The notes under the pieces were generated by a model. The model had not been told where the DNA came from. It ran no database searches and worked only from the letters and a program-made list of their open reading frames with translations. The position numbers and the translations under genes are program-made. 64,000 bases of DNA, from contig JALWFG010000016.1 in assembly GCA_027038965.1 (NCBI GenBank), positions 124,001 through 188,000 of the forward strand. The letters are read 5' to 3'. Each line of letters opens with the position of its first letter. Positions within the stretch are counted from its first letter, which is position 1. This DNA is from Candidatus Desulfofervidaceae bacterium. Its GTDB lineage: Bacteria > Desulfobacterota > Desulfofervidia > Desulfofervidales > Desulfofervidaceae. Below are positions 1-64,000 of the stretch, piece by piece.

Positions 1-29
1 CTTGCCATCTCTGCCTGCTTTTGATATAA

Positions 30-364
30 AGGACTTATGCCTTACAGTATAATGTTATAAGACTTCTCCAGAAAATTGAGCCCTCCATAAGGGAAGTCCT
101 CATCGCTGTCCTGGAGGAAATTGAGCGTCAACGAGAAGCCACGGTTACCAAGAGGGAATTCAATGAGCTAAAGGACATCGTTAAAGACCTCAGTCGGGTC
201 GTGAAAGAGCTGGCCGAGGCCCAGAAAAAACTGAAACTGAACTCAAAAAACTTGTTGCTGAGCATCGCAAGACCCAAGAGTACCTTCTTGGTGGGCTGGC
301 CGCTACATCCTTGAAGATCGAGCCTTATATCAGTTCCCTGTTTACCTTTAACCTACCCCCGTAA
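30..364 (+). pseudogene. Frameshifted remnant of a coiled-coil protein (DUF3782-like)
   Basis: An open frame without a start codon runs from about 30 and encodes a charged helix (a stretch ending in VVKELAEAQKK near 232). It then leaves its natural frame; the adjacent frame continues the same kind of sequence (LKKLVAEHRKTQEYLLGGLA) to a stop at 362-364. Joining the frames gives a pattern typical of the coiled-coil N-terminal part of DUF3782/restriction-endonuclease-like proteins of thermophiles, in which an AEAQKKTE-type helix precedes a GGLSAT-type segment. The nuclease domain is missing. I read it as a decayed fragment; a sequencing indel is the alternative. The family assignment is from memory of the motif pattern. 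Confidence 0.45.
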
Positions 365-418
365 ACTTAAAAGGGGGTGATTTTTCTCTTAATGGCTGGA
401 GGAAATTTCTTTTTTCAC

Positions 419-877
419 TCATCTAATCTTATAATTCCTCAAGATAGTCCTTTCTTCGTCCCTTTTTTTGATTTGTTCTCTTTTATCTATTTTCTTTTTC
501 CCCCGTCCTAATCCAAGTTCTACTTTGGCCTTTCCCCCTACAAAGTAGATGCGTAAAGGGATAAGGGTTAATCCTCGCTCTTTAAGCTTACCAATAAGCC
601 GCCTTATTTCCCTTTTATGTAAAAGTAGCTTTTTGGGCCGCAGGGGATCATGTTGATCATGAGTGGCGTAAGGATAAGGGGAAATATGGCAATTAACTAA
701 AAATATCTCTTTGCCCCTGACCTCAGCATAGCTGTCTCCTAAACTGGCCCGACCTAAACGAAGGGATTTTACCTCAGTGCCCTTCAGTACTAGTCCGGCT
801 TCATAGGTCTCTTCAATGTGGTAGTTGAAAAGGGCCTTTTTATTCGTGCAAACAACTTTCTTCGATTGTCTTTCCAT
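419..877 (-). CDS. smpB: SsrA-binding protein SmpB
   Basis: 152 residues, the usual SmpB length. The protein binds tmRNA and brings it to ribosomes stalled on mRNAs lacking a stop codon. The N-terminal half contains the family signature EAGLVLKGTEVKSLR (about residues 26-40) and the SYAEV segment of the OB fold, and the C-terminus is the basic tail (GRGKKKIDKRE, then a short arginine-rich end) that becomes helical in the A site. It is the last gene of a minus-strand ptsH-ptsI-smpB group; its first 38 bases lie inside the 3' end of ptsI in another frame, so the two are likely translationally coupled. No tmRNA gene was recognised beside it. Confidence 0.96.
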   Translation of the reverse strand: MERQSKKVVCTNKKALFNYHIEETYEAGLVLKGTEVKSLRLGRASLGDSYAEVRGKEIFLVNCHISPYPYATHDQHDPLRPKKLLLHKREIRRLIGKLKERGLTLIPLRIYFVGGKAKVELGLGRGKKKIDKREQIKKRDEERTILRNYKIR

Positions 878-2660
878 ATTTTTCCTCTAAATTCTCAAAT
901 TCATCTTGACTGAAGAGTTCTTCCAGATTTTTAAACCAAAACTTAATATGCTGAAGATAGAACCTTTTTATTTCCTGAACCGTCTTAAACGTCAATAGCT
1001 CCTTGACCAGTACTTGAGCTTCTTTGAAACTCAAAGAACAAATTAACTTTTTGATAATAGGTATATTCTGAACATTGAGACTTATTTCATCTATTCCTAA
1101 GCCCACCAAGAGGGGAGTGTAAATCGGATCGCGGGCCATCTCTCCACAAACGCTTACAGTAATTCCCCTCTGATGGGCAGTGTCTGTGATTTGCTTCAGC
1201 ATCCTAAGCACAGCGGGGTGTAAGGGTTGGTAAAGATAAGCTACTTGCTCATTGTTGCGGTCAATGGCTAGAGCATATTGAATGAGGTCGTTAGTGCCAA
1301 TACTGATAAAGTCCACTTCTTGAACGAGAAGGTCAATGATAGCCACTGCCGAAGGGACCTCTACCATTATTCCAAGGGGAATAGGGGTGAAGGGTTTACA
1401 GGCCTCTTTTTCCAACCCTTCTTTTAATGAAATCAATATTTGCTTTGTTTCCTGAATTTCCTCAAGGCTGGAAATTAAGGGGAAAAGTAAGCGTACATTG
1501 CCATGTTGAGAGGCCCTTAAAATGGCTCGCAATTGGGTGCAAAAGATATCCCTTTGTGTCAGGCAAAGACGAATGGCCCGAAGCCCCAAGGCAGGATTAA
1601 TTTCCTTACCAGAATGGAGGTAGGAGCTCAATTTATCTCCACCAAAGTCCAAGGTGCGAAAGGTTACTGGATAAGGGTAAATGGCCTTTACTACCTTTTT
1701 GAAATAATTATAAAGGGCCTCTTCGTTTGGCAATTCGTTATGCTGGAGGTAAAAAAACTCGGTTCTAAAAAGTCCAATTCCTTCGGCACCCATTTCTAAA
1801 ACAGAGGGAATTTCTTCAAATAATTCCACATTGGCCATTACCCTTAAGATTTTGCCGTCTAAGGTGTGGGCCGTGATATTTATATAATGTTCCAATTCCT
1901 TACAAAGAAGGCTATAATGCCTTTGCCTCTGTTTATATTGCCTTAGGGTATCGGGATTAGGATTAACAATGACTATTCCTCTTTGGCCATCTACAATAAC
2001 CATATCCCCATTTTTTACCTCTTGGCTAATCCCCTTAACCCCCACTACGGCAGGCAATTTTAAGGCCTGAGCCACAATGGCAGTATGGGAGGTGAGCCCG
2101 CCTGTTTCGGTTACGAAGGCACCTATCTGTTTTGTAGGTAATTTAGTGGCCTCGGTAGGGGAAAGCTCATCGGCAATAAGAATGTTTCCACTTGAAGAAA
2201 TGGTTGTATTTGTGGTAGAGCCCAAAAAACCAAAGATCTTTTTAGCAATATAGCGAATGTCTTGAACCCGCTGTTTTATATACTCATCCTCTATCTTTCC
2301 AAAGATTCCTTCAATGTCTTCTACCGTTTTCATTAACGCCCATTCGGCATTGATCTTTTCTTCTTTTATCCTTCTTAATGTGGCTTTAAAGAAGATGGGA
2401 TCTGAAAGGACGATTAAATAGGTGTCTAAGATTGGCTTTATTTCCTTTAGTGGCGGGTTATGGCCTAAACCACTCTTTACATCCTTAATTTCCTTTTTTA
2501 CTTGGTCTACAGCCCTTTTAAAACGGTCTAATTCCTTTTTAACGTCTGATTTATTGAGCAAAAATTGATATGTAAAGCGGGGCTTAGGACTTTTTCTAAA
2601 AACGGCCTTACCAATTTCAATACCTGGAGAGGCCGCAATTCCTTTAAATCTGCGTTCCAT
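840..2660 (-). CDS. ptsI: Phosphoenolpyruvate-protein phosphotransferase (PTS enzyme I)
   Basis: 606 residues, slightly longer than the usual 570-580. Enzyme I takes phosphate from PEP onto an active-site histidine and passes it to HPr. The histidine lies in GGLTSHTAIVAQ (about residue 190), followed by the swivelling domain signature LPAVVG. The PEP-binding barrel shows GIGLFRTEFFY, a FRTLDFGGDK loop, GIMVEVPSA and the catalytic cysteine in VSVCGEMARDP (about 503). The extra length is a charged C-terminal tail that overlaps smpB by 38 bases. It starts within the 3' end of ptsH (17-base overlap). No PTS permease genes are in view, so a regulatory or single-sugar role is possible; that is inference. 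Confidence 0.95.
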   Translation of the reverse strand: MERRFKGIAASPGIEIGKAVFRKSPKPRFTYQFLLNKSDVKKELDRFKRAVDQVKKEIKDVKSGLGHNPPLKEIKPILDTYLIVLSDPIFFKATLRRIKEEKINAEWALMKTVEDIEGIFGKIEDEYIKQRVQDIRYIAKKIFGFLGSTTNTTISSSGNILIADELSPTEATKLPTKQIGAFVTETGGLTSHTAIVAQALKLPAVVGVKGISQEVKNGDMVIVDGQRGIVIVNPNPDTLRQYKQRQRHYSLLCKELEHYINITAHTLDGKILRVMANVELFEEIPSVLEMGAEGIGLFRTEFFYLQHNELPNEEALYNYFKKVVKAIYPYPVTFRTLDFGGDKLSSYLHSGKEINPALGLRAIRLCLTQRDIFCTQLRAILRASQHGNVRLLFPLISSLEEIQETKQILISLKEGLEKEACKPFTPIPLGIMVEVPSAVAIIDLLVQEVDFISIGTNDLIQYALAIDRNNEQVAYLYQPLHPAVLRMLKQITDTAHQRGITVSVCGEMARDPIYTPLLVGLGIDEISLNVQNIPIIKKLICSLSFKEAQVLVKELLTFKTVQEIKRFYLQHIKFWFKNLEELFSQDEFENLEEKYGKTIEESCLHE

Positions 2661-2946
2661 TTATCCTTTCTCCTATCTCTGTTTCTATCAAGTCTAAAAT
2701 GGCATTAAAGGCCTTTTTCTCGTCTTTTCCATTGATAACTAAAGCAACCTCATCGTTAAAACCGCACCCCAAACTCAGGATGTCCAAAACGCTTTTCACA
2801 TCGGCTTGTCTATTGGCCTTGATCAGATTAACTTCTGAACAAAATGACTGAGCCAGTTTTGCCAGTTTAGCGGCCGGACGGGCATGGATTCCAAGATGAT
2901 TTTTTATCCGAAAAATGGCGGTAAGCATTGTTTTTTTTTGTATCAT
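2644..2946 (-). CDS. ptsH: Phosphocarrier protein HPr
   Basis: 100 residues as called, against about 88 for typical HPr. The phospho-accepting histidine is in GIHARPAAKLA (residue 21 here), and the serine equivalent to the HPr-kinase site is in ADVKSVLDIL (residue 52). Starting at the second Met (residue 7) would place these at exactly His15 and Ser46, the classical numbering, but the first ATG has the better upstream AGGG, so the longer start is kept with doubt. The conserved regulatory serine suggests control by an HPr kinase/phosphorylase, which is not in this window. It begins a ptsH-ptsI-smpB unit and is divergent from tolQ across about 120 bases. Confidence 0.93.
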   Translation of the reverse strand: MIQKKTMLTAIFRIKNHLGIHARPAAKLAKLAQSFCSEVNLIKANRQADVKSVLDILSLGCGFNDEVALVINGKDEKKAFNAILDLIETEIGERINGTQI

Positions 2947-3010
2947 AAATCCCTAAAGGGGTCAATCTTTTCTTCCTTCTACCTTTACCCACCCACTCAT
3001 TCAATAACAT

Positions 3011-3038
3011 TTGACTTTTACCACTTTTTTTGTAATAT
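3011..3038 (+). promoter_or_regulatory. Putative sigma-70-type promoter of the tol operon
   Basis: TTGACT (3011-3016), a 16-base spacer and TAATAT (3033-3038) lie 28 bases upstream of tolQ, in the divergent gap with ptsH. A good ribosome-binding site (AAAGGAG, about 3053-3059) precedes the ATG at 3066. Read by eye only. Confidence 0.45.
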
Positions 3039-3065
3039 TAATCAAACCCTTAAAAGGAGTCTTCT

Positions 3066-3788
3066 ATGCTTAACTTTAACCCGCAGGGAAGTCTATTTTA
3101 CCAGATGATTATTCATGCCGGGCCGATGGCCAAACTGGTTCTTTTTATTTTAACCCTGATGTCTATATTCTCTTGGGCAATTATGGTCAATAAATGGTTA
3201 ATCTTTCGCAAGGTTAAGAGACAGACTGAGGCCTTCCGCGAAACATTTTGGCGTACAGGGGACCTGAAAATCGTTTTAGCGGAGGCCAGAAATTATGCTG
3301 CTTCTCCCCTTTCTCTAATCTTCCAAGAGGCCTTTTTGGAGTTAAAAAGGTGGTTAAAGGATAAAAATGCATTTAAACGGGATAGAAAGGCCTTTTTAAA
3401 TAGTGTTAACGAGGCCATGCGCAAGGCGGCGTATACCGAATATTCCCATTTGCGTAAGGGCTTGGCCTTTTTGGCTACGGTAGGCAATATAGCCCCCTTT
3501 ATAGGTCTTTTTGGAACCGTTTGGGGGATCATGAGGGCCTTTCATGATATTGGCTTGAAAGGCTCTGCCTCCTTGGCCGATGTAGCTCCAGGCATCTCAG
3601 AGGCCCTGATTGCCACGGCCTTTGGCCTAGCAGCAGCGATACCCGCAGTAATAGGATACAATTATTTCACTCAGTGTTTGATAGAACAAAAGACGGAAAT
3701 GGATAATTTTGCAACTGATTTGCAAAACCGCCTTAAACGGAAATACCTAATTTACTCTGAAAAAGAGGTTTCCGATGAAATTATTTGA
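3066..3788 (+). CDS. tolQ: TolQ proton channel subunit (MotA/TolQ/ExbB family)
   Basis: 240 residues. An inner-membrane component of the Tol-Pal machine that uses proton-motive force for outer-membrane constriction. There is one N-terminal membrane segment (about residues 18-38), a long cytoplasmic region, and then the conserved pair of helices with the family signatures FLATVGNIAPFIGLFGTVWG (about 136-155) and ALIATAFGLAAAIPAVIGYN. The ATG at 3066 has AAAGGAG upstream. The gene overlaps tolR by 14 bases, and the downstream order tolR-tolA-tolB-pal makes TolQ rather than ExbB or MotA the right name. Confidence 0.93.
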   Translation: MLNFNPQGSLFYQMIIHAGPMAKLVLFILTLMSIFSWAIMVNKWLIFRKVKRQTEAFRETFWRTGDLKIVLAEARNYAASPLSLIFQEAFLELKRWLKDKNAFKRDRKAFLNSVNEAMRKAAYTEYSHLRKGLAFLATVGNIAPFIGLFGTVWGIMRAFHDIGLKGSASLADVAPGISEALIATAFGLAAAIPAVIGYNYFTQCLIEQKTEMDNFATDLQNRLKRKYLIYSEKEVSDEII

Positions 3789-4185
3789 AGAAGATCAGGG
3801 GTTTATGGCCGAGATCAACGTCACGCCCTTAGTGGATGTGATGCTCGTCCTGCTAATTATTTTCATGATTACGGCTCCAATGCTTACTTATGGGGTTAAG
3901 GTAAACTTACCTACTACTACCGCAAAGCCTATGCCTGTAAAAAAGGAACCTCTTGTTATTACGGTAAATTCCAAAGGGGAGGTGTTTATTGATCGATACA
4001 AGGTATCGCTGAAGGATTTAGGAAAAAAGATGGCTTCTATAATAAAGAGCAATCTCAAACGCAAGGTGCTTTTACAAGCGGATAAAAAGGTAGCTTATGG
4101 TTATGTAATGGAAGTGATGGGCAGGCTTAAGGCCGCAGGCATAGAAGACCTTGGTTTAGTTACAAGGCCAGAAGAAAAGAAATGA
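3775..4185 (+). CDS. tolR: TolR (ExbD/TolR family)
   Basis: 136 residues, a normal length. Single-pass inner-membrane protein with a periplasmic domain, partner of TolQ. The signature NVTPLVDVMLVLLIIFMIT (about residues 15-33) contains the membrane-embedded aspartate that carries protons. The periplasmic part shows the family pattern from VNLPTTTAKP to the end (VMEVMGRLKAAGIEDLGLVT). It begins inside tolQ and its stop overlaps the tolA start by four bases, indicating coupled translation. Confidence 0.94.
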   Translation: MKLFEEDQGFMAEINVTPLVDVMLVLLIIFMITAPMLTYGVKVNLPTTTAKPMPVKKEPLVITVNSKGEVFIDRYKVSLKDLGKKMASIIKSNLKRKVLLQADKKVAYGYVMEVMGRLKAAGIEDLGLVTRPEEKK

Positions 4186-5075
4186 ATGGCTATTTAAAAA
4201 TTTCCTTTGTTTTTTCTGTATTGCTTCACCTCATCTTATTTTCTAGCGTCCTCTTTGTCTCGGTAGAGCCAAAACATTACATTTCCTTTTCATCTGTATA
4301 TCAGGTCAAATTGATGGAGTTACCGAAATCGCCTGTTCCTGCAGTTCCTAAACCCACTCAAAAAACGAAAGTAAAGACAAAACAACCAGCAAAATTGGCC
4401 CCCAAACCGATCAATTTACCCAAGCCTCAGCCCAAACCCACACTCACACCTACACCTAAGCCTAAATCTGAAGTGAAATCCCGGCTCCAATCTAAGGCCC
4501 CTAAAAGGGCAATTCCTTTAAAAAAGTCAAAGAGAAAGGTAAGTCAGACAAAGCCTCAAAGGCCAAATACAGATGTTATTCAACCAAAAGTAGTTCAAAA
4601 AAGGATTGAAGAGATTGCTAGAGAATTGGAGCGAAGACAGAAGGAGAAGAGACTAAAGCAAGAGGTAGCTCAAATTGCATCAGAGATAAAAGAAGGTCTT
4701 CAGGGTGGGGTTATTGAGGGGTATTCTACTAGTGCTCCTTCTGAAGGCTCTCCAGACACAAAGGTTGGACTTGTTTTTAAGATTTATTATGCTGAGGTGT
4801 GGGAAAAAATAAAGTCTAATTGGGTTCTCCCCACATTTCTTTTAAAAGAACCAAAGGAACTTGAGGCCGTTGTGGTTATAAAGGTCAAAAAGGATGGTCA
4901 TATTGTAGAAAAAGATTTTGAGAAAAGGTCTGGCAATAAGCTTTTTGATCAATCGGTGATGGAGGCACTAGATAAAGCCAATCCCTTGCCGCCCCTACCT
5001 CCAGATTATATTCAACCTTACCATCAAATTGGGATTCGATTTCGCTGGACAAAAGGAGGACAGGAGATTTTATGA
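4182..5075 (+). CDS. tolA: TolA-like energy transducer (TonB C-terminal domain)
   Basis: 297 residues. There is an N-terminal membrane anchor (about residues 6-27), then a roughly 100-residue proline- and lysine-rich spacer (repeats such as KPQPKPTLTPTPKPK), a charged helical stretch (RIEEIARELERRQ onwards) and a C-terminal TonB/TolA-type fold containing WEKIKSNWVLP, VVVIKVKKDGHI and SVMEALDKANPLPPLP. It would carry the TolQR force to TolB and Pal in the periplasm. The spacer is of TonB composition rather than the alanine-rich helix of E. coli TolA, but position between tolR and tolB supports TolA function. Overlaps both neighbours by four bases. Confidence 0.88.
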   Translation: MNGYLKISFVFSVLLHLILFSSVLFVSVEPKHYISFSSVYQVKLMELPKSPVPAVPKPTQKTKVKTKQPAKLAPKPINLPKPQPKPTLTPTPKPKSEVKSRLQSKAPKRAIPLKKSKRKVSQTKPQRPNTDVIQPKVVQKRIEEIARELERRQKEKRLKQEVAQIASEIKEGLQGGVIEGYSTSAPSEGSPDTKVGLVFKIYYAEVWEKIKSNWVLPTFLLKEPKELEAVVVIKVKKDGHIVEKDFEKRSGNKLFDQSVMEALDKANPLPPLPPDYIQPYHQIGIRFRWTKGGQEIL

Positions 5076-6331
5076 AAAGGGCATTTTTGTTAGGTCTTTT
5101 AATTCTATTATTACCAACATTGTGTTGGGGCATTGTTTATATAGATATTGAGGCCCCGGGTCATAAAACCCTTCCTATTGCGGTAGCCCCCTTTATGGGA
5201 AATCCAGTATTAGGGACTAAGGCAAGACAAATTTTAAAATCTGATTTGGAATATACAGGTTTTTTTAATGTTTTAAAGGAAGACACCTTTTTAGGAGAAA
5301 AACCGTCGGCCGAAGTAGATTTTAAGAGGTGGCAGTTGATAGGAGCCTATCTTTTAATAAAAGGAAGGGTAGAAAAAAGTGGGAATAGGTTTCAACTGGA
5401 TCTTCGACTTTATGATGTAAACAAAGGCCTAGAATTGCTTGCCAAAAGGTATACAGGAGCGGAAAACGCCCTTAGATACGCAGTCCATCGCTTTATGGAC
5501 AATCTTATGCAGGTCCTTTCAGGGGAACCCAGCGTTTTCCAAACAATGATTGCCTTTGTATATAAAACAAAAAGGGGAAAGGAGATTTATATCACGGATT
5601 TTGACGGATATAGACCCAGGTCCTTAACCCAATTTCACAACATTTGTCTCAGTCCCAAATGGTCACCTCTAGGGGATAAACTCCTTTTTACTAGTTATAA
5701 AAGGGGTAATCCCGATGTTTACCTGCTGGACATTAAGAAAGGCATTGCCAAGAGGATTATTCACTATCCAGGCCTTAACATCGGGGCTACATGGTCACCG
5801 GATGCCAAAAGGATTGCCGTAACGTTGAGTATCAAAGGCAGACAAGGCATCTATCTTGTAAATAATAAAGGAAGGATTGAAAGGTGTCTTGTTCGTTCTT
5901 CAGGAATCAACGTCTCCCCCACTTGGTCTCCAGATGGGAAGAAACTAGCATTTGTTTCTGACAGAAGTGGATGCCCTCAAATTTATATTTTAGACTTGAC
6001 AACAAATAAAATTTCTCGTCTTACTTATGAAGGGAATTATAATGTTTCTCCTGCTTGGTCCCCAAAGGGAGATTATATTGTATACGCTGGAATTAAGGAT
6101 GGACATTTTCAGCTATTTATGATAAGGTCTGATGGAAGTGTGATAAAACAATTGACAGATGGTGATAGTGATTGTCAAAGCCCCAGTTGGTCACCAGATG
6201 CTAGGTTTATTGTTTTCAGTCGGGATAAAAGGCTTTTTGTACTTAGGCTTTGCGATGGAAAGGTCTTCCCACTATTAAAGACATTGCCGGGAGAACAGTC
6301 CCAACCTAACTGGTCTCCTTGGCTAAAGTGA
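5072..6331 (+). CDS. tolB: Tol-Pal system periplasmic protein TolB
   Basis: 419 residues, close to the usual 430. A signal peptide (MKRAFLLGLLILLLPTLCWG) is followed by the N-terminal TolB domain (about residues 25-145) and a six-bladed beta-propeller of PD40/WD40-like repeats, recognisable by repeated SPKWSP, SPTWSPDG, SPAWSPKG and SPSWSPDA motifs from about residue 190 to 419. It binds Pal and TolA in the periplasm. Overlaps tolA by four bases; 33 bases and a GGAGGGG ribosome-binding site separate it from pal. Confidence 0.94.
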   Translation: MKRAFLLGLLILLLPTLCWGIVYIDIEAPGHKTLPIAVAPFMGNPVLGTKARQILKSDLEYTGFFNVLKEDTFLGEKPSAEVDFKRWQLIGAYLLIKGRVEKSGNRFQLDLRLYDVNKGLELLAKRYTGAENALRYAVHRFMDNLMQVLSGEPSVFQTMIAFVYKTKRGKEIYITDFDGYRPRSLTQFHNICLSPKWSPLGDKLLFTSYKRGNPDVYLLDIKKGIAKRIIHYPGLNIGATWSPDAKRIAVTLSIKGRQGIYLVNNKGRIERCLVRSSGINVSPTWSPDGKKLAFVSDRSGCPQIYILDLTTNKISRLTYEGNYNVSPAWSPKGDYIVYAGIKDGHFQLFMIRSDGSVIKQLTDGDSDCQSPSWSPDARFIVFSRDKRLFVLRLCDGKVFPLLKTLPGEQSQPNWSPWLK

Positions 6332-6364
6332 GATTATAATCTTAAGAAAAAGGAGGGGTAAAAG

Positions 6365-7084
6365 ATGAGGAAAAATCATTTATTGGCATTGTTTGTGGCC
6401 CTGGTGCTTATCTTTCCCTTGGCCTGTGCCCATAAAAAACCTGCTTTAGAGGTTCCACAAGCCGTAACCCCTAAAGAAAAGGCTCCGGCCAAAGAGGCGG
6501 CTATACCTGAGCAAGTGGTTAAGGCCCCTGAGGAGGGTAAGGTAGCCAAGGTAGAAGGGGAGCAACTATCCGAAGAGGAGCTAGCGAAACAAAAACAGAT
6601 GGCTAAAGAAAGGTCTTTTAAGCAAGAAATTAGACAGTTTGAAGGGGAGGACATTTATTTTGATTTCGATAAATACAATATCCGTCCCGATGCCGCTTCT
6701 GTACTGGAAAAAAAGGCTCAGTGGTTGAAGGTCCACCCCAATGTTCGGGTTTTGATTGAAGGTCATTGTGATGAATGGGGTAGTGAGGAGTATAACCTTG
6801 CCTTAGGAGAAAGAAGAGCTAATAGTGCTAAGGAATTCTTGGTAAACCTTGGTGTAGACCCTAGTCAAATTTCTATAATTAGCTATGGTGAAGAAAAGCC
6901 AGCGGTTGTTCCTCCAGCATATTGTAAAGATGTGCAGAAGATTATGCATAGTCACGGGATAAGACCCAACCATGAAGTGCCTAGTGTGTATTTAGGTCCT
7001 AACATTACCCTTTGTATGGTTGATGCCTGTCAAAAGGCCTGGGCCAAGAACAGAAGATGTCATTTTGTAGTGATTCAATATTAG
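6365..7084 (+). CDS. pal: Peptidoglycan-associated lipoprotein Pal with an inserted Cys-rich loop
   Basis: 239 residues, longer than the usual 160-190. A lipoprotein signal ends at FPLAC (Cys about 20), followed by a flexible Ala/Pro/Glu-rich linker and an OmpA-type peptidoglycan-binding domain: DIYFDFDKYNIRPDA (about 96), then VLIEGHCDEWGSEEYNLALG and ERRANSAKEFL. After the canonical SYGEEKP the domain is interrupted by roughly 40 extra residues containing three cysteines (AYCKDVQ, LCMVDAC) before resuming at AWAKNRRCHFVV, which holds a fourth. The anchor to peptidoglycan should be retained; the insertion may be disulfide-bonded, which is inference. Confidence 0.92.
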   Translation: MRKNHLLALFVALVLIFPLACAHKKPALEVPQAVTPKEKAPAKEAAIPEQVVKAPEEGKVAKVEGEQLSEEELAKQKQMAKERSFKQEIRQFEGEDIYFDFDKYNIRPDAASVLEKKAQWLKVHPNVRVLIEGHCDEWGSEEYNLALGERRANSAKEFLVNLGVDPSQISIISYGEEKPAVVPPAYCKDVQKIMHSHGIRPNHEVPSVYLGPNITLCMVDACQKAWAKNRRCHFVVIQY

Positions 7085-7096
7085 CCTTTGACCTAA

Positions 7097-7120
7097 AGGC
7101 CGGTGTAAAGACATCGGCCT
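7097..7120 (+). terminator. Intercistronic hairpin between pal and cpoB
   Basis: AGGCCGGTGT, loop AAAG, ACATCGGCCT: a 10-base-pair stem with one G-U pair, followed by a moderately T-rich stretch (GTCTTCTTATT). It could act as a partial terminator or an mRNA-stabilising hairpin setting Pal above CpoB. Confidence 0.5.
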
Positions 7121-7153
7121 GTCTTCTTATTAAAGCCAAGAGGTGAATCTCTC

Positions 7154-8032
7154 ATGCGGTGGCTATCGTTTCTTTTAGTTTTGTTTTTATTTCAGGGCTG
7201 TGTATCTCAGCAAGATTTACAGGTTCTAGAAGGCCATATTGTCACACTAAGCCGCAGGGTGGATACCCTTCAAACGAATCAACGAAAGCAAGGGCAAAAA
7301 TTAGAACTTATCTCTGCAAAGATGGCCAATTTGGAAAAGAGCATTGGGAAACTTCCTTCAACTCAAGGGAATCTTTTGGTGAGACTGGGGGAAATAGAGG
7401 ACGAAATTAAGCAGCTTCGAAATACAATGGAACAGAATGGTTATGCTATAGAACGACTGCAAGGAGATATTCAAGATCAAAAGCAGGAAACCAAAGGATA
7501 TAAAGAACAAATTTCGGAATTGGAAACCAAACTAGAACAGACTACTAAAACACAAACAGAGAAAATAGCCGAGCTAGAGTCTCAACTCAAGGAACTAAGG
7601 AAAAAGGTTCTTTCTTTTTATACCCCAAAGATAAAACAAGGTCCTAAGGGGCTATATAATAAGGCATTTAGACTTCTGCGGCAGAAAAAATATAAAGAGG
7701 CCCAGAAGGCCTTTAACGATTTCTTAAAATTTTACCCCAATTCCCCCTTGGCTGCCAATGCTCAATATTGGATTGGAGATATCTATTTTGCCAAAGGCCA
7801 CTATGAAGAGGCCATTTTGGCATATCAAAAGGTTATCAAAGAGTATCCCAAGCACGAAAAAGTACCTAGTGCCCTTTTTAAACAGGCCAAGGCCTTTGCC
7901 ATTCTGGGAGACAAGCCGACTGCCAAGATTCTCTATGAGCAACTCATCAAAAGATTTCCTAATACTAGGCAGGCAAAAATGGCCAAGACCGAGCTAGCAA
8001 AAATGACACAGCCATCATCAAAATCCAAATAA
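7154..8032 (+). CDS. cpoB: CpoB/YbgF-type cell division coordinator, Tol-Pal associated
   Basis: 292 residues. The N-terminus carries a lipobox-like signal (LFQGC, Cys about 17), so this version is probably a lipoprotein rather than the soluble protein of E. coli. Residues about 20-155 form a coiled coil (heptad-patterned, QKQETKGYKEQISELETKLE region), and the C-terminal 120 residues hold three tetratricopeptide repeats beginning at LYNKAFRLLRQKKYKEAQKA and YWIGDIYFAKGHYEEAILAY. Known CpoB links the Tol machine to peptidoglycan synthesis. It is the last tol gene; its stop codon sits inside an 18-base palindrome. Confidence 0.88.
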   Translation: MRWLSFLLVLFLFQGCVSQQDLQVLEGHIVTLSRRVDTLQTNQRKQGQKLELISAKMANLEKSIGKLPSTQGNLLVRLGEIEDEIKQLRNTMEQNGYAIERLQGDIQDQKQETKGYKEQISELETKLEQTTKTQTEKIAELESQLKELRKKVLSFYTPKIKQGPKGLYNKAFRLLRQKKYKEAQKAFNDFLKFYPNSPLAANAQYWIGDIYFAKGHYEEAILAYQKVIKEYPKHEKVPSALFKQAKAFAILGDKPTAKILYEQLIKRFPNTRQAKMAKTELAKMTQPSSKSK

Positions 8033-8040
8033 ATTTGGAT
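8023..8040 (+). other. Perfect palindrome spanning the cpoB stop codon
   Basis: ATCCAAAT-AA-ATTTGGAT, an 8-base-pair stem containing the TAA. No T-run follows, so it is not a convincing intrinsic terminator. It may protect the mRNA 3' end. Confidence 0.4.
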
Positions 8041-8239
8041 AATGGCAAGGGCATCTTGACATTGATTTAGACTTGAGAGTTGCCAGCCAACTTTATCTGA
8101 TTAATTTTCGTAAACATTATTAATGTCCAGTTTGTTAACCGACATTACGCACACATCGCAACATCCACTATTGCCCCATACCCACTCACCCACTTGGACC
8201 GTTCTGATTTTAAGGGCAGAGTTGGGTGCTAGTTGGTAA

Positions 8240-8274
8240 TTGACAGGACACAGCTAATTATTTATTCTAGCTGT
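8240..8274 (+). promoter_or_regulatory. Putative glmUS promoter with an inverted repeat over the -10
   Basis: TTGACA (8240-8245), a 17-base spacer and TATTCT (8263-8268), 24 bases before the glmU ATG. A 7-base inverted repeat (ACAGCTA 8250-8256, TAGCTGT 8268-8274) flanks the -10 and is placed like an operator. The rest of the 259-base gap before glmU shows no gene. Confidence 0.45.
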
Positions 8275-8291
8275 TTAAGGGAGAGTGTTTA

Positions 8292-9653
8292 ATGTTTGAA
8301 AGTGACGTCTTACCTGTGGTTTTGGCGGCTGGCAAAGGCACTCGAATGCGATCCAAGCTACCAAAGGTGTTGCATAAACTCCTTGGCTGGCCACTTATTT
8401 CCCATGTCTTAACTACTTTGCGCCATTTTCGTTTCAATCAAATTATTACAGTAGTAGGTTATAAGGCTGAAGACGTAAAAAGGCATATTGAGAGTAGAGA
8501 TATTGTGTTTGTGGAACAAAGAGAACAATTAGGTACAGGTCATGCCCTTATGTGTTGCCAAGGGTTTTTAAATCACTTTGAAGGAACAGTGCTGGTGCTC
8601 AATGGCGACGTGCCTTTGTTTAGGGAAGAATCCTTAAAACGACTTTTAGAAACTCATATAGAAACTCAGGCGGCCGTTACCTTGGTTACGGCCAAGGTTA
8701 AAGATAGCCAGGAATATGGAGTGGTTCTTAGAGACAGGCAGGGAAGGATTATAGGCATTGCTGAGATTACCGATAGGAACAGGATGAAGGCTGCCGAAAT
8801 CAATGTCGGCATCTATGCCTTTAAGGCGGCGTTCTTAAGGGAAAACCTAAAGTATCTCCAAAGGCATCCCCAAAAGGGTGAGTATTATTTGACAGATCTC
8901 ATAAAAATTGCGGTGGAGCGCGGGGAATTGGTTGGAGGTTGTGAGGTGCCGTTTGAGGAGGCAATTGGAATTAATACTCGTAAAGATTTGGCCTTGGCTA
9001 CCAAAGTGCTTGAAAGACATTTGGTAGAAAGGCTTATGCTTGAAGGGATAACTATTATAGACCCTGAGAGTGTGTATATTGAAATGGATGTAGAGATAGG
9101 TCTTGATAGTATTTTGTTCCCAGGCGTTTGTTTAAGGGGAAAGGTTTGCCTTGGGGAAGATTGCATTTTAGAGCCAGGGGTAATAATCACCGATAGTGAG
9201 ATAGGGGATAAGGTTCATATTAAGGCCTATTCGGTAATTGCCAATAGTAAAATAGAAGATGGAGTTTCTATTGGACCATTTGCCCATCTCAGGCCCGGTG
9301 CTCACATTGGCGAGGATGCCAGAATTGGCAATTTTGTGGAGGTTAAAAAGAGTTATGTGGGGAAAGGGAGTAAGGCCAGTCATCTTACTTACTTGGGAGA
9401 TGCCGAAGTTGGGTCTGGGGTGAATATAGGGGCTGGGACAATTACTTGCAATTATGATGGAAGACAGAAGCATAAGACCATAATAGGAGATAAGGCCTTT
9501 ATTGGGAGTAATACTGCCTTAGTGGCTCCAGTAAAAGTTGGAGAGAATGCCCTAATTGGGGCTGGATCGGTGATTACCAAAGACGTTCCCCCAAATACCC
9601 TTGCCATTGCCCGAGCTAGGGAGGTTCATAAACAAAAGAAGAGGAAGGCTTAA
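8292..9653 (+). CDS. glmU: Bifunctional GlmU: GlcN-1-P acetyltransferase / GlcNAc-1-P uridylyltransferase
   Basis: 453 residues, the normal length. It makes UDP-GlcNAc for peptidoglycan and lipid A. The N-terminal pyrophosphorylase domain has LAAGKGTRMRSKLPKVLHKL (residues about 12-31) and NGDVPL with the metal-binding aspartate. The C-terminal half is a left-handed beta-helix of hexapeptide repeats with the acetyl-CoA site region RIGNFVEVKKS and NIGAGTITCNYDG. Separated by two bases from glmS, so one transcript supplies consecutive steps of the pathway; glmM is not in view. Confidence 0.97.
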   Translation: MFESDVLPVVLAAGKGTRMRSKLPKVLHKLLGWPLISHVLTTLRHFRFNQIITVVGYKAEDVKRHIESRDIVFVEQREQLGTGHALMCCQGFLNHFEGTVLVLNGDVPLFREESLKRLLETHIETQAAVTLVTAKVKDSQEYGVVLRDRQGRIIGIAEITDRNRMKAAEINVGIYAFKAAFLRENLKYLQRHPQKGEYYLTDLIKIAVERGELVGGCEVPFEEAIGINTRKDLALATKVLERHLVERLMLEGITIIDPESVYIEMDVEIGLDSILFPGVCLRGKVCLGEDCILEPGVIITDSEIGDKVHIKAYSVIANSKIEDGVSIGPFAHLRPGAHIGEDARIGNFVEVKKSYVGKGSKASHLTYLGDAEVGSGVNIGAGTITCNYDGRQKHKTIIGDKAFIGSNTALVAPVKVGENALIGAGSVITKDVPPNTLAIARAREVHKQKKRKA

Positions 9654-9655
9654 AA

Positions 9656-11482
9656 ATGTGCGGAATTGTGGGATATGTAGGTTTTCAAGAATGCCCTCTT
9701 ATTTTACTTGATGCCTTGAAAAGGTTGGAATATCGGGGCTATGACTCGGCTGGAATTGCAGTCGTGCATGATAAAAAGATCCTCTTCCATCGTGCCGTAG
9801 GAAAATTGATAAACTTGGAACACCACCTTCTAAAGCATCCTCTAAAAGGCACCATTGGAATTGGCCATACCCGCTGGGCCACTCATGGCAAACCCTCGGA
9901 GCTGAACGCTCATCCTCATGTAGTAGATGATATTGCGGTAGTCCACAATGGCATCATTGAAAATTACGTGGCCTTAAAACAAGAAATACAGCAAAAAGGT
10001 ATTGTTTTTTCTTCTCAAACCGATACCGAAGTCATTGCTCACCTTATTGCCTTGTTTATAAAGGAAGGAAATAGATTTGAAGATGCCGTAAGGAAGGCAA
10101 TTTCTAGGCTCAAGGGGTCCTTTGCCCTGGGCATTATTTGTGCCCAGCAACCCCATAAACTTATTGCCGTTAGAAAGGAAAGCCCTTTAATCATTGGCAT
10201 TGGGGATGGGGAGTATTTTATTGCCTCTGATGCCCCAGCCTTGCTGCCTTATACCAAAAGGGTTTATTTCATGAATGATGGGGAAATGGCGATCCTTAGC
10301 CCAGATGGAATGGAATTGGTGGACTTTAAGGGGAATATTCTTCCTTTCAAGACTACCGAAATACCCTGGACACCCCTTTTGGCAGAAAAGGCCGGATATA
10401 AACATTTCATGCAAAAGGAAATCTTTGAGCAACCTCGGGTGATTACCGATACCTTTAGGGGGCGTTTTGATCCAGAAACTGGGGAGATAAATTTTGAAGA
10501 GTTTGATTTGGGACAAATAGGAGACTTAAAAAAGATTTGGATTGTGGCATGTGGTACCTCTTATCATGCTGGCTTGGTAGGCAAATATATGTTGGAGAGA
10601 CTCTGCCGCCTGCCAGTAGAGGTAGACTTGGGTTCTGAATTTCGCTACCGGAAACCTATTATAGATAGAGATATGCTTCTAATCTTAATTTCTCAGTCTG
10701 GAGAAACGGCCGATACCTTGGCTGCTATGAGAGAGGGTCAAAAGAAAGGGGTTAAAACCTTAGGGATTTGCAATGTTTTGGGCAGCACGTTGGCCCGAGA
10801 ATGTGACTTTGTTATTTATACCCATGCCGGTCCCGAAATAGGGGTGGCCTCTACCAAGGCCTTTACCACCCAACTGACAGTATTGTATTTATTGTCCCTT
10901 TATTTTGCCGCTTGGCTCCAGAGGCTGTCTTCTTCTGAAGTAAAACAGTATCTTTATGATTTGATGGAGTTGTCCAGCAAAATAGAGGCAGCTTTGAGTG
11001 CGGCTGAGGAAATAGAGGCCTTAGCCCCTAAGTATGCTAAATTCAAGGATTTTTTATATTTGGGACGCGGTCTTTACTATCCGATTGCCTTAGAGGGGGC
11101 CTTAAAGTTAAAGGAAATTTCCTATATTCATGCTGAGGCCTATGCGGCTGGAGAAATGAAGCATGGACCCATTGCCCTTATTGATGAAAATATGCCTGTA
11201 GTGGTTTTGGCACCCAAAGGTGATACCTATGAAAAGATAAGAAGTAACATGGAAGAGGTCCTTTCCCGCCAAGGTAAGGTGATTGCCGTAACCGAGCCTG
11301 ATTGTCGTGAAATTGCTGAGAAGGCAGAGGATGTAATAAAGGTGCCAGAGATAGCAAATCCCTTTTTAAAAACCATTCTTTATACCATACCTCTTCAACT
11401 TCTAGCCTATTACATGGCCGTCTTTAAGGGCACTGATGTGGACCAACCTCGCAATCTGGCCAAAAGTGTCACGGTAGAGTAA
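9656..11482 (+). CDS. glmS: Glutamine-fructose-6-phosphate aminotransferase
   Basis: 608 residues, full length. It begins MCGIVGYVG with the catalytic N-terminal cysteine of the class II glutamine amidotransferase domain; GIGHTRWATHGKP and HNGIIENY follow. Two SIS domains follow, with the sugar-phosphate signature ISQSGETADTLAAMREG (about residue 345) and the C-terminal DQPRNLAKSVTVE. It makes glucosamine-6-phosphate for the GlmU step. No ribozyme-like leader can sit in the two-base gap after glmU. The stop codon abuts the next ATG. Confidence 0.97.
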   Translation: MCGIVGYVGFQECPLILLDALKRLEYRGYDSAGIAVVHDKKILFHRAVGKLINLEHHLLKHPLKGTIGIGHTRWATHGKPSELNAHPHVVDDIAVVHNGIIENYVALKQEIQQKGIVFSSQTDTEVIAHLIALFIKEGNRFEDAVRKAISRLKGSFALGIICAQQPHKLIAVRKESPLIIGIGDGEYFIASDAPALLPYTKRVYFMNDGEMAILSPDGMELVDFKGNILPFKTTEIPWTPLLAEKAGYKHFMQKEIFEQPRVITDTFRGRFDPETGEINFEEFDLGQIGDLKKIWIVACGTSYHAGLVGKYMLERLCRLPVEVDLGSEFRYRKPIIDRDMLLILISQSGETADTLAAMREGQKKGVKTLGICNVLGSTLARECDFVIYTHAGPEIGVASTKAFTTQLTVLYLLSLYFAAWLQRLSSSEVKQYLYDLMELSSKIEAALSAAEEIEALAPKYAKFKDFLYLGRGLYYPIALEGALKLKEISYIHAEAYAAGEMKHGPIALIDENMPVVVLAPKGDTYEKIRSNMEEVLSRQGKVIAVTEPDCREIAEKAEDVIKVPEIANPFLKTILYTIPLQLLAYYMAVFKGTDVDQPRNLAKSVTVE

Positions 11483-12859
11483 ATGCGAAAAATATCAATT
11501 ATTTTGTATATTTTTCTCGCTTTGTTTTATATGGTCTTAGTGCCTAGGCCAGGCAGTGCCCTTACTATCTCTCAAGAAAAAAAGATGGGAGAGAGATTTT
11601 TTCTGACTGTTCGTAAACAGTTACCCTTAATTGCCGACCCCGTATTAAACAGGTATTATAATAATATCGGTCAGTCCTTGGTGAAACACTTAGAGAAGAT
11701 ATATTACCCCTATCACTTCTTTATTATTGATGATCCCACTCTGAATGCCTTTTCTGGCCCAGGGGGATATGTCTTTATGTATCGCGGACTGTTCTTGATT
11801 TTTGACAGAGAGGATGAGTTGGCAGCCGTCACGGCCCATGAAATTGGACATGTGGTTAATCGCCATATTGCTAAACGTTTAGAGAGGAACAAAAGGCTAA
11901 GCCTGGCCGCTATGGTAGGGATGCTAGCTGGAGGATTTCTTGGAGGAGTTAATCCCAGTTTGGCCACAGGTGTAATGACTACTTCTATGGCTGCCACCAT
12001 GGCTATGGAGCTTAAGTATAGTCGTCAAGATGAAGAACAAGCCGATAGAACTGGTGTAAATTTGCTTATAAAGAGCGGATACGATGCTTGGGCCATGGTT
12101 AGCGCCTTTAAAAAATTGGCCCGCTTCAGTCTTAGCAGCGGAGGAACAATTCCTGCTTATTTAAAGACCCATCCCGGGGTTGAGGATAGGATTGTTTATG
12201 TTTCCAGTGCCTTAAAGAACATGGGTATAAGACATAAATCTAGAAATCAAATGAGGTTTAAACTTATGCAGGCTCGCCTCCGAGCCCTATATACCGATAG
12301 AGAGGCCGCTACAGATTACTTTCAACTTTTACAAAAGACCCATCCTAAAAGTCCTGTGCCCTATTATGGATTAGGGTTATGCTTGATGCAGGAGGGAGAT
12401 TACAAAAATGCCCTTAGTGAGTTTAATCGTGCCCTTCTTTATGCCCCCAATAATATATTTTTGAAACGCGAAATTGGTATTTGTTATGCGAAGGCGGCTC
12501 GTTTTAAAAAGGCCATTTTTTATCTTGAAGGTGTTCCTATGGATGTTGAAGTGGGCTTGCACCTGGGTTGGGCGTTTCAGGGATTGGGGCAAGCAAAAAA
12601 GGCCACCCGTATTTGGGAGATGGTGGTTAAAAATTTAAATTTTGAGCAATGTTTGGATAAAGAAGTTTATGAGCGTATTTATTATTACCTTGGGCAAAAC
12701 TATGCTTCAGAAAAGAGGCTGGATTGGGCACATTATTATTTGGGAATGTATTTTAAACTGAAAGGAGAAATATCCATGGCCCAATATCATTTCAAAAAGG
12801 CCATCAGCTTAACTCATGATTCAAGGCTTGAAAAAATGATTTCTAAAGAGAGAAAATGA
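11483..12859 (+). CDS. M48-family periplasmic metalloprotease with TPR repeats (BepA/YfgC-like)
   Basis: 458 residues. An N-terminal signal sequence is followed by the peptidase M48 domain with the zinc motif HEIGHVVNRH (about residues 118-127) and the third ligand in the YSRQDEEQADRTG segment (about 175-187). The C-terminal half has TPR-like repeats (YYGLGLCLMQEGDYKNALSE and similar). This matches the BepA family, which degrades or chaperones outer-membrane proteins such as LptD. It directly follows glmS and overlaps the next gene by four bases, fitting an envelope-biogenesis operon. Confidence 0.87.
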   Translation: MRKISIILYIFLALFYMVLVPRPGSALTISQEKKMGERFFLTVRKQLPLIADPVLNRYYNNIGQSLVKHLEKIYYPYHFFIIDDPTLNAFSGPGGYVFMYRGLFLIFDREDELAAVTAHEIGHVVNRHIAKRLERNKRLSLAAMVGMLAGGFLGGVNPSLATGVMTTSMAATMAMELKYSRQDEEQADRTGVNLLIKSGYDAWAMVSAFKKLARFSLSSGGTIPAYLKTHPGVEDRIVYVSSALKNMGIRHKSRNQMRFKLMQARLRALYTDREAATDYFQLLQKTHPKSPVPYYGLGLCLMQEGDYKNALSEFNRALLYAPNNIFLKREIGICYAKAARFKKAIFYLEGVPMDVEVGLHLGWAFQGLGQAKKATRIWEMVVKNLNFEQCLDKEVYERIYYYLGQNYASEKRLDWAHYYLGMYFKLKGEISMAQYHFKKAISLTHDSRLEKMISKERK

Positions 12860-13668
12860 AGGTTTCTTTTTGGAGTGCCGTTAAGGCCGATTATAATTTT
12901 GTCCTTCCCTCAGGTTTTTTTAAGCCCAAACAAATAGAAATTTTAAAAAGGGCCAAGGCCATTGTGCTTCCTCCCTCCTGTAAATCTTTCCATTATTGGT
13001 TTTGTAAACAGGTGGCCCCAGTTTTTCCCTTTCTAGATACCTATTTTCATTGTCCAGGTAAGGCAGGAGACCTTTTTGTCTTTCAATTTGCAGGGGTTCC
13101 TTGTCCTCCGACAAAAATATTTACAGGGGAAAATGACCTTGAAAAGCGGTTAGAAGGAGGAGAAACCCTTTATCCCTTTCCCTTTATTCTCAAATGGACT
13201 AAGGGTGGTGGTGGGGCATTTGTCTATCGCATAGAAAAGGAAAGCGAGCTTTGGGATACATTACGGAAAATCAGGCAATACGAGAACAGCAGTCCTGTAT
13301 TTGTCATTCAGCCCTATATTGAACACGAACCTTACGATTTAAGGGTAGTCGTGATTGGAGAAAGATTTCTCACCTATTGGAGAGTTCAAGAGAACCATCA
13401 TGAATTTCGGAATAATGTAGGACAAGGGGCAAGAATATATAGGCATCTTTATCCTGAGCTAGAGAAAGAGGGAGTAAGGCTTACCAGACAACTTTGTTTC
13501 AAAACAGGCATTAACTTGGCTGCCATTGATATAATGTTTAAAGCCAAGGACAAAAAGCCACTTTTTTTGGAAATAAATTATAAATTTGGCATTAAAGGTA
13601 TTGGTGGGTACGCTTCGTTTAAAAGGTTTCTTAATGAAGAAATAGAAAGGTGGTTCTCTCAACTTTAG
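12856..13668 (+). CDS. ATP-grasp (RimK-like) protein of unknown substrate
   Basis: 270 residues. The ATP-grasp fold is indicated by PFILKWTKGGGGAFVYRIE (about residues 110-128, the flexible ATP-binding loop), QPYIEHEPYDLRVVVIG (about 153-169) and the metal-binding end of the fold LAAIDIMF then FLEINYKFG (about 217-238). RimK-type ligases join an amino acid or peptide to a carboxylate. The N-terminal 80 residues resemble the preATP-grasp part of such enzymes but are rather divergent. The substrate is unknown; coupling to the protease and glmUS suggests an envelope or protein-modification role. Overlaps the preceding stop by four bases. Confidence 0.68.
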   Translation: MKVSFWSAVKADYNFVLPSGFFKPKQIEILKRAKAIVLPPSCKSFHYWFCKQVAPVFPFLDTYFHCPGKAGDLFVFQFAGVPCPPTKIFTGENDLEKRLEGGETLYPFPFILKWTKGGGGAFVYRIEKESELWDTLRKIRQYENSSPVFVIQPYIEHEPYDLRVVVIGERFLTYWRVQENHHEFRNNVGQGARIYRHLYPELEKEGVRLTRQLCFKTGINLAAIDIMFKAKDKKPLFLEINYKFGIKGIGGYASFKRFLNEEIERWFSQL

Positions 13669-13679
13669 ATTTGGCCAGT

Positions 13680-13802
13680 GGCATCCAAAATCCGAGCAAG
13701 GCTGCGTCTGCTGTTTTGATATAATTTAAAAACATTAACACCTGAAAGCGTTTTCTGCTCAGATTGCTTTTGCCTCAAGATTAATCACGGATTTGGGGAT
13801 GC
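13680..13802. repeat. Imperfect inverted repeat bounding about 120 bp upstream of the trp leader
   Basis: GCATCCAAAATCCG (13681-13694) and CGGATTTGGGGATGC (13788-13802) are imperfect inverted copies. The interior holds an extended -10-like TGATATAAT (13717-13725) but no ORF. It could be the remains of a small mobile element or a regulatory loop; the evidence is weak. Confidence 0.3.
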
Positions 13803-13806
13803 GGCC

Positions 13807-13834
13807 TTGACTTTAATTGTTTTCTTGATATAAA
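13807..13834 (+). promoter_or_regulatory. Putative trp operon promoter
   Basis: TTGACT (13807-13812), a 16-base spacer and TATAAA (13829-13834) preceded by TG (extended -10). The expected transcription start is at or a few bases before 13841, i.e. essentially at the A of the leader-peptide ATG. Confidence 0.55.
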
Positions 13835-13840
13835 AGAAAC

Positions 13841-13888
13841 ATGTTTGGGCTATGTTGGTGGTGGGCCCTCCAAATGGCTATGGAGTGA
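13841..13888 (+). CDS. trpL: trp operon leader peptide with three consecutive Trp codons
   Basis: A 15-codon ORF, ATG to TGA, reading MFGLCWWWALQMAME, with TGG TGG TGG at 13856-13864. It sits just before mutually exclusive RNA hairpins and an intrinsic terminator, upstream of trpE. This is the classical arrangement for ribosome-mediated attenuation: under tryptophan shortage the ribosome stalls at the Trp codons in segment 1, letting segment 2 pair with 3. No Shine-Dalgarno is seen before the ATG and the predicted start of transcription is at the ATG, so the peptide may be translated from a leaderless mRNA. Too short for ordinary gene callers. Confidence 0.88.
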   Translation: MFGLCWWWALQMAME

Positions 13889-13943
13889 GCCCACCAAAAG
13901 AGAAAAGAGATAGGATGAAGGGGCCGTGGGTTAGCTCCATAGC
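13860..13943 (+). promoter_or_regulatory. trp attenuator: pause hairpin and antiterminator segments
   Basis: Segment 1 GGTGGGC (13860-13866, within and just after the Trp codons) pairs with segment 2 GCCCACC (13889-13895). Alternatively segment 2 (13877-13894) pairs with segment 3 (13926-13943) along about 18 positions, including the perfect 9-mer GCTATGGAG/CTCCATAGC and CCCAC/GTGGG, with a single mismatch. Forming 2:3 removes the 5' arm of the terminator. The leader stop codon lies inside segment 2, as in enterobacterial trp leaders. Confidence 0.85.
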
Positions 13944-13967
13944 GTAAGCCCACGGCCTTTATTTTTT
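13922..13967 (+). terminator. trp attenuator terminator (segments 3:4)
   Basis: GGCCGTGGG (13922-13930) pairs with CCCACGGCC (13949-13957), extended by TTA/TAA around a bulged G, followed by TTTATTTTTT. Its 5' arm overlaps the antiterminator pairing region, so the two structures exclude each other. Confidence 0.85.
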
Positions 13968-13969
13968 AG

Positions 13970-13993
13970 GCCGTGGATTTTCCACGGCTTTTT
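13970..13993 (+). terminator. Second tandem terminator in the trp leader
   Basis: GCCGTGGA, loop TTT, TCCACGGC and then TTTTT: a perfect 8-base-pair intrinsic terminator immediately after the attenuator and 34 bases before trpE. Its arms repeat the GCCGTGG/CCACGGC core of the first terminator, so cross-pairing is possible. Confidence 0.75.
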
Positions 13994-14027
13994 AATTAGT
14001 TACTCTGCTTTTAATTGGAGGCTTGTA

Positions 14028-15548
14028 ATGATAAAACCAGATTTGGCTACCTTTAAACAATGGGCTCAGAGGGGCAATTTTATTCCCGTGTTTACCGAAC
14101 TTTTAGCCGATATGGAAACACCGGTTACCGCTTATTTAAAGTTGAGGAACGTTGGCTCTGCTTCTAGCAGGGGGCCGTCTTTTCTTTTAGAGAGCGCTGA
14201 AGGGGGTGAACGCTGGGGCCGATATAGCTTTTTGGGATTTAATCCCCTTTTGACTATCAGATATCAATTCCCTGAGCTGTGCATCTTTAGTTCTGTTTCT
14301 AATGGCCCCTTTAAGAATTATACATACAAAGATGTTCATGATCCCCTGCCCTTGATGAGTGAGGTTGCTCGGGAATTTAAATTGGTTCCTCACCCAGAAC
14401 TGCCTCGATTTCAAGGAGGGTTTGTGGGATATTTTTCTTATGATGTGGTTAGATGTTGGGAACGTCTGCCCAATATGGCTAAAAAGGATCTTCCTATTCC
14501 TGAGGCCATGTTTGTATTGCCTCAGGATTTGGTGGTGTTTGATCATTTTAAACACCGAATGCAGATAGTGAGCTTTGTGTATGTTAATGAATCTCAGAGA
14601 ATAGAAAGTCTTTATAAGGAGGCCAAAGATAGGATTCTCCGATTGGTCTCTCGGCTCAAAGGCCCGCTTCCCACCTTATCTTTTGACCTTAGCCTTTCTA
14701 AGGTAAGGTCAAATTTTGCTGAGACAGACTTAGACGCAAAGAAGTTATTTGAAGGGGCTGTGGACAAAGTGAGGGAGTATATTTGGGCTGGAGATGCCAT
14801 TCAGGTAGTGATTTCCCAACGGTTGGAGGCTGCTTATCAAGGGAATGACTTTGGTATTTACCGAACCTTACGAAGTTTGAATCCTTCGCCGTATATGTTT
14901 TACATTGACTTTGATCCCCTTAAACTGATAGGTGCCTCACCTGAGATTCTGGTGAGGCTTGAAGGTGATTTAATTACACTCCGTCCCATTGCCGGGACAC
15001 GTCCTAGAGGAAAAACCCCCTCTGAGGACAAGGCGGCCGAAGAAGATTTGCTTTCTGACCCCAAAGAGCGGGCTGAACACATCATGCTTGTGGATTTGGG
15101 AAGAAATGATGTGGGTCGGATAAGCAAGCCAGGCAGCGTAAAGGTAACCGATTTGATGGTGATTGAACGTTATTCTCATGTGATGCATATTGTCTCCAAT
15201 GTGGTAGGAAAATTGAAGGAAGGAGAGGATGCCTTTTCTGTGTTAAAGGCTACCTTTCCTGCCGGGACTGTAAGTGGGGCCCCAAAGGTAAGGGCTATGG
15301 AAATTATTGATGAAATTGAGCCTACCCGTCGCGGGCCTTATGCTGGAGCGGTGGGATATTTTAGCCTTTCAGGCAATATGGATTTTTGTATTACCATTCG
15401 GACCGTAGTAGTCTGGAAGGAGAAACTTTATGTCCAGGTTGGAGCAGGCATTGTGGCCGATTCTGTGCCTGAAAGGGAATATCAAGAGACCATTAATAAG
15501 GCCAAGGCCATGCTCAAGGCCATAGAATGGACTAAGGAGGGCCTATAA
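14028..15548 (+). CDS. trpE: Anthranilate synthase component I
   Basis: 506 residues, normal for TrpE. It converts chorismate and ammonia to anthranilate, the first committed step of tryptophan synthesis. The N-terminal part contains [19 protein letters not shown] (about residues 49-67), the feedback-inhibition region typical of TrpE. The C-terminal chorismate-binding domain shows [32 protein letters not shown] and [19 protein letters not shown]. An AATTGGAGG ribosome-binding site precedes the ATG. It follows the trp attenuator and overlaps trpG by one base. Confidence 0.97.
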
Positions 15549-16144
15549 TGCTTGTGTTGATAGATAATTATGATTCATTTACCTATAATTTAGCGCAGTA
15601 CTTTCAGATATTAGGGCAAGAGGTGCAGGTATTTAGGAATGATGCTATTAAGGTGGAAGAGATTCTAGACCTCGCCCCTGATTATCTGGTTATCTCTCCA
15701 GGGCCATGTACCCCTAAAGAGGCTGGGATTTCAGTAGAGGCCATTAGATACTATGCAGGCAAGATACCAATCTTAGGGGTGTGCTTAGGACACCAATCAA
15801 TTGTTTATGCCTTTGGGGGAAAAATTGTTCAGGCCAAGCAGATTATGCATGGCAAGACTTCAGAAATTTATCATGACGGCCAGACCATTTTTCAAGGGCT
15901 CAAAAATCCCTTTGTGGCCACCAGATATCATTCTCTAGTGGCTGAGAAAGAGAGCCTTCCCAATTGTTTTGTGATTAGCGCCTGGGCTGATGATATGAGG
16001 TTCGGTCCTAATAGTGAGATTATGGGCGTAAGGCATAAGAATTTACCTATTGAAGGGGTTCAGTTTCATCCTGAATCCATTTTGACAAAAGAAGGATTGC
16101 ATCTGCTTGAAAACTTTTTAAATTTTTATAAAAAGGAAAAATGA
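15548..16144 (+). CDS. trpG: Anthranilate synthase component II (glutamine amidotransferase)
   Basis: 198 residues. A class I glutamine amidotransferase that feeds ammonia to TrpE. The catalytic triad is visible: Cys in GVCLGHQSI (about residue 79), His and Glu in FHPESIL (about 174). The opening [16 protein letters not shown] and [14 protein letters not shown] are TrpG/PabA signatures. Placement between trpE and trpD favours TrpG, though such proteins can also serve folate synthesis. The stop overlaps the following start (ATGA). Confidence 0.95.
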
Positions 16145-17076
16145 AGCCAAGATTCTTAGACGATCGGAAGCAAGGATTGGCCCTTTTCGGGAGCGTCTTA
16201 AGCCTTTTGGGGTTTTTGTTTGTTTTTTTTGAAATTACTCTTCGGCTTCAAGGAAAGACACTATGCCACTCTACAGGGTGTAAACTGGCCACCAGTCTTA
16301 CAGGAAACGACTTTTTAATTCTTTGTATAGGGGCCTTGTTTTTCGTTCTCCTTGCCATTCTTTTCTTCTTTATCAACCGCCAACCGTCAACCATTTACTA
16401 TTTTATTGAATTATGTCTTCTTGATGCCTTGGCCGTAGAAGGTTATCTGGTAGGACTGCAAACCTTCGTCTTACACACGTTTTGTCATTTCTGTCTTACC
16501 TGCTTCGGCTTTGTCCTTTTAATAGCCCTTTTTTATGCCCTGGCTTATAAAAAAGGGCATTTTTTTGTCCTAGGCGTGTCCCTCTTTTGTGCCCTTTGGG
16601 CTATTTCTTATCTTGTTTCTCCTGCCTATGCGGTTAGAGGTAAGCCAAAATGGCCTCCTCCCGCAAAGCTGGTGCGAGCCCAGGGGCATTATCAAGGAGG
16701 GATGAAAGTCTCAAGCGGCATCAAGTGGTTCTTGTTTGTTTCTGAAGATTGTCCGCACTGCAAGAGGGTTTTAAACTATATTTTGAAGGGGCCCGTAGTG
16801 AAGCAACTAAATCAAGGAGGTATAGATTTATTTGTTTGTGAGGCCGAGAGATGTAAAGAATTTTTGGAAGACATTGGTATAAGTGAGGTGCCTGTATTGC
16901 TTATAGATGAAGGGGTCAAAAAGACAATTTTTGTTGGAGATGCTTGCATCATGTCTGAAATAAATAAGCTTGTGATGGAACAAATCCGCCCAAAACAGGG
17001 TGGTGGCGTGAATATAATGGATTTTTTGCCCCAGGAGGAAGATGGGGTGTGTAAATTAAATGGAACTTGCCAGTAA
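16141..17076 (+). CDS. VKOR-family membrane protein fused to a thioredoxin-like domain
   Basis: 311 residues. Residues 1-165 hold four to five membrane segments with the VKOR cysteine pattern: a loop pair (LCHSTGCKL, about residues 41-47) and a membrane CHFCLTC (about 116-122). After a linker (about 170-195) comes a thioredoxin-like domain with the active site EDCPHCKRV (about 203-210) and a cis-proline region EVPVLLID. Bacterial VKOR fusions make disulfides in exported proteins using quinone. It lies inside the trp operon, overlapping trpG by four bases, with no evident link to tryptophan synthesis. Confidence 0.85.
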
Positions 17077-17104
17077 AAATTAAGGCAGTAAGACGGAGAA
17101 AGGG

Positions 17105-18130
17105 ATGTTCAAGGAGATTTTAGAAAGGCTTTTGGAACATAAGGACTTAACAGAGGCAGAAAGTTTTTCAATCATGAGCAAAATCATGTCAGGAGAGCTC
17201 TCCTCCACTCAAATTGGGGCCTTTTTAGTCGCCCTTAGAATGAAAGGAGAGACAGTGGCTGAGATTACAGGTGCGGCTAAGGCGATGAGGGAGAAGGCCG
17301 CCAAAATTTACATTAAAGATGAGGTAGTGGACACCTGCGGGACAGGGGGCGATAAAAAAGGTAGTTTTAATGTTTCTACAACCACCGCCTTTGTGGTCGC
17401 TGGGGCAGGGTTAAAGGTGGCCAAACATGGCAATCGTTCTATATCCTCAAGATGTGGTAGTGCCGATGTGTTGGAGGCCCTAGGGGTAAAAATTGACCTC
17501 CCCCCTCAAAGGGTAAAGGAATGTATAGAAAAGGTGGGAATAGGTTTTCTTTTTGCCCCTAACTTCCATCCGGCCATGAAGCATGCCCTTTCTCCTCGCC
17601 GCGAGCTTGGCATCCGCACCATCTTTAATCTCTTAGGCCCCTTAACTAACCCTGCCGGGCCGGCTTATCAGCTTATAGGAGTATATAGCCCCAATTGGCT
17701 CTATCCGATGGCAGAGGTTTTAAAGGAACTTGGGCTTAAGGGGGCCATGGTAGTGCATGGCGAAGGTGGATATGATGAAATTACAGTGACTGGTAAGACG
17801 ACTGTGGCGGAACTTAAAAATGGTAACATAGAGATGTATGAAATCACTCCAGAGATGTTTGGTTTAGAGAGGGCCCAGGAAGAGAATATTGTTGGAGGAG
17901 ACAGAGAAACCAACGCCCAGATTATCTTAAAAATTCTTTCAGACAAAGGAGATACAGATTCTACATTAAGGGCAAAGAAGGATATGGTCTTGCTAAACTC
18001 TGCGGCCGTGTTTAAAATCTGCAATCTAGTAGAGACTTGGCAGCAGGGAATTGCTTTGGCCCAAAATGTAATTAAGAAAGGAAAGGCCAAGGCCAAGCTT
18101 GAGGCCCTAAAGAGAGAAACGGCATCATGA
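17105..18130 (+). CDS. trpD: Anthranilate phosphoribosyltransferase
   Basis: 341 residues, full length. It joins anthranilate and PRPP. The PRPP-binding motif DTCGTGGDKKGSFNVSTTTA (about residues 76-95) and KHGNRSISSRCGSADVLEAL (about 108-127) are clear, as is FNLLGPLTNPA. 28 bases separate it from the VKOR gene, and its stop overlaps the next gene in ATGA. trpC, trpF, trpB and trpA do not follow here, so the rest of the pathway must be elsewhere. Confidence 0.97.
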   Translation: MFKEILERLLEHKDLTEAESFSIMSKIMSGELSSTQIGAFLVALRMKGETVAEITGAAKAMREKAAKIYIKDEVVDTCGTGGDKKGSFNVSTTTAFVVAGAGLKVAKHGNRSISSRCGSADVLEALGVKIDLPPQRVKECIEKVGIGFLFAPNFHPAMKHALSPRRELGIRTIFNLLGPLTNPAGPAYQLIGVYSPNWLYPMAEVLKELGLKGAMVVHGEGGYDEITVTGKTTVAELKNGNIEMYEITPEMFGLERAQEENIVGGDRETNAQIILKILSDKGDTDSTLRAKKDMVLLNSAAVFKICNLVETWQQGIALAQNVIKKGKAKAKLEALKRETAS

Positions 18131-18717
18131 ACCAGAACAAAGGTAGAAAAATTGCCTATTTAGATATTGATGGGGTAGTGGCCAATACTGGGCAGGCCGT
18201 TATTGATTTGGTAAAAAAGGAATTTCACAAATCCGATGTTAGTATAGAAGACATAAAGGAATATGAGATTCCCAAGCTGCCATGGCTTACTTCCAAGGAA
18301 GTGGAAACCCTCCTGTTACGTTTTAATGACCCTGAATTTTACTATTTTATCCCGCCTATGCCTCAAGCGGCTCAGACAACTAGGTTATGGAAACAGAAGG
18401 GATGGCAAGTCATATTTGTTACTGCTAGGCCACCTCACCTTTATGAGGTTACCTTATATTGGTTGCGCCGACACGGTTTTGCATTTGACAGTCTCATTAT
18501 GAGTAGTCCCTTTGATAAAGTGAACCATTGTCAAAATCACGCCCTTTGTTTTTTGGTAGAGGATAGGCCCGATGTGCTTTTCCATATTGCTCAAATCAAG
18601 CCTCAAATAAAGCTGTTTTTATATGACCAACCTTGGAATCGCACCCTAAATTTCTCGCTGGCCACCCGCATCAAAAGCCTGGCCGAAATTGAGGCCCACA
18701 CGGTGGAACAAAAATAG
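18127..18717 (+). CDS. HAD-superfamily phosphatase, 5'-nucleotidase-like
   Basis: 196 residues. HAD motif I is YLDIDGVVANT (nucleophile Asp about residue 13), motif II is FVTARP (about 97-102) and a late acidic motif is VEDRPD (about 139-144). The pattern resembles deoxyribonucleotidase or YqaB/NagD-distant 5'-nucleotidases with a cap after motif I. Substrate unknown. Translationally coupled to trpD by ATGA. The last 72 bases overlap the 3' end of the convergent trmO gene, so either one C-terminus is longer than the family norm or the coding is truly overlapping. Confidence 0.75.
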   Translation: MNQNKGRKIAYLDIDGVVANTGQAVIDLVKKEFHKSDVSIEDIKEYEIPKLPWLTSKEVETLLLRFNDPEFYYFIPPMPQAAQTTRLWKQKGWQVIFVTARPPHLYEVTLYWLRRHGFAFDSLIMSSPFDKVNHCQNHALCFLVEDRPDVLFHIAQIKPQIKLFLYDQPWNRTLNFSLATRIKSLAEIEAHTVEQK

Positions 18718-19191
18718 AAACAATTGGGTGATGCGGTTTAGGCTTGAAAATTTATTTGTTAAAGTTAAAGGCGATTCCTTTTTAGGGCAATCTATACTAG
18801 GGAAATGGAGTTTGATGTCCAAAACGGGTGTGCCATTGAGGGCGTCCAGACCTTCAACAAGGATAACGTTATCTTCTATATCCAAAATTTTTACCAAATC
18901 TAACCCGATAGGATTGGGACGGTCTGGACTGCGGCTACAAAATACCCCTGTCAAACCTCTATCCTTGGCCATTCGGGGATGAACTTCTAAAATGTCTCGC
19001 TTGGCAAATTGGAACCAGCATAACACCCAGATATAATCTCCCTTTTTAAGCCCTTTAACAGCCTTTTTGAATTCTTCTTTAATTATGATTTTGCCCTTAA
19101 CTCTTGCTTCCTGACCTTGGCGTGGGGCCTCGGCCCTAGACTTCAAAGGAGATTCGATAACCCCTAAAGGGAGTATTTCAATCTTGCTCAT
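18646..19191 (-). CDS. trmO: TrmO/TsaA-type tRNA (t6A37) methyltransferase
   Basis: 181 residues from the ATG at 19191 (reading MSKIEILPLGVIESP). A longer TTG-initiated version is possible but less likely. The family methylates N6-threonylcarbamoyladenosine at position 37 of tRNA using SAM. Recognised by IESPLKSRAEAPRQG (about 11-25), the RSPDRPNPIGLDLVKI motif (about 84-99) and LDALNGTPVLDIKLHFPS (about 113-130). The roughly 45 residues after this are longer than in most homologues and include the segment that overlaps the HAD gene. It overlaps the preceding aldolase stop by 14 bases. Confidence 0.85.
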   Translation of the reverse strand: MSKIEILPLGVIESPLKSRAEAPRQGQEARVKGKIIIKEEFKKAVKGLKKGDYIWVLCWFQFAKRDILEVHPRMAKDRGLTGVFCSRSPDRPNPIGLDLVKILDIEDNVILVEGLDALNGTPVLDIKLHFPSIDCPKKESPLTLTNKFSSLNRITQLFLFLFHRVGLNFGQAFDAGGQREI

Positions 19192-19816
19192 TCCATACGG
19201 CCATAAATTTATTAATTTGGACAAGGCTCAGTGGCATAAACGAGCCTAGACATCGGGCCGTCCAATATGTCTTGGCAATGTGTTCTAGGTTGTCCATCAG
19301 GTCAAAGGCCTCAAATAAACTTTTCCCCAGGGCTACTGCTCCATGCCTTTCTAATACAATCACCCGACAATTAGACAAAAGTTTAAGTAAACTTTCTGGG
19401 ACTTCTCTTGTCCCAGGTGTGCTATAGGGGGCAATTCCAATCTTGAGAGGGATGGACTCGGGTAGGTAGGGATAGTTAATAGGAAAATTTACCATAGAAA
19501 GGGCTACTACATACGGAGGATGGGCGTGAACAATGGCGTTAATGTTAGGTCTTCGCTCATAAACACTAATGTGCATTGGAATTTCAGAGGTAGGTTTTCC
19601 TTCCCCTTCTATCACCTTACCTTCCTGATTCACGATTAACAAGTCTTCTTTTTTTAGAAAAATCTTGTTTTTTCTGGTAGGAGTAACAAGGTATTTGCCT
19701 CCACCAAGCCTAACACTCAGATTGCCCGTACTCCCGCTCAATAACCCCCTTTCAAATAGAAGCCTTCCTACAAACAAAACATCTTCTTTTAGTTTTTCTA
19801 TATCCAAACTAGACAT
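19178..19816 (-). CDS. Class II aldolase/adducin-family protein (FucA-like)
   Basis: 212 residues. Zinc-dependent fold of L-fuculose-1-phosphate aldolase, ribulose-5-phosphate epimerase and methylthioribulose dehydratase. Visible elements: GSTGNLSVRL (about residues 22-31), the phosphate-binding TSEIPMHISVYE (about 77-88), the HAHPPYVVALS zinc pair (about 97-107) and the third histidine in ERHGAVALGKS (about 155-165). The exact substrate cannot be assigned. It lies between a phospholipid synthase (8-base overlap) and trmO (14-base overlap). Confidence 0.85.
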   Translation of the reverse strand: MSSLDIEKLKEDVLFVGRLLFERGLLSGSTGNLSVRLGGGKYLVTPTRKNKIFLKKEDLLIVNQEGKVIEGEGKPTSEIPMHISVYERRPNINAIVHAHPPYVVALSMVNFPINYPYLPESIPLKIGIAPYSTPGTREVPESLLKLLSNCRVIVLERHGAVALGKSLFEAFDLMDNLEHIAKTYWTARCLGSFMPLSLVQINKFMAVWNEQD

Positions 19817-20402
19817 CGGCTAGTTCTTTCTCCTTTGTTTTGGTCTTTCTCCAAACAAAATAAATGCGTTGGAAGACTGTAAAATTGCTTAAAACCGCTA
19901 AAAGGGGAATGATATAAGAAAGCTTATAAAATAAGGCCCCTATTCCTAACAAAATGACCCGTTCTGGTCTTTCTATGATTCCCACATTACATTTTTCCTT
20001 TAAAAAGACCTCGGCCCTTGCCCTTACATAAGAGGTTAAAATGCTACCAGCAATCACAAAAAGAGTACATAGAAATAAAAATAAATTCCGTTTAGAATAA
20101 TAATAGAGACACAAACCAAAGAAAAAGAAAAGATCTGCATAGCGGTCAATTACAGAGTCTAAAAAACCTCCAAAAAGAGAGACCCTGCCAGTGGTTCTGG
20201 CAATGGCCCCATCGGCCATATCGCATAGACCAGCCAGAAATATAAATATGCCTCCTAAAAAAAAATGCCCTATGGCCAGAAAGATGCTGGCTACAATAGT
20301 AATTATTAGTCCAACTGCTGTCCAAGCATTGGGCGAGGCCCCTTTTGGAAGGCACTTTACAATATACCTATCAAACTTTCCCCCAAGTTTGGCACTAAGC
20401 AT
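19809..20402 (-). CDS. CDP-alcohol phosphatidyltransferase (PgsA-like)
   Basis: 197 residues, a multi-pass membrane enzyme. The family motif D-x2-DG-x2-AR-x8-G-x3-D-x3-D is present as CDMADGAIARTTGRVSLFGG followed by FLDSVIDRYAD (about residues 60-90). Hydrophobic segments flank it. It joins a CDP-diacylglycerol to an alcohol such as glycerol-3-phosphate or inositol phosphate. The motif alone does not distinguish PgsA from archaetidyl- or phosphatidylinositol-phosphate synthases. First gene of a three-gene minus-strand unit. Confidence 0.88.
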   Translation of the reverse strand: MLSAKLGGKFDRYIVKCLPKGASPNAWTAVGLIITIVASIFLAIGHFFLGGIFIFLAGLCDMADGAIARTTGRVSLFGGFLDSVIDRYADLFFFFGLCLYYYSKRNLFLFLCTLFVIAGSILTSYVRARAEVFLKEKCNVGIIERPERVILLGIGALFYKLSYIIPLLAVLSNFTVFQRIYFVWRKTKTKEKELADV

Positions 20403-20541
20403 TTTAGACTCCCTAAAAGGTTAATAACACAAACCTGCCCCAAAATAAAGACCTTAACTCAAAATCCACGCCGCCTTTAGCCGCCTTTATTTTAGTTGAG
20501 GAGAAGTTGCTATCTGGGAAGCGACGTGGTATGAAGGGAAT

Positions 20542-21042
20542 ATGGACGAAAAGGACAAATATTTTATGCAACTTGCCCTAGAAGAGGCCTTAAGGGCAGA
20601 ACAAGAGGGGGAGGTGCCCATAGGGGCGATATTGGTTAAAGACCAGGAAGTTATTGCTAAGGCACATAATAGGGTTATTCAAGAAAACGATCCTACAGCC
20701 CATGCAGAGATATTGGTTCTCAGAAAGGCGGCCCAGGTGGTTGGCAACTACCGCTTGCTTGATACAAAACTTTATGTTACTATTGAACCGTGTTTGATGT
20801 GCGCTGGCGCTATGTTGCATGCCCGCGTGAAAAAGGTGTTTTTTGGAGCCCCAGAGCCCAAAATGGGTGCTTTTGGATCGGTATACGATTTGAGCAAAGA
20901 TAAGAGGCTAAATCATCAGATAGAGGTGGAAAGCGGGCTATTGGCCGAAGAGGCCCAATATCTAATCCAGCGTTTTTTTAAAGAGCGGAGAGGTACCGAA
21001 GAGGCCGTAACGGGGGCGACTCGAAATCGCCTTGTCCCGTGA
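20542..21042 (+). CDS. tadA: tRNA adenosine(34) deaminase TadA
   Basis: 166 residues. Converts A34 to inosine in tRNA-Arg(ACG). The zinc and catalytic motifs are HAEILVL (His and proton-shuttling Glu, about residues 54-60) and PCLMCAGAM (two Cys, about 84-92), in the standard deaminase fold beginning YFMQLALEEAL. The family normally ends around FFKERR. The reading frame continues 15 or so residues into the following tRNA-Ser gene and stops at 21040-21042 within it, a 56-base overlap with a structural RNA. Confidence 0.95.
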   Translation: MDEKDKYFMQLALEEALRAEQEGEVPIGAILVKDQEVIAKAHNRVIQENDPTAHAEILVLRKAAQVVGNYRLLDTKLYVTIEPCLMCAGAMLHARVKKVFFGAPEPKMGAFGSVYDLSKDKRLNHQIEVESGLLAEEAQYLIQRFFKERRGTEEAVTGATRNRLVP

Positions 21043-21082
21043 TGAGCGGGGCACGTGGGTTCGAATCCCACCCTCTCCGCCA
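20987..21082 (+). tRNA. tRNA-Ser (anticodon CGA)
   Basis: A 7-bp acceptor GGAGAGG/CCTCTCC with G73 and encoded CCA. The anticodon arm GGCGA-CTCGAAA-TCGCC gives anticodon CGA. There is a long variable arm, as expected for serine (CCCG-TGATGAG-CGGG), and a T arm GTGGGTTCGAATCCCAC. The first 56 bases are also the 3' end of tadA. Confidence 0.95.
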
Positions 21083-21110
21083 AGGGCGAGATAGGTAATA
21101 ACATTGTTTC

Positions 21111-21203
<93 letters not shown>

Positions 21204-21223
21204 TAAATATTTGAATATAAGTT

Positions 21224-21325
21224 GGTAGCTGGGCCCTGTGCAACGGGAGCCTGTGAACCCCGCCAGGCCCGGAAGGGAGCAACGGTAAGCAGATCCTCCC
21301 GTGTGTTGCAGGTAGCCTGGCTGCC
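21224..21325 (+). ncRNA. ffs: 4.5S signal recognition particle RNA (small bacterial type)
   Basis: The conserved apical domain is present: CCCCGCCAGGCCCGGAAGGG then AGCAACGGTAAGC (about 21257-21289), containing the GGAA tetraloop and the asymmetric Ffh-binding loop. The 5' strand GGTAGCTGGGC pairs with the 3' strand GCCTGGCTGCC with wobbles, giving a hairpin of about 100 bases. A T-rich tail (TTTTGCTTTTTT) follows and probably terminates transcription. It forms the particle with Ffh for membrane targeting. Confidence 0.95.
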
Positions 21326-21371
21326 TTTTGCTTTTTTGGTAACTGTTCCATATGTAATATCCAAATAAATT

Positions 21372-23009
21372 ATGTCTTACTTAGTTCTAGCACGAAAGTG
21401 GCGTCCTCAAACCTTTGCTGAGGTTGTTGGTCAACCTCACGTTACCCGTACGTTACAGAATGCCATCAAGTATAACCGTATTCCCCATGCCCTTCTCTTC
21501 TCTGGACCTAGGGGTGTGGGCAAGACTACAGTGGCCCGGATTTTGGCAAAGTCCCTCAATTGTGAGCATGGACCTGCTGTGGAACCATGCAATAAATGCC
21601 TTATATGCCAAGAAATTACCCAAGGGCGCTCTCTTGACGTTTATGAATTGGATGCGGCCTCAAATCGGGGCATTGATGAGATAAGGGAAATAAGAGAGAA
21701 TGTGCGTTATCTTCCATCAAAGGGGCGATATAAGGTTTACATCGTTGATGAAGTGCACATGCTTACCAAAGATGCGTTTAATGCCTTATTGAAAACTTTA
21801 GAGGAACCTCCAAGTTATGTGATCTTTATCTTTGCAACCACCGAACCACACAAAATTCCAGATACAATTGTTTCCCGGTGTCAGCGGTTCCCATTTAGAA
21901 GAATTGGCTCACGGATATTGCATGAGCATCTTAAATACATTGCTGAACAGGAAAAAATAGAAATAGAAGACGATGCCTTATGGCTTTTGGCCCGAGTAGC
22001 TGGAGGTGGATTAAGAGATGCCCTTAGTTTGCTTGATCAGGTTATATCGTTTTCATCCTTTCCTATTAAGGCTGAAGACGTTAAGGCCATTCTTGGCCTT
22101 TTTGATACTCAAATAATCTTTGGGCTTATGGAAGCCATTCTTGAACAAGATTTAAAAAAGACAATGTCTCTTGTGACAGATGTAGTTGAAGAGGGAGGGG
22201 ATATTAAAGAACTTTATTCTCAACTTATTTCTTATTGGCGACATCTGTTGATGATAAAAATTGACCCGAAGGCCTCTCTAGTGGATTTGCCAGATAATGA
22301 GATTAAAACCCTTAGGCAGCTAAGTCAAACCCAGCCCCTATCTCGGCTAGAACAGTTTTTTGGCATTCTTTTAAGTGAGGAGGGCAATATTCGTTTTAGC
22401 ACCCAGCCTCGCTTTGTTTTAGAGGCCATTTTAATTAAACTGGCTGACTTTTCAAGACTTATGCCCTTGGAAGAGGTTTTGCAGAGACTAAAAGGTTTAA
22501 GTCAGATACAAACAGATTGCCTTAGAGATAAACCAACAAATGTTCAATCTGGCTTGGAAAGCGGGGAGGAAACTCAAGTTGGAGCACCTCGTTTAGAAAC
22601 AGAGCAGATAAGAAGTAAAAGGGAATCCCTTGAGGAGAAGTCTCGGAGGGATAAAAATACGACCTTTAAAGATAGGCTTTTGAATATTATGAAAAGAGAA
22701 TGCCCTATTTTAGCGGCGGCATTGGAAAATGCAAACATTAGAATAAATGGAAATGTAGTAACTTTAAATCTGCCCCAATTTCACGCCGATTTATTGCAGG
22801 AAGAAAAATTTTTTAAGATTTTAAAAGAAGGGTGTCAAGATTTATTGAAGGATTGCCAGATAAAGATAGATGTTTCTAATGGACAGAGTCTGAAAAAGTC
22901 CTTGGAGAAGCCTTCAGAAGAATTTGATTTTTTAAAGGAAGTATTGCAAATATTTGGAGGGGAAATAGTAACAGAGAATCCTTTGGGTTTAAGAATTGGC
23001 GGAAAATAA
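21372..23009 (+). CDS. dnaX: DNA polymerase III subunits gamma/tau
   Basis: 545 residues. Clamp-loader ATPase. Begins YLVLARKWRPQTFAEVVGQ, with Walker A SGPRGVGKTTVARIL (about residues 43-57), the four-cysteine zinc module (CEHGPAVEPCNKCLIC, about 64-79), Walker B DEVHML and the sensor SRCQRF. The region after about residue 370 is a less conserved tau-type tail. An A AAA AAG heptamer occurs in frame at 22154-22160 but too early to generate a normal gamma. Begins about 45 bases after ffs, with ybaB next. Confidence 0.96.
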   Translation: MSYLVLARKWRPQTFAEVVGQPHVTRTLQNAIKYNRIPHALLFSGPRGVGKTTVARILAKSLNCEHGPAVEPCNKCLICQEITQGRSLDVYELDAASNRGIDEIREIRENVRYLPSKGRYKVYIVDEVHMLTKDAFNALLKTLEEPPSYVIFIFATTEPHKIPDTIVSRCQRFPFRRIGSRILHEHLKYIAEQEKIEIEDDALWLLARVAGGGLRDALSLLDQVISFSSFPIKAEDVKAILGLFDTQIIFGLMEAILEQDLKKTMSLVTDVVEEGGDIKELYSQLISYWRHLLMIKIDPKASLVDLPDNEIKTLRQLSQTQPLSRLEQFFGILLSEEGNIRFSTQPRFVLEAILIKLADFSRLMPLEEVLQRLKGLSQIQTDCLRDKPTNVQSGLESGEETQVGAPRLETEQIRSKRESLEEKSRRDKNTTFKDRLLNIMKRECPILAAALENANIRINGNVVTLNLPQFHADLLQEEKFFKILKEGCQDLLKDCQIKIDVSNGQSLKKSLEKPSEEFDFLKEVLQIFGGEIVTENPLGLRIGGK

Positions 23010-23025
23010 TTGGGAGGAGGAAAAG

Positions 23026-23334
23026 ATGAATATTAACCAGATAATGAAGCAGGCAAAAAAAATGCAGGCCAAGATGGCTGAAATGCAAGAGCAATTGGGT
23101 AAGAAAACCATTGAATCTTCAGTAGGAGGAGGGATGGTAAAGGTAGTGGCTAATGGAAAACAGGAAATCCTTTCTGTTAAAATTGACCCCGAAGTGGTCA
23201 ATCCCGAAGATGTGGAAATGCTTGAAGACCTTATTTTGAGTGCTGTAAATGATGCCTTACGAAAATCAAAGGAAATGGTTTCGGAAGAAATGGCTAAGCT
23301 TACGGGAGGATTAAAAATTCCTGGTTTGTTTTAA
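23026..23334 (+). CDS. YbaB/EbfC-family nucleoid-associated protein
   Basis: 102 residues from the ATG at 23026, chosen because GGGAGGAGG lies just upstream and the family starts at MNINQIMKQAKKMQ. Upstream TTG starts would only lengthen it. The helix-rich ends and central strands (GGGMVKVVANGKQEILSVKI) are typical of this dimeric DNA-binding protein. The usual dnaX-ybaB pair is present but recR does not follow; an AOR gene does. Confidence 0.93.
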   Translation: MNINQIMKQAKKMQAKMAEMQEQLGKKTIESSVGGGMVKVVANGKQEILSVKIDPEVVNPEDVEMLEDLILSAVNDALRKSKEMVSEEMAKLTGGLKIPGLF

Positions 23335-23393
23335 GGTTGACAAATGAATTTATTTTTTGTAAAAGCTTTCTTATCTTTTGGGGAGAAGGTAGA

Positions 23394-25055
23394 ATGTTTG
23401 GTTGGACAGGTAAAATATTAAGAGTGAATCTTAGTGAAGAGAAGGTTTTTGTAGAGGACTTGAAGCCAGAAGAGCATTTAGATGTTCTTGGAGGGCGGGG
23501 TTTAGGCGCTAAAATACTTGCTTCTGAGGTGGATCCTGGAGTGGAGCCGCTTGGGCGTGAAAATAAAATTGTATTGATGACAGGGCCTCTAACCGGCACT
23601 GGGGCTAATAGTGGTTCTGTGTGCGCCGTGGTTACTAAATCTGCTTTGACCAAGACCATTGTCAGTGCCTCTTCAAAACTCTATTTTGGCGCTGAACTTA
23701 AAGCGGCTGGATATGATGGTTTAGTTATAGAGGGGAAGGCAAAAAGTCCGGTTTATTTAGATATAAGGGATGATCAAGTAGAAATTTTGCCAGCAGATTT
23801 TTTGGAAGGTCAAGACACAGAAGCCACCACCTTCTTGATTCGCTCTGGATTTAATGATCCTTGGGTGGCCCGAGAGGTAAGGGTGCTTTGTATTGGAGCT
23901 GCAGGAGAAAGAAGATTGCCCTTGGCTTGTCTTGTTACGGATGGAATTTTGGTGGCCGATAGTGGAGGTATTGGAGCCGTCTTTGGAAGTAAAAATTTGA
24001 AAGCCATTGCCGTTAGAGGCACAAAGGATATTTTATTTAATGATGGAAAAAGTTTTATAAAGAGTATAGCTGAAGGGGTTAAGGAAATTTCTACCAATCA
24101 GACCTTATCTTCCCTTTCTTCTTTTTCTAGTTATTTTGTTTATGATAATCTCATTTCCAAAAAAGTGATACCTAGTCTTTACTTTTCTAAGCCCTATGAG
24201 CCATCTAATGGGCTTAAAGATATAAGTGCCCATTGGGCTAGGGAAAGGGGATGCTTTGCATGTCCCATTGCCTGTTTTAAATTGGACAATGAAGGAGAGT
24301 CCTTTCCTGAACTGGATGCCTTTATTGCCTTGGGGCCCTTGTGTGGATTTGAAGACCCTGCTTTGATTAAAAAGGCTTACCACAGATGCCTTTTACACGG
24401 CATTGATCCAGTAGAAACGGGTGCCTTTATAGCAAGTTTGATGCGTTTGAACGAAATGAATGTTTTGGAGCAAGGTGCCTTTAGGCCAGTATTTGGAGAA
24501 GAGTCCTCCTATTTTGAACTCATTGAGGCCTTGGGCCAGGGAAAAAAAGAAATTGTTGGTTTGGCAAAAGATGTGATTTCTCTTTGGGAAGGGGTGGGAT
24601 ATGCTCAAAATTTTATTGGAGTCAGGGGAAAGACCATTCCCTTCAATTTGAACTACTGTCCTGTTTTAGCCCTAAATGCCATTACACATAGTTGGCCAAC
24701 CTCTTCCTTTGATATCTTTGCCTATTCAAAGAAGGACCCGAAGGTTAAAGATGTTCCTGCTGTAGTTAAAGGATATCAAGATACAAAGGCGGCTTTGGAG
24801 TCCTTAGGTGTTTGTGCCTTCTTGTCTCTGGGTGGAAATTTAAGCACACTTTTGTTTATGCTTAAGGCAGTTACAGGCCTTGAATGGGACGAAGAGAGAC
24901 TGTTAGGAGTTGGGGAAACCACTCTTAAGATAGAACATGAGTTTAACCAAAAGGCTGGTGGGGAAGGCGATGCAGACAATCTTTCCTCAAAGGTTGCCAT
25001 AAGTGGTTTTGAAGGTTTGTTAAGTGCATATTATCAATTAAGAGGATGGAGTTAG
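23394..25055 (+). CDS. Aldehyde:ferredoxin oxidoreductase family protein (AOR copy 1)
   Basis: 553 residues from the ATG at 23394 (GGGAGAAGG upstream; begins MFGWTGKILRVNLSE). It belongs to the tungstopterin AOR/BamB family. Pterin-domain signatures: TGPLTGTGANSG (about 64-75), ELKAAGYDGLVIEGKA (about 101-116) and GAVFGSKNLKAIAVRG (about 197-212). The [4Fe-4S] ligands are C-x2-C-x3-C in GCFACPIAC (about 286-293) and a late Cys in SLGVCAF (about 474), at positions similar to archaeal AOR. The cofactor loop VRGKTIPFNLNYCPVLALNA is divergent from the DPR motif of classical AOR, so the substrate is open. First gene of the AOR-Hdr-POR run. Confidence 0.88.
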   Translation: MFGWTGKILRVNLSEEKVFVEDLKPEEHLDVLGGRGLGAKILASEVDPGVEPLGRENKIVLMTGPLTGTGANSGSVCAVVTKSALTKTIVSASSKLYFGAELKAAGYDGLVIEGKAKSPVYLDIRDDQVEILPADFLEGQDTEATTFLIRSGFNDPWVAREVRVLCIGAAGERRLPLACLVTDGILVADSGGIGAVFGSKNLKAIAVRGTKDILFNDGKSFIKSIAEGVKEISTNQTLSSLSSFSSYFVYDNLISKKVIPSLYFSKPYEPSNGLKDISAHWARERGCFACPIACFKLDNEGESFPELDAFIALGPLCGFEDPALIKKAYHRCLLHGIDPVETGAFIASLMRLNEMNVLEQGAFRPVFGEESSYFELIEALGQGKKEIVGLAKDVISLWEGVGYAQNFIGVRGKTIPFNLNYCPVLALNAITHSWPTSSFDIFAYSKKDPKVKDVPAVVKGYQDTKAALESLGVCAFLSLGGNLSTLLFMLKAVTGLEWDEERLLGVGETTLKIEHEFNQKAGGEGDADNLSSKVAISGFEGLLSAYYQLRGWS

Positions 25056-25056
25056 G

Positions 25057-25446
25057 ATGTATAAAATAAAGGTTGATCATACAAAGTGCGTAGGATGTCG
25101 GTATTGTGAACTGGCCTGCTCTTTAAACCATCTTACCACGGCCTTGAACCCTAAAAAGGCTCGGATTAGGGTTTTGAAGGAAAATAACAGGTTTTTTCCA
25201 GTAATTTCAGGACCTTCTACTCAGGCCGCATGTAATATCAAAATTGATCTTGTAATTGGTGAAAAGGTTTACGACTTTTGCGACATCTGCAGGGCAGCGT
25301 GTCCGTTTAAAGATATTTTCAAAGACCCTAACACTGGAAGCGCAGTCCAATGCGATTTTTGTGGAATAGATGCTCCAGGACCTGCTTGTGTGAAGTGGTG
25401 TCCTACAGGTGCCTTGAGTATAGAAGAAGTGCCTTCTTACATATAA
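25057..25446 (+). CDS. AOR-associated 4Fe-4S ferredoxin subunit
   Basis: 129 residues. Several cysteine clusters fit two to four [4Fe-4S] centres: CVGCRYCELAC (about 9-19), CDICRAAC (about 73-80) and CDFC with CVKWC (about 96-113). This layout matches the small electron-transfer partners found beside AOR-type enzymes, including BamC. It starts two bases after the AOR stop and is closely similar to the gene at 31113, so each AOR copy has its own ferredoxin. Confidence 0.88.
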   Translation: MYKIKVDHTKCVGCRYCELACSLNHLTTALNPKKARIRVLKENNRFFPVISGPSTQAACNIKIDLVIGEKVYDFCDICRAACPFKDIFKDPNTGSAVQCDFCGIDAPGPACVKWCPTGALSIEEVPSYI

Positions 25447-25480
25447 ATTAGAATTGAAATAGAAGTGTGGTTGGCGGGGA

Positions 25481-28400
25481 ATGATGACTCAAATAAACGA
25501 ATTTATGCCTCCTGTTGGTTCTGTAATGGTAGTTGGGGCAGGGATTGCTGGAATTCAGGCCTCACTTGATTTGGCCGAAGCCGGTTTTAAAGTTTATTTG
25601 GTGGAGAAGGGTCCTTCAATTGGTGGCAGAATGGCCCAACTGGATAAAACCTTTCCTACTAACGACTGTTCTATGTGTATTCTTTCTCCCAAACTTTCGG
25701 AATGCGGGCGGAATGTCAATATTGATATTATTACCTTGGCGACGGTAAAGTCCCTTTCGGGTTATCCTGGCCGCTTTAAGGTGGTTTTACATAAAAAACC
25801 CCGTTATGTTGATGAAACAAAGTGTACTAATTGTGGTCTATGTGCCAAGTATTGTCCTACTTTAGTGCCAGATAAATATAATGAGGGACTTTCTTATACC
25901 AAATGCATCCATTTGCCGTTTTCTCAAGCTATTCCAGCAGTTCCCTATGTTGAGGCAGATGCCTGTCTTTATATCCAAGATCAGATGTGTCAGATTTGCA
26001 CCTTGGCCTGTAATTATGGGGCCATTGACTTTACTCAAAAACCGCAGGATATAGAGCTGGAAGTTGGGGCGGTGATTTTGGCCCCTGGATATGAGCCCTT
26101 TGATGCCAAAATTAGAGGAGAATTTGGATACGGCCGCTATGAGAATGTGATTACAGCCCTGGAATTTGAACGTTTAATATCGGCTAGTGGGCCCTATTTT
26201 GGCCATATTAAAAGACCTTCTGATAAAAAAGAGCCCAAGCGTATTGCTTGGATTCAATGTGTAGGTTCCAGAGATAGAAAAAATAACCGAGGTTATTGCT
26301 CCTCGGTCTGTTGTATGTATGCCACAAAGGAGGCCATTTTAGCTAAGGAACACATTCCTGACCTTGAGGCTACAGTCTTTTTTATTGATATAAGGGCGTT
26401 TGGCAAGGGATATGAGGCCTACTATGAGCGGGCTCAGAAACAATATGGGGTAAGATACATCAAGAGCCACATTTCTTGCGTGAAAGAAGACCCCAGAACC
26501 AAAAATCTTTTTATTAGCTATTTAGACGAGACTGGTGAACGGAAGGAAGAGGAATTTGACCTAGTTGTGCTTTCAATAGGCATTGGGCCTACATCAGAGA
26601 TGAAGGAATTGGCCAAGGTGTTGGGGATTGAGCTAGACCATTATAATTTCTGTCATACGACTCCCTTTACTCCTGTAGAAACCAACCGTCCTGGAATTTT
26701 TGTCTGTGGAGCGGCTAGTGCCCCTAAAGATATTCCCGACTCGGTCATGGAGGCCAGCGGGGCGGCAGCTGCTGCTGAATCCTTGCTTTCAAGGGCGCGT
26801 TTTTCCCTTACTCGGACCAAAGAGATACCTCCTGAGAAGGATGTTTCTCAAGAAGAACCCCGAATTGGGGTTTTTGTCTGTCATTGTGGAACGAACATAG
26901 GGGGGGTACTCAATGTCCCTGAACTTGCTAAATACGCCAAAACCTTACCTCATGTAACCTATGCTACTAACGTCTTGTATGCCTGTTCTGCTGATACCCA
27001 AGAAATAATCAAACAGGCCATAAAGGAATATGGCCTCAACCGCCTTGTAGTTTGTGCCTGCACCCCGAGGTCTCATTTGCCTTTGTTCCAAGAAGTGGCT
27101 CAAGAGGCAGGATTAAATCCCTATTTGGTAGAAATGGCCAATATCAGAGAACACGATGCTTGGGTTCACGCTCGGGCTGGAGAACTAGCCATGCAAAAGG
27201 CGAGGGACACTATCCGTATGGCGGTGGCCAAGGCTGCCATGTTGAAACCTCTTTATCAAAGTGAATATCCTGTAAGGCATAAGGCCTTGGTTGTAGGTGG
27301 AGGAGTGGCAGGCATGACGGCGGCCTTGGAATTGGCCGAGCAAGGCTTTGAGGTGTATTTAGTAGAGAAGACCTCTCAACTTGGTGGTAATGCCAAACGG
27401 ATCTATTGGACCATTGAGGGAATGGACGTCCAGCGGTTTTTAAAGGAACTTATTAATAAGATAGAAAAGAATGCCTACATTCATGTATATTTGAATACTG
27501 AAGTTTTAGATGTAAACGGGTTTATAGGTAACTTTGTTACCCAAATTCAAGACCATACTAACAACGAGACCAAGGAAATTGAGCATGGAGTGGTCATCTT
27601 AGCGACAGGAGGGCAGGAATTTAAACCGCAAGGGTTGTATAAATATGGCGAGCATCCTTGTGTTTTGACCTCTTTAGAGTTATCAGAGGCCATAGCTCAA
27701 AACCGAGAGCAGTTTCGAAGCGTTAATTCTTTAGTGATGATTCAATGCGTAGGGTCTAGAGATGAACACCGGCCTTATTGTAGCCGAACCTGCTGCACTC
27801 TGGCCATAAAGAACGCCCTAGCCCTTAAAAAAATTAATCCAGAGATGGATATTTATGTGCTCTATAGAGACATTCGCACTTACGGATTGAAAGAGGATTA
27901 TTATGCCAAGGCTAGAGAAGCCAATGTTAAGTTTATCCGATTTGAAAAGAATAATCCTCCTGAGGTCTTAATCCAGGGCGAAAGACTTTTTGTAAAGGTC
28001 TATGAACCTGCGCTTAAAAAGGAAATAGTGTTGACTCCAGATTTTGTCGCCCTGAGTGCGGCCATAGTGGCTAACCCTGAGAACGAAAAGCTGGCTCAGC
28101 TATTTAAAGTTTCCATAAATCAGGATAAATTTTTCCTTGAGGCCCACATGAAGCTACGACCAGTAGATTTTGCCTCAGACGGTCTTTTTATGTGTGGATT
28201 GGCCCATGCGCCGAAGTTTATTTCAGAAAGCATTGCTCAGGCCAGGGCAGCCGCCGCTCGAGCCGCGACAATATTGGCCAAACCTACTTTGAAAGGGGAG
28301 GCAATTACCTCTGAGGTTTACGATGAAAATTGTGATGGATGTGGATATTGTGTAGGTGTATGTCCCTTTAGGGCCATAAAATTGATAGAGTATATGCATA

Positions 28401-28555
28401 AGGGTGAGATAAAAAAGGTAGCTGAGGTTAATACATCGTTATGTAAGGGATGTGGAGTATGTATGGCTACTTGCCCTAAACGTGGTATTATGGTTAAAAA
28501 CTTTACGTTGGATATATTATCAGCCATGGTAGATGCCGCTTTGGCAGGAGAATGA
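25481..28555 (+). CDS. hdrA: HdrA-like FAD/iron-sulfur protein, internally duplicated (copy 1)
   Basis: 1024 residues, far above the roughly 650 of methanogen HdrA. Two FAD-binding Rossmann motifs are present: VVGAGIAGIQAS (about 18) and VVGGGVAGMTAALELA (about 604). Each half carries its own CVGSR...YCS..CC motif (about 262 and 757). Ferredoxin clusters sit at CTNCGLCAKYC (about 117), a C-rich segment near 165-178, CDGCGYCVGVC (about 950) and CKGCGVCMATC (about 985). FVCHCGTNIGG (about 466) is the usual HdrA linker motif. HdrA is the flavin-based electron-bifurcating subunit. It lies between the AOR-ferredoxin pair and porA. Confidence 0.92.
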   Translation: MMTQINEFMPPVGSVMVVGAGIAGIQASLDLAEAGFKVYLVEKGPSIGGRMAQLDKTFPTNDCSMCILSPKLSECGRNVNIDIITLATVKSLSGYPGRFKVVLHKKPRYVDETKCTNCGLCAKYCPTLVPDKYNEGLSYTKCIHLPFSQAIPAVPYVEADACLYIQDQMCQICTLACNYGAIDFTQKPQDIELEVGAVILAPGYEPFDAKIRGEFGYGRYENVITALEFERLISASGPYFGHIKRPSDKKEPKRIAWIQCVGSRDRKNNRGYCSSVCCMYATKEAILAKEHIPDLEATVFFIDIRAFGKGYEAYYERAQKQYGVRYIKSHISCVKEDPRTKNLFISYLDETGERKEEEFDLVVLSIGIGPTSEMKELAKVLGIELDHYNFCHTTPFTPVETNRPGIFVCGAASAPKDIPDSVMEASGAAAAAESLLSRARFSLTRTKEIPPEKDVSQEEPRIGVFVCHCGTNIGGVLNVPELAKYAKTLPHVTYATNVLYACSADTQEIIKQAIKEYGLNRLVVCACTPRSHLPLFQEVAQEAGLNPYLVEMANIREHDAWVHARAGELAMQKARDTIRMAVAKAAMLKPLYQSEYPVRHKALVVGGGVAGMTAALELAEQGFEVYLVEKTSQLGGNAKRIYWTIEGMDVQRFLKELINKIEKNAYIHVYLNTEVLDVNGFIGNFVTQIQDHTNNETKEIEHGVVILATGGQEFKPQGLYKYGEHPCVLTSLELSEAIAQNREQFRSVNSLVMIQCVGSRDEHRPYCSRTCCTLAIKNALALKKINPEMDIYVLYRDIRTYGLKEDYYAKAREANVKFIRFEKNNPPEVLIQGERLFVKVYEPALKKEIVLTPDFVALSAAIVANPENEKLAQLFKVSINQDKFFLEAHMKLRPVDFASDGLFMCGLAHAPKFISESIAQARAAAARAATILAKPTLKGEAITSEVYDENCDGCGYCVGVCPFRAIKLIEYMHKGEIKKVAEVNTSLCKGCGVCMATCPKRGIMVKNFTLDILSAMVDAALAGE

Positions 28556-28564
28556 ATGATTAAT

Positions 28565-28589
28565 GGTTAGAGGGTATGATCCTCTAATC
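28565..28589 (+). other. Intercistronic hairpin between hdrA and porA
   Basis: GGTTAGAGG, loop GTATGAT, CCTCTAATC: a 9-base-pair stem with one G-U pair in the only sizeable gap (61 bases) of the cluster, just before a strong AAGGAGGA ribosome-binding site. No T-run follows, so an mRNA-processing or stability element is likelier than a terminator. Confidence 0.45.
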
Positions 28590-28616
28590 ATGAGAGTGAA
28601 TTAAGGAGGAAAGGCA

Positions 28617-29795
28617 ATGCCTAAAAGAGTTGGCATGGAAGTTTCCATCGCGATTGCAGAGGCAGTGAAGTTGTGTGATGTGGATGTCATTTCCGCTTAT
28701 CCGATCACACCTCAGACCCACATTGTAGAGCATCTCTCTGAGCTTGTGGCCAATGGAGAGCTAGATGCGGAGTTTATTCCGGTGGAGTCTGAACATACCG
28801 CTATGAGTGTGGCAGTAGGGGCATCTGCTTCTGGCGCTAGGGTATATACAGCTACCGCTGCCCAAGGTTTGGCCCTTATGCATGAGATTCTATTTATTGC
28901 CTCCTCAATGCGTTTGCCTATTGTAATGACTGTAGCCAATCGGGCCTTATCGGCGCCTATTAGTATCTGGAATGATCACAGTGATATTATGGCAGAGAGA
29001 GATATTGCTTGGATTCAGACCTTTGCTATCAACGGGCAAGAGGCCTATGATTTGACTTTTCATGCCTTTAAGGTGGCTGAAGATGAAAGGGTGCAGCTAC
29101 CGGTAGTGGTGAATATTGATGGATTTACTCTAAGTCACGTTATTGAGCCTATTGAGTTAACAGAAAAGGAGCTTGTAGATAAATATCTACCTCCTCGGAA
29201 AACAATCTTAACTCTTCATCCAGACAAACCCGTTACAATGGGGCCTGTAGGGATCCCTGAGGTATATACCGAGGCCAGGAGGCAATTGGAAGTTGCCCTT
29301 TTGAACTCAAAGGCAGTGGTTATAGAGGCATGGAAGGACTTTGCCAAGGTTTTTGGAAGAGAATATCATCCCATTGAGAAATACAGGACCGAAGATGCCG
29401 AGGTGATTTTTATAACCATGGGTTCTATTACCGAAACGGCTATGCAGGCTGTAGATAAATTGAGGGATAAAGGTGAGAGGGTGGGCTTGGTTTATATTCG
29501 TTTATGGCGTCCCTTCCCTCACGATGAGTTTTATAATGCCATCAAACAGGCTAAGGCAATTGCGGTTCTGGATAGGGCCATTTCTTATGGTGCTAACGCA
29601 GGGCCAGTATATACAGAAATACGCTCTTCGCTTTATGATAGGCGAAAGCGGCCAGCAATTTATGGTTTTGTAGCTGGTTTGGGTGGAAGAGACATTTCAG
29701 CCGAGCGATTTTTTGAAATGTTTGAGGTGATTAAGTCTGGTAAGATGCCCGAAGGGCCTACACAATATTTACATCTTGATGTAAAGGAAGATTAA
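28617..29795 (+). CDS. porA: Pyruvate:ferredoxin oxidoreductase, alpha subunit
   Basis: 392 residues, the standard length of the separate alpha subunit. Starts MPKRVGMEVSIAIAEAVKL; the substrate-binding region contains SAYPITPQTHIVEHLSEL (about residues 23-40) and EFIPVESEHTAMSVAVGASA (about 56-75). The complex oxidises pyruvate or a related 2-oxoacid to the acyl-CoA and reduces ferredoxin; it can run in reverse. The other three subunits (gamma, delta, beta) lie 3 kb downstream, separated by AOR2, ferredoxin, hdrC and hdrB. Its stop abuts the AOR2 start. Confidence 0.93.
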   Translation: MPKRVGMEVSIAIAEAVKLCDVDVISAYPITPQTHIVEHLSELVANGELDAEFIPVESEHTAMSVAVGASASGARVYTATAAQGLALMHEILFIASSMRLPIVMTVANRALSAPISIWNDHSDIMAERDIAWIQTFAINGQEAYDLTFHAFKVAEDERVQLPVVVNIDGFTLSHVIEPIELTEKELVDKYLPPRKTILTLHPDKPVTMGPVGIPEVYTEARRQLEVALLNSKAVVIEAWKDFAKVFGREYHPIEKYRTEDAEVIFITMGSITETAMQAVDKLRDKGERVGLVYIRLWRPFPHDEFYNAIKQAKAIAVLDRAISYGANAGPVYTEIRSSLYDRRKRPAIYGFVAGLGGRDISAERFFEMFEVIKSGKMPEGPTQYLHLDVKED

Positions 29796-31088
29796 ATGTT
29801 TGGTTGGAACGGTAAACTACTAAGGGTAAACCTAAGCAACGGGGTTATGAGAGAGGAGCTCCTCGCTGAGGAGTTTTTAGAGAAGTTTTTAGGTGGGTGT
29901 TCTTTGGCCACAGAAATCGCACGTGCCGAAGGGGCTTCTGGTGAAGAGAGTAAGGTGGTCTTTGCTTGTGGGCCCCTCACAGGAACAGGTGCTCCAACAG
30001 CGGCCTTTTGTAATATGGCTGTTTGGAGAGAAGGTCAGGAAGTGTGCGCACCTGTGTTGCTCCATTTTGGGCCTGAATTGAAATATTGTGGCTATGACGC
30101 GTTGGTAATAGAGGGAGAGGCCCCGGAGTGGTGTTATCTGCTCATTGTTGATGGCGAGGTAAGAATTGTTCCTGCAGGAGAAATTCAGGGTTATACTTCG
30201 TCTGAGACAGAGGGTTTTATTCGCTCTTTTTATAGGAAATGGTATGGAAATGAAATTCGGATTGTGAGTATTGGTCCAGAAGGAGAAGCGGATTCTTCCT
30301 TAGGGGCTATTGCTACTGATGGTTTATTGTTAAATCAGACTGGAGGTCTAGGTAATGCCCTTGGCCAGAAGCGTTTAAAGGCCATTGGTCTTAGAGGCAC
30401 TTTTGATCTTAAGTTGGCCAAACCGGCTGGTTTTCAGGCCTTAATTACCGACATGATAGCCGAGTTTAGGGCCAAAAGAGAAGAAATTTTTAATTCTATC
30501 CATCAGATTTTTCCTCGTTTGGATATTCCCCTGTTTATTGAAATTCATCATGGAGATATAGAAAAAAGGGCATGTATGGCTTGTCCTATTGCTTGTTTAC
30601 ATCAGAAAAATGATAAATTTTTGCCTAATAGCACAGTTTGCTTTTGTTTTGGAGAATTGTTAGAAATTTCTGAAATAGAAAAGGCCCTGGACTTATATGA
30701 TTTTTGCGTTGCAGAGGGTATTGACCCTGTGGCCTTAAGTATCACCTTGAGATTGCTAATGGAGATGAAAGAGATAAAGGCTCTTGATGTGGACATAGAA
30801 ATCGGGGACGTTCAAGGAATCAAAGAGCTTGTGAGGAATAAAGATTCTGTTTTACATAAAGGTAGTTTTCGTTTGGCCAAAGAACATGGAGCCGAAGACA
30901 TCCTGCAAGGAATTGTGAAAAAAATTGAAGATATGAGAGAGATAATTTGGAAAGGCTTAGGGGTAAGCCACGAGCAAAGGCAGGTTATAGAAAGATTAGG
31001 ACTTTGCCCCTATGTATTAATGATTTTCTCATTTGACAAGATTATAGACTTGTTTGAAATGGCAACAGGGAAAAAAGTAAGTATATAG
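29796..31088 (+). CDS. Degenerate AOR-family protein (AOR copy 2)
   Basis: 430 residues, about 120 shorter than the copy at 23394. It shares the opening (MFGWNGKLLRVNLS), CGPLTGTGAPTA (about 53-64), ELKYCGYDALVIEGEA and a weakened GNALGQKRLKAIGLRG. The Fe-S ligands survive: ACMACPIAC (Cys about 259, 262, 266) and GLCPY (about 403). The block between about residues 350 and 385, which in copy 1 contains the pterin-contacting VRGK...H segment, is absent, and the acidic PELDAF of copy 1 is replaced by STVCFCFG. It may be a cofactor-free structural or electron-transfer paralogue; that is inference. Confidence 0.8.
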   Translation: MFGWNGKLLRVNLSNGVMREELLAEEFLEKFLGGCSLATEIARAEGASGEESKVVFACGPLTGTGAPTAAFCNMAVWREGQEVCAPVLLHFGPELKYCGYDALVIEGEAPEWCYLLIVDGEVRIVPAGEIQGYTSSETEGFIRSFYRKWYGNEIRIVSIGPEGEADSSLGAIATDGLLLNQTGGLGNALGQKRLKAIGLRGTFDLKLAKPAGFQALITDMIAEFRAKREEIFNSIHQIFPRLDIPLFIEIHHGDIEKRACMACPIACLHQKNDKFLPNSTVCFCFGELLEISEIEKALDLYDFCVAEGIDPVALSITLRLLMEMKEIKALDVDIEIGDVQGIKELVRNKDSVLHKGSFRLAKEHGAEDILQGIVKKIEDMREIIWKGLGVSHEQRQVIERLGLCPYVLMIFSFDKIIDLFEMATGKKVSI

Positions 31089-31112
31089 ATAGCCTTAGAA
31101 GAGAGGATAATA

Positions 31113-31532
31113 ATGGATCCGAGAAATTACCGTATGCGGGTAGATACCAATAAATGTACTGGGTGTAGGCATTGTGAAATGGCCTGCTCAATGGTGCATA
31201 ATCAAGATAAGGCTAATTATCATCGGGCCCGAATTCGGGTTATTGACCTAGGAGATAGATTTTTACCCCTGATGGCAGGGCCCTATGTTTCTGAAATCGA
31301 AGAATGTGCTTCTAAAAAGTTGGTTAAGGTTGGAGATAAGGTTTATGATCAGTGCTGTCTCTGTCGGGCCTCTTGTCCTAATAAATCTATTTTTAAAGAG
31401 CCAGACAGTGGAATTCCTTTGAAATGTGACTTCTGCGCCTTTAGGGAGGAAGGACCTGCTTGTGTTCAGGTTTGCGCTAGTGGAGCCTTAAGTCTAGTTA
31501 AAATAAAAGAGGAAACTGAAGAAGAGGTATGA
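31113..31532 (+). CDS. AOR-associated 4Fe-4S ferredoxin subunit, second copy
   Basis: 139 residues, a paralogue of the gene at 25057: CTGCRHCEMAC (about 12-22), CCLCRASC (about 84-91) and CDFC with CVQVC (about 108-124). It follows the degenerate AOR and overlaps hdrC by four bases, so AOR2, this protein and HdrCB are probably translated together. Confidence 0.88.
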   Translation: MDPRNYRMRVDTNKCTGCRHCEMACSMVHNQDKANYHRARIRVIDLGDRFLPLMAGPYVSEIEECASKKLVKVGDKVYDQCCLCRASCPNKSIFKEPDSGIPLKCDFCAFREEGPACVQVCASGALSLVKIKEETEEEV

Positions 31533-32047
31533 TGGATTTCCTTAAAGAAGTTAACCAAAGAAGCGGGCAGCAAGTGCAGCTTTGTTTTCAGTGTTTTAAG
31601 TGTAGTCTAGGCTGTCCAGTGGCCTTTGATATGGATTATTTACCTCATCAGCTCATCCGCCTGGTTCAGCTAGGGGAAAGGGATAAGGTTTTGGGCAGTC
31701 ATGCCATCTGGATTTGTGCTGCCTGCGAAACCTGTACAACACGTTGTCCTAATGATATAGACATTGCTAGAGTGATTGACACCTTAAGACAAATGTCATT
31801 GGAGACAAATAAGACATCTGAGCCTGATATAGTGGCCTTCCATAAGTCATTTATGGAAACCGTGCGTTATTTGGGTAAGGCCCATGAGGTAGGGATGATG
31901 CTTACTTATAAATTGAGGACAAAGAGGTTTTTTGATGATTTATGGCTAGCCCCAGAGCTGTTTAAACGGGGCAAGCTTTCTTTTAAAATCAACAGAGTGA
32001 AAGATTTGGGTGAAATAAAGCAAATTTTTGATAGGGCAGGTACATAA
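31529..32047 (+). CDS. hdrC: Heterodisulfide reductase subunit C-like protein
   Basis: 172 residues, soluble. Two [4Fe-4S] ligand sets: CFQCFKCSLGCP (about residues 16-27) and CAACETCTTRCP (about 61-72), the normal HdrC arrangement, followed by a helical tail. HdrC passes electrons from HdrA to HdrB. It overlaps the upstream ferredoxin by four bases and precedes hdrB by five. Confidence 0.92.
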   Translation: MMDFLKEVNQRSGQQVQLCFQCFKCSLGCPVAFDMDYLPHQLIRLVQLGERDKVLGSHAIWICAACETCTTRCPNDIDIARVIDTLRQMSLETNKTSEPDIVAFHKSFMETVRYLGKAHEVGMMLTYKLRTKRFFDDLWLAPELFKRGKLSFKINRVKDLGEIKQIFDRAGT

Positions 32048-32052
32048 AGTAG

Positions 32053-32901
32053 ATGAGAGTTGCTTATTATCCAGGTTGTACCTTAGAGACAACGGCCAAG
32101 GAATTTGATTTGACCAGTCGTGAAGTATGCAGGACCTTGGGAATAGATTTGGTAGAAATTCCCGACTGGAATTGCTGTGGTGCGAGTTCAGCTCACGAGA
32201 CTAATACTTATTTATCACTTGCTTTACCAGCACGCAATTTGGTAAAGGCAGAAAGAGAGTTAGGCTTAGACATTGTGGTGCCCTGTGCCGCATGTTTCAA
32301 CCGTTTGAAGACTGCCGAGAAAAGGCTTTTGGCAGGGAAGCACGAAGACTTTCCTTTTGAAGGTAAAATAAAGATTTATAGTCTTTTAAGTTTCTTGGCC
32401 CAACCCAGATGGAAAAAGGTTTTTAAACAGGAAATTAAGAGACCTTTAAGGGGTTTAAGGGCAGTGGCTTATTATGGTTGTTTGCTGACGCGACCGCCAG
32501 AAATTACTGACCACCCTCAGCCTGAAAATCCGATGGAGATGGATGACCTTTTAAAGGTTATGGGGGTAGAGTGTCTGCCTTGGTCATATAAGACCGATTG
32601 TTGCGGGGCGAGTTTAGTGGTATCAAAGGTAGATATTGTTCACCGCCTTGTAAAAAGGCTATATGATAAGGCATTTGAAATAGGGGCCGAATGTATTGTA
32701 ACTGCTTGCCCTTTGTGTCATGCCAATTTGGACCTGAGACAAAAGGAGATTAATGAGAAGTTTAATACTAATTACTATCTACCCATCTTTTATTTTACGG
32801 AGTTGATGGCTTTAGCGATGAAAATAGGAGATACCCAAAATTGGGCAAGGGGACACTTGGTAAATCCAAGTCCTTTGCTTAAGGCAAAAAAAATTCTATA
32901 A
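32053..32901 (+). CDS. hdrB: Heterodisulfide reductase subunit B-like protein
   Basis: 282 residues, the usual HdrB length. Both CCG domains are complete: a first set with PGC (Cys about 9), NCCGAS (about 40-42) and CAACF, and a second set with YGC (about 144), DCCGAS (about 182-184) and CPLC (about 221-224). These bind the two non-cubane [4Fe-4S] clusters that split disulfides in methanogens. In sulfate reducers and syntrophs the acceptor is usually not CoM-S-S-CoB, so the physiological acceptor here is unknown. Confidence 0.92.
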   Translation: MRVAYYPGCTLETTAKEFDLTSREVCRTLGIDLVEIPDWNCCGASSAHETNTYLSLALPARNLVKAERELGLDIVVPCAACFNRLKTAEKRLLAGKHEDFPFEGKIKIYSLLSFLAQPRWKKVFKQEIKRPLRGLRAVAYYGCLLTRPPEITDHPQPENPMEMDDLLKVMGVECLPWSYKTDCCGASLVVSKVDIVHRLVKRLYDKAFEIGAECIVTACPLCHANLDLRQKEINEKFNTNYYLPIFYFTELMALAMKIGDTQNWARGHLVNPSPLLKAKKIL

Positions 32902-32915
32902 AGAGGTAATTTGTT

Positions 32916-33464
32916 ATGTTAGAGGTAAGATTTCATGGGCGTGGAGGTCAAGGAGCTGTTACCTGTACAGAACTAATAGCCAAGGCTGCCATTGCTGAAG
33001 GAAGATATGCTCAGGCCTTTCCTAGTTTTGGAGCAGAGAGAAGAGGGGCCCCAGTTATGGCCTTTCTGCGGGTGGATGAAGGGCCTATTCGGATGAGGCA
33101 AAAGATATATGAGCCTGATGTTGTAGTTGTCCTTGACCCTACACTTTTAAGTTTGCCTAGTGTGAAAGAGGGATTGAAAGATAAGGGTTTAGTGGTGGCC
33201 AATTATCATAAATTGCCTCAAGATTTACAAAAGGAGTTTGGTTTTAAACAAAGGGTTGCTACGGTAGATGCGACAAAGATTGCCCTAGATATATTAAGGC
33301 TCCCTATTACTAATACTACTATGCTTGGGGCCCTTGTAAAGGCCACAAACCTGGTGGGACTAGAGGCCTTGTTTGAGGCCTTGGAAGAAAGATTTGGGCG
33401 ATTGGCTGAAAGGAACAGGGCCGCTATGGAGAGGGCCTTTAATGAAACTAAAGTGATGGAGTAG
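32916..33464 (+). CDS. porG: Pyruvate:ferredoxin oxidoreductase, gamma subunit
   Basis: 182 residues, normal for the separate gamma subunit. Opens LEVRFHGRGGQGAVTCTELI, the CoA-binding-type GRGGQG motif, with AQAFPSFGAERRGAPVMAFL (about 30-49) and the closing family pattern ITNTTMLGALVKATNLVGLE. Five bases separate it from porD. Part of the porGDB block. Confidence 0.94.
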   Translation: MLEVRFHGRGGQGAVTCTELIAKAAIAEGRYAQAFPSFGAERRGAPVMAFLRVDEGPIRMRQKIYEPDVVVVLDPTLLSLPSVKEGLKDKGLVVANYHKLPQDLQKEFGFKQRVATVDATKIALDILRLPITNTTMLGALVKATNLVGLEALFEALEERFGRLAERNRAAMERAFNETKVME

Positions 33465-33468
33465 GGCT

Positions 33469-33765
33469 ATGGCCAAAAAGATAGAAGCTATTGCTAGCTG
33501 GAAAGATTTACCCTTAGGCTGTGTTATTGCTCAGCCTGGGAACGCAAGGGAGTTTCTGACTGGAGATTGGAGGACTCAGCATCCGGTCCTTGACAAAGAT
33601 AAATGTATCAGGTGTGGCCGTTGCTGGATATATTGTCCAGAAGCTGCTTACAGCGAAAACGAAGAGGGTTTTTTTGTTTGTGACTTAAATTATTGTAAGG
33701 GTTGCGGAATTTGTGCTCAGGAGTGTCCTGTCGGGGCCATAACCATGGTATTGGATAGTGATTAA
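33469..33765 (+). CDS. porD: Pyruvate:ferredoxin oxidoreductase, delta (ferredoxin) subunit
   Basis: 98 residues with two typical [4Fe-4S] motifs: CIRCGRCWIYCP (about 44-55) and CKGCGICAQECP (about 74-85). It conveys electrons from the TPP site to the external acceptor. The N-terminal SWKDLPLGCVI and the GDWRTQHPVLD lead-in are characteristic of PorD. Confidence 0.94.
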   Translation: MAKKIEAIASWKDLPLGCVIAQPGNAREFLTGDWRTQHPVLDKDKCIRCGRCWIYCPEAAYSENEEGFFVCDLNYCKGCGICAQECPVGAITMVLDSD

Positions 33766-33789
33766 ACAAAGTTTGATAAGGGGAAGAAA

Positions 33790-34755
33790 ATGCCAGAAGC
33801 AAAGGCTTTTAAGGGCTTGAAGGCAAGAGAATTGCCAAAACAGGAGCTTTTTTCACAGGGTCACCGGGCTTGCCAGGGATGTGCCGGGGCCTTAGCTTTA
33901 CGGTTAATTTTGAAGGCAATAGGAGAGAGGGTAATTGTGACTGCTGCCACTGGTTGTATGGAAATCATTTCTTCACCCTATCCTCAAACGGCTTGGAAGG
34001 TGCCTTGGATTCATGTGGCCTTTGAGAATGCAGCGGCTGTGGCATCAGGAATTGAGTCGGCCTTGAAGGTGTTGATGCGAAAGGGGAAAATAAAGCAAGA
34101 GAAAATTTATGTCATTGCTATTGCTGGCGACGGTGGGACAGCTGACATTGGATTGCAAGCCCTTTCAGGTGCCTTGGAAAGAGGGCATGACTTTGTTTAT
34201 TTCTGCATTGATAATGAGGCTTACATGAATACAGGAATTCAGCGTTCTTCTTCAACTCCATTTGGGGCTAGGACTACTACCTCCCCTGCAGGCAAAAAGG
34301 GTATTGGTCAAATGACTTGGAAAAAGAATGTAGCTGAAATTGCTGTAGCGCACCACATTCCTTATGTAGCTACTGCATGTCCTACTTATTATCAGGATAT
34401 GATGAATAAGGTCAAAAGGGCAGTAGATACCCCTGGGCCGGCTTATGTCCATTGTTTATGTCCCTGTCCTACTGGCTGGCGGGTCAGTCCCCATCTGGCT
34501 ATTGAAATAGGGCGACTGGCGGTAGAAACAGGTGTTTTCCCTCTTTATGAAGTGATAAACGGACAATACAAAATAAACTATCCCCATCGGCGACTCAAAC
34601 CAGTAAGGGAGTATCTCCAGCTTCAGGGTAGGTTTAGACATCTTACCGATGAATATATAGAGAAGATTCAACAGCGGGTCAATGAAGAGATGGCAAGGTT
34701 AAGGGCCTTAGAGAAGTTTGGGAGCTTTTACAAAAGTGTTTCGGCCCATTTTTAA
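33790..34755 (+). CDS. porB: Pyruvate:ferredoxin oxidoreductase, beta (TPP-binding) subunit
   Basis: 321 residues. TPP-binding motif [20 protein letters not shown] (about residues 115-134) ending in the DNEAYMNTG segment; Fe-S cysteines in [10 protein letters not shown] (about 27-36) and ATGCMEII (about 56). The CLCPCPTGW stretch (about 220) is also typical. Completes a four-subunit POR whose alpha gene lies upstream beyond AOR2 and hdrCB. Confidence 0.95.
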
Positions 34756-34757
34756 AA

Positions 34758-35714
34758 ATGGCTTTAAAAGAGCTTGCTCCCATTATAGAGGCAATTGACA
34801 AGGAGATAAGAAATCATTTAAGGGCTCGGTCTCCTTTAGCCCAAGAAGTGGGTGAGTATATTCTAAAAAGCGGTGGCAAGAAGATAAGGCCACTGCTTTT
34901 TGTTTTATCGGCTCGGTTGTGTGGGGAGCAGAGTGGCAGGGAGCTTAAACTTGCTCCCATCTTTGAATATCTCCATGTGGCTACGCTTCTCCATGATGAT
35001 GTTATTGATGGGGCCTGTCTAAGGAGGGGAAAACCTTCAGCAAATGCCGTCTGGGGAAATACGATCCCAATTTTGGTTGGAGACTTTCTCTTAGCCAGTG
35101 CCTTGGAATTGGCCGCTTCTTCTGGAAATTTAAAGATGGTGGAGGTCCTTTCACAAACTACCTCTTTTCTGGCCCAAGGTGAGATCCAAGAAATTGTAAA
35201 GGCCAATCATTTGGAACTTAGCGAAGAGGAATATTATGAGATTATTAAGGGCAAGACGGCAGTACTTATCGGGGCAGCTACTAGATTAGGGGCCGTTTTG
35301 GCTAATGCCTTTGCGGAGCGAGAGAATAGATTGCAACATTACGGTTATAACTTAGGGATGGCCTTTCAGATTATGGATGATGTATTAGATTATATAGGCA
35401 ATGAGGAGGAGTTTGGTAAGCCTGTAGGACACGATTTATTGGAAGGTAAAGTAACCTTACCCCTTATTTATGCCCTGAGAGAGGCAACCAGCTCGGAAAG
35501 AGAACAGATAGGAAGATGCTTTAACAGGAAACACAAAGAGGATATAGATTTTATTATAGATTTTGTCAGAGCAAAAGGGGGTCCTCAAAAGGCCATTTCT
35601 AGGGCTAAAGAGTTGATTAATAAGGCCAAACAGGCCTTAGCACCCTTTCCAGGGGGATTTGTTAAAGACTCTTTGTTAGAAATAGCCGACTTTGTAATTG
35701 AGAGGCGATTCTAA
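34758..35714 (+). CDS. Polyprenyl diphosphate synthase (long-chain type)
   Basis: 318 residues. First aspartate-rich motif LLHDDVIDGACLRRGKPSAN (about residues 77-96), second MDDVLDY (about 207-213), and GDFLLASALELA between them; the GKKIRPLL start is also diagnostic. The length and small residues before the first DDxxD suggest a long-chain (octaprenyl-like) product for quinones or undecaprenyl-type carriers. It begins three bases after porB, so it shares the transcript of the redox cluster; a menaquinone side-chain role would make sense but is inference. Confidence 0.92.
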   Translation: MALKELAPIIEAIDKEIRNHLRARSPLAQEVGEYILKSGGKKIRPLLFVLSARLCGEQSGRELKLAPIFEYLHVATLLHDDVIDGACLRRGKPSANAVWGNTIPILVGDFLLASALELAASSGNLKMVEVLSQTTSFLAQGEIQEIVKANHLELSEEEYYEIIKGKTAVLIGAATRLGAVLANAFAERENRLQHYGYNLGMAFQIMDDVLDYIGNEEEFGKPVGHDLLEGKVTLPLIYALREATSSEREQIGRCFNRKHKEDIDFIIDFVRAKGGPQKAISRAKELINKAKQALAPFPGGFVKDSLLEIADFVIERRF

Positions 35715-35726
35715 ACAGGGGTTTTC

Positions 35727-36707
35727 ATGCCTGTTCTTACCTTGTGGGCACAATTTTTGTTTTGTGCCTTTTTCATTCTTGTGTCTGGGCAAAAGCTTTC
35801 GTTTTATGCGGATGTTATTGCCGAAAGATTTAATTTAAGCAAGGGCTGGATTGGTCTTCTGATTTTGGCACCAGTCACCTCTTTACCAGAGTTTTTTAAT
35901 GGAATAAGTGCTGTCTTATGGCTGAATGCCCCTAATATTGCTGTAGGAGACATTTTGGGGAGTTGCGTGTGTAACCTATCTTTTCTAGCCATCCTTGATT
36001 TAATTTCCGGCAGGGTTTCTTTAAGTCAAAGATTGAAGGGTTCCCATTTTTTATCTGCCAATTTTGGCATTATTATGATTTGTCTTATAGGATTTGGTAT
36101 TCTTATAGGTAAACATTTTTATTTTGCATGGTTTAGCCTGATCAGTCTTGGTTTATTTTTTCTATATTTCATAGCCTTGGGTTTGGTATTTAGAGAGGAG
36201 GTCAAGATAATTGCTTCGGAACTGGTACATCCAGAAGTGGCTTTAGATCAAGCAATAAAAAAGTTTTTATTAAATGCCGCAATTATTATTTTGGCCGCTA
36301 CGTGGTTGCCTAGGGTAGGGAAGGAATTGGCCTTGGTTACAGGCCTTGGCCAAACATTTATAGGCAGCAGTTTGATTGCCTTTAGCACTTCTTTGCCTGA
36401 ATTCGTAGTTACCCTTTCGGCCTTTAGACTCGGAAGTGCCGATATGGCAGTGGCCAATATTTTGGGTAGTAATATCGTAAATCTTTTTCTTATCTCAATT
36501 TATGATTTTTTATACCTTTCAGGCCCCCTGCTCACTTTTGTAGACCAGCAACAATTTGTAAACATCTTTTCGGCCGTTTTGATGACAACCACCTTTATCT
36601 TGGATATTTATTTAAAACCTGCTAAAAGGGCAATCTTTAGTTTTTTAAGCGTTTTTTTAATAAGTATTTATTGTTTTAACTCTTTTGTCCTTTACTTACT
36701 ACGTTAA
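35727..36707 (+). CDS. CaCA-family Na+/Ca2+ (cation) exchanger
   Basis: 326 residues, about ten membrane segments in two inverted halves. Each half has an alpha-repeat: LAPVTSLPEFFNGISA with GDILGSCVCNLSF (about residues 50-90) and GSSLIAFSTSLPEFVVTLSA with NILGSNIVNLFLI (about 210-255). The protein exchanges Na+ or H+ for Ca2+ or K+. It ends the run of genes starting at 23394; no tie to the redox enzymes is evident beyond the shared strand and 12-base gap. Confidence 0.9.
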   Translation: MPVLTLWAQFLFCAFFILVSGQKLSFYADVIAERFNLSKGWIGLLILAPVTSLPEFFNGISAVLWLNAPNIAVGDILGSCVCNLSFLAILDLISGRVSLSQRLKGSHFLSANFGIIMICLIGFGILIGKHFYFAWFSLISLGLFFLYFIALGLVFREEVKIIASELVHPEVALDQAIKKFLLNAAIIILAATWLPRVGKELALVTGLGQTFIGSSLIAFSTSLPEFVVTLSAFRLGSADMAVANILGSNIVNLFLISIYDFLYLSGPLLTFVDQQQFVNIFSAVLMTTTFILDIYLKPAKRAIFSFLSVFLISIYCFNSFVLYLLR

Positions 36708-36867
36708 TAACTTTAAAGGTCAGGTTGATAAAAATAGGTAAAAGATCAATTTGCATTTTGGTTATAGAAAGAATATGGCAGGGAGGTAGAGGTTTGACCT
36801 TTTGCTTCTTTTCAGAGGCCAATTATCTATTTCTTTTACTGCCCAAAAATTTTTGAAAGAAAAAAGC

Positions 36868-36895
36868 TTGACAAAAAGAGAAAATCCAATTAAAT
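36868..36895 (+). promoter_or_regulatory. Putative promoter of the second Hdr block
   Basis: TTGACA (36868-36873), a 16-base spacer and TTAAAT (36890-36895) in the 244-base gap before the HdrA gene at 36952. Nothing else recognisable lies in that gap. The -10 is weak. Confidence 0.35.
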
Positions 36896-36951
36896 GCTTT
36901 TTATCTCCTTTTATTAATTAAATAAAGATAGATTAATAGGGTTATAATGAA

Positions 36952-39900
36952 ATGAAGAAAGTATTAGTGATTGGTGGTGGAGTTGGAGGTATTGAAGCGG
37001 CGTTAGAATTAGCAAATTTAGGTCATTATGTTTATCTAGTTGAAAAATCTCCCTTTCTTGGCGGGTTGATACCTAGCCTGTTAAAAACCTATCCCGTTTG
37101 CTTTTACTGCAATTTTTTCCCTAAACTTTCAGAGTGCGAAAATCATTTCAATATCCAAACCTTAACCCAGACCCAAATAAAGGATATTGAAGGCCAAGTA
37201 GGGCAATTTAAGGTAAAGGCGATAAGAGAGTCTAGATACATAGACATGAACAAATGCACCTCTTGTGGTTTATGTGCTGAACAATGTCCTCAAGAGATAG
37301 ATTACCCCTTTAATGGAAGTTTGAGAAAGAGAAAGGCCGTTTATCTCCCTCATCCTTGGGCTATCCCCCATAAGTACGTGATAGACAAAAATGCCTGTCT
37401 CTTCTTTAAAGATAAAAGCTGTCGGAAGTGCGAAGAGGTCTGTCCCGTTCAGGCCATAAATCTTGGAACCCAAAGTGAAGAATTAGAATTGGAGGTAGAT
37501 TCTGTTATTTTCGCAGCTGGGGCCAGCCTTTCTGACCCTGCTATTTGTGAACGTTACCATTACCTTTCTCTTCCAAATGTGATTACAGGCATGGAACTGG
37601 AGTGTTTGTTAAAGGATTCTATCAAATTATATGGCCATCTTGTTCGACCTTCAGATAAAAAACGGGTTAAAAAGGTGGCGTGGCTTCAGTGTGTGGGTTC
37701 TAGAGAACTTAATAAAGATAAGTGCGGATATTGTTCTTCTGTTTGTTGTATGTATGCCCTAAAAGAGGCCTTAATTTCTAGAAAAACTAGCGATGTAGAG
37801 GCGACTATTTTTTTTATGGATTTAAGGGCTTATGGAAAGTATTTTGAAGAATATTATCAAAAGGCCAAAGACTTGGGTATTCGTTTTGTGAGGTCAAGGG
37901 TTCATGCCTTGAGTCCTTCGCCAGAGGAAGGCAATGTCATCGTAAAATATGCTGACGAAAATGGCGATTTGATTGAAGAGGAATTTGACTTAGTCTCCCT
38001 TTCAGTAGGATTCCATCCTTCTGCGGATGTGGTTGCCATTGCTCAAAAGTTGGGCGTTAATTTAAATAAATATCATTTTGTGGAAACTACTTCCTTTACT
38101 CCTGTCCAAACCTCTAGGCCAGGTGTTTACGTTTGTGGCGTATTTCAAGAACCCAAAGATATTTTGGATACGACCACCCAATCCAGCGCAGCCGTTGCCG
38201 AAGTAACGGCCAATTTGAATACCTTATCTTCTTCCAAAAAGATGGAGTCTCCAGTAGCCTGGGAAGAGAAGGAGACAAAAATAGGTGTATTTCTTTGCCA
38301 ATGTTTGGGCACCATTAGCGAGGTAATTGACCTAGAGGCCATTTCCCAAGAGCTTCAGGCAGATCCAGAAATAGCTTTCTGTGATATTTATCCTTCTCTT
38401 TGTAGCTTGGAAGGAAGAAAATTTATTCAAGAGAAAATAAAGGAATTGGGACTTAGTCGGATATTAATTGGGGCCTGTAGCCCAAAGCTATATGAACTTC
38501 ATTTCCAAGCCCTTGTTAAAGAGGCGGGTGTATGTCCTTATTTGATGGAAATGGCCAATTTGAGAGAGCAGTGTGCTTGGCCACATTTAGAACAAAGAGA
38601 GCTTGCTACCCAAAAGGCGAAGGCACTGGTTAAAATGGCTCTAGCAAAACTGAGGCTTGATAAGGCAATTAGAAGGCAGGTAGCACTTCCCTTTAAATCT
38701 ATATTGGTGGTAGGGGGAGGCATAGCAGGACTTGTGGCGGCCTTACAAAGTGCCAAATTGGGTTTTGAAGTTTATCTGGTAGAAAAGGCAGAGCAGCTTG
38801 GTGGGATAGTTAACAAAATCCATCTTACTTGGAAAGGAGAAGATGCCCAAGCGTATTTAAAAAATCTTTTAGAAGAGGTGACTAACCATCCTCGAATTCA
38901 TATATACACCAAGGCTGAAGTCGTAGATTCTTCAGGGCAAATTGGACATTTTAAGACCTCAGTTAAAACTTCCTCAGGAATTAAACACATTGAACACGGA
39001 GCGATTATTTTGGCCTCTGGGGCAGAGGGTTATCGGCCCAAGGAGTATCTTTATGGGAAACATTCCCGGGTGTTAACTTCTTTAGAACTTCAACAAAAGA
39101 TCTTTCAACAGGCTCCTGAGGTAATAAATGCCCAAAAAGTTGTTTTTATCCAATGTGTGGGGTCTCGCAACAATGAACATCCTTATTGCAGCCGCATATG
39201 TTGTACCCAAACGATGAAAAATGCCCTCTTACTTAAGGAAAGAAATCCTCAGGCCGATATCTATGTCCTCTATCGGGATATTAGGACTTATGGGTTTAAA
39301 GAAGACCTTTATCGGGAGGCTAGGGCGAAGGGTATTGTCTTTGTGCGCTATGACGTGAATGACCTCCCAAGGGTAGAAATGTTAAAAAGGCCTTCAGGAA
39401 GGGGGTTTTTACCCAAGTTAAGGGTTGAAGTTAACGATTCCCTTCTAAAGAAAAAATTGATTTTGGATGCCGACATTGTGGCCCTGGCAACAGGCATTGT
39501 ATCTAGGGAAGACAATCGAAGATTGGCCCAAATCTTTCATGTTCCTATTGATGAACACGGATTCTTTAAAGAAGATGTTAGGGCCTTGAGTGCAGTCAAT
39601 TCTATGGCCGAGGGCGTTTTTGTCTGTGGACTGGCCCAAGGGCCCAAGTTTATTGATGAAAGTATTGCCCAAGCTATGGCAACGGCTAGTAAGGCAGCCC
39701 AGATATTATATGGAGACCAAATTGAGCTTACGCCGTTTGTTTCAGAGGTGATTGATGAAAATTGCGATGGCTGCGGTTATTGTGTGGAGGCTTGTCCCTT
39801 TAAGGCACTTCGTTTAGTGGAATATATGAATCAGGGCGAAGTAAAGAAGGTAGCTGAGGTTAATGTGGCTTTATGTCAAGGATGTGGTGTCTGTCAGGCG

Positions 39901-39987
39901 ACCTGTCCCAAAAATGGTATCCAAGTGGCGAATTTTAGACTTGATCAATTTTCAGCCATGATAGAGGCGGCCTTAGAGACAGTTTAA
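36952..39987 (+). CDS. hdrA: HdrA-like FAD/iron-sulfur protein, internally duplicated (copy 2)
   Basis: 1011 residues with the same two-half plan as the protein at 25481: FAD motifs VIGGGVGGIEAALELA (about 4) and VVGGGIAGLVAALQSA (about 583), two CVGSR...YCS..CC motifs, and clusters CTSCGLCAEQC (about 103), CRKCEEVC (about 163), CDGCGYCVEAC (about 939) and CQGCGVCQATC (about 977). It departs from the other copies in two places: the PTNDCS.CILSPKL segment reads YPVCFYCNFFPKL (about 44-56), and the FVCHCG linker reads FLCQCLG. These may alter a cluster or flavin environment. It heads HdrA-HdrC-HdrA-MvhD. Confidence 0.9.
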   Translation: MKKVLVIGGGVGGIEAALELANLGHYVYLVEKSPFLGGLIPSLLKTYPVCFYCNFFPKLSECENHFNIQTLTQTQIKDIEGQVGQFKVKAIRESRYIDMNKCTSCGLCAEQCPQEIDYPFNGSLRKRKAVYLPHPWAIPHKYVIDKNACLFFKDKSCRKCEEVCPVQAINLGTQSEELELEVDSVIFAAGASLSDPAICERYHYLSLPNVITGMELECLLKDSIKLYGHLVRPSDKKRVKKVAWLQCVGSRELNKDKCGYCSSVCCMYALKEALISRKTSDVEATIFFMDLRAYGKYFEEYYQKAKDLGIRFVRSRVHALSPSPEEGNVIVKYADENGDLIEEEFDLVSLSVGFHPSADVVAIAQKLGVNLNKYHFVETTSFTPVQTSRPGVYVCGVFQEPKDILDTTTQSSAAVAEVTANLNTLSSSKKMESPVAWEEKETKIGVFLCQCLGTISEVIDLEAISQELQADPEIAFCDIYPSLCSLEGRKFIQEKIKELGLSRILIGACSPKLYELHFQALVKEAGVCPYLMEMANLREQCAWPHLEQRELATQKAKALVKMALAKLRLDKAIRRQVALPFKSILVVGGGIAGLVAALQSAKLGFEVYLVEKAEQLGGIVNKIHLTWKGEDAQAYLKNLLEEVTNHPRIHIYTKAEVVDSSGQIGHFKTSVKTSSGIKHIEHGAIILASGAEGYRPKEYLYGKHSRVLTSLELQQKIFQQAPEVINAQKVVFIQCVGSRNNEHPYCSRICCTQTMKNALLLKERNPQADIYVLYRDIRTYGFKEDLYREARAKGIVFVRYDVNDLPRVEMLKRPSGRGFLPKLRVEVNDSLLKKKLILDADIVALATGIVSREDNRRLAQIFHVPIDEHGFFKEDVRALSAVNSMAEGVFVCGLAQGPKFIDESIAQAMATASKAAQILYGDQIELTPFVSEVIDENCDGCGYCVEACPFKALRLVEYMNQGEVKKVAEVNVALCQGCGVCQATCPKNGIQVANFRLDQFSAMIEAALETV

Positions 39988-39999
39988 AGGAGGGTTACC

Positions 40000-40461
40000 T
40001 TGAAAGAGATATATCTAAACAAAACAGATCCTAATTTTAAGTTTGAAGTAGCAAATAAATTGGGTGGAGAAAGCTTGAAGGCCTGTTTTGCTTGTGGGGC
40101 CTGTACTGGGGCCTGTCCAGTAAAGGGTGTTAATGGTGAATTTGACCCTCGCAAAATTATCAGGATGATTCTATTGGGCCTAAAGGAAGAAGTGCTTTCC
40201 TCTAATCTTATTTGGTATTGCCTTCTTTGCAATACCTGTTCCTTTGTTTGTCCTCAGGATGTGAAGTTTAGCGAAGTTATGGGAGTTTTAAGAGAAATGG
40301 CGGTTAATGATGGACATGTATCTCCTTCTCTATTGAATACGATGAAGGATGTGGACAAATTTTTTCTTGATTTGCGGCAAAAAGCCTTATTTAAGCTTTT
40401 AGAAGGAAAGGATAAACCCATAGAAGTAGATATAAAAGAGTTTGTTAAATCTCTGCTTTAG
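40000..40461 (+). CDS. hdrC: HdrC-like protein, second copy
   Basis: 153 residues starting at TTG, supported by the strong AGGAGGG at 39988-39994 and the absence of a nearby ATG. Ligand sets CFACGACTGACP (about 28-39) and CLLCNTCSFVCP (about 71-82). It lies between two HdrA genes. No HdrB partner is adjacent in this block, so it may serve the HdrB at 32053 or another acceptor. Confidence 0.9.
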   Translation: MKEIYLNKTDPNFKFEVANKLGGESLKACFACGACTGACPVKGVNGEFDPRKIIRMILLGLKEEVLSSNLIWYCLLCNTCSFVCPQDVKFSEVMGVLREMAVNDGHVSPSLLNTMKDVDKFFLDLRQKALFKLLEGKDKPIEVDIKEFVKSLL

Positions 40462-40472
40462 AGGGAGACAAA

Positions 40473-43400
40473 GTGCTTTCTGAAAACAAAGAAAACATCA
40501 TTGGAGCTGTTATGGTGGTGGGGGGAGGTGTGGCTGGGGTTCAAGCCTCCCTTGATTTGGCTGAAATGGGCTATTATGTCTATCTATTAGAAGAGAAGTC
40601 TTCTATTGGTGGTGTAATGGCAGAGTTGGATAAGACGTTTCCTACGAATGATTGTTCTCTCTGCATTCTCTCTCCAAAATTGGTAGAAGCAGGAAGACAC
40701 CCCAATATTAAGATTATCACCCAAGCCAAGATCAAACATATAGAAGGCGAGGCGGGAAATTACAAGGTTACTGTTTTGAAGCGCCCTCGGTATGTAGATG
40801 AAACAAAATGCACCGCTTGTGGCATCTGTAGTAGTTATTGTCCAACTCAGATTTGGGATACTTACAATGCCAAGCTTTGCACTACCAAGGCCATTCATAT
40901 TGATTACCCTCAAGCCGTTCCTACTTCTTATGTGATTGATCCAGATGCATGTCTCTATTTGAATAAACAAGAGTGTCAGATCTGTGTTCCTACCTGTAAG
41001 GCCGGGGCAATAGATTTTTCTCAACAACCAGAAGAAAAACAATTGGAAGTGGGTGCGATTATTTTAACCCCTGGATTTAGTCCGGTAGATGTATATAAGC
41101 GGAATGATTATGGATATGCAGATTTTCCCAATGTGATTACCAGTGTTGAATTTGAACGAATTATGTGTGCCTCTGGCCCATTTAAGGGTGAAATTTTGCG
41201 ACCTTCTGATTATACCCATCCTCATCGCATTGCCTTTATCCAATGTATTGGGTCTAGAGAAAGGCAGCACCCTTACTGTTCTGCCGTATGCTGTATGTAT
41301 GCCATCAAAGAGGCCACGGTGGCCTTAGAACATAGTTCCGACTTGGATATTACCATCTTTTATATGGACATGAGGACCCAAGGTAAGGGGTTTGATGAAT
41401 TCTTTGAGCGAGCCAAGAATGAATATAAAATTAGATTTGTGCGGTCTCGGATAGGAAAAATAAGAGAGACAGAGAATCACAATTTAATTGTTACCTATGC
41501 CTTGGAAGACGGAAGAAGATTGGAAGAAGAATTTGATATGGTAGTGCTTTCTGTGGGAATGGAGCCTCCGAAAAGCGCTGGAGAATTAACCAGAGCCTTA
41601 CAAATAGGACAGAACAAGTATGGTTTTTGCCTGACGCATGAATTTTCTCCTGTACATACTACAAAAAAAGGTATTTTTGTGGCTGGGGCCTTTCAGGGTC
41701 CCAAGGACATTCCTGAGAGTGTAACCCAAGCTAGTGGGGCCGCGGCCTGTGCTTCTAGTCTTTTATTCCCTGCCAGAAATACCCTGATTGCCCACAAGGA
41801 GTATCCTCCTGAAAAGGAAATTGGCGACGAGCCTCGGATAGGGGTGTTTGTATGCCATTGTGGTATCAACATTGGTGGGGTTGTAAATGTGCCCGAGGTG
41901 CGGAAATATGCCGCCAAGTTAAAGAACGTTGTTTTTGCGGATGAAAACTTTTATAGCTGCTCCCAAGACACTCAGGAGCGCATAAAAGAGATGATCGAAA
42001 AGTATGACCTGAATCGGATTGTTGTGGCCGCCTGTACTCCGAGGACTCATGAACCTTTGTTTCAAGAGACCATTAGAGAGGCCGGTTTGAATCGGTGTCT
42101 CTTTGAATTTGCCAATATCCGTGACCAATGTTCTTGGGTTCATATGCACGAAAAAGAGGCAGCTACACAAAAGGCCAAGGATTTGGTTCGGATGGCCGTA
42201 GCTAAGGCGCGAAAGCTTCAGCCTTTAAAGGAGGAAACAGTAAAGGTTATCCCCAAGGCGTTGATTATAGGTGGTGGTGTAGCCGGGATGACGGCAGCCT
42301 TGGAATTGGCCAAACAGGGCTTTAAATGCTATTTGGTGGAAAAGGAGGCTGAACTTGGAGGTAACCTCAGGCATGTATATTATACCCTAGAAGGTAATGA
42401 CCCTCAGGCCTTTTTAAAAGACTTGATAACTCGGGTTCAAGAACACCCATTGATCGATGTATTTGTGAATGCTGAAATTGAGGAAATTAATGGTTATGTG
42501 GGTAATTTTAAGACCAAGGTTGTTTCTAAAAAAGGTGGTCCTCAAGAGTTTGACCATGGCGTAATCATTGTGGCTACAGGGGGGCATCAATATCGGCCTG
42601 ATGAATATCTTTATGGCAAAGACGAACGGGTTTTGACCCAAATGGAACTGGAAGAAAAGATAGCTACGGGCAAAATTGATAAGGATACATTGAAAAATGT
42701 AGTGATGATTCAATGTGTAGGTTCTCGGGAAGGAGAGAGACCCTACTGTAGCAAAATCTGTTGTAGCCATGCCCTTAAGAATGCCTTAAAGATTAAGGAA
42801 ATCAATCCTCAAGCCAATGTTTATATTCTGTGTCGGGAAGTGAGGGCATATGGATTTAAAGAAGAGTTTTATTCCCAGGCCAGGGATAAGGGCATAATTT
42901 TTGTCCGCTATAGCAAGGAAAACAAGCCAAAAGTAGAGAAAGATAATGGAAAATTAAGGGTGAGTGTATTTGATCCCATTTTGCAGAAGGGCCTGGTTAT
43001 AGAGCCTAGTCTAGTAGCCTTAAGTGTAGCCATTGTTCCTAATGATGTAAGGGAGTTGGCTAAACAACTTAAGACCCCTCTTACGAAAGAGGGATTTTTC
43101 CTTGAAGCTCATGTGAAGTTGCGACCCGTAGAGGCAGCCGTAGATGGAATCTTTTATGCAGGCATTGCCCATTTCCCTAAGCCTGTAGATGAAACCATCT
43201 CTCAGGCCTTAGCCGCCGCAGCCAAAGCAACCGTAGTAATGGCTAAAGGGGAAGTCAAGGTTGAACCCATTGTTTCTTCAGTAGATGAGCAACGGTGTAT
43301 TGGTTGTGGAATTTGTGAGAAGTTGTGTCCATATAAGGCGATTAGAATTGTAAAGATGGGGAAAAAGAGAAAGGCAGAGACCATTTCTGCTTCGTGTAAG

Positions 43401-43508
43401 GGTTGTGGGGTGTGTTCAGCTCATTGTCCTCAACAAGCAATTATTATGGGGCGCTTTACGAATGAACAGATAAGGGCTCAAATAGAGGCCTTTGGTAAGG
43501 AGGAATAG
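40473..43508 (+). CDS. hdrA: HdrA-like FAD/iron-sulfur protein, internally duplicated (copy 3)
   Basis: 1011 residues, GTG start after GAGGGAGA. FAD motifs VVGGGVAGVQASLDLA (about 15) and IIGGGVAGMTAALELA (about 597); two repeats of the C(V/I)GSR...YCS..CC motif; clusters CTACGICSSYC (about 113), CQICVPTC (about 169), CIGCGICEKLC (about 942) and CKGCGVCSAHC (about 976). FVCHCGINIGG is intact (about 460). Relative to copy 1 the LSECGR cysteine is lost (VEAGRH). It is closer to copy 1 than to copy 2 in these motifs. Directly followed by the MvhD gene. Confidence 0.92.
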   Translation: MLSENKENIIGAVMVVGGGVAGVQASLDLAEMGYYVYLLEEKSSIGGVMAELDKTFPTNDCSLCILSPKLVEAGRHPNIKIITQAKIKHIEGEAGNYKVTVLKRPRYVDETKCTACGICSSYCPTQIWDTYNAKLCTTKAIHIDYPQAVPTSYVIDPDACLYLNKQECQICVPTCKAGAIDFSQQPEEKQLEVGAIILTPGFSPVDVYKRNDYGYADFPNVITSVEFERIMCASGPFKGEILRPSDYTHPHRIAFIQCIGSRERQHPYCSAVCCMYAIKEATVALEHSSDLDITIFYMDMRTQGKGFDEFFERAKNEYKIRFVRSRIGKIRETENHNLIVTYALEDGRRLEEEFDMVVLSVGMEPPKSAGELTRALQIGQNKYGFCLTHEFSPVHTTKKGIFVAGAFQGPKDIPESVTQASGAAACASSLLFPARNTLIAHKEYPPEKEIGDEPRIGVFVCHCGINIGGVVNVPEVRKYAAKLKNVVFADENFYSCSQDTQERIKEMIEKYDLNRIVVAACTPRTHEPLFQETIREAGLNRCLFEFANIRDQCSWVHMHEKEAATQKAKDLVRMAVAKARKLQPLKEETVKVIPKALIIGGGVAGMTAALELAKQGFKCYLVEKEAELGGNLRHVYYTLEGNDPQAFLKDLITRVQEHPLIDVFVNAEIEEINGYVGNFKTKVVSKKGGPQEFDHGVIIVATGGHQYRPDEYLYGKDERVLTQMELEEKIATGKIDKDTLKNVVMIQCVGSREGERPYCSKICCSHALKNALKIKEINPQANVYILCREVRAYGFKEEFYSQARDKGIIFVRYSKENKPKVEKDNGKLRVSVFDPILQKGLVIEPSLVALSVAIVPNDVRELAKQLKTPLTKEGFFLEAHVKLRPVEAAVDGIFYAGIAHFPKPVDETISQALAAAAKATVVMAKGEVKVEPIVSSVDEQRCIGCGICEKLCPYKAIRIVKMGKKRKAETISASCKGCGVCSAHCPQQAIIMGRFTNEQIRAQIEAFGKEE

Positions 43509-43510
43509 AA

Positions 43511-44281
43511 GTGGCTCAAACAGCTTATGAACCAAAGATTCTGGGATTTCTCTGTAATTGGTGTTGTTATACAGCCGCGGATTCTGCAGGTGTGGCCCGG
43601 TATCAATATCCTCCTAACATAAGGGTAATCAGGGTGATGTGCACAGGAAGAATCGACCCTGTTTTTCTCATTGATGGATTCCTAAATGGTGCTGATGGAG
43701 TTTTTGTAGGTGGTTGCCATTTAGGGGAATGTCATTACATCTCAGGCAATTATGAGGCCCAATTTGTAGTGGCCTTTGCCCATGAGATATTAAAGGAATT
43801 GGGTATCAATCCTGAGAGGCTTCGTCTTGAATGGGCCTCAGCCGCTGAAGGTGCCTATTTTGTAAAAGTAATTACGGAATTTACCCAATGGCTAAAAGAT
43901 GTTGGGAGGCTTGGTACAAGCGAAAAGATAGCACCTGAGGAGTTAAAGCTCAAATTAAAGGCAGCAGTAATGGCCTTAGAGGGCTCTAAATTGAGGATGA
44001 ATTTTGCCAAAGAGGCCGTAAAGTTAAAAGAAAAGAGGGAAAGGGGAGAAGCCTTAGAAGTTGCCGTTAGTGAAGGTCTGAAAAATACAATCAAAAAGGA
44101 GATTGCCTTTTATCTCTCAAGTTTATACCTTAAACAAGGGCCTCATTCTGTTTCTGATTTGGCTCAGAAACTTAATTTCCCTGAAGCAGAGGTGGAGAAG
44201 TTTATTTCTGCCCTCAGCAAAAAGGGATTAATAACACTTCAACAGCAAGAACCAGTTCCTATATATGTGGCCAAAAGTTGA
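43511..44281 (+). CDS. MvhD/FrhD-like hydrogenase iron-sulfur subunit with C-terminal helical/winged-helix extension
   Basis: 256 residues, GTG start. Residues 1-135 are the MvhD domain that binds a [2Fe-2S] cluster and docks to HdrA: LGFLCNWCCYTAAD (about 11-24), VMCTGRIDP (about 43-51) and GGCHLGECHY (about 67-76). The remaining 120 residues are a charged helical stretch followed by a winged-helix-like end (HSVSDLAQKLNFPEAEVEKF, then LSKKGLITL). No hydrogenase, formate dehydrogenase or NADH-binding gene follows, so the electron donor is not encoded here. BamF of the benzoyl-CoA reductase complex is a relative in role. Confidence 0.88.
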   Translation: MAQTAYEPKILGFLCNWCCYTAADSAGVARYQYPPNIRVIRVMCTGRIDPVFLIDGFLNGADGVFVGGCHLGECHYISGNYEAQFVVAFAHEILKELGINPERLRLEWASAAEGAYFVKVITEFTQWLKDVGRLGTSEKIAPEELKLKLKAAVMALEGSKLRMNFAKEAVKLKEKRERGEALEVAVSEGLKNTIKKEIAFYLSSLYLKQGPHSVSDLAQKLNFPEAEVEKFISALSKKGLITLQQQEPVPIYVAKS

Positions 44282-44383
44282 AAAATCTAAATTTATTTTG
44301 AAAACAGCATCGTTAGGAACCATTTGCTTAAAATAGGGGTAATAAATTAGTGCAGTTGTAGGTTTTTCTTGAGTTTTTTGCCC

Positions 44384-44411
44384 TTGACATTCCTTTATTC
44401 ATGATTAAAAT
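44384..44411 (+). promoter_or_regulatory. Putative promoter for the isochorismatase-ugd genes
   Basis: TTGACA (44384-44389), a 16-base spacer and TAAAAT (44406-44411). Transcription would begin near 44418, after the upstream ATG at 44401, which supports the downstream ATG at 44440 as the real start. Confidence 0.6.
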
Positions 44412-44439
44412 CAGGCAGATTTTTAGAGTGGGGGAAATT

Positions 44440-44976
44440 ATGTTTTTAACTCAGGAAAGCGCTTGCGTTTTGGTAATTGATTTTCAGCCAAGGCTTTTTC
44501 AGGTGATGGATCGTAAGGAAGAGTTGTTAAACAATGCGGTGAAATTGCTTAAAGGTTGTCATATTTTAGGTATTCCTATTGTGGCTACAGAGCAGTATCC
44601 CAAGGGGCTTGGGTCAACGCTCCCTGAGATTAAGGAATTTTTAAATGAAAAGGATACTTATGCCAAAATGAGTTTTTCGGCCTATCCTGTCATCAAGCAG
44701 GCCCTTAGAGAAGTTGACAAAAAGGATGTCATTTTGCTTGGTATAGAGGCCCATATTTGTGTTTATCAAACCTGTCGGGATTTGGTTCAAAGTGGTTATA
44801 AGGTTTTTGTCCCCTATGAATGCGTTTCTTCCAGAAATCCGGCTCATGTCCAAAATGCCTTAAGATTAATGGATAAAATGGGGGCATGGATTACAAATGT
44901 AGAGGCCGTTTTGTTTGATCTGTTAAAAACTGCTGAGGCTAAAGAATTTAAAGAGATTGCCAAATTGATTAAATAG
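44440..44976 (+). CDS. Isochorismatase-like (cysteine) hydrolase
   Basis: 178 residues from the ATG at 44440, chosen because GTGGGGGAA precedes it and the predicted promoter lies too close to the upstream ATG. The catalytic pattern is Asp in VIDFQPRL (about 14), Lys within the YPKGLGSTLPEI segment, and the nucleophile in GIEAHICVYQTCRDL (about residue 107). The fold covers nicotinamidases, ureidoacrylate and isochorismate hydrolases; the substrate is unknown. Nine bases before the UDP-glucose dehydrogenase gene. Confidence 0.85.
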   Translation: MFLTQESACVLVIDFQPRLFQVMDRKEELLNNAVKLLKGCHILGIPIVATEQYPKGLGSTLPEIKEFLNEKDTYAKMSFSAYPVIKQALREVDKKDVILLGIEAHICVYQTCRDLVQSGYKVFVPYECVSSRNPAHVQNALRLMDKMGAWITNVEAVLFDLLKTAEAKEFKEIAKLIK

Positions 44977-44985
44977 GAGCCATTT

Positions 44986-46305
44986 ATGAAATTATGTGTG
45001 GTTGGACCGGGGTATGTTGGATTGGTTACAGCGGCCTGTTTTGCGGAGATGGGCAATGAAGTCATTTGTATAGGGCGAAAAGAAGACCCTATTGATAATC
45101 TCAATCAGGGCATTGTTCACATTTATGAACCCGGTCTTGACGAGCTCGTAAAACGCAACTTAAAGGATGCCCGGCTGCGGTTTAGCGATGACCTTAAGGA
45201 AGGTGTAGAAGACAGTCTTGTTATTTTTGTAGCGGTGGGCACGCCCCCAAATGACGATGGCAGTTGTGACTTGAGTGCTGTTTGTGAAGTGGCTCAGAAC
45301 ATTGGCAAATACATGGATGACTACCGAATTGTGGTCATCAAATCTACTGTGCCTGTGGGGACGAATGAGAAGGTAAGAGAAATTATTGCTTCAGAGCTTA
45401 AAAAAAGGGGAGAAAACCTTGAATTTGACGTCGTTTCCAATCCAGAATTTTTAAAGGAAGGGGATGCGGTTAACGATTTTATGAAACCGGACCGGATTAT
45501 TATTGGCACCGACAATGTGCGTACGGCCGCCTTAATGCGGGAATTATATGCCCCATTTGCTCGTACCCGAGACAAACTCATGGTCATGGACCCTAGGAGC
45601 GCTGAAATGACCAAATACGCGGCTAACTGCATGTTAGCTACCAAGATTTCCTTTATCAACGAAATTGCCAATATTTGCGAAAAGGTTGGGGCCGATGTAA
45701 TGCAGGTGCGGAAAGGGATTGGTTCTGACCACCGAATTGGTTATCACTTCATTTATCCAGGAGTGGGATTTGGAGGTTCATGTTTTCCCAAAGACATTAG
45801 TGCCCTTATTCATCTGGCGAGCCAAAATGGCTGGAAACCTCTGCTTTTAGAGGCCGTTAAGGCCGTAAATGAACATCAAAAAGGACTTTTGGCTCAGAAG
45901 ATTATCAATTACTTTTCCAATAAGGGCGGGGTTAAAGATAAGATTGTTGCTGTTTGGGGGCTTTCTTTTAAGCCCAATACCAATGATATGAGGGATGCCC
46001 CTTCTATTGAAGTTATCTCACGCTTGCTTTTAGAAGGAGCAAAGGTGGTGGCCTTTGACCCGGTAGCGGTACCTGAGGCCCAAAAGATATTTGGAGATAA
46101 GGTGCTTTATGTAGAAAATGCCTATGATGCCCTTAAGGGAGCACATGCCTTGGCCTTAATAACTGAATGGAATCAATTTAGGCATCCTGATTTTGATAAA
46201 ATAAAGGAACTTATGGCCGAGTGGGTCATTTTTGATGGCCGCAATCTGTATGATAAGGAATTTTTGAAAAAAAAGGGTTTTACCTACTTTGGAATAGGAA
46301 GATAA
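44986..46305 (+). CDS. ugd: UDP-glucose 6-dehydrogenase
   Basis: 439 residues. NAD-binding VGPGYVGLVTAACFAEMG (about residues 4-21), VAVGTPPNDDGSCDLS, ending of the first domain EFLKEGDAVNDFMKPDRIIIG, and the catalytic cysteine in GVGFGGSCFPKDI (about 258-270). Oxidises UDP-glucose to UDP-glucuronate for surface polysaccharides. UDP-ManNAc dehydrogenases are relatives, but the motif set fits UDP-glucose. Close spacing to hisS suggests a shared transcript. Confidence 0.93.
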   Translation: MKLCVVGPGYVGLVTAACFAEMGNEVICIGRKEDPIDNLNQGIVHIYEPGLDELVKRNLKDARLRFSDDLKEGVEDSLVIFVAVGTPPNDDGSCDLSAVCEVAQNIGKYMDDYRIVVIKSTVPVGTNEKVREIIASELKKRGENLEFDVVSNPEFLKEGDAVNDFMKPDRIIIGTDNVRTAALMRELYAPFARTRDKLMVMDPRSAEMTKYAANCMLATKISFINEIANICEKVGADVMQVRKGIGSDHRIGYHFIYPGVGFGGSCFPKDISALIHLASQNGWKPLLLEAVKAVNEHQKGLLAQKIINYFSNKGGVKDKIVAVWGLSFKPNTNDMRDAPSIEVISRLLLEGAKVVAFDPVAVPEAQKIFGDKVLYVENAYDALKGAHALALITEWNQFRHPDFDKIKELMAEWVIFDGRNLYDKEFLKKKGFTYFGIGR

Positions 46306-46309
46306 CTTG

Positions 46310-47572
46310 ATGCCCAAGCGGATTCAAACTATAAGAGGTTTTCGGGATATTCTGCCTCAAGAGGCCCAAAAATGGTGGTACGTAGAGCGTACGGCTCGAG
46401 ATGTCTTTTCTCTCTTTGGTTTTAGAGAAGTAAAACTGCCCATTTTGGAACAAACTGCCCTTTTTGCCCGCAGCATTGGCGAGACCACCGATATTGTAGA
46501 GAAGGAAATGTATAGTTTTCAGGACAAAGGTGGGGATAATGTGAGCCTTCGTCCTGAGGCCACGGCTTCAATCGTGCGAATGTTTATTCAACACAGCCTT
46601 TATCAGCAACCCCTAGCGGCCAAACTTTTTACCATTGGCCCAATGTTTCGACGAGAACGGCCCCAAAAGGGGCGTTATCGCCAGTTTTATCAAATAGATG
46701 CTGAAATGTTTGGTTTTGAAAGGCCCTTGGCCGATGCCGAAATGATATTTATGCTTACGACAATTTTAAATCAGCTTAAGGTAGCCGAATATGACCTGCA
46801 CCTTAACTCACTAGGGTGTCCCCAATGCCGACAGGCGTTTAAGGAGGCCTTAAAGAGATTTTTAGAAGATAAACATCAAAAACTCTGTCCTGATTGCCAG
46901 AGAAGGCGGCTTTTAAATCCGTTACGGGTGTTTGATTGCAAAAGTGAGGGTTGTAAAGAGGTGCTCAAAGAGGCCCCTTTAATTACCCAATATCTTTGTC
47001 AAGATTGTAAGACACACTTTGAATCTTTAAAAGGCTATCTTGAGGCCTTTGGCATTGCCTATTTGCTTGACCCCTATTTGGTGAGGGGGCTTGATTATTA
47101 TACCCGCACTATCTTTGAGGTAACCATCCCAGGGATTGGGGCTCAGAGTGCCGTGGCAGGTGGGGGGCGTTATGACAATCTGATAGAGGTGCTTGGTGGC
47201 CGTTCAACCCCAGCCATTGGATTTGCCATTGGCATGGACCGGCTTTTGCCCTGCGTGCCTGACCCTGATAAAGAAGCCAGACCTATTTTTTTGGCTCTTT
47301 TAGGAGAAGAGGCTGTAAAAATTGGACTTAAGTGGGTGCAGTTTTTAAGGAAGGTGGGAATTTGGACCGAGATTGATTACCGCCTAGGAAGCCTTAAGTC
47401 TCAACTCAACCGAGCCAATCACCTTAAGGCAAAGTTTTGTCTCATTATTGGTGAGGATGAGATTAAAAAGGGCAAGGCCATTTTGAGGGATATGGATACC
47501 AAAGAACAACTGAATGTAGCCCTTGAACCTAATTCAGAGATCATTGAAAAACTAAAGGGAGGAAAGAATTGA
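46310..47572 (+). CDS. hisS: Histidyl-tRNA synthetase
   Basis: 420 residues from the ATG at 46310; a TTG three bases upstream is an alternative. Class II aaRS. Motif 2 region: MFRRERPQKGRYRQFYQIDAE (overall about residues 111-131). Histidine-binding LVRGLDYYTRTIFEV (about 257-271) and motif 3 region AIGFAIGMDRL (about 301-311). Four paired cysteines between (CPQC...CPDC) occur in many bacterial HisRS. Its stop overlaps the TTG start of aspS. Confidence 0.96.
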   Translation: MPKRIQTIRGFRDILPQEAQKWWYVERTARDVFSLFGFREVKLPILEQTALFARSIGETTDIVEKEMYSFQDKGGDNVSLRPEATASIVRMFIQHSLYQQPLAAKLFTIGPMFRRERPQKGRYRQFYQIDAEMFGFERPLADAEMIFMLTTILNQLKVAEYDLHLNSLGCPQCRQAFKEALKRFLEDKHQKLCPDCQRRRLLNPLRVFDCKSEGCKEVLKEAPLITQYLCQDCKTHFESLKGYLEAFGIAYLLDPYLVRGLDYYTRTIFEVTIPGIGAQSAVAGGGRYDNLIEVLGGRSTPAIGFAIGMDRLLPCVPDPDKEARPIFLALLGEEAVKIGLKWVQFLRKVGIWTEIDYRLGSLKSQLNRANHLKAKFCLIIGEDEIKKGKAILRDMDTKEQLNVALEPNSEIIEKLKGGKN

Positions 47573-49353
47573 GTTTGACATTAGATATTCTAGGGAGTTT
47601 AAAACGCACCCATTATTGTGCTACCGTAACTGAAGCAGAAATGGGCAAAGAGGTGGTGCTGATGGGCTGGGTGGGGCGCCGCCGAGACCATGGGGGGGTT
47701 ATCTTTGTAGATTTAAGGGACCGTACGGGTGTTGTCCAGGTGGTCTTTGACCCCAAAATTAGCGAGGAATGCCACGCCAGGGCCGATCATCTCCGAGCTG
47801 AATGGGTGATTGCAGTCAAGGGTAAGGTCAGGCCTAGGCCTAAGGGCATGGAGAATCCAAAGTTAAAGACTGGTTATATTGAAGTGGCCGTAACTGAACT
47901 TAAGGTTTTAAACAAGTCCTTATCTTTGCCCTTTCAGATTGAGGATTATGTAGATGTAGGTGAGGCTACGAGATTAAAATATCGGTATCTGGACCTAAGG
48001 CGGCCATCTGTGGCCAAAAATTTCATTCTGCGGCATCAGGCGGCTCAGGCCGTAAGGCAATTTTTATCCCAAAATGGTTTTTTGGAAATAGAAACGCCTT
48101 TTTTGACCAAAAGCACGCCTGAAGGGGCTAGAGATTTCTTAGTTCCTAGCCGTTTGCATCCAGGAAAATTCTATGCCTTGCCCCAATCCCCCCAATTATT
48201 TAAACAGCTTTTAATGATTAGTGGCTTTGACCGATATTTCCAAATTGTTAAATGCTTTCGAGATGAGGACTTAAGGGCCGATAGACAGCCTGAATTTACC
48301 CAGATAGATATGGAGATGTCCTTTGTGACCGAAGAAGATGTTATGGCCATTTCTGAAGCCCTGGTCCAAGAGTTATGTCAAAGGGTTTTTGGCTATCGAG
48401 TTGATATTCCCTTTCGCCGTTTAAGCTATGACGAGGCCATGGCCCGCTATGGGACTGACAGGCCTGACTTGCGCTTTGGTCTGGAATTAAAAGATGTCAC
48501 AGAAATTGTGAAGGAATCAAATTTTAAGGTCTTTGCTAGTGTGGCTCAAAAGGGTGGCTTAGTAAAGGCCCTTAATGCCAAAGGAGGAGCAGGGCTTTCC
48601 CGTAAGGAGATTGATGATTTGACCAAGTTTGTGGGCGAATTTGGGGCCAAAGGACTGGCCTGGATTAAGGTCCGGGGTAGTGATTGGCAATCGCCGATTG
48701 TAAAGTTTTTTACTGAAGGGGAAAAAACGGCCTTGGCTGAGCGGTTGCAAATGGAAGATGGCGACATTGTCTTTTTTGTGGCCGATGAACCTGAAATAGT
48801 TCATGAAGCCCTGGCCAATTTAAGGGTAGAATTGGGTAAGAAGCTCAGTTTAATAAAAGACAAACTCTGTTTTTGCTGGGTAACCGATTTTCCTATGTTT
48901 GAGTATGACCCCGATGAAGCTCGTTGGGAAACTGTCCATCATCCCTTTACTATGCCCAAGGAAGAAGACTTGAAGTATTTACCTGATGCCCCAGAGAAGG
49001 TGAAATCTCATTCTTATGATATTGTATTGAATGGTGTGGAAATTGGCGGTGGTAGTATTCGTATCCATCGGACTGATATTCAACAGCTTGTCTTTGAAGT
49101 GATTAAATTGCCTCAAGAAGAGGCGAGGGAGAAATTTGGTTTCCTTTTAGAGGCCCTTAACTATGGGGCCCCTCCTCATGGCGGTATTGCCTTTGGCTTT
49201 GACAGGCTGATTATGCTGCTGTGTGGCTGTGAGAGTATTAGGGGGGTGATTGCCTTTCCCAAGACCCAAAAAGGGACTTGTTTACTAACCGACGCCCCTT
49301 CAGAGGTTAAAAAAGGGCAACTTGAGGAGCTTAGTCTGAGGATAAAAATTTAG
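47569..49353 (+). CDS. aspS: Aspartyl-tRNA synthetase
   Basis: 594 residues, bacterial-type AspRS. TTG start at 47569 backed by GGGAGGAAAG, overlapping the hisS stop by four bases. N-terminal OB-fold anticodon-binding domain (VVLMGWVGRRRDHGGVIFVD), class II motif 2 CFRDEDLRADRQPEFTQID, the bacterial insertion domain (about 290-410), and motif 3 GGIAFGFDRLIMLL (about 541-554). Whether it is discriminating or also charges tRNA-Asn cannot be told here. Confidence 0.97.
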   Translation: MSLTLDILGSLKRTHYCATVTEAEMGKEVVLMGWVGRRRDHGGVIFVDLRDRTGVVQVVFDPKISEECHARADHLRAEWVIAVKGKVRPRPKGMENPKLKTGYIEVAVTELKVLNKSLSLPFQIEDYVDVGEATRLKYRYLDLRRPSVAKNFILRHQAAQAVRQFLSQNGFLEIETPFLTKSTPEGARDFLVPSRLHPGKFYALPQSPQLFKQLLMISGFDRYFQIVKCFRDEDLRADRQPEFTQIDMEMSFVTEEDVMAISEALVQELCQRVFGYRVDIPFRRLSYDEAMARYGTDRPDLRFGLELKDVTEIVKESNFKVFASVAQKGGLVKALNAKGGAGLSRKEIDDLTKFVGEFGAKGLAWIKVRGSDWQSPIVKFFTEGEKTALAERLQMEDGDIVFFVADEPEIVHEALANLRVELGKKLSLIKDKLCFCWVTDFPMFEYDPDEARWETVHHPFTMPKEEDLKYLPDAPEKVKSHSYDIVLNGVEIGGGSIRIHRTDIQQLVFEVIKLPQEEAREKFGFLLEALNYGAPPHGGIAFGFDRLIMLLCGCESIRGVIAFPKTQKGTCLLTDAPSEVKKGQLEELSLRIKI

Positions 49354-49387
49354 TCAAGAATTGGGTTTTAGGTGGTTTAACTATCAA

Positions 49388-49624
49388 CTAAGTTACATCC
49401 AGACGGTCAAAATACAAATTTAAAGGGAGGTTCCATTCTTCCCGCAAGGCCTTGATAAGGGCCTTAACATCCTCTTCATTTCCTGGCGGCACCATAAGCT
49501 CCACAATGGCCTGAAAACGGTCCACGGTCCGAAATTGGGCTAGGCCGTCATATGACCCAACAATCCATTGAAAGAGGGCAATTTTATTTCTAGGCAATTT
49601 TACATACCAGAAATGGCTTCGCAT
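49388..49624 (-). CDS. DUF4911-like small protein
   Basis: 78 residues from the ATG at 49624 (GGGGGAAC just upstream). A longer reading frame to 49702 would cross a strong stem-loop and is unlikely to be translated. The core reads KIALFQWIVGSYDGLAQFRT, then VELMVPPGNEEDVKALIKAL, which I recognise as the DUF4911 pattern of Desulfobacterota. No function is known. It is convergent with aspS and probably follows the gpmI-amzA-fdhD group. Confidence 0.7.
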   Translation of the reverse strand: MRSHFWYVKLPRNKIALFQWIVGSYDGLAQFRTVDRFQAIVELMVPPGNEEDVKALIKALREEWNLPLNLYFDRLDVT

Positions 49625-49639
49625 GTTCCCCCAAAATAA

Positions 49640-49666
49640 CCCCCTTCTTTTAGTTAAAGAAGGGGG
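49640..49666. other. Strong stem-loop upstream of the DUF4911-like gene
   Basis: CCCCCTTCTTT (49640-49650), loop of five bases, AAAGAAGGGGG (49656-49666): an 11-base-pair perfect stem. On the minus strand it is followed by TTATTTT and then the DUF4911 ribosome-binding site, so it could end the fdhD transcript or control translation of the small gene. Confidence 0.6.
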
Positions 49667-49763
49667 TAAAGGAAGATGATGTGGATATGATTTGCTTACC
49701 ATTTTAAGATACCATAAGGGATTTATTTTGTCAAACAGTATTTTTAGGTTATTTTTTGTTATT

Positions 49764-50474
49764 TTAAGTATTTTTAATCCCAGCCCAACCGGTGTAAATA
49801 TTCATTTTATGACTTCTTATAAAGCCTATTAGTCCAATGTTGTATTGAAGAGCCAGTTTGACGGCCTCTTCTGTAACGGCAGATTTAGAGGCAATAGTTG
49901 GAATGCCTGCAAAGATTGCCTTTTTTATAATACTACTAGAAATGCGACAAGAGGTAAGGAGGATTTTATCTTCTAGGGATATGTTTTTCAAAATAGCCGT
50001 TCCAATAACCTTGTCAATGGCGTTATGTCGGCCAATGTCCTCGGCAAAACAGAAAATGTCTCTTTCTGTAGCCACGGCAGCGGCATGGAAACAACCCGTT
50101 TGTTTAAAGAATAAAGACCTCTGCCCAAATTTTTCCATAAGGTTCCATAATGATGGCCAGGAGGCCATTTTTAAAGGACGGACAGGGGCCAGAGACCTCT
50201 TTTTATGGGTTTTCAAATTAACCGTGCAACTTGAGGGCTTAAATTCTAAACATTTTATCTCATCCAGCCTTTCTATAAATCCTTCATCCAAAAGAAAGCC
50301 TGTGACTAATTCCTTTAATTGCTTAGGAGAACAGTCAAATTTAAAGACAGACCTTGCATTAACAAAAAGCTCAAACTGATATTCTACCGCCACTATATCT
50401 GTTTCTGTCAAAGCACCCTGTGGGGAGAGCCGAATGACTGCCCTTTTTGTAATTATTTTATCTTTGTCTGGCAT
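49764..50474 (-). CDS. fdhD: FdhD-like sulfur carrier / formate dehydrogenase accessory protein
   Basis: 236 residues, shorter than E. coli FdhD (about 277). Recognised by the EYQFELFVN start region, LVTGFLLDEGFI (about 53-64), the TGCFHAAAV segment (about 125-133), AEDIGRHNAIDKVIG (about 142-156) and GIPTIASKSAVTEEAVKLA. FdhD moves sulfur from IscS to bis-MGD in formate dehydrogenases. The CxxC loop needed in E. coli is not visible before the TG.HAA motif; only single cysteines are present. It overlaps the archaemetzincin gene by 22 bases. Confidence 0.8.
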   Translation of the reverse strand: MPDKDKIITKRAVIRLSPQGALTETDIVAVEYQFELFVNARSVFKFDCSPKQLKELVTGFLLDEGFIERLDEIKCLEFKPSSCTVNLKTHKKRSLAPVRPLKMASWPSLWNLMEKFGQRSLFFKQTGCFHAAAVATERDIFCFAEDIGRHNAIDKVIGTAILKNISLEDKILLTSCRISSSIIKKAIFAGIPTIASKSAVTEEAVKLALQYNIGLIGFIRSHKMNIYTGWAGIKNT

Positions 50475-50974
50475 TGGTTACAAAAGTAAATACCTTTTTT
50501 ATCCGTATCCCAAATACTGTTTGAAAAATGCATTACACAATGAGAGTTGGGACAATGGTTAAGACCATAAAGGTGTCCCAACTCATGTACAGCCTCTTTT
50601 AGAGCTCGAATTAGAAATACCTTTTCATCTTCCTTTTGACCATAGAAGGAGGGATGCAAACGGGCGAGACTAATTACTGCTACCCCCTTTCCCAACGCCG
50701 CTTGGCCAAAGATGAAATTGAGGCCAGGGACATATAAATCTACCTTTATGATACCTAGGGTAAATGTTTGAGGATGCCCCTTGAGGCGTAAGGAGTCCAA
50801 AAATGGATAGGAAAGATATTGCTTTCTTTGAACATTAAAAGCTGAAGGAGGTAGAGGCAAGGCATTGGCTATGGACACAGGCCGATTAAAGATTTGTTCT
50901 AGATTTTTTTTTAAAAAATCTAGAACATTACTCCTTATTTCTTCAAAGGGCACTAAGACGATTTCTTTAGGCAT
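50453..50974 (-). CDS. Archaemetzincin-family zinc metalloprotease
   Basis: 173 residues. Carries the full archaemetzincin signature: HELGHLYGLNHC (zinc histidines, about residues 122-133), the C-x4-C-M element (CPNSHCVM) and a closing CNQC (about 166-169), i.e. the extra structural zinc site typical of the family. The physiological substrate of archaemetzincins is not established. It overlaps gpmI (8 bases) and fdhD (22 bases), a tight trio. Confidence 0.92.
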   Translation of the reverse strand: MPKEIVLVPFEEIRSNVLDFLKKNLEQIFNRPVSIANALPLPPSAFNVQRKQYLSYPFLDSLRLKGHPQTFTLGIIKVDLYVPGLNFIFGQAALGKGVAVISLARLHPSFYGQKEDEKVFLIRALKEAVHELGHLYGLNHCPNSHCVMHFSNSIWDTDKKGIYFCNQCQTKIK

Positions 50975-52484
50975 CTTTAAACAGACTCTTGCCTGTCATT
51001 TCTTTAGGAATGGGTACTTGTAGAGCCGTAAGTATTGTAGGGGCTACATCACCCAAAATGCCCGGCCTTAATTTGGCCTTTGCCCCATTCCTCACATAAA
51101 TAAAGGGGACTGGATTCAGGGTATGAGCGGTATGAGGTTCCCCTGTTTCATAATCTATCATTTGCTCGGCATTCCCATGGTCAGCGGTTACAAAGCCTAT
51201 CCCACCCAAGGTCCTTATTGCGGTGATAATTTTACCAAGACATGCATCTACCGTTTCACAGGCCTTAATGGCGGCCTCAAGGACCCCTGTATGACCTACC
51301 ATATCCCCATTGGCAAAATTGAGTACAATAAAGCGGTACTTACCTGTTTTAAGCCTTTTGAGAAGCTCTTCAGTAATCTTAGGGGCGCTCATTTCTGGCT
51401 TTAAATCATACGTTGGCACTTCCCTAGGAGAAGGCACCAAACACCGATCTTCTAAAGGAAAAGGGTCCTCTTTACCACCATTGAAGAAATAGGTAACATG
51501 AGCATATTTTTCGGTTTCGGCAATCCGCAGTTGAGGCCAACCTAGATTGCTGATGACCTCTCCCAGAATATTTTTTAAATTTTCAGGGGGAAAGGCTACG
51601 GGGAGGTTGAAGTTCCTGTCATATTCGGTCATGCATACGAAATAGCCCAGCCTTGGCCAGATGGACCGTTCAAAAAACGAAAAATCCCTTTGAGTCAGCG
51701 CCCTTGTAATTTGTCTTACTCGGTCAGCTCGGAAGTTAAAGACAATAACCACATCTTTGTTTTTAATATTGCCTTCTTTTGCAATGACCGTAGGTTTGAT
51801 AAATTCATCGGTTTCACCCCTTTCATAAGCCTTTTTTACGGCCTCTATGGCAGATGTGGCTTGAAATCCTTTACCCAGCACCATGGCATCGTAGGCCAAT
51901 TTGGTCCTTTCCCATCTGGTATCCCTGTCCATGGCATAGTAACGTCCTGAAATGGTAGCAAACTGGCCTATCCCAATTTGCCCAAAATAATTTTCTACTT
52001 CCTGAATATATTTCAAGGCACTTTTAGGCGGAGTATCCCGCCCATCGGTAAATCCATGAATGAAAACATTTTTTAACCCATGCTTTTTAGCCATTTGAAG
52101 CAAGCCGTAAATGTGGTCCATAGAGCTGTGAACGCGTCCGTTAGAAATGAGTCCAAGCAGGTGTAACCTAGAATTTTGGGCTTGGTGCATGGCTTTAAGT
52201 AAGACAGGGTTTTCAAAAAAGCTTCCTTCTTTAATGGCCTTACTGATACGGGTAACGTCCTGATAAACAATACGGCCTGCCCCCAGATTTAAATGTCCTA
52301 CCTCTGAGTTACCCATAACTCCCTCAGGTAGTCCCACGGCCTCTCCATGGGCCCGAAGCGTCGTCCATGGATAGTGGGTCATGAGATAATCCATTACAGG
52401 AGTGTTGGCTAAGGCAACGGCGTTTCCTTCCTTTCTAGGATTTAAACCCCAACCATCAAGAATGATCAAAATCGCTGGTCCCAA
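50967..52484 (-). CDS. gpmI: 2,3-bisphosphoglycerate-independent phosphoglycerate mutase
   Basis: 505 residues from a TTG at 52484, preferred because AAAGGAGGG lies seven to eight bases upstream and the protein then opens GPAILIILDGWGLNP as in the family. An in-frame ATG at 52532 would add 16 atypical residues. The phospho-serine site is GNSEVGHLNLGAGR (about 59-72). Metal ligands are visible in HGFTDGRDTPP, MVGHTGVLEAAIKA and TADHGNAEQM. Interconverts 3- and 2-phosphoglycerate. Leads the gpmI-amzA-fdhD group. Confidence 0.95.
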   Translation of the reverse strand: MGPAILIILDGWGLNPRKEGNAVALANTPVMDYLMTHYPWTTLRAHGEAVGLPEGVMGNSEVGHLNLGAGRIVYQDVTRISKAIKEGSFFENPVLLKAMHQAQNSRLHLLGLISNGRVHSSMDHIYGLLQMAKKHGLKNVFIHGFTDGRDTPPKSALKYIQEVENYFGQIGIGQFATISGRYYAMDRDTRWERTKLAYDAMVLGKGFQATSAIEAVKKAYERGETDEFIKPTVIAKEGNIKNKDVVIVFNFRADRVRQITRALTQRDFSFFERSIWPRLGYFVCMTEYDRNFNLPVAFPPENLKNILGEVISNLGWPQLRIAETEKYAHVTYFFNGGKEDPFPLEDRCLVPSPREVPTYDLKPEMSAPKITEELLKRLKTGKYRFIVLNFANGDMVGHTGVLEAAIKACETVDACLGKIITAIRTLGGIGFVTADHGNAEQMIDYETGEPHTAHTLNPVPFIYVRNGAKAKLRPGILGDVAPTILTALQVPIPKEMTGKSLFKDA

Positions 52485-52709
52485 AGCTATTCCCTCCTTT
52501 CTGAAACCCGGTCTTAAAGATACCACAGCCACTCCAAGAGGACAAGAAAAATGTTGATAGGTAAGAAACGTTAACTATAAGCTTGATTTTATGTTTCATC
52601 AAGCAGGGTTTCGAGGTTCAGAACTGCAATAAGTTTTAAGTGTTAAATGAAAAGGCCTTTCCTGCTCACCCACTTGGGCTATTCAACCAATTAAATTTCT
52701 TAGACCATT

Positions 52710-54767
52710 CTATTTTTCAATGAATTTGGTACACTCTGAAGGGATTTCATGAACAAACGAGGAAATATTATAGCCCTGTGAATGGCGGGACTCGGCATGA
52801 GTGATAAAAAGAAACCTCTTTGCCCTGGTCATGGCTACGTAAAAAAGCCGCCTTTCTTCCTCAAATTCAGAGCTATTTTCAAGAGCATGGCGGGAGGGAA
52901 AGATCCCTTGGTCTGCTCCCAACAAAAAGACGGTCTCCCATTCCAGGCCCTTTGCCTTATGGATGGTCAGCAACTGCACGGCATTTTTTTCGTTTATCCC
53001 TGTAGTTTTATCTGCCAAAAGGGCGATTTCATCTAAAAACTCATCCATAGTGCTGTAGGCATTGGCAAAGGCCATAAATTCATGTATGTTGCGTAGTCTC
53101 TCTTGAAGTTGTTTAGGATCTTCCGAAATTTTCTTTAGGAATTCATTCCAGATGCCTTCATATGTAGAAAGAAGCGAGTGAATACTGTCTTGAGGAATGG
53201 GGTGTGCTTTTATCTTTTTCATGCCTTGAAGGAGGACTTCAAGGGTTGTCTTTTGCTGCCTAGTGAGGAGGGTTGTTCCTTTTTTAGGGAAGGAAATCAA
53301 TTCTTCCAATGTTCCCAAAATGTCTTTTCCTTCCTCCAAAAAAGGCCTTATTTTTTCTAATCCCTTTTTGCCAAAACCCTTAAAAAATCGTTCGCTTAAG
53401 AGCTGAATTAAGGCCAAGCGGTCGTTTTGGAAGGTAGAACGCAAAAACAAGATAATAATTTTAACTTCCTGCCTTCTAAAGAAAAAGGTGTCGCCTACAA
53501 CTATTACTGGGATACCTGCCTTGAGAAGTTCATGTTGAAGGGTATAAGAGATATAAGCGCTTCTGTAAAGAACGGCGATATCCTTGTATTTTAACCCCTT
53601 TGATGATAACTCTTTAACTTTTTGAGAGATGAATTCTGCCTCTTCATATTCGTGGTCAAAGGTTACTATAATAATTGGCTGTCTAATTTGATTGTAGGCA
53701 TAGAGGCCCTTGTGGACTTGATGGGGATTGTTTTGAATAAGCCTGCTTGAGGCCTCCACAATGGTTTGGGTAGATCTGAAATTGCAACCAAGGACAATTA
53801 TCCTAGCCTTGTAATTTTGCTTAAAATTTAAAAAGTTTTTAATTTCTGCCCCTCTAAAGCCATAAATGCTCTGATAATCATCCCCTACAACGGTAATATT
53901 TCTCCCCGTGCTTAATAGCCTTAAAATCCTTTCCTGAGCTGGATTTATATCCTGATATTCATCTACCAAGATGTATTGAAAATAACCTTGAAGCCTTTCT
54001 TTGATCTGTTTTCTATTTTCCAACAGTTCTATAACTTTTATGAGAAGATCGTCAAAGTCAAGATAACCATATTGTGTTTTTATCTTTTCGTATTGAGAAA
54101 AAAGCCTTTCTGGGGTTATAGTCGTAAAGCGAAAATTTGGAATATGAAAATTGAGCTCTTGTTTGTTTATGAAGGATTGGAAATATTTATTTTTGAGGTT
54201 GGATATGAACATCTTGGCTTGCCTTCTGGATTTGGCTTGGTTAAACTCTGATGAAATTTCTTTTAAGATTAAATCTTGCTCATTTTCAGTAGCAATTTGA
54301 AAACGGGAATTAAGTCCTATTTGCGATCCATAGCTTCTAAGGATACGCACGCCTGCCGAGTGGAATGTCCTTATCCAACTAGGAGTAAGACCAATTAAGT
54401 CCTTAACCCGCTCCTGCATCTCTCGAGCGGCCTTGTTTGTAAAAGTGACGGCCAAGATGCGATCTGCTGACATGCCGCAGCTAATCAAATAGGCAATCTT
54501 GAAGGTGATTACCCTTGTCTTGCCCGAGCCTGCCCCGGCAGCAATCAAAAGAGGGCCTTGAGTATAAGTAATGGCTTCAAACTGTTCTTTAGTGGTATTT
54601 TCTTTTAACCATAACAAAAAATCTGAGTTATAGGTATTTTTTAGCAACAATAACTTCCTCTGCCTCCAAATTTGGTTATTTCTTTGAAAGATTTTGCCTT
54701 TCTTGGCAAGATATTCCCCAAGCCCTGTTGTGTAAGCACACAGTAGCATAAGATTATTTGGTGTCAA
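52710..54767 (-). CDS. UvrD/PcrA/Rep-family superfamily 1 DNA helicase
   Basis: Up to 685 residues. Motif Ia region AAGAGSGKTRVITFKIAYL (Walker A, about 71-90), VDEYQDINPAQERIL (motif II), VVGDDYQSIYGFRGAEI (motif III), LLTIHKAKGLEWETVFLLG (motif V) and RRLFYVAMTRAKRFLF (motif VI). ATP-dependent 3'-5' DNA unwinding. The N-terminus is uncertain: the first frame opens with a TTG, next Met is residue 7, and a TTG at 54650 with AGAGGAAG upstream would give a family-like start about 18 residues before TTKEQFEAI. Exact subfamily not resolved. Confidence 0.9.
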   Translation of the reverse strand: MTPNNLMLLCAYTTGLGEYLAKKGKIFQRNNQIWRQRKLLLLKNTYNSDFLLWLKENTTKEQFEAITYTQGPLLIAAGAGSGKTRVITFKIAYLISCGMSADRILAVTFTNKAAREMQERVKDLIGLTPSWIRTFHSAGVRILRSYGSQIGLNSRFQIATENEQDLILKEISSEFNQAKSRRQAKMFISNLKNKYFQSFINKQELNFHIPNFRFTTITPERLFSQYEKIKTQYGYLDFDDLLIKVIELLENRKQIKERLQGYFQYILVDEYQDINPAQERILRLLSTGRNITVVGDDYQSIYGFRGAEIKNFLNFKQNYKARIIVLGCNFRSTQTIVEASSRLIQNNPHQVHKGLYAYNQIRQPIIIVTFDHEYEEAEFISQKVKELSSKGLKYKDIAVLYRSAYISYTLQHELLKAGIPVIVVGDTFFFRRQEVKIIILFLRSTFQNDRLALIQLLSERFFKGFGKKGLEKIRPFLEEGKDILGTLEELISFPKKGTTLLTRQQKTTLEVLLQGMKKIKAHPIPQDSIHSLLSTYEGIWNEFLKKISEDPKQLQERLRNIHEFMAFANAYSTMDEFLDEIALLADKTTGINEKNAVQLLTIHKAKGLEWETVFLLGADQGIFPSRHALENSSEFEEERRLFYVAMTRAKRFLFITHAESRHSQGYNISSFVHEIPSECTKFIEK

Positions 54768-54860
54768 TGCGGGAGCAGAACAATCTATTTAAGCCGTTAT
54801 TTTTATTGACAAAATCCTTTTAACCAGGTAGCCTTTTGTTAAATAGATTTTTAAGGAGCC

Positions 54861-55301
54861 ATGATGGGAAATTTAAATAAACGAGTTTTAAAAAACAGAC
54901 TTGCTTGGATTAAAAAATGGTTGCAGGAACTAGAAGGGCTTCCCTTAGACAATAAGGATGTTTTTATGGCCAATAAGCGTTTTGTCCAGATGGCAGATTT
55001 GGCATTAAGGCGGTCTGCTGAGGCCTTGGTAGAATTGGGGGCCTATATTTTAAAGGAAGCTTTTGATACTCCAGTTACCAAATTTCAAGAAATACCCAAG
55101 GCACTGGTATTGAGAAAAGTCATGCTTGAACCCGAGGCCCAGCTTTTAGAAAAGGTCATTCAGTATTGTGAGCAAATAGAGCAGGGAGTGCTTCCTTCAC
55201 CCGAAGAGGTTTATCAAACTTGCAAAGATAAACTGGTTTATTTTTCAAACCTTTATTTGGCCTATGAGCAGTGGGCAAATTCCTTTTTGGCAGAGGAATA
55301 A
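54861..55301 (+). CDS. Small helical protein, possibly HepT/DUF86-like
   Basis: 146 residues, all helical in appearance, with no signal or membrane segment. The region FVQMADLALRRSAEALVELGAYILKEAFDT resembles the core helix pair of HepT-type HEPN proteins (broken here at about residues 34-63), but the R-x4-6-H-x-Y RNase motif is not visible and no MNT nucleotidyltransferase antitoxin gene adjoins. Good ribosome-binding site (AAGGAG) and a TTGACA at 54806-54811 upstream. I do not assign a function. Confidence 0.55.
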   Translation: MMGNLNKRVLKNRLAWIKKWLQELEGLPLDNKDVFMANKRFVQMADLALRRSAEALVELGAYILKEAFDTPVTKFQEIPKALVLRKVMLEPEAQLLEKVIQYCEQIEQGVLPSPEEVYQTCKDKLVYFSNLYLAYEQWANSFLAEE

Positions 55302-55342
55302 CCGTTTTTTAGGGTCGTATAACCTAATAGGGGTTCATTCTT

Positions 55343-56011
55343 CTAAATATCTTTTAATACACATTTGTGGCATTGGGGCTTGGGGCGACAATAATTTTTC
55401 CCCAAGGCTACAATTAAGGCATGGTATTCATTAAAGAGGGATATGTCTTCGGGCAGATGTTCCATAAAAAAGAGCCTTATTTGTTCATAATCGTCTTCTT
55501 CAGAGATGAGGCCATGTCTTGTAAAAATGCGTTTTGTATAGGTATCTACCACAAAAGTGGGTTTATTGCCTGCATAAAGGAGGATGCTATCTGCCGTTTC
55601 AGGCCCAATTCCTGGCACTCCAAGTAGCTTTTGACGTAAAGCTTCCGTCTCTTCCTCAAACATCCTTTCTAAAGAACCGTTATATTTTTCACACAAAAAG
55701 GCCAAAAAATTTTTAAGTCTTTTCGCCTTAAGATTAAAAAAACCCGCTGGCCGAATCAGTTCTGCCAGAGCGGATAAAGGCAAACTATACAATTGCCAAG
55801 GATCTAGTAAATTGGCCTTTTTAAGATTGGCTATGGCCTTTTCTACGTTTTTCCAGGCGGTATTTTGAGTCAAAATGGCACCTACCGCGATTTCAAACGG
55901 TGTTTCCCCAGGCCACCAGTGCTGGGGGCCAAAGTGGTTATATAGCAACTCATAAATCTCAAACAGCTTTTGACCTATAGGAGTGATTATTTGTTTTCTT
56001 AAAGCTTCCAT
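55343..56011 (-). CDS. HhH-GPD DNA glycosylase, MagIII-like (endonuclease III-related)
   Basis: 222 residues. HhH motif LGVPGIGPETADSILLYAG (about residues 128-146) and the catalytic aspartate in FVVDTYTKRIF (about 153). The lysine that makes endonuclease III a bifunctional lyase is replaced by Glu (GPETA), as in 3-methyladenine glycosylase MagIII. FEIAVGAILTQNTAWKNVEKA fits that branch. The C-terminal cluster has only CRPKPQCHKC; the stop codon arrives where the fourth cysteine would stand, so the [4Fe-4S] site looks incomplete. Confidence 0.85.
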   Translation of the reverse strand: MEALRKQIITPIGQKLFEIYELLYNHFGPQHWWPGETPFEIAVGAILTQNTAWKNVEKAIANLKKANLLDPWQLYSLPLSALAELIRPAGFFNLKAKRLKNFLAFLCEKYNGSLERMFEEETEALRQKLLGVPGIGPETADSILLYAGNKPTFVVDTYTKRIFTRHGLISEEDDYEQIRLFFMEHLPEDISLFNEYHALIVALGKNYCRPKPQCHKCVLKDI

Positions 56012-56062
56012 TGTTTTAAGATAATCCAGAACTACTTTGAACGTTTAATTTAAGGCTATCTT

Positions 56063-57457
56063 TTATTCCTTTATCTTCTCTAGTATTCTTTCAAATCTTT
56101 TAGTGACTTTTTCCTTGCCCAAAACGGTCATTACTTCAAAAAGCCCTGGGCTTACTGTTCGACCAGTTAAAGTAACTCTAATGGCCTGAGCAAAATTTCT
56201 CGGTTTTAAAGCATATTTTTCTACAATCCTTTTAAAGGCTTGCTCCAATTGGGCTTCATCAAGGGCAGACATGCCTTTAATGGTATGCAACATTTCTTTT
56301 AAGGCCGGTTTTATCTGAGGGACCAAAAACTTCTGAACGGCCTTGGAATCATATATTGGTTCTTCAAGAAAGTAAAAATCGGCCATTTCAGCCATTTCTA
56401 GGAGGGTCTTGGCCCTTGTTTTTAAGGTTTGAATCACCTTAATGATGTAATCGGTGGAAGTAGAAGGGTAACCCTTTCTTTCCAAAAATGGTTTGAGTAA
56501 CTCGGCTAGTTTTTCATTAGGTGTTTGTTTAATGTAATGGGCATTTAACCAAAGTAATTTTTCTTGGTTAAAAACCGCGGCTGATTTCCCAATCCGACTA
56601 ATGTCAAATTTCTCAATTAGCTCTTGAAGACTAAAGATTTCTTGATCTCCGTAAGACCAGCCCAATCTGGCTAGAAAGTTTATCAGGGCTTCTGGTAAAA
56701 AACCCATTTCCCTGTACTCAAGTACCGAAGCCGCCCCATGCCGTTTACTTAGTTTGGTTTTATCCGGTCCTAAAATCATGGGAACGTGAGCAAATGCTGG
56801 GGGGGCATAACCCAAAGCCTCATAAAGTTGAATCTGTTTGGGGGTATTGTTGATATGGTCATCACCTCTAATTACATGGGTTATTCCCATGGTGGCATCG
56901 TCTACCACTACCACAAAGTTGTATGTAGGAGTGCCATCGCTCCGCTGAATAATCCAGTCATCCAGTTCAGAGTTGTTGAAGATTATCGGTCCATGAATCA
57001 GGTCATTAACCGCTGTTTCCCCTACCAAATTGCTTTTGAAACGGATTACTGCTCCAGGTTTAGGGGGTAAGTTTCTGTTGCGGCAGGTGCCATCATAACG
57101 AGGCTTTTGGCCCTTAGCCATTGCCTCTTTTCTCTTTTTTTCTAGTTCTTCTGGAGTGCAATAACAATAATAGGCTTTGCCTTCGGCAAGAAGCCTTTCA
57201 ATATGCCTTTTGTAAATCTCCATTCTCTGAGATTGATAATAGGGCCCTTCGTCCCAATGAAGTCCAAGCCATTTAAGTCCTTCAATGATACCTTCTACAT
57301 ATTCTTGCTTTGAGCGTAGCCGATCAGTATCTTCAATTCTTAAGATGAACTTGCCATGATAATGTCTAGCAAAAAGCCAATTAAAAAGGGCGGTTCTGGC
57401 CCCTCCGACATGCAAGTGTCCTGTTGGACTTGGCGGGAAGCGAGTAATTACTTTCAT
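56063..57457 (-). CDS. gltX: Glutamyl-tRNA synthetase
   Basis: 464 residues from the ATG at 57457; an in-frame TTG at 57478 precedes but sits in the ribosome-binding region (AAAGGAG). Class I aaRS with the HIGH-type motif [20 protein letters not shown] (about 8-27) and KLSKRH (KMSKS equivalent, about 237-242). [20 protein letters not shown] is also typical. Charges tRNA-Glu. It follows the two-component genes on the same strand by 17 bases. Confidence 0.96.
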
Positions 57458-57474
57458 AAGTGATGTAACTCCTT

Positions 57475-57837
57475 TCAATCACTAAGGGCTTCTTTAACAG
57501 ATTTTTTTAGCTCTTCTATTTTTATAGGTTTTGGGAAAAAGTCAAACACACGTTCTCTTAAGGCCTCAATGGCGGTGTCCAAAGTAGCATAGGCCGTAAT
57601 CATGATAACTTTTGTTCCTGGGTAAAGGTGGTTGACTCTCCTTAATATTTCCATTCCATCTATGTCTTCCATCTTCAAATCCGTGATTACCAGATCAAAC
57701 TTTTTCTCTTTTATCCTTTCTAAAGCCTTTTTGCTGTCTGTAAACGTTTCTACATCATAACCCTCTTTACTTAAAACCATTTTGGTCATTTTACAAACAA
57801 CTTCTTCATCATCTATTACAATAATACTTTTAGCCAT
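57475..57837 (-). CDS. Single-domain response regulator
   Basis: 120 residues, a receiver domain only. Acidic pair IDDEE (about 8-12), phospho-acceptor Asp in LVITDLKM (about 53), switch Thr in MITAYAT and Lys in FFPKPIKI (about 104). No output domain, so it probably acts through protein-protein contact or as a phosphorelay link. Overlaps the histidine kinase stop by eight bases, its obvious partner. Confidence 0.93.
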
Positions 57838-59263
57838 TTGCCCCCTCCTTATTTTCCTGATAAGCAGGTAACTCTATCGTAAAAGTTGTTCCTTTTCCCA
57901 CTTCGGTTTCTACAGATATCTTTCCATTGTGCTGTTTTATGATACCATAACTGACAGATAATCCCAAACCCGTCCCTTTAGTGCCTTTGGTGGTAAAGAA
58001 AGGATCAAAGATGTGAGGCAGAATCTCAGGTTTAATACCGCTACCTGTATCTTTTACTCTTATGACTACCTTATCTTTTAACTCTGGGCTGTAAACATCA
58101 ACAAAAAGGTCTCCTCCACCAGACATGGCATGAATGGCATTGGTAAAAAGGTTAATCAACACCTGCTGAATTTGATTCTCATCGACGTATATTGAAGGCA
58201 ACTTTGGTGCAAATGTTTTATGAAGCCTTATTTTAGATACTCGCAATTGATTTTCTACCAAAGAAATGCTTTTTTCTACAATTTCTTTCGGATTACACAC
58301 CTTGAATTCTGGTTTTTTCTGACGGGCAAAATCCAGCAGATTACGGACAATCTTTCTAATTCTCTCTGTTTGGATTTGGATATCTTTCATAAACTGTTTT
58401 TTTTCCTCGTCGCTCAAACTGTCAAAATAAGAGAGGTATCCTTCTGCCAACATAGAGATATTGTTCAATGGGTTTCCTAATTCATGGGCTACACCTGAGA
58501 TAAGAACTCCTAAGGAAGCTAACTTTTTTGCTTGGAGGAGCTGTTCTTCCCGTTTTTCTAATTCTTGGGCCATTTTTGCAATGGCATTGATGACAAGCCC
58601 GATTTCATCTTCAGGCTCTGATTCTTGGACAGCCACCTCGTGAAACTGCCCTTTAGCAACTGTATGAGTTAAGGATTCCATTTTTGCCAATTTTTTGGCA
58701 AGCAAGGTGGAAAAATAGTGCCATCTAAATAATTGTGAAAAAAAGATTCCCAAAATGGACAAAATTAACATAACTGTGCTTTGGTGGATAATTTCATTTA
58801 TCTTACGGTGTTCGCTTTTAATCAAGTGTGTAGAAAGCTGAGTCAAATTATGTCCCAGATCCCTTAGATAAGATGCAAATTCAGGACTGGCTGCGGGTTT
58901 TTTGATGTTTTGGATAGTAGCAAGGTATTTATCCAGCGTTTGAATAAGAGAATTATATGTATCTTTACCCAAAACAGAAGTGAGTTTCTCTTGAGAGCGC
59001 TTTAAGGTTCGGTAAGCAATGCTTCCTTTATGGTAGGCTTCTGTTAAGGCATCTGGGTCATGATATAAAAAATAATTCTTTTCTGCCTTTCTCATTTCTA
59101 AAAAAGAAATGTTGATGTCATCAAATTCCTCAATAAAGCGAAGCTTAGACAAGACGGTTTTGAATGTCAAAAATATAAAGACTGAAATGGCAGCGATAAG
59201 GGTTGCTTCTATAAATATAGCAACATTAATCTTTTGTCTAATGGAGAGTTTTCTTCTATTCAT
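57830..59263 (-). CDS. Membrane-bound sensor histidine kinase
   Basis: 477 residues from the ATG at 59263 (ATGAATAG, overlapping the stop of the upstream gene). Two membrane helices (about residues 14-36 and 175-192) enclose a helical periplasmic sensor of about 140 residues. A HAMP-like region follows (about 195-250), then HisKA with the phospho-His in GVAHELGNPLNNISML (about 262) and HATPase motifs NLFTNAIHAMSGGG, DTGSGI and GTGLGLSVSYGI. It signals to the receiver protein encoded next. The stimulus is unknown. Confidence 0.93.
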   Translation of the reverse strand: MNRRKLSIRQKINVAIFIEATLIAAISVFIFLTFKTVLSKLRFIEEFDDINISFLEMRKAEKNYFLYHDPDALTEAYHKGSIAYRTLKRSQEKLTSVLGKDTYNSLIQTLDKYLATIQNIKKPAASPEFASYLRDLGHNLTQLSTHLIKSEHRKINEIIHQSTVMLILSILGIFFSQLFRWHYFSTLLAKKLAKMESLTHTVAKGQFHEVAVQESEPEDEIGLVINAIAKMAQELEKREEQLLQAKKLASLGVLISGVAHELGNPLNNISMLAEGYLSYFDSLSDEEKKQFMKDIQIQTERIRKIVRNLLDFARQKKPEFKVCNPKEIVEKSISLVENQLRVSKIRLHKTFAPKLPSIYVDENQIQQVLINLFTNAIHAMSGGGDLFVDVYSPELKDKVVIRVKDTGSGIKPEILPHIFDPFFTTKGTKGTGLGLSVSYGIIKQHNGKISVETEVGKGTTFTIELPAYQENKEGANG

Positions 59264-60062
59264 TATTTTGTTTTTTGCCTTTTTTGAAGGAACCAAACCT
59301 CAAAAGTTGTTTAATTTCATTTTCTCTTTTGTCTAAGGCCTCATAGGTCAAATCTGCCTCCAGTTGTCTCAAAATTTTTCTCTCATGAAAAAGGGTATCT
59401 TTAAACATATGGGCAGCTACCCCTATTACAGAGGCTCCAAGGAGAATAATTCCAAAATCTAAAATAGTCCACCATCCCCAACCAAAATAGCGGATAAAGC
59501 CGCATCCTAAGGCAATAAACCCTACACCAGTTCTTAAATAAGAAAGCTCTGTCCGAATTTTGGCCATAATGGTGCGGTATTGAGCAAAATTGGTTCGTTT
59601 GCGTGCCAAGTCCGTTCTTCCACCCGCCAAACGGGTCCTAATTTCAGCAAGCTTGGTGCGCATTTCAGCCCATTCAGTTCGCTTGTTGGCCAAGTCTGTC
59701 CGTTCTTTGGCAAGATCAGTTCGTTGGCTAGATAGCTCTGTTCTTTTATTGGCCAAATTGGTTCTTTGATTAGCCAGTTCAGTTCGTTTGTTAGCCAGCT
59801 CAGTTCGTTTATTTGCTAGCTCTGTTCTCTTATTGGCCAGCTCAGTTCGTTTATTGGCCAATTCCGTTCTCTTATTAGCCAGTTCGGTTCTGCCCTTGGC
59901 CAACTTTGTCCGGTCTTCGGCTAATTTGGTTCGATATTGAGCCAGCTTGGTCCGATCTTCAGCCAGGGCCTTTCTTTTTTCGGCCCACTCTTCCATTATC
60001 TTGATAAATTCTTCATGAAAAATTTCTGAGGCTTTCTTTTCTTCGTGGTTATCATTGTTCAT
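59256..60062 (-). CDS. RT-heptad coiled-coil protein with DUF202-like membrane domain
   Basis: 268 residues from the ATG at 60062 (GGGAG seven bases upstream; an ATG at 60068 is the alternative). Residues about 30-183 are 21 uninterrupted 7-residue repeats of the type L-A-x-x-R-T-x (NKRTELA being commonest). Then follow two hydrophobic segments (GVGFIALGCGFIRYF and ILDFGIILLGASVIGVAAHMF, about 181-226) and a 40-residue charged tail. The RT motif plus the two helices recall DUF202 proteins, where RT-motif repeats occur only a few times. It overlaps the histidine kinase start, so it is probably co-made with and may modulate that kinase; this is inference. Confidence 0.8.
   Translation of the reverse strand: MNNDNHEEKKASEIFHEEFIKIMEEWAEKRKALAEDRTKLAQYRTKLAEDRTKLAKGRTELANKRTELANKRTELANKRTELANKRTELANKRTELANQRTNLANKRTELSSQRTDLAKERTDLANKRTEWAEMRTKLAEIRTRLAGGRTDLARKRTNFAQYRTIMAKIRTELSYLRTGVGFIALGCGFIRYFGWGWWTILDFGIILLGASVIGVAAHMFKDTLFHERKILRQLEADLTYEALDKRENEIKQLLRFGSFKKGKKQNNE
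59514..59975 (-). repeat. Tandem 21-bp coding repeats (LAxxRTx heptads)
   Basis: About 22 units of 21 bases encode the RT heptads. The centre (about 59740-59880) is nearly identical in protein but varies at synonymous positions (ACT/ACA/ACC, AAC/AAT), so the repeat is old and held by selection on the protein rather than freshly expanded DNA. Confidence 0.9.
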
Positions 60063-60068
60063 GACCAT

Positions 60069-60413
60069 TCTCCCTTTTTATCTTGCTAACAATTTAAAAG
60101 AAAGCGTTAACTTAAAACGGAGCCATTATACCTTTTTTTGCTGAAAAATCAAGGTTTTTATGTTATTTTCTAAAAAAATGAGAAAAATCTTTTCAAATTG
60201 CTTACAGGTTTATTCTACTTTGTTTTGTTTTAGCAAAAAGGAATTGATGCCTTAACAAGGCAAGGCCTGTGGGTGAGTAGCCCAATAGCCAAATTTATGC
60301 TTCGACTGAAGCAGTAATATTTTTAAGCCTAATCGCAGATTTAGGGTCTTGACATAATGAAACTGATCATTTAAGTCTTGATTTGTTTTATCAACTTTAA
60401 AAGGGTAAAAAAG
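60069..60413. other. Intergenic region, 345 bp, no gene seen
   Basis: Divergent promoters must lie here. Two small perfect hairpins: TGCCTT-AAC-AAGGCA (60248-60262) and TGCTTC-GACT-GAAGCA (60298-60313). GTGGGTGAG at 60269-60277 is the reverse complement of a motif also present at 8185 and 52665. A TTGACA at 60349-60354 has no convincing -10. No ORF with coding character. Confidence 0.5.
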
Positions 60414-60896
60414 ATGAAAAGGAAAGTTGTTTCGCCTTTGGCCCGGGCCTGGGGGATTTTAGTCTTTATTGCTGGATTTATTAATCAGGTCTTGATTTAT
60501 TTTCAAAGGGCTAGATTTACTTCTTTAATCTTTTTCATTACAACAGCCGTAGGTTTTGGGTATACGCTTATTAAACTAACCGGATGGTTTAAGGGTGAAG
60601 AGAGACTAGAGGAAAAACAGATTCTGGCGGTATGGTTGTTGGTTTTGTTGAGTGCACCTCTTTGGATTGGTTTGTTTGGTTTATATCAAACTGTCCAAAT
60701 AGTTCGAGCTTGGATGTTTTTTATAGCCTTAGGGTTGTGTCTCTCAAGCATTGTGCGTCAAATAAAATTGGATTTCTTATGGGCAATTTTACCATCTACT
60801 GGCATTTTTTTATCATTTATTTTCCCTGCATATAATTTTGCAATTATGGGTATTTCTATTGGATGGGCTTTGATATTTTATTCGTTTTGCTTTTAG
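60414..60896 (+). CDS. Small membrane protein of unknown function
   Basis: 160 residues from the ATG at 60414 (AAAGGG upstream). About five hydrophobic segments (roughly residues 10-26, 32-52, 72-94, 98-116, 122-156) and a charged loop GEERLEEKQI (about 62-71). No motif recognised and no partner gene nearby; mutL follows after 225 bases. Confidence 0.6.
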   Translation: MKRKVVSPLARAWGILVFIAGFINQVLIYFQRARFTSLIFFITTAVGFGYTLIKLTGWFKGEERLEEKQILAVWLLVLLSAPLWIGLFGLYQTVQIVRAWMFFIALGLCLSSIVRQIKLDFLWAILPSTGIFLSFIFPAYNFAIMGISIGWALIFYSFCF

Positions 60897-61121
60897 AGGG
60901 AAAACAATGGTCTTTGATTTTTTATCTACCTCTCCTTATCCATTTGAAGTGAAGTAGTTCTCAAGTTCCGCAATTTTCTTGTTAAATTGGTTTTGGATTA
61001 GGGGTTTTAAAGGTCTTGCTAAAGTGTCAAAAACAGGTAAGAATACCTTATGCTCTGCCCTACAAATAAGACCGTTGAGTTTAAAGTAGAAATGTAACTT
61101 ATGGATCTTAGGACTAAATCC

Positions 61122-62888
61122 ATGGTGAAACGGATCAAAGTGTTACCTCCTAACCTAGCCAATATCATTGCCGCTGGTGAGGTAATAGAACGTCCAGCGG
61201 CCGTTGTGAAAGAATTGCTTGAAAACGCCCTTGATGCTCAAGCAACGCATATTGAAATTAAGATTGCCAAGGGTGGCAAACGCCTCATAAGGGTAATAGA
61301 TGATGGTGTAGGCATTTGGCCAGAAGACCTTCCTTTGGCCATTCAGCGGCACAGCACTAGTAAAATTGAAAAGGTGGAGGACTTGTCTGCCATAAATACT
61401 TTGGGGTTTCGGGGCGAGGCCCTGGCGAGCATGGCGGCGGTTTCTAGGATGAAAATTGCCAGTCGGGTCGCAGACAAAGAATGGGGATATGAAATTATTG
61501 TAGAAGGTGGGAAAATTAAGTCAAAGCAGGAAATAGGGATGCCAGTAGGCACAATCATAGAGGTAAGGGATTTATTTTTCAATACCCCGGCCAGAGGTAA
61601 ATTTTTAAAAAGAGATACCACAGAGATGGCCCATATTTATGAAACAGTTATAAGAATAAGCCTTTGCTATCCTCATAAAAGCTTTATGTTAGAGACGGAA
61701 AAACGCAATTTGTTAAGGCTTTCTAAAGCCCGGGATTTAAGAGAACGGGTTGGCCAGATTTATAACCTAGAATTGGCAAAATCGCTTAAGAAAGTGTCTT
61801 TAAAAAAGGACAATATTGTCCTTAAAGGATTTATGGCTCCTGTTCATTACAGCCGCCCTTCAACCAGAGAGATGTTCTTTTATGTTAACGGCAGGTGGGT
61901 AAGGAGTAGTTTTCTAAATCAAGCTGTATATAAGGCCTTGACAGACCTTTGGCCTAAGGGCCGCTATCCCTTTTTGGTGTTTTTTATTACGCTTCCACCT
62001 TCGGAGGTAGATGTTAATGTCCATCCTACCAAGCAAGAAGTAAAGTTTAAAAACCACTTCCTAATTCAATCAATGATAGAGGAGGGTATAAAGCAAGGAT
62101 TAGAGCAAAAATTGGCTGATATGATTTTAGAGCCTGGATTAGAGACCAAACCAAGCGACGCACCTTTAGAAGAAGATGTCCCTTTGGAATTACCTCTCCC
62201 ACTGCCAAAAAAGAATGAGCAGTTTCCATCCTTTGGAGATAAGGGTTTATGCCTTTCTACTAAACCATCCTTTAGGGTAGAAGATTCTTTGGTTCCTTAT
62301 AGGCTTAAGAAAAAAAGGCCTTGGCGCATTCTAGGCCAGTTGTGGCAGACTTACATTGTCTGTGAAGCAGAAACGGCGATGATTCTTATAGACCAACACG
62401 CCGCTCATGAGCGGTTAAATTATGAGAGGCTAAAGCAGATTTATAATAAGGGATGTGATAAAGGGCAGGAGCTTTTGACCCCTATTGTATTAGAGCTTAA
62501 TGTGGTGGAGGCCACATTGCTTAAAGAAATTATGCCAGAACTTCAAAAATTGGGTTTTTATATTGAAGGATTTGGAGAAAAAAGTTTTCTGATTCGCCGG
62601 GTGCCGGTATTACTGGCTCACAAAGATGTGAAGGGTATTCTAGAGGGCATCATTAAAGATATGGAGGCCTGCCTTAAAATGCCCAACATGGCGGAGATTG
62701 CAGAGGGACTCTTGAAAAGCATGGCCTGCCACATGTCAGTGAGGGCCCACGATCCCTTAACAGAAGAAGAAATCAAATATCTCTTAGAACAAATTTTAGA
62801 GCTTAAAATACTTCATTGTCCTCATGGTCGTCCTTTTTATAAGCTTTTTGATAAGAAGGAAATTGGCAAATTTTTTGACAGGAATTGA
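61122..62888 (+). CDS. mutL: DNA mismatch repair protein MutL
   Basis: 588 residues from the ATG at 61122, chosen because AGGA lies nine bases upstream and MutL proteins begin near IKVLPPNLANIIAAGEVIER; an ATG at 61101 adds seven residues. The GHKL ATPase motifs are ELLENALDAQATHIEI, IDDGVGI and TLGFRGEALASMAAVSRM. The C-terminal dimerisation region from about residue 400 has LIDQHAAHERLNYERL, MACHMSVRAHDPLTEEE and CPHGRPF; the DQHAAHER and CPHGRP pattern suggests a latent endonuclease-type or related MutL. Confidence 0.95.
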   Translation: MVKRIKVLPPNLANIIAAGEVIERPAAVVKELLENALDAQATHIEIKIAKGGKRLIRVIDDGVGIWPEDLPLAIQRHSTSKIEKVEDLSAINTLGFRGEALASMAAVSRMKIASRVADKEWGYEIIVEGGKIKSKQEIGMPVGTIIEVRDLFFNTPARGKFLKRDTTEMAHIYETVIRISLCYPHKSFMLETEKRNLLRLSKARDLRERVGQIYNLELAKSLKKVSLKKDNIVLKGFMAPVHYSRPSTREMFFYVNGRWVRSSFLNQAVYKALTDLWPKGRYPFLVFFITLPPSEVDVNVHPTKQEVKFKNHFLIQSMIEEGIKQGLEQKLADMILEPGLETKPSDAPLEEDVPLELPLPLPKKNEQFPSFGDKGLCLSTKPSFRVEDSLVPYRLKKKRPWRILGQLWQTYIVCEAETAMILIDQHAAHERLNYERLKQIYNKGCDKGQELLTPIVLELNVVEATLLKEIMPELQKLGFYIEGFGEKSFLIRRVPVLLAHKDVKGILEGIIKDMEACLKMPNMAEIAEGLLKSMACHMSVRAHDPLTEEEIKYLLEQILELKILHCPHGRPFYKLFDKKEIGKFFDRN

Positions 62889-62935
62889 CTTTTTATTTTA
62901 AACTTTATAGACTGCCCTAATCAAAGGCAGGGGGT

Positions 62936-64000
62936 ATGGTTTTGAAGCTAAAAAAACAACACTTTGTGGCAGTTTTGTTGTTTGTAGGTTTGGGGGTAGT
63001 AGGGCTATTGATGTTTAATTTTTTTGAAACTGTTCCACCCCAAATCAGTGTTTTTCCAGACCCCAAGGGCTATTTGCCTATCCAAAAGGTATTCAAAATT
63101 TCTTTTTTCGAAAAAGGCAGGGGACTTAGGGCGATTGACATATATTTAGTGCAAGACGGTAAGAGGTATTACCTTTTAAAAAAATCATTTCCCTGGACCT
63201 TCCAAAAGGGATCTCAACAAATGCAAGAAACGGTTAAATTGACGATCGCTCCTGCCAAGTTGGGCCTGCATGACGGAACAGCAACCTTTATTATTTCAGC
63301 CTCAGATTGTTCCTTGTGGCATTGGGGCAAGGGAAATTGTGCCGAAAGGAAGTATAGTGTCATTATTGACGCTACGCCACCAACGATTGAAGTTTTAACC
63401 CGCAGTCATAATGTTGCAGTTGGGGGCAGTGCCTTGACCATTTATCGGGCTTCAGAGCCTTTAGAGAGCCAGGGAGTAAAAGAAGCAGACAAATACTTCT
63501 TCAAAGGTTATCTAGTGAAGGGCCTTTATTTGTGTCTCTTTGCCTATCCTTATAATGCCCCTCCAGATATGCTTTTGAGGGTTTTTGGTTTGGACAAGGC
63601 CGGGAATAAGGGCGAAGGCGGGTTTTATTACCACATTATTCGCCGTCGGTTTAAACCAGACAAAATAAGGATTACTGATAGCTTCTTGCACGCCAAAATG
63701 CCCGATTTTTGGAATGTTTATCCTGAACTTCAGGGAAAGTATTTGGAGACCTTTTTAAAAGTAAATACTGACTTGCGCCAGCGTACCAATGAAGAGATAA
63801 AACGAATTTGTCAAATTTCCAATCCTTATCCTCTATTTGAAGGGGCGTTTGTAAGAATGAAGGGGGCGACAAGGGCCACCTTTGGAGATAGAAGGAGCTA
63901 CTATTATCATGGCCAAAAGATTGGCACCTCCGTGCACATGGGTGTAGACTTGGCCTCTGTTGCCCATGCTCCAGTGCCAGCGGCCAATAATGGGGTAGTG
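62936..64000 (+). CDS. M23-family (LytM-type) peptidase, 5' part only
   Basis: An open frame of 355 codons starts at the ATG at 62936 (GGGGG upstream) and runs off the window. A single N-terminal membrane anchor (about residues 7-27) is followed by two Ig-like or beta-rich regions and the beginning of the M23 domain with the zinc motif HMGVDLAS (His about residue 335) and APVPAANNGVV. Such enzymes are peptidoglycan DD-endopeptidases or regulators thereof. The second zinc motif HxH lies beyond the edge. Confidence 0.88.
   Translation, partial: MVLKLKKQHFVAVLLFVGLGVVGLLMFNFFETVPPQISVFPDPKGYLPIQKVFKISFFEKGRGLRAIDIYLVQDGKRYYLLKKSFPWTFQKGSQQMQETVKLTIAPAKLGLHDGTATFIISASDCSLWHWGKGNCAERKYSVIIDATPPTIEVLTRSHNVAVGGSALTIYRASEPLESQGVKEADKYFFKGYLVKGLYLCLFAYPYNAPPDMLLRVFGLDKAGNKGEGGFYYHIIRRRFKPDKIRITDSFLHAKMPDFWNVYPELQGKYLETFLKVNTDLRQRTNEEIKRICQISNPYPLFEGAFVRMKGATRATFGDRRSYYYHGQKIGTSVHMGVDLASVAHAPVPAANNGVV

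Follow-up and report, generated by a model that had tools for sequence, protein, structure and literature searches.

Gene content of the locus

The window, that is, the whole stretch of 64,000 nucleotides analysed, contains on its + strand a run of 11 genes (positions 23394-34755) in which AOR-like proteins and ferredoxins are interleaved with Hdr and POR subunits:

23394-25055, + strand: AOR1, AOR-fold protein of 553 aa (Pfam AFOR_N 214 bits, AFOR_C 124 bits; residue map)
25057-25446, + strand: Fd1, ferredoxin of 129 aa with 12 Cys, enough for three [4Fe-4S] (homologous to Fd2)
25481-28555, + strand: HdrA, 1024 aa (NCBIfam HdrA2 1004 bits, under the cut-off of 1100; 5odc_A, E=2e-207; motifs)
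28617-29795, + strand: PorA, 2-oxoacid:ferredoxin oxidoreductase alpha subunit of pyruvate type (PorA_Arch 517 bits, cut-off 550; closest solved structure the pyruvate:Fd oxidoreductase 9bt4_B, E=3e-106)
29796-31088, + strand: AOR2, truncated AOR paralogue of 430 aa (Pfam AFOR_N and AFOR_C over cut-off; AlphaFold)
31113-31532, + strand: Fd2, BamC-like ferredoxin of 139 aa with 13 Cys (4z3w_E, BamC, E=3.4e-30)
31529-32047, + strand: HdrC with two [4Fe-4S] motifs (Pfam Fer4_8; closest NCBIfam QmoC and HdrC, both under cut-off)
32053-32901, + strand: HdrB with two complete CCG (non-cubane cluster) motifs (5odc_B, E=1.7e-33)
32916-33464, + strand: PorG, POR gamma subunit (PRK08534 232 bits, over the cut-off of 225)
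33469-33765, + strand: PorD, 2x[4Fe-4S] delta subunit (CxxCxxCxxxC twice, in 5/5 family genomes; position)
33790-34755, + strand: PorB, POR beta subunit with TPP motif, GDG...N (PRK11865 PorB 431 bits, over the cut-off of 405; 9bt4_C, E=1.6e-90)

The intergenic gaps are, in order, 1, 34, 61, 0, 24, -4, 5, 14, 4 and 24 bases. The preliminary description had listed these genes as a one-strand AOR-Hdr-POR run, and all 11 are confirmed in that order; its span, drawn to 36707, is too long, since the system stops at 34755 and the last two genes, a polyprenyl synthetase (34758-35714) and a cation exchanger (35727-36707), are separate.

HdrA is the 1024-aa two-FAD form rather than the methanogen form of about 650 aa: each FAD domain carries the HdrA motif CVGSR..YCS..CC..A.K, the HdrA N-terminal domain lies between them, and 2x[4Fe-4S] follow at the C-terminus; the two CCG motifs of HdrB and the two [4Fe-4S] motifs of HdrC are found in all five family genomes. 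The module resembles MvhAGD-HdrABC and related systems in the FAD/[4Fe-4S] motif of HdrA, in HdrC and in the two CCG clusters of HdrB, but differs from them in its two-FAD HdrA and in the lack of MvhD or a hydrogenase in the run. No electron-input partner (MvhD, Flx or a hydrogenase subunit) is found among the 11 genes, so that the electron donor for bifurcation is either missing or supplied in trans. An MvhD-like gene does lie outside the run, at 43511-44281; the downstream set HdrA2-HdrC2-HdrA3-MvhD (36952-44281) was not adopted as part of the unit, near homologues of this MvhD sitting elsewhere in genomes G002-G004. The POR module is complete in its four subunits, with a TPP motif and a pyruvate-type alpha subunit, and PorA is the sole PorA-type POR of each family genome, the other PF01855 proteins being KorA- and VorB-like.

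Conservation of the gene order

The 11-gene order is identical in the five available genomes of the family, all five belonging to this one family, and the homologues range in identity to the window proteins from 43-57% (AOR2) up to 78-89% (PorA). Because of this divergence, and because the block is unbroken in G002 and G003 despite differing flanking genes, chance or an assembly artefact is ruled out, one of the five genomes being moreover a single contig; an order unique to this contig had been looked for, and the same order was found throughout the family. The split of the POR subunits round AOR2 and HdrCB, already noticed in the preliminary description, also holds. The likeness to the archaeal-type four-subunit PorABGD extends to all four subunits with their TPP and Fe-S motifs, whereas in the window the genes are split, with PorA upstream of AOR2-Fd2-HdrCB instead of in the order PorG-D-A-B. 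A PorA scan of genome contigs returned mostly PorG-D-A-B clusters, which argues that PorA is truly displaced in the window; it also returned an Actinomycetota cluster (L062) ordered HdrC-HdrB-PorGDAB-HdrA-MvhD, and an AOR-Fd-PorGDAB cluster (L046) in G009, the Syntrophaceae MAG UWMA-0184, and no further member of the window's class among the records searched.

The G009 cluster resembles the window run in joining an AOR without R76 and a BamC-like ferredoxin to POR, but it has no Hdr, a single full-length AOR and the canonical POR order. In the nearest outgroup, G005, which belongs to the same order and to another family, Fd1-PorA-AOR-Fd2-PorG-PorD-PorB occupies the same dnaX/ispB locus, again without Hdr; taken together, the two arrangements indicate that it is POR to which the AOR/Fd pair belongs. 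These observations bear on the possibility that the run merely co-transcribes separate enzymes, a Bam/AOR-Hdr-type AOR-Hdr and an ordinary POR, which would share an operon as both exchange electrons with ferredoxin. Such a reading draws on the BamC-like character of Fd2 and on the frequency in the phylum of AOR-Fd-HdrA clusters lacking POR: a search with Fd2 in 395 phylum genomes recovered outside the window's class only the G009 ferredoxin at >55% identity, and among the 19 neighbourhoods inspected outside that class after this search AOR or Fd accompanied HdrA in 15 and POR occurred in none. It is nevertheless improbable, given that AOR2-Fd2-HdrCB lies between PorA and PorGDB in 5/5 genomes and AOR-Fd2 does so in G005, that POR genes elsewhere are nearly always ordered PorGDAB, and that the AORs have lost catalytic residues (see below). 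Conserved operon order alone is no proof of a complex.

The two degenerate AOR paralogues

AOR1 is nearly full length, and its AlphaFold model (pLDDT 91.3) has a TM of 0.94 to 1aor. AOR2 measures 430 aa compared to about 600 for a normal AOR and lacks the segments corresponding to P. furiosus residues 255-283, 419-461 and 521-601; in a Foldseek search all significant matches of its model (pLDDT 91.7) belonged to the AOR family, so that its earlier naming as an AOR stands as to fold and domains and fails as to a normal member of that family. The truncated paralogue is kept in 5/5 family genomes. All complete AOR1s and AOR2s examined retain the four [4Fe-4S] ligands (C288, C291, C295 and C494; residues 260, 263, 267 and 404 in AOR2's own numbering). 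The cofactor site has fared differently. Six cofactor and second-shell residues were scored, namely R76, R186, T243, E313, Y427 and H448 in P. furiosus numbering, the AOR second shell consisting of the last four (PMC12096430). None of the six is found in any of the five AOR2s, from which the segment carrying Tyr427 and His448 (419-461) is absent altogether; AOR1 has one of them in the window and two or three in G001-G003. In AOR1, R76, G95, G96 and R186 are all replaced, and the second shell of the window protein reads S243/D313/F427/S448. R76 is present in 33/33 canonical AORs.

Owing to these losses, an aldehyde-oxidising AOR is rejected for AOR2 and unlikely for AOR1, and the aldehyde conversion that had been proposed to be linked to Hdr is not borne out (0/6 and, in the window, 1/6 scored residues). 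It could still be argued that AOR1 is a tungsten enzyme of unspecified reaction (compare BamB, also without the AOR second shell), coupled to POR and Hdr and with AOR2 as its inactive partner. Its nearly full length and its fit to 1aor would agree with this, as would the His448 kept in the G005 AOR and in AOR1 of G001, G002 and G003 (3/5 family members), which would leave residual cofactor binding in AOR1 possible, and the canonical AOR found elsewhere in G000 (L044, AFOR_C 513 bits), which suggests that tungstopterin is synthesised; yet the replacement of R76, G95, G96 and R186, all of which are kept in L171, a full-length AOR adjoining a BamC-length ferredoxin, and the single scored residue left in the window protein make a catalytic AOR1 very unlikely. 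In the AOR tree, the G005 AOR, the AOR1s and the AOR2s form one clade (100/100), with an AOR2 stem of 1.3 changes. Judged from their sequences, AOR1 and AOR2 both descend, by duplication, from one POR-linked AOR, and they look like Fe-S adapter subunits rather than aldehyde enzymes. Accordingly, of the co-assembly of three enzyme types suggested in the preliminary description, the POR-Hdr link is plausible, in view of the interleaving in 5/5 genomes, of the unchanged limits of the block and of a similar operon that joins HdrCBA to Kor; AOR as a third enzyme is not sustained.

Five extra cysteines are invariant in the five family AOR2s (own numbering 35, 72, 84, 98 and 284; P. furiosus 35, 77, 91, 105 and 317). 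Those at P. furiosus positions 35, 105 and 317 are unique to AOR2, occurring in none of the compared AOR1, G005 and G009 proteins; among 33 canonical AORs the first two are absent and the third is found once. C77 adjoins the lost R76, C91 lies two residues from Asn93, and position 317 is one helix turn past E313. According to a 2025 review, the cofactor is carried by all known family members (PMC12096430). The cysteines raise the possibility, rather doubtful as it stands, that in AOR2 a second Fe-S cluster has replaced the tungstopterin, so that a former tungsten enzyme would now serve solely to relay electrons between Hdr and pyruvate synthase.

A possible Hdr-driven pyruvate synthase

We consider that there is about an even chance that the 11-gene run encodes a single Hdr-driven pyruvate synthase assembly for CO2 fixation, in which the AOR/BamC-like pairs would serve as electron adapters. 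HdrA-HdrC-HdrB would split (or join) electrons at the flavin; the two CCG clusters of HdrB would provide the high-potential exit towards a disulfide-type partner such as DsrC, while the low-potential branch would run through AOR1-Fd1 and AOR2-Fd2, which are homologous to BamB-BamC and would supply Fe-S wiring and docking, to POR, which would carboxylate acetyl-CoA and so supply the reductive TCA cycle (rTCA) with pyruvate. Gene content, kept order, intact Hdr and POR motifs, the degeneration and duplication origin of the AORs and the rTCA context are read from the sequence; from them we infer the physical complex, the direction of flow and the identities of the donor and of the disulfide acceptor.

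As to the metabolic context, an ACL-like protein (SucD-like N-part and partial citrate-synthase match) occurs in 5/5 family genomes, and CdhC (acetyl-CoA synthase) was not detected in 6/6 genomes, so that a Wood-Ljungdahl context is rejected and rTCA, where pyruvate synthase runs reductively, is indicated. The 2-oxoglutarate synthase (Kor) operon likewise carries HdrC-HdrB-HdrA, together with a TfrA-like protein, alongside rTCA enzymes; it is also found in G005, where citrate synthase is present and ACL has no match, and the Hdr link is therefore not strictly tied to ACL-type rTCA. POR is a reversible enzyme, and the same complex might work oxidatively, with electrons from pyruvate passing through the AOR/Fd pairs to HdrA, HdrB and a disulfide (DsrC trisulfide) and so feeding sulfate reduction; although HdrB has both CCG clusters and DsrC is present in 5/6 genomes, the rTCA context and the Kor-Hdr operon point to the reductive direction and render the oxidative one unlikely.

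The proposed Hdr-driven synthase has a partial precedent in the rTCA cluster of vestimentiferan symbionts and Thioflavicoccus. In the symbionts korABCD and tfrAB are interspersed with flxABCD-hdrABC and have been proposed to form one complex (PMC6315080); a second paper places KorABCD between HdrA and HdrBC (PMC11636981). There too, genes of a CO2-fixing 2-oxoacid synthase lie between hdrA and hdrBC in an rTCA context and a direct electron feed from Hdr is proposed, as for the window; that cluster, however, has a 2-oxoglutarate synthase with Flx, whereas the 11-gene run combines a pyruvate synthase with two AOR/BamC-like pairs and lacks Flx. Class II benzoyl-CoA reductase, BamBCDEF(GHI), in which Cys322 of BamB is a ligand to W, shares the AOR-fold subunit and BamC-type ferredoxin adjoining Hdr-type subunits; in the window, by contrast, the AORs are without cofactor-site residues, POR takes the place of the tungsten catalyst, and no BamGHI subunits are found in the 11-gene run. 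No description of a POR-Hdr-AOR unit was found in the open-access literature; it may have been drawn earlier in the supplementary figures of PMC10553843, where the surroundings of Hdr genes in HotSeep-1 and other organisms are shown.

The way in which rTCA bacteria come by electrons whose potential is low enough to drive pyruvate synthase has been called an open question (PMC10052474). If the proposal is true, direct wiring of Hdr to pyruvate synthase, beside an Hdr-linked 2-oxoglutarate synthase, would answer it in concrete terms for a sulfate reducer that is apparently autotrophic and probably belongs to the lineage of HotSeep-1, an AOM partner. A conserved AOR whose tungsten site is lost would likewise illustrate how the AOR fold can be put to new use in an Fe-S adapter, and such AOR-like genes should not be annotated as aldehyde oxidoreductases.

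Organisation and conservation of the block

The source genome (G000; 2.19 Mb in 21 contigs, the window being positions 124001-188000 of contig C16) carries the eleven genes AOR1, Fd1, HdrA, PorA, AOR2, Fd2, HdrC, HdrB, PorG, PorD and PorB on one strand and in the order claimed by the preliminary description, with intergenic distances between -4 and 61 bases; Pfam and NCBIfam return the same gene names, the weak scores of HdrB and HdrC lying under the NCBIfam cut-offs, and PorD is recognised by two CxxCxxCxxxC motifs. The originally proposed span (23394-36707) holds only in its first part, its end being occupied by two other genes:

20987-21203, tandem tRNA-Ser pair (cga, gga), upstream of dnaX
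23394-34755, + strand, the eleven genes AOR1 to PorB
34758-36707, polyprenyl synthetase and cation exchanger (read from sequence)
36952-44281, directly downstream, second Hdr set: HdrA (1011 aa), HdrC-like, HdrA (1011 aa), MvhD-like

The class was sampled by six genomes, five from the family of the window (G000-G004) and G005, from another family of the same order. The suggested search for conserved adjacency recovered the identical eleven-gene order in 5/5 family genomes, the identity to the window being 78-89% for PorA, 83-87% for PorB, 73-81% for HdrA and 71-78% for HdrB; the AORs diverge most (AOR2 43-57%, AOR1 43-56%). The block boundaries are marked by G002, where dnaX and ispB are both absent beside the block, and by G003, where dnaX is absent, since AOR1 to PorB remain whole in both despite the changed flanks. 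Two frames consist of two overlapping pieces, by sequencing error or real frameshift: HdrA of G002 (L036 8200-11252) and AOR1 of G004 (L038 11987-13653).

At the same dnaX-ybaB/ispB locus, G005 carries Fd1-PorA-AOR-Fd2-PorG-PorD-PorB, a cluster without Hdr and AOR1, while G009, a Syntrophaceae genome, has AOR-Fd-PorG-PorD-PorA-PorB; the AOR/Fd pair, present in both with POR alone, thus either evolved before Hdr joined or outlived the loss of Hdr. Among 80 PorA relatives in the public genome set, PorG-D-A-B is the nearly universal order where visible. A search with Fd2 in 395 genomes of the phylum gave a single ferredoxin above 55% identity outside the class (G009); in 15 of the 19 neighbourhoods examined from it outside the class an AOR or Fd lies together with HdrA, and in 0/19 with POR. 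Taken together, these surveys indicate that AOR-Fd-Hdr is common and AOR-Fd-POR rare, the AOR-Hdr-POR triple being seen only in the family of the window. That separate enzymes simply share one operon is considered unlikely.

The second Hdr set is absent beside the POR block in G001 and G003. In G022 (locus L042), an AOR-Fd that lacks R76 is followed by similar HdrA/MvhD/HdrC genes. In an Actinomycetota genome (L062), HdrC-HdrB-PorG-PorD-PorA-PorB-HdrA-MvhD-HdrA are contiguous, a POR-Hdr cluster without AOR.

Components and proposed coupling

Both FAD halves of HdrA contain the CVGSR..YCS..CC..A.K motif, and the protein matches the HdrA of methanogens (5odc) with E=2e-207. A pair of complete CCG motifs is present in HdrB of 5/5 genomes; HdrC contains two [4Fe-4S] motifs. 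The best solved match is pyruvate:ferredoxin oxidoreductase for PorA and PorB, and BamC of benzoyl-CoA reductase for Fd2; MvhD/Flx is not found among the genes of the block. The most likely reading, held with moderate confidence, is an Hdr-coupled pyruvate synthase in which the AOR/BamC-like pairs would serve as adapters between Hdr and the synthase.

Origin of AOR1 and AOR2 and degeneration of their cofactor site

In a tree of 51 AORs, the POR-linked AOR of G005, the AOR1s and the AOR2s form one clade (support 100/100), and the AOR2s in it are a monophyletic group whose stem measures 1.3 changes per column; AOR1 and AOR2 are therefore duplicates of a POR-linked AOR, AOR2 then changing fast. 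Compared with 33 canonical AORs (those with R76; P. furiosus numbering, Pf), all AOR2s are devoid of segments 255-283, 419-461 and most of 521-601, and retain 4/4 Fe-S cysteines and 0/6 of R76, R186, T243, E313, Y427 and H448. T243, E313, Y427 and H448 have been named as the second shell (PMC12096430); R186 probably adjoins the Mg/phosphate site, judging by analogy with WOR5, whose equivalent Tyr199 lies three residues beyond the Mg ligand Ala196, as R186 does beyond Ala183. Within G000, AFOR_C bits fall from 513 (canonical AOR on contig C14) to 126 (AOR1) and 38 (AOR2).

AOR1 is modelled with a complete AOR fold (TM 0.94), and of the six residues it keeps one in the window and two to three in G001-G003; a catalytic AOR1 is judged very improbable. 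As to AOR2, decay into a pseudogene was rejected: the frame is open in five genomes, its four Fe-S cysteines are invariant against only 25% invariant columns, and its predicted structure is confident (pLDDT 91.7), AORs being the only significant fold matches (TM 0.80 by AOR2 length).

Five additional cysteines are invariant in AOR2 of 5/5 genomes, at Pf 35, 77, 91, 105 and 317 (AOR2 35, 72, 84, 98 and 284). C77 occurs in 11/11 POR-linked and 0/33 canonical AORs, and Pf 91 is Cys in 7/33 canonical AORs; at Pf 35, 105 and 317, Cys is found in 0, 0 and 1 of the 33, whereas the AOR1/G005/G009 proteins have no Cys at any of these three positions. Cysteines make up 3/14 AOR2-specific invariant residues (binomial p 0.007 against Cys frequency, only suggestive as the test was picked post hoc). 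From this pattern, it may be hypothesised that in AOR2 an Fe-S cluster stands where the tungstopterin was. HdrA-adjacent AORs of other families (L042, L162, L163, L164, L165) are without R76 and have Cys at Pf 77 and 91; the loss of canonical cofactor residues thus extends beyond the eleven-gene cluster.

Carbon metabolism and significance

Strong PF01855 proteins number three per family genome and two in G005, namely the PorA of the block and KorA-type and VorB-type proteins (types read in G000, G002 and G005 only). A protein resembling ATP-citrate lyase (ACL) is present in 5/5 family genomes; that of G000 (~620 aa) is SucD-like in its N-terminal part and also matches citrate synthase partially, the preceding frame being read as AclB, and the citrate synthase of G005 is ordinary. 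CdhC is found in 0/6 genomes and DsrC in 5/6; for HotSeep-1, a reductive TCA cycle without Wood-Ljungdahl pathway has been predicted (PMC10553843), and on this ground the lineage would probably belong to Desulfofervidales. Operation of the same complex in the oxidative direction is regarded as improbable.

Besides the proposed Hdr-coupled pyruvate synthase, KorA lies in an operon HdrC-HdrB-HdrA-Fd-KorA-KorB in G000, G002 and G005 (L181, which is C16:54000-65000 of G000, at 193-11001; L183; L185), so that the other carboxylase of the cycle is likewise linked to an Hdr, the second of its kind. Fumarase genes lie upstream in G000; downstream are a TfrA-like gene in G000 and genes read as succinyl-CoA ligase in all three. 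Tubeworm symbionts have a comparable korABCD/tfrAB/flxABCD-hdrABC cluster, for which direct electron transfer to the carboxylase has been proposed (PMC6315080; PMC11636981).

Every single part is already known, and Hdr-coupled 2-oxoacid synthases have a precedent; what is new, as far as the open-access literature shows, is POR as the proposed partner of Hdr, the putative use of AORs in an adapter role, and a conserved AOR in which no cofactor site can be recognised.

Follow-up and report, generated by a model that had tools for sequence, protein, structure and literature searches.

DUF202 (PF02656) is a widespread membrane domain for which we know of no established bacterial function. Typical members of the family, which includes E. 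coli YidH and its relatives, are short and have one or two RT heptads and no kinase. The only solved DUF202-type structure that we found is that of yeast VTC (7ytj, 8i6v, and 9umg), a pentamer whose upper polyphosphate channel is lined by K24 and R31 on TM1 of Vtc1, two residues spaced seven apart; R31 is one of the residues where this channel is narrowest (PMC9911596). On the signalling side, the closest described systems are the histidine kinases of the NtrB/AtoS/ZraS type with their NtrC-type regulators, and single-domain receivers such as CheY and CpdR. In the 64,000-nucleotide stretch analysed here (the window), which comes from a sulphate-reducing bacterium, a DUF202-type protein with a long RT coil is encoded by the first gene of a triad, followed by a histidine kinase and a lone receiver.

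The RT-coil gene (59256..60062, reverse strand) encodes 268 residues from the ATG at 60062. The open reading frame extends to 60068 (270 residues), but 60062 is the better start because a Shine-Dalgarno sequence, AAGGGAG (60070-60076), lies 7 nt upstream, in agreement with the start chosen in an earlier note on this DNA. Between residues 39 and 179 of the 270-aa protein, an RT dipeptide occurs at exactly every seventh residue, 21 times in all, which gives an unbroken series of 21 RTx[L]Axx heptads (residues 39-180; 59529..59954, reverse strand), and the longest RT run in 20,000 composition-preserving shuffles was 3. The count and regularity described in the earlier note were thus confirmed, and its coil of about 150 residues could be refined: the strict RT heptads cover ~142 residues and lie within a helix predicted to be 184 residues long (residues 12-195). 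Between coil units, codon positions 1, 2, and 3 differ in 42, 15, and 66% of the comparisons, respectively, and five Arg codons are used in 19 units, in line with the proposal that the protein sequence has been kept despite synonymous drift. The invariance of R and T in the presence of near-saturated third positions marks the repeat as ancient and maintained by purifying selection, and not as a product of recent slippage. Over 172 units from six species, heptad position 1 is R in every unit and position 2 is T in 168; position 4 is mostly L, F, W, or M, position 5 is mostly A or S, and positions 3, 6, and 7 are variable. Since the conserved residues lie on one arc of the helix, L-R-A-T, centred on R and A, this Arg face is probably an interaction face. 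The coil is strongly basic, with a net charge of +21 over 134 residues. Upstream of the triad, a promoter-like TTGATT-16-TATAAT site is present at 60125..60152 (reverse strand), a consensus match alone in a region where 10 such sites were found against 7.5 expected, and a divergent 172-aa hydrophobic protein of no confident family is encoded at 60378-60896 (forward strand).

The coil leads into a divergent DUF202 domain, which bears out the earlier assignment of the protein as DUF202-like. The Pfam match spans the end of the coil, TM1, a turn, and TM2 (residues 165-222; 59403..59576, reverse strand) and scores 24.2 bits, just above the cut-off of 23.4; the relatives score 25-49 bits. The motif of the family itself is the RT pair directly ahead of TM1; the coil is an extension of this motif, repeated 21 times. 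The coil proteins depart from the typical short members in their 21-37 heptads, their conserved cytoplasmic tail, and the kinase/receiver operon in which they are encoded. The AlphaFold2 (AF2) monomer model predicts one unbroken helix (residues 12-195) in which the coil runs straight into TM1, followed by a turn, a helix at residues 201-240, and a tail helix, with confidence above 90 across much of the coil, lower confidence in the membrane part, and a pTM of 0.33. The C-terminal helical tail (residues 223-270 in the model; 59259..59402, reverse strand) is the point at which a receiver is fused in the type D relatives described below. The two membrane helices of the earlier note are plausible, given the helical hairpin that AF2 places after the RT motif, whereas hydropathy calls TM2 alone, the first helix being weakly hydrophobic and containing R193. 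Searches of PDB sequences with the protein and its profile returned chance coiled-coil matches alone, a Foldseek search with two models gave no significant match, and the NCBIfam matches were low-scoring coiled-coil models, all below their cut-offs. The Pfam matches to FBF1, ATG14, and TPR_MLP, all below cut-off for the window protein, were rejected as coil artefacts.

The three genes of the triad are tightly packed. The kinase gene (57830..59263, reverse strand) starts with an ATG placed within the final codons of the coil gene (AATAATGAATAG); the ATG of the receiver gene (57475..57837, reverse strand) overlaps the kinase stop. The kinase consists of a transmembrane segment, a periplasmic domain of ~120 aa with FLEMRKAEKNYFLYHD, a second transmembrane segment, a HAMP-like region, HisKA, and HATPase_c. 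The Pfam matches of HisKA and HATPase_c are over the cut-off, with the motifs HELGNPL and DTGSGI present, and that of HAMP is below it. The best-scoring kinase models are AtoS and ZraS. The receiver, of 120 aa, matches Response_reg at residues 5-114 (106.9 bits) with an invariant ITDLKM motif, and Pfam detected neither a sigma-54 activation domain nor a DNA-binding output on it. It resembles CheY and CpdR in having no output domain; it differs from them in that its gene overlaps its kinase gene and in that related receivers are fused to a membrane protein in the type D relatives.

Ten long-coil loci, all with an orthologous kinase and receiver, were found: the window, L019-L022, L093, L094, L106, L107, and the decayed L023. 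Two of the ten are damaged copies. L022 is a frame-shifted draft, and L023 has damage in all three triad genes with the next gene, gltX, intact, and is either a relic or a faulty assembly; the collapsed copy of the whole triad (L023:1353-2140) lies upstream of gltX as in the window. The homologues come from Candidatus Desulfofervidaceae, Desulfohalobiaceae, Desulfonauticus, Desulfothermus okinawensis, and another family of the phylum. The genome of the window falls in or near the first of these families, and L019 carries the same gene as G001, a genome placed in the genus of the window. The RT counts across the long-coil proteins are 21, 28, 35, 26 (plus two degenerate), 36, 28, 37, and 24. 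A pattern of 21, 28, and 35 repeats is therefore broken by the further relatives (36, 37, and 24), which are three members of one genus in which both coil ends are fixed and the middle is elastic. An exact ruler is ruled out by this range of 24-37 heptads within a genus. Coil indels between aligned close relatives are all multiples of 7. Because the length varies in whole heptads while R and T are fixed and the third positions are near saturation, the RT coil appears to be neither a neutral tract nor a fixed ruler.

In order to place the kinase, a profile of its sensor region was searched over 395 genomes of the phylum. After the long-coil kinases, the next-scoring ones adjoin a second architecture (type B), found at nine loci in nine genomes (L083-L091). 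It comprises two tandem proteins that both carry MshEN at the N-terminus. One has three DUF202 domains and the other two, and each DUF202 is preceded by a short RT run. MshEN is a family known for cyclic-di-GMP binding; it is absent from the window RT-coil protein in Pfam. A maximum-likelihood tree gathered all the RT-DUF202-linked kinases in one clade (100/99), which splits into a long-coil branch (100/99) and a multi-DUF202 branch, so that the architecture of the partner follows kinase clades A and B. Fifteen of the 16 kinases in the clade are RT-DUF202-linked. The exception, from G137 (L092), lies inside the multi-DUF202 branch and has kept its receiver with no RT-DUF202 gene beside it; the gene has probably been lost. 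The 16 outgroup kinases all come from genomes with no match to the RT-DUF202 profile (Fisher p for linkage, 6e-8, which overstates independence because the rows are related by descent). The likeness of the triad kinase to the NtrB/AtoS/ZraS type, seen in its best models, extends to the nearest outgroup kinases, which pair with receiver-Sigma54_activat regulators. All ten outgroup regulators scanned have this layout, whereas in the RT clade all 16 regulators are bare receivers next to the kinase, accompanied, with the one exception above, by an RT-DUF202 gene. RT-DUF202 is thus locked to one kinase clade and a bare receiver, where the outgroups have a DNA-binding-type regulator. Together with the overlapping starts and the ten long-coil loci, the clade substantiates the genetic coupling claimed in the earlier note. 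That note had regarded homologues away from kinases and a freely varying repeat number as evidence against its module. The repeat number does vary (21-37), and six loci carry shorter RT-DUF202 proteins away from this kinase; every long-coil form, by contrast, is kinase-linked, and its length changes between aligned close relatives in whole heptads.

A third arrangement bears on the role of the receiver. Type D relatives, found in three genomes belonging to a single family, have an RT-DUF202 protein that carries a receiver at its C-terminus as a fusion (L095:7436-8470, L096:6726-7778, and L098:2645-3697). The fusion was tested with Pfam in one genome (DUF202 at 142-200 and receiver at 227-334) and recognised in the other two by profile and alignment. 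The fused receivers group with the lone receivers of the triads (98/94), apart from a second receiver family of the neighbourhoods; they sit on a long branch, and that of L098 seems to have Asn at the phospho-acceptor Asp site. The position of the fusion indicates that the C-terminal tail of RT-DUF202 is cytoplasmic, and the fusion and the grouping suggest that the receiver acts on the RT-DUF202 protein.

Some recurrent neighbours and relatives are recorded here. The type D genes adjoin a PPDK-like gene, and proteins of ~860 aa that combine PPDK_N with PEP-utilizers domains (assigned by Pfam in L020) are found repeatedly next to RT-DUF202 loci (L020:1418-4012, L094:8133-10712, L084:1468-4191, L088, L089, and L095), amid Usp, Alph_Pro_TM, and TauE-like genes and a second lone receiver. 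Several of them seem to have no catalytic T/S-S-H motif. In the genome of the window, two PPDK-like genes (C11:56620-62053) lie ~5 kb from a paralogue of the triad kinase. Shorter RT-DUF202 proteins not linked to the triad kinase are encoded next to a cytidylate-kinase-like gene (PF13189, tested in L100) at L083:12172-12894, L100:6280-7083, and L102:6900-7601. A plasmid search found one cyanobacterial DUF202 cluster, without the triad kinase (L103, Leptolyngbya plasmid NZ_CP046157.1); it has four DUF202 genes close together, one of which has RT heptads fused to an apparent multi-helix transporter domain, and lies near sulfatase-related genes.

We tentatively propose, at slightly less than an even chance, that the three genes form one membrane signalling module in which the signal passes from the kinase to the receiver and then to RT-DUF202, the membrane assembly being the output. 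The transmembrane kinase, whose domains are evident, would sense a signal with its conserved periplasmic domain and autophosphorylate; it would then phosphorylate the lone receiver, as the gene order and overlap suggest. In view of the receiver fusions and the loss of the DNA-binding regulator, the receiver may act on RT-DUF202 at the cytoplasmic face of the membrane. The AF2 model, the DUF202 homology, and VTC point to a protein that could self-assemble through its R-T-L-A face into a long helical bundle on a membrane base, the long helix running from the cytoplasm straight into TM1 of DUF202. Phosphorylation would alter the state of this assembly, be it a stalk, a gate, or a scaffold, and the heptad phase would be essential but the total coil length would not. 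We infer the direction of signalling, the oligomer, and the Arg lumen. The order of the genes fits an accessory sensor equally well as an output, and it is possible, although rather unlikely, that RT-DUF202 works upstream, sensing the membrane state or a cytoplasmic ligand and controlling the kinase through its stalk, while the lone receiver has its target elsewhere, such as motility or an enzyme. The kinase start that overlaps the preceding coil gene, the partner architecture that follows the kinase clades, and the MshEN of the type B partners, which is N-terminal like an input domain, are all consistent with an upstream accessory. The fused receiver, however, puts RT-DUF202 downstream of phosphorylation in type D, the DNA-binding regulator is missing exactly in the RT kinase clade, and there is no sign of mechanical sensing. 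The fusion and the loss of the regulator speak more for an output than for a sensor, and the mechanical or scaffold sensor suggested in the earlier note, whose overall interpretation is partly supported, receives no backing from any sign of force sensing.

The length of the coil admits two further explanations. A membrane-tethered filament or spacer, whether cytoskeleton-like or a scaffold for a kinase array on which the kinase is clustered, with its length set by heptad gain and loss, would suit the predicted continuous 184-residue helix, the relatives with 28-37 heptads, and the fixed coil ends with an elastic middle; we regard it as very doubtful, as there is no sign of filaments and the type B partners have short RT runs in place of a long coil, which implies that the kinase needs no long spacer. 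Least probable of all, and close to negligible, is a neutral or slippage-driven tract on an ordinary DUF202 protein with a coincidental kinase neighbourhood. The wide variation of the repeat number (21 to 37, and 24, 36, and 37 in one genus) is what such a tract would show, but it is contradicted by the invariance of R and T, with R in 172 of 172 units despite near-saturated third positions, and by indels locked to the heptad phase. That the long-coil loci of different classes are all linked to this one kinase and receiver, and that the linkage clusters on the kinase tree, also argues against coincidence. The analogy with VTC leads to a more specific reading, in which RT-DUF202 is a transporter or channel for a polyphosphate-like anion, its Arg-lined TM1 continuing into an Arg-lined cytoplasmic bundle and the kinase and receiver acting as the gate. 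Vtc1 resembles the coil protein in its DUF202-type domain and the heptad spacing of the channel-lining K24 and R31. By motif, R31 matches R172 of the coil protein and is the Arg of the ERT motif, the DUF202 position that the coil repeats, although the link was made by a PDB alignment through a cyanobacterial DUF202 (chain 8i6v) with a weak E-value of 0.06. The net charge of the coil would also suit a polyanion. If the coil protein shares the VTC geometry, its 21 Arg side chains would point towards the axis of a helical bundle. Against these points, the coil protein has two predicted transmembrane segments, with no third hydrophobic one, and no partner polyphosphate polymerase (TTM or SPX domains) or other polyphosphate enzyme was recognised among the neighbours of the type A-D loci. 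The sequence and fold searches with the coil protein did not reach VTC significantly, its chains giving an E-value of 1.9 and an rmsd of 16 in Foldseek, and acidic lipid, nucleic acid, or protein would be equally possible ligands of a basic face. We therefore consider such an anion channel improbable. Similarly speculative, and to our mind unlikely by a wide measure, is a DUF202 assembly gated by the phosphorelay, in which the Arg that lines the pore in TM1, repeated 21-37 times, would build a 20-35 nm Arg/Thr-lined cytoplasmic bundle on a membrane channel; this would be a two-component output of a new class, directed at a polyanion conduit or tether rather than at DNA.

Returning to the membrane assembly as an output, we came across no account of such a module in the open-licence literature, as the earlier note had supposed; apparent matches in one paper for DUF202 with a histidine kinase concerned DUF2023 and DUF2027 and not DUF202. 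The triad may be an undescribed signalling module that acts at the membrane instead of on DNA. The coil is a natural helix design of extreme regularity, whose conserved face is centred on Arg. DUF202 is here tied to one particular clade of kinases and to a bare receiver, and elsewhere it is fused to a receiver, which gives a handle on the function of this domain and a testable output. If our proposal is true, two-component signalling would gain an output that acts at the membrane.
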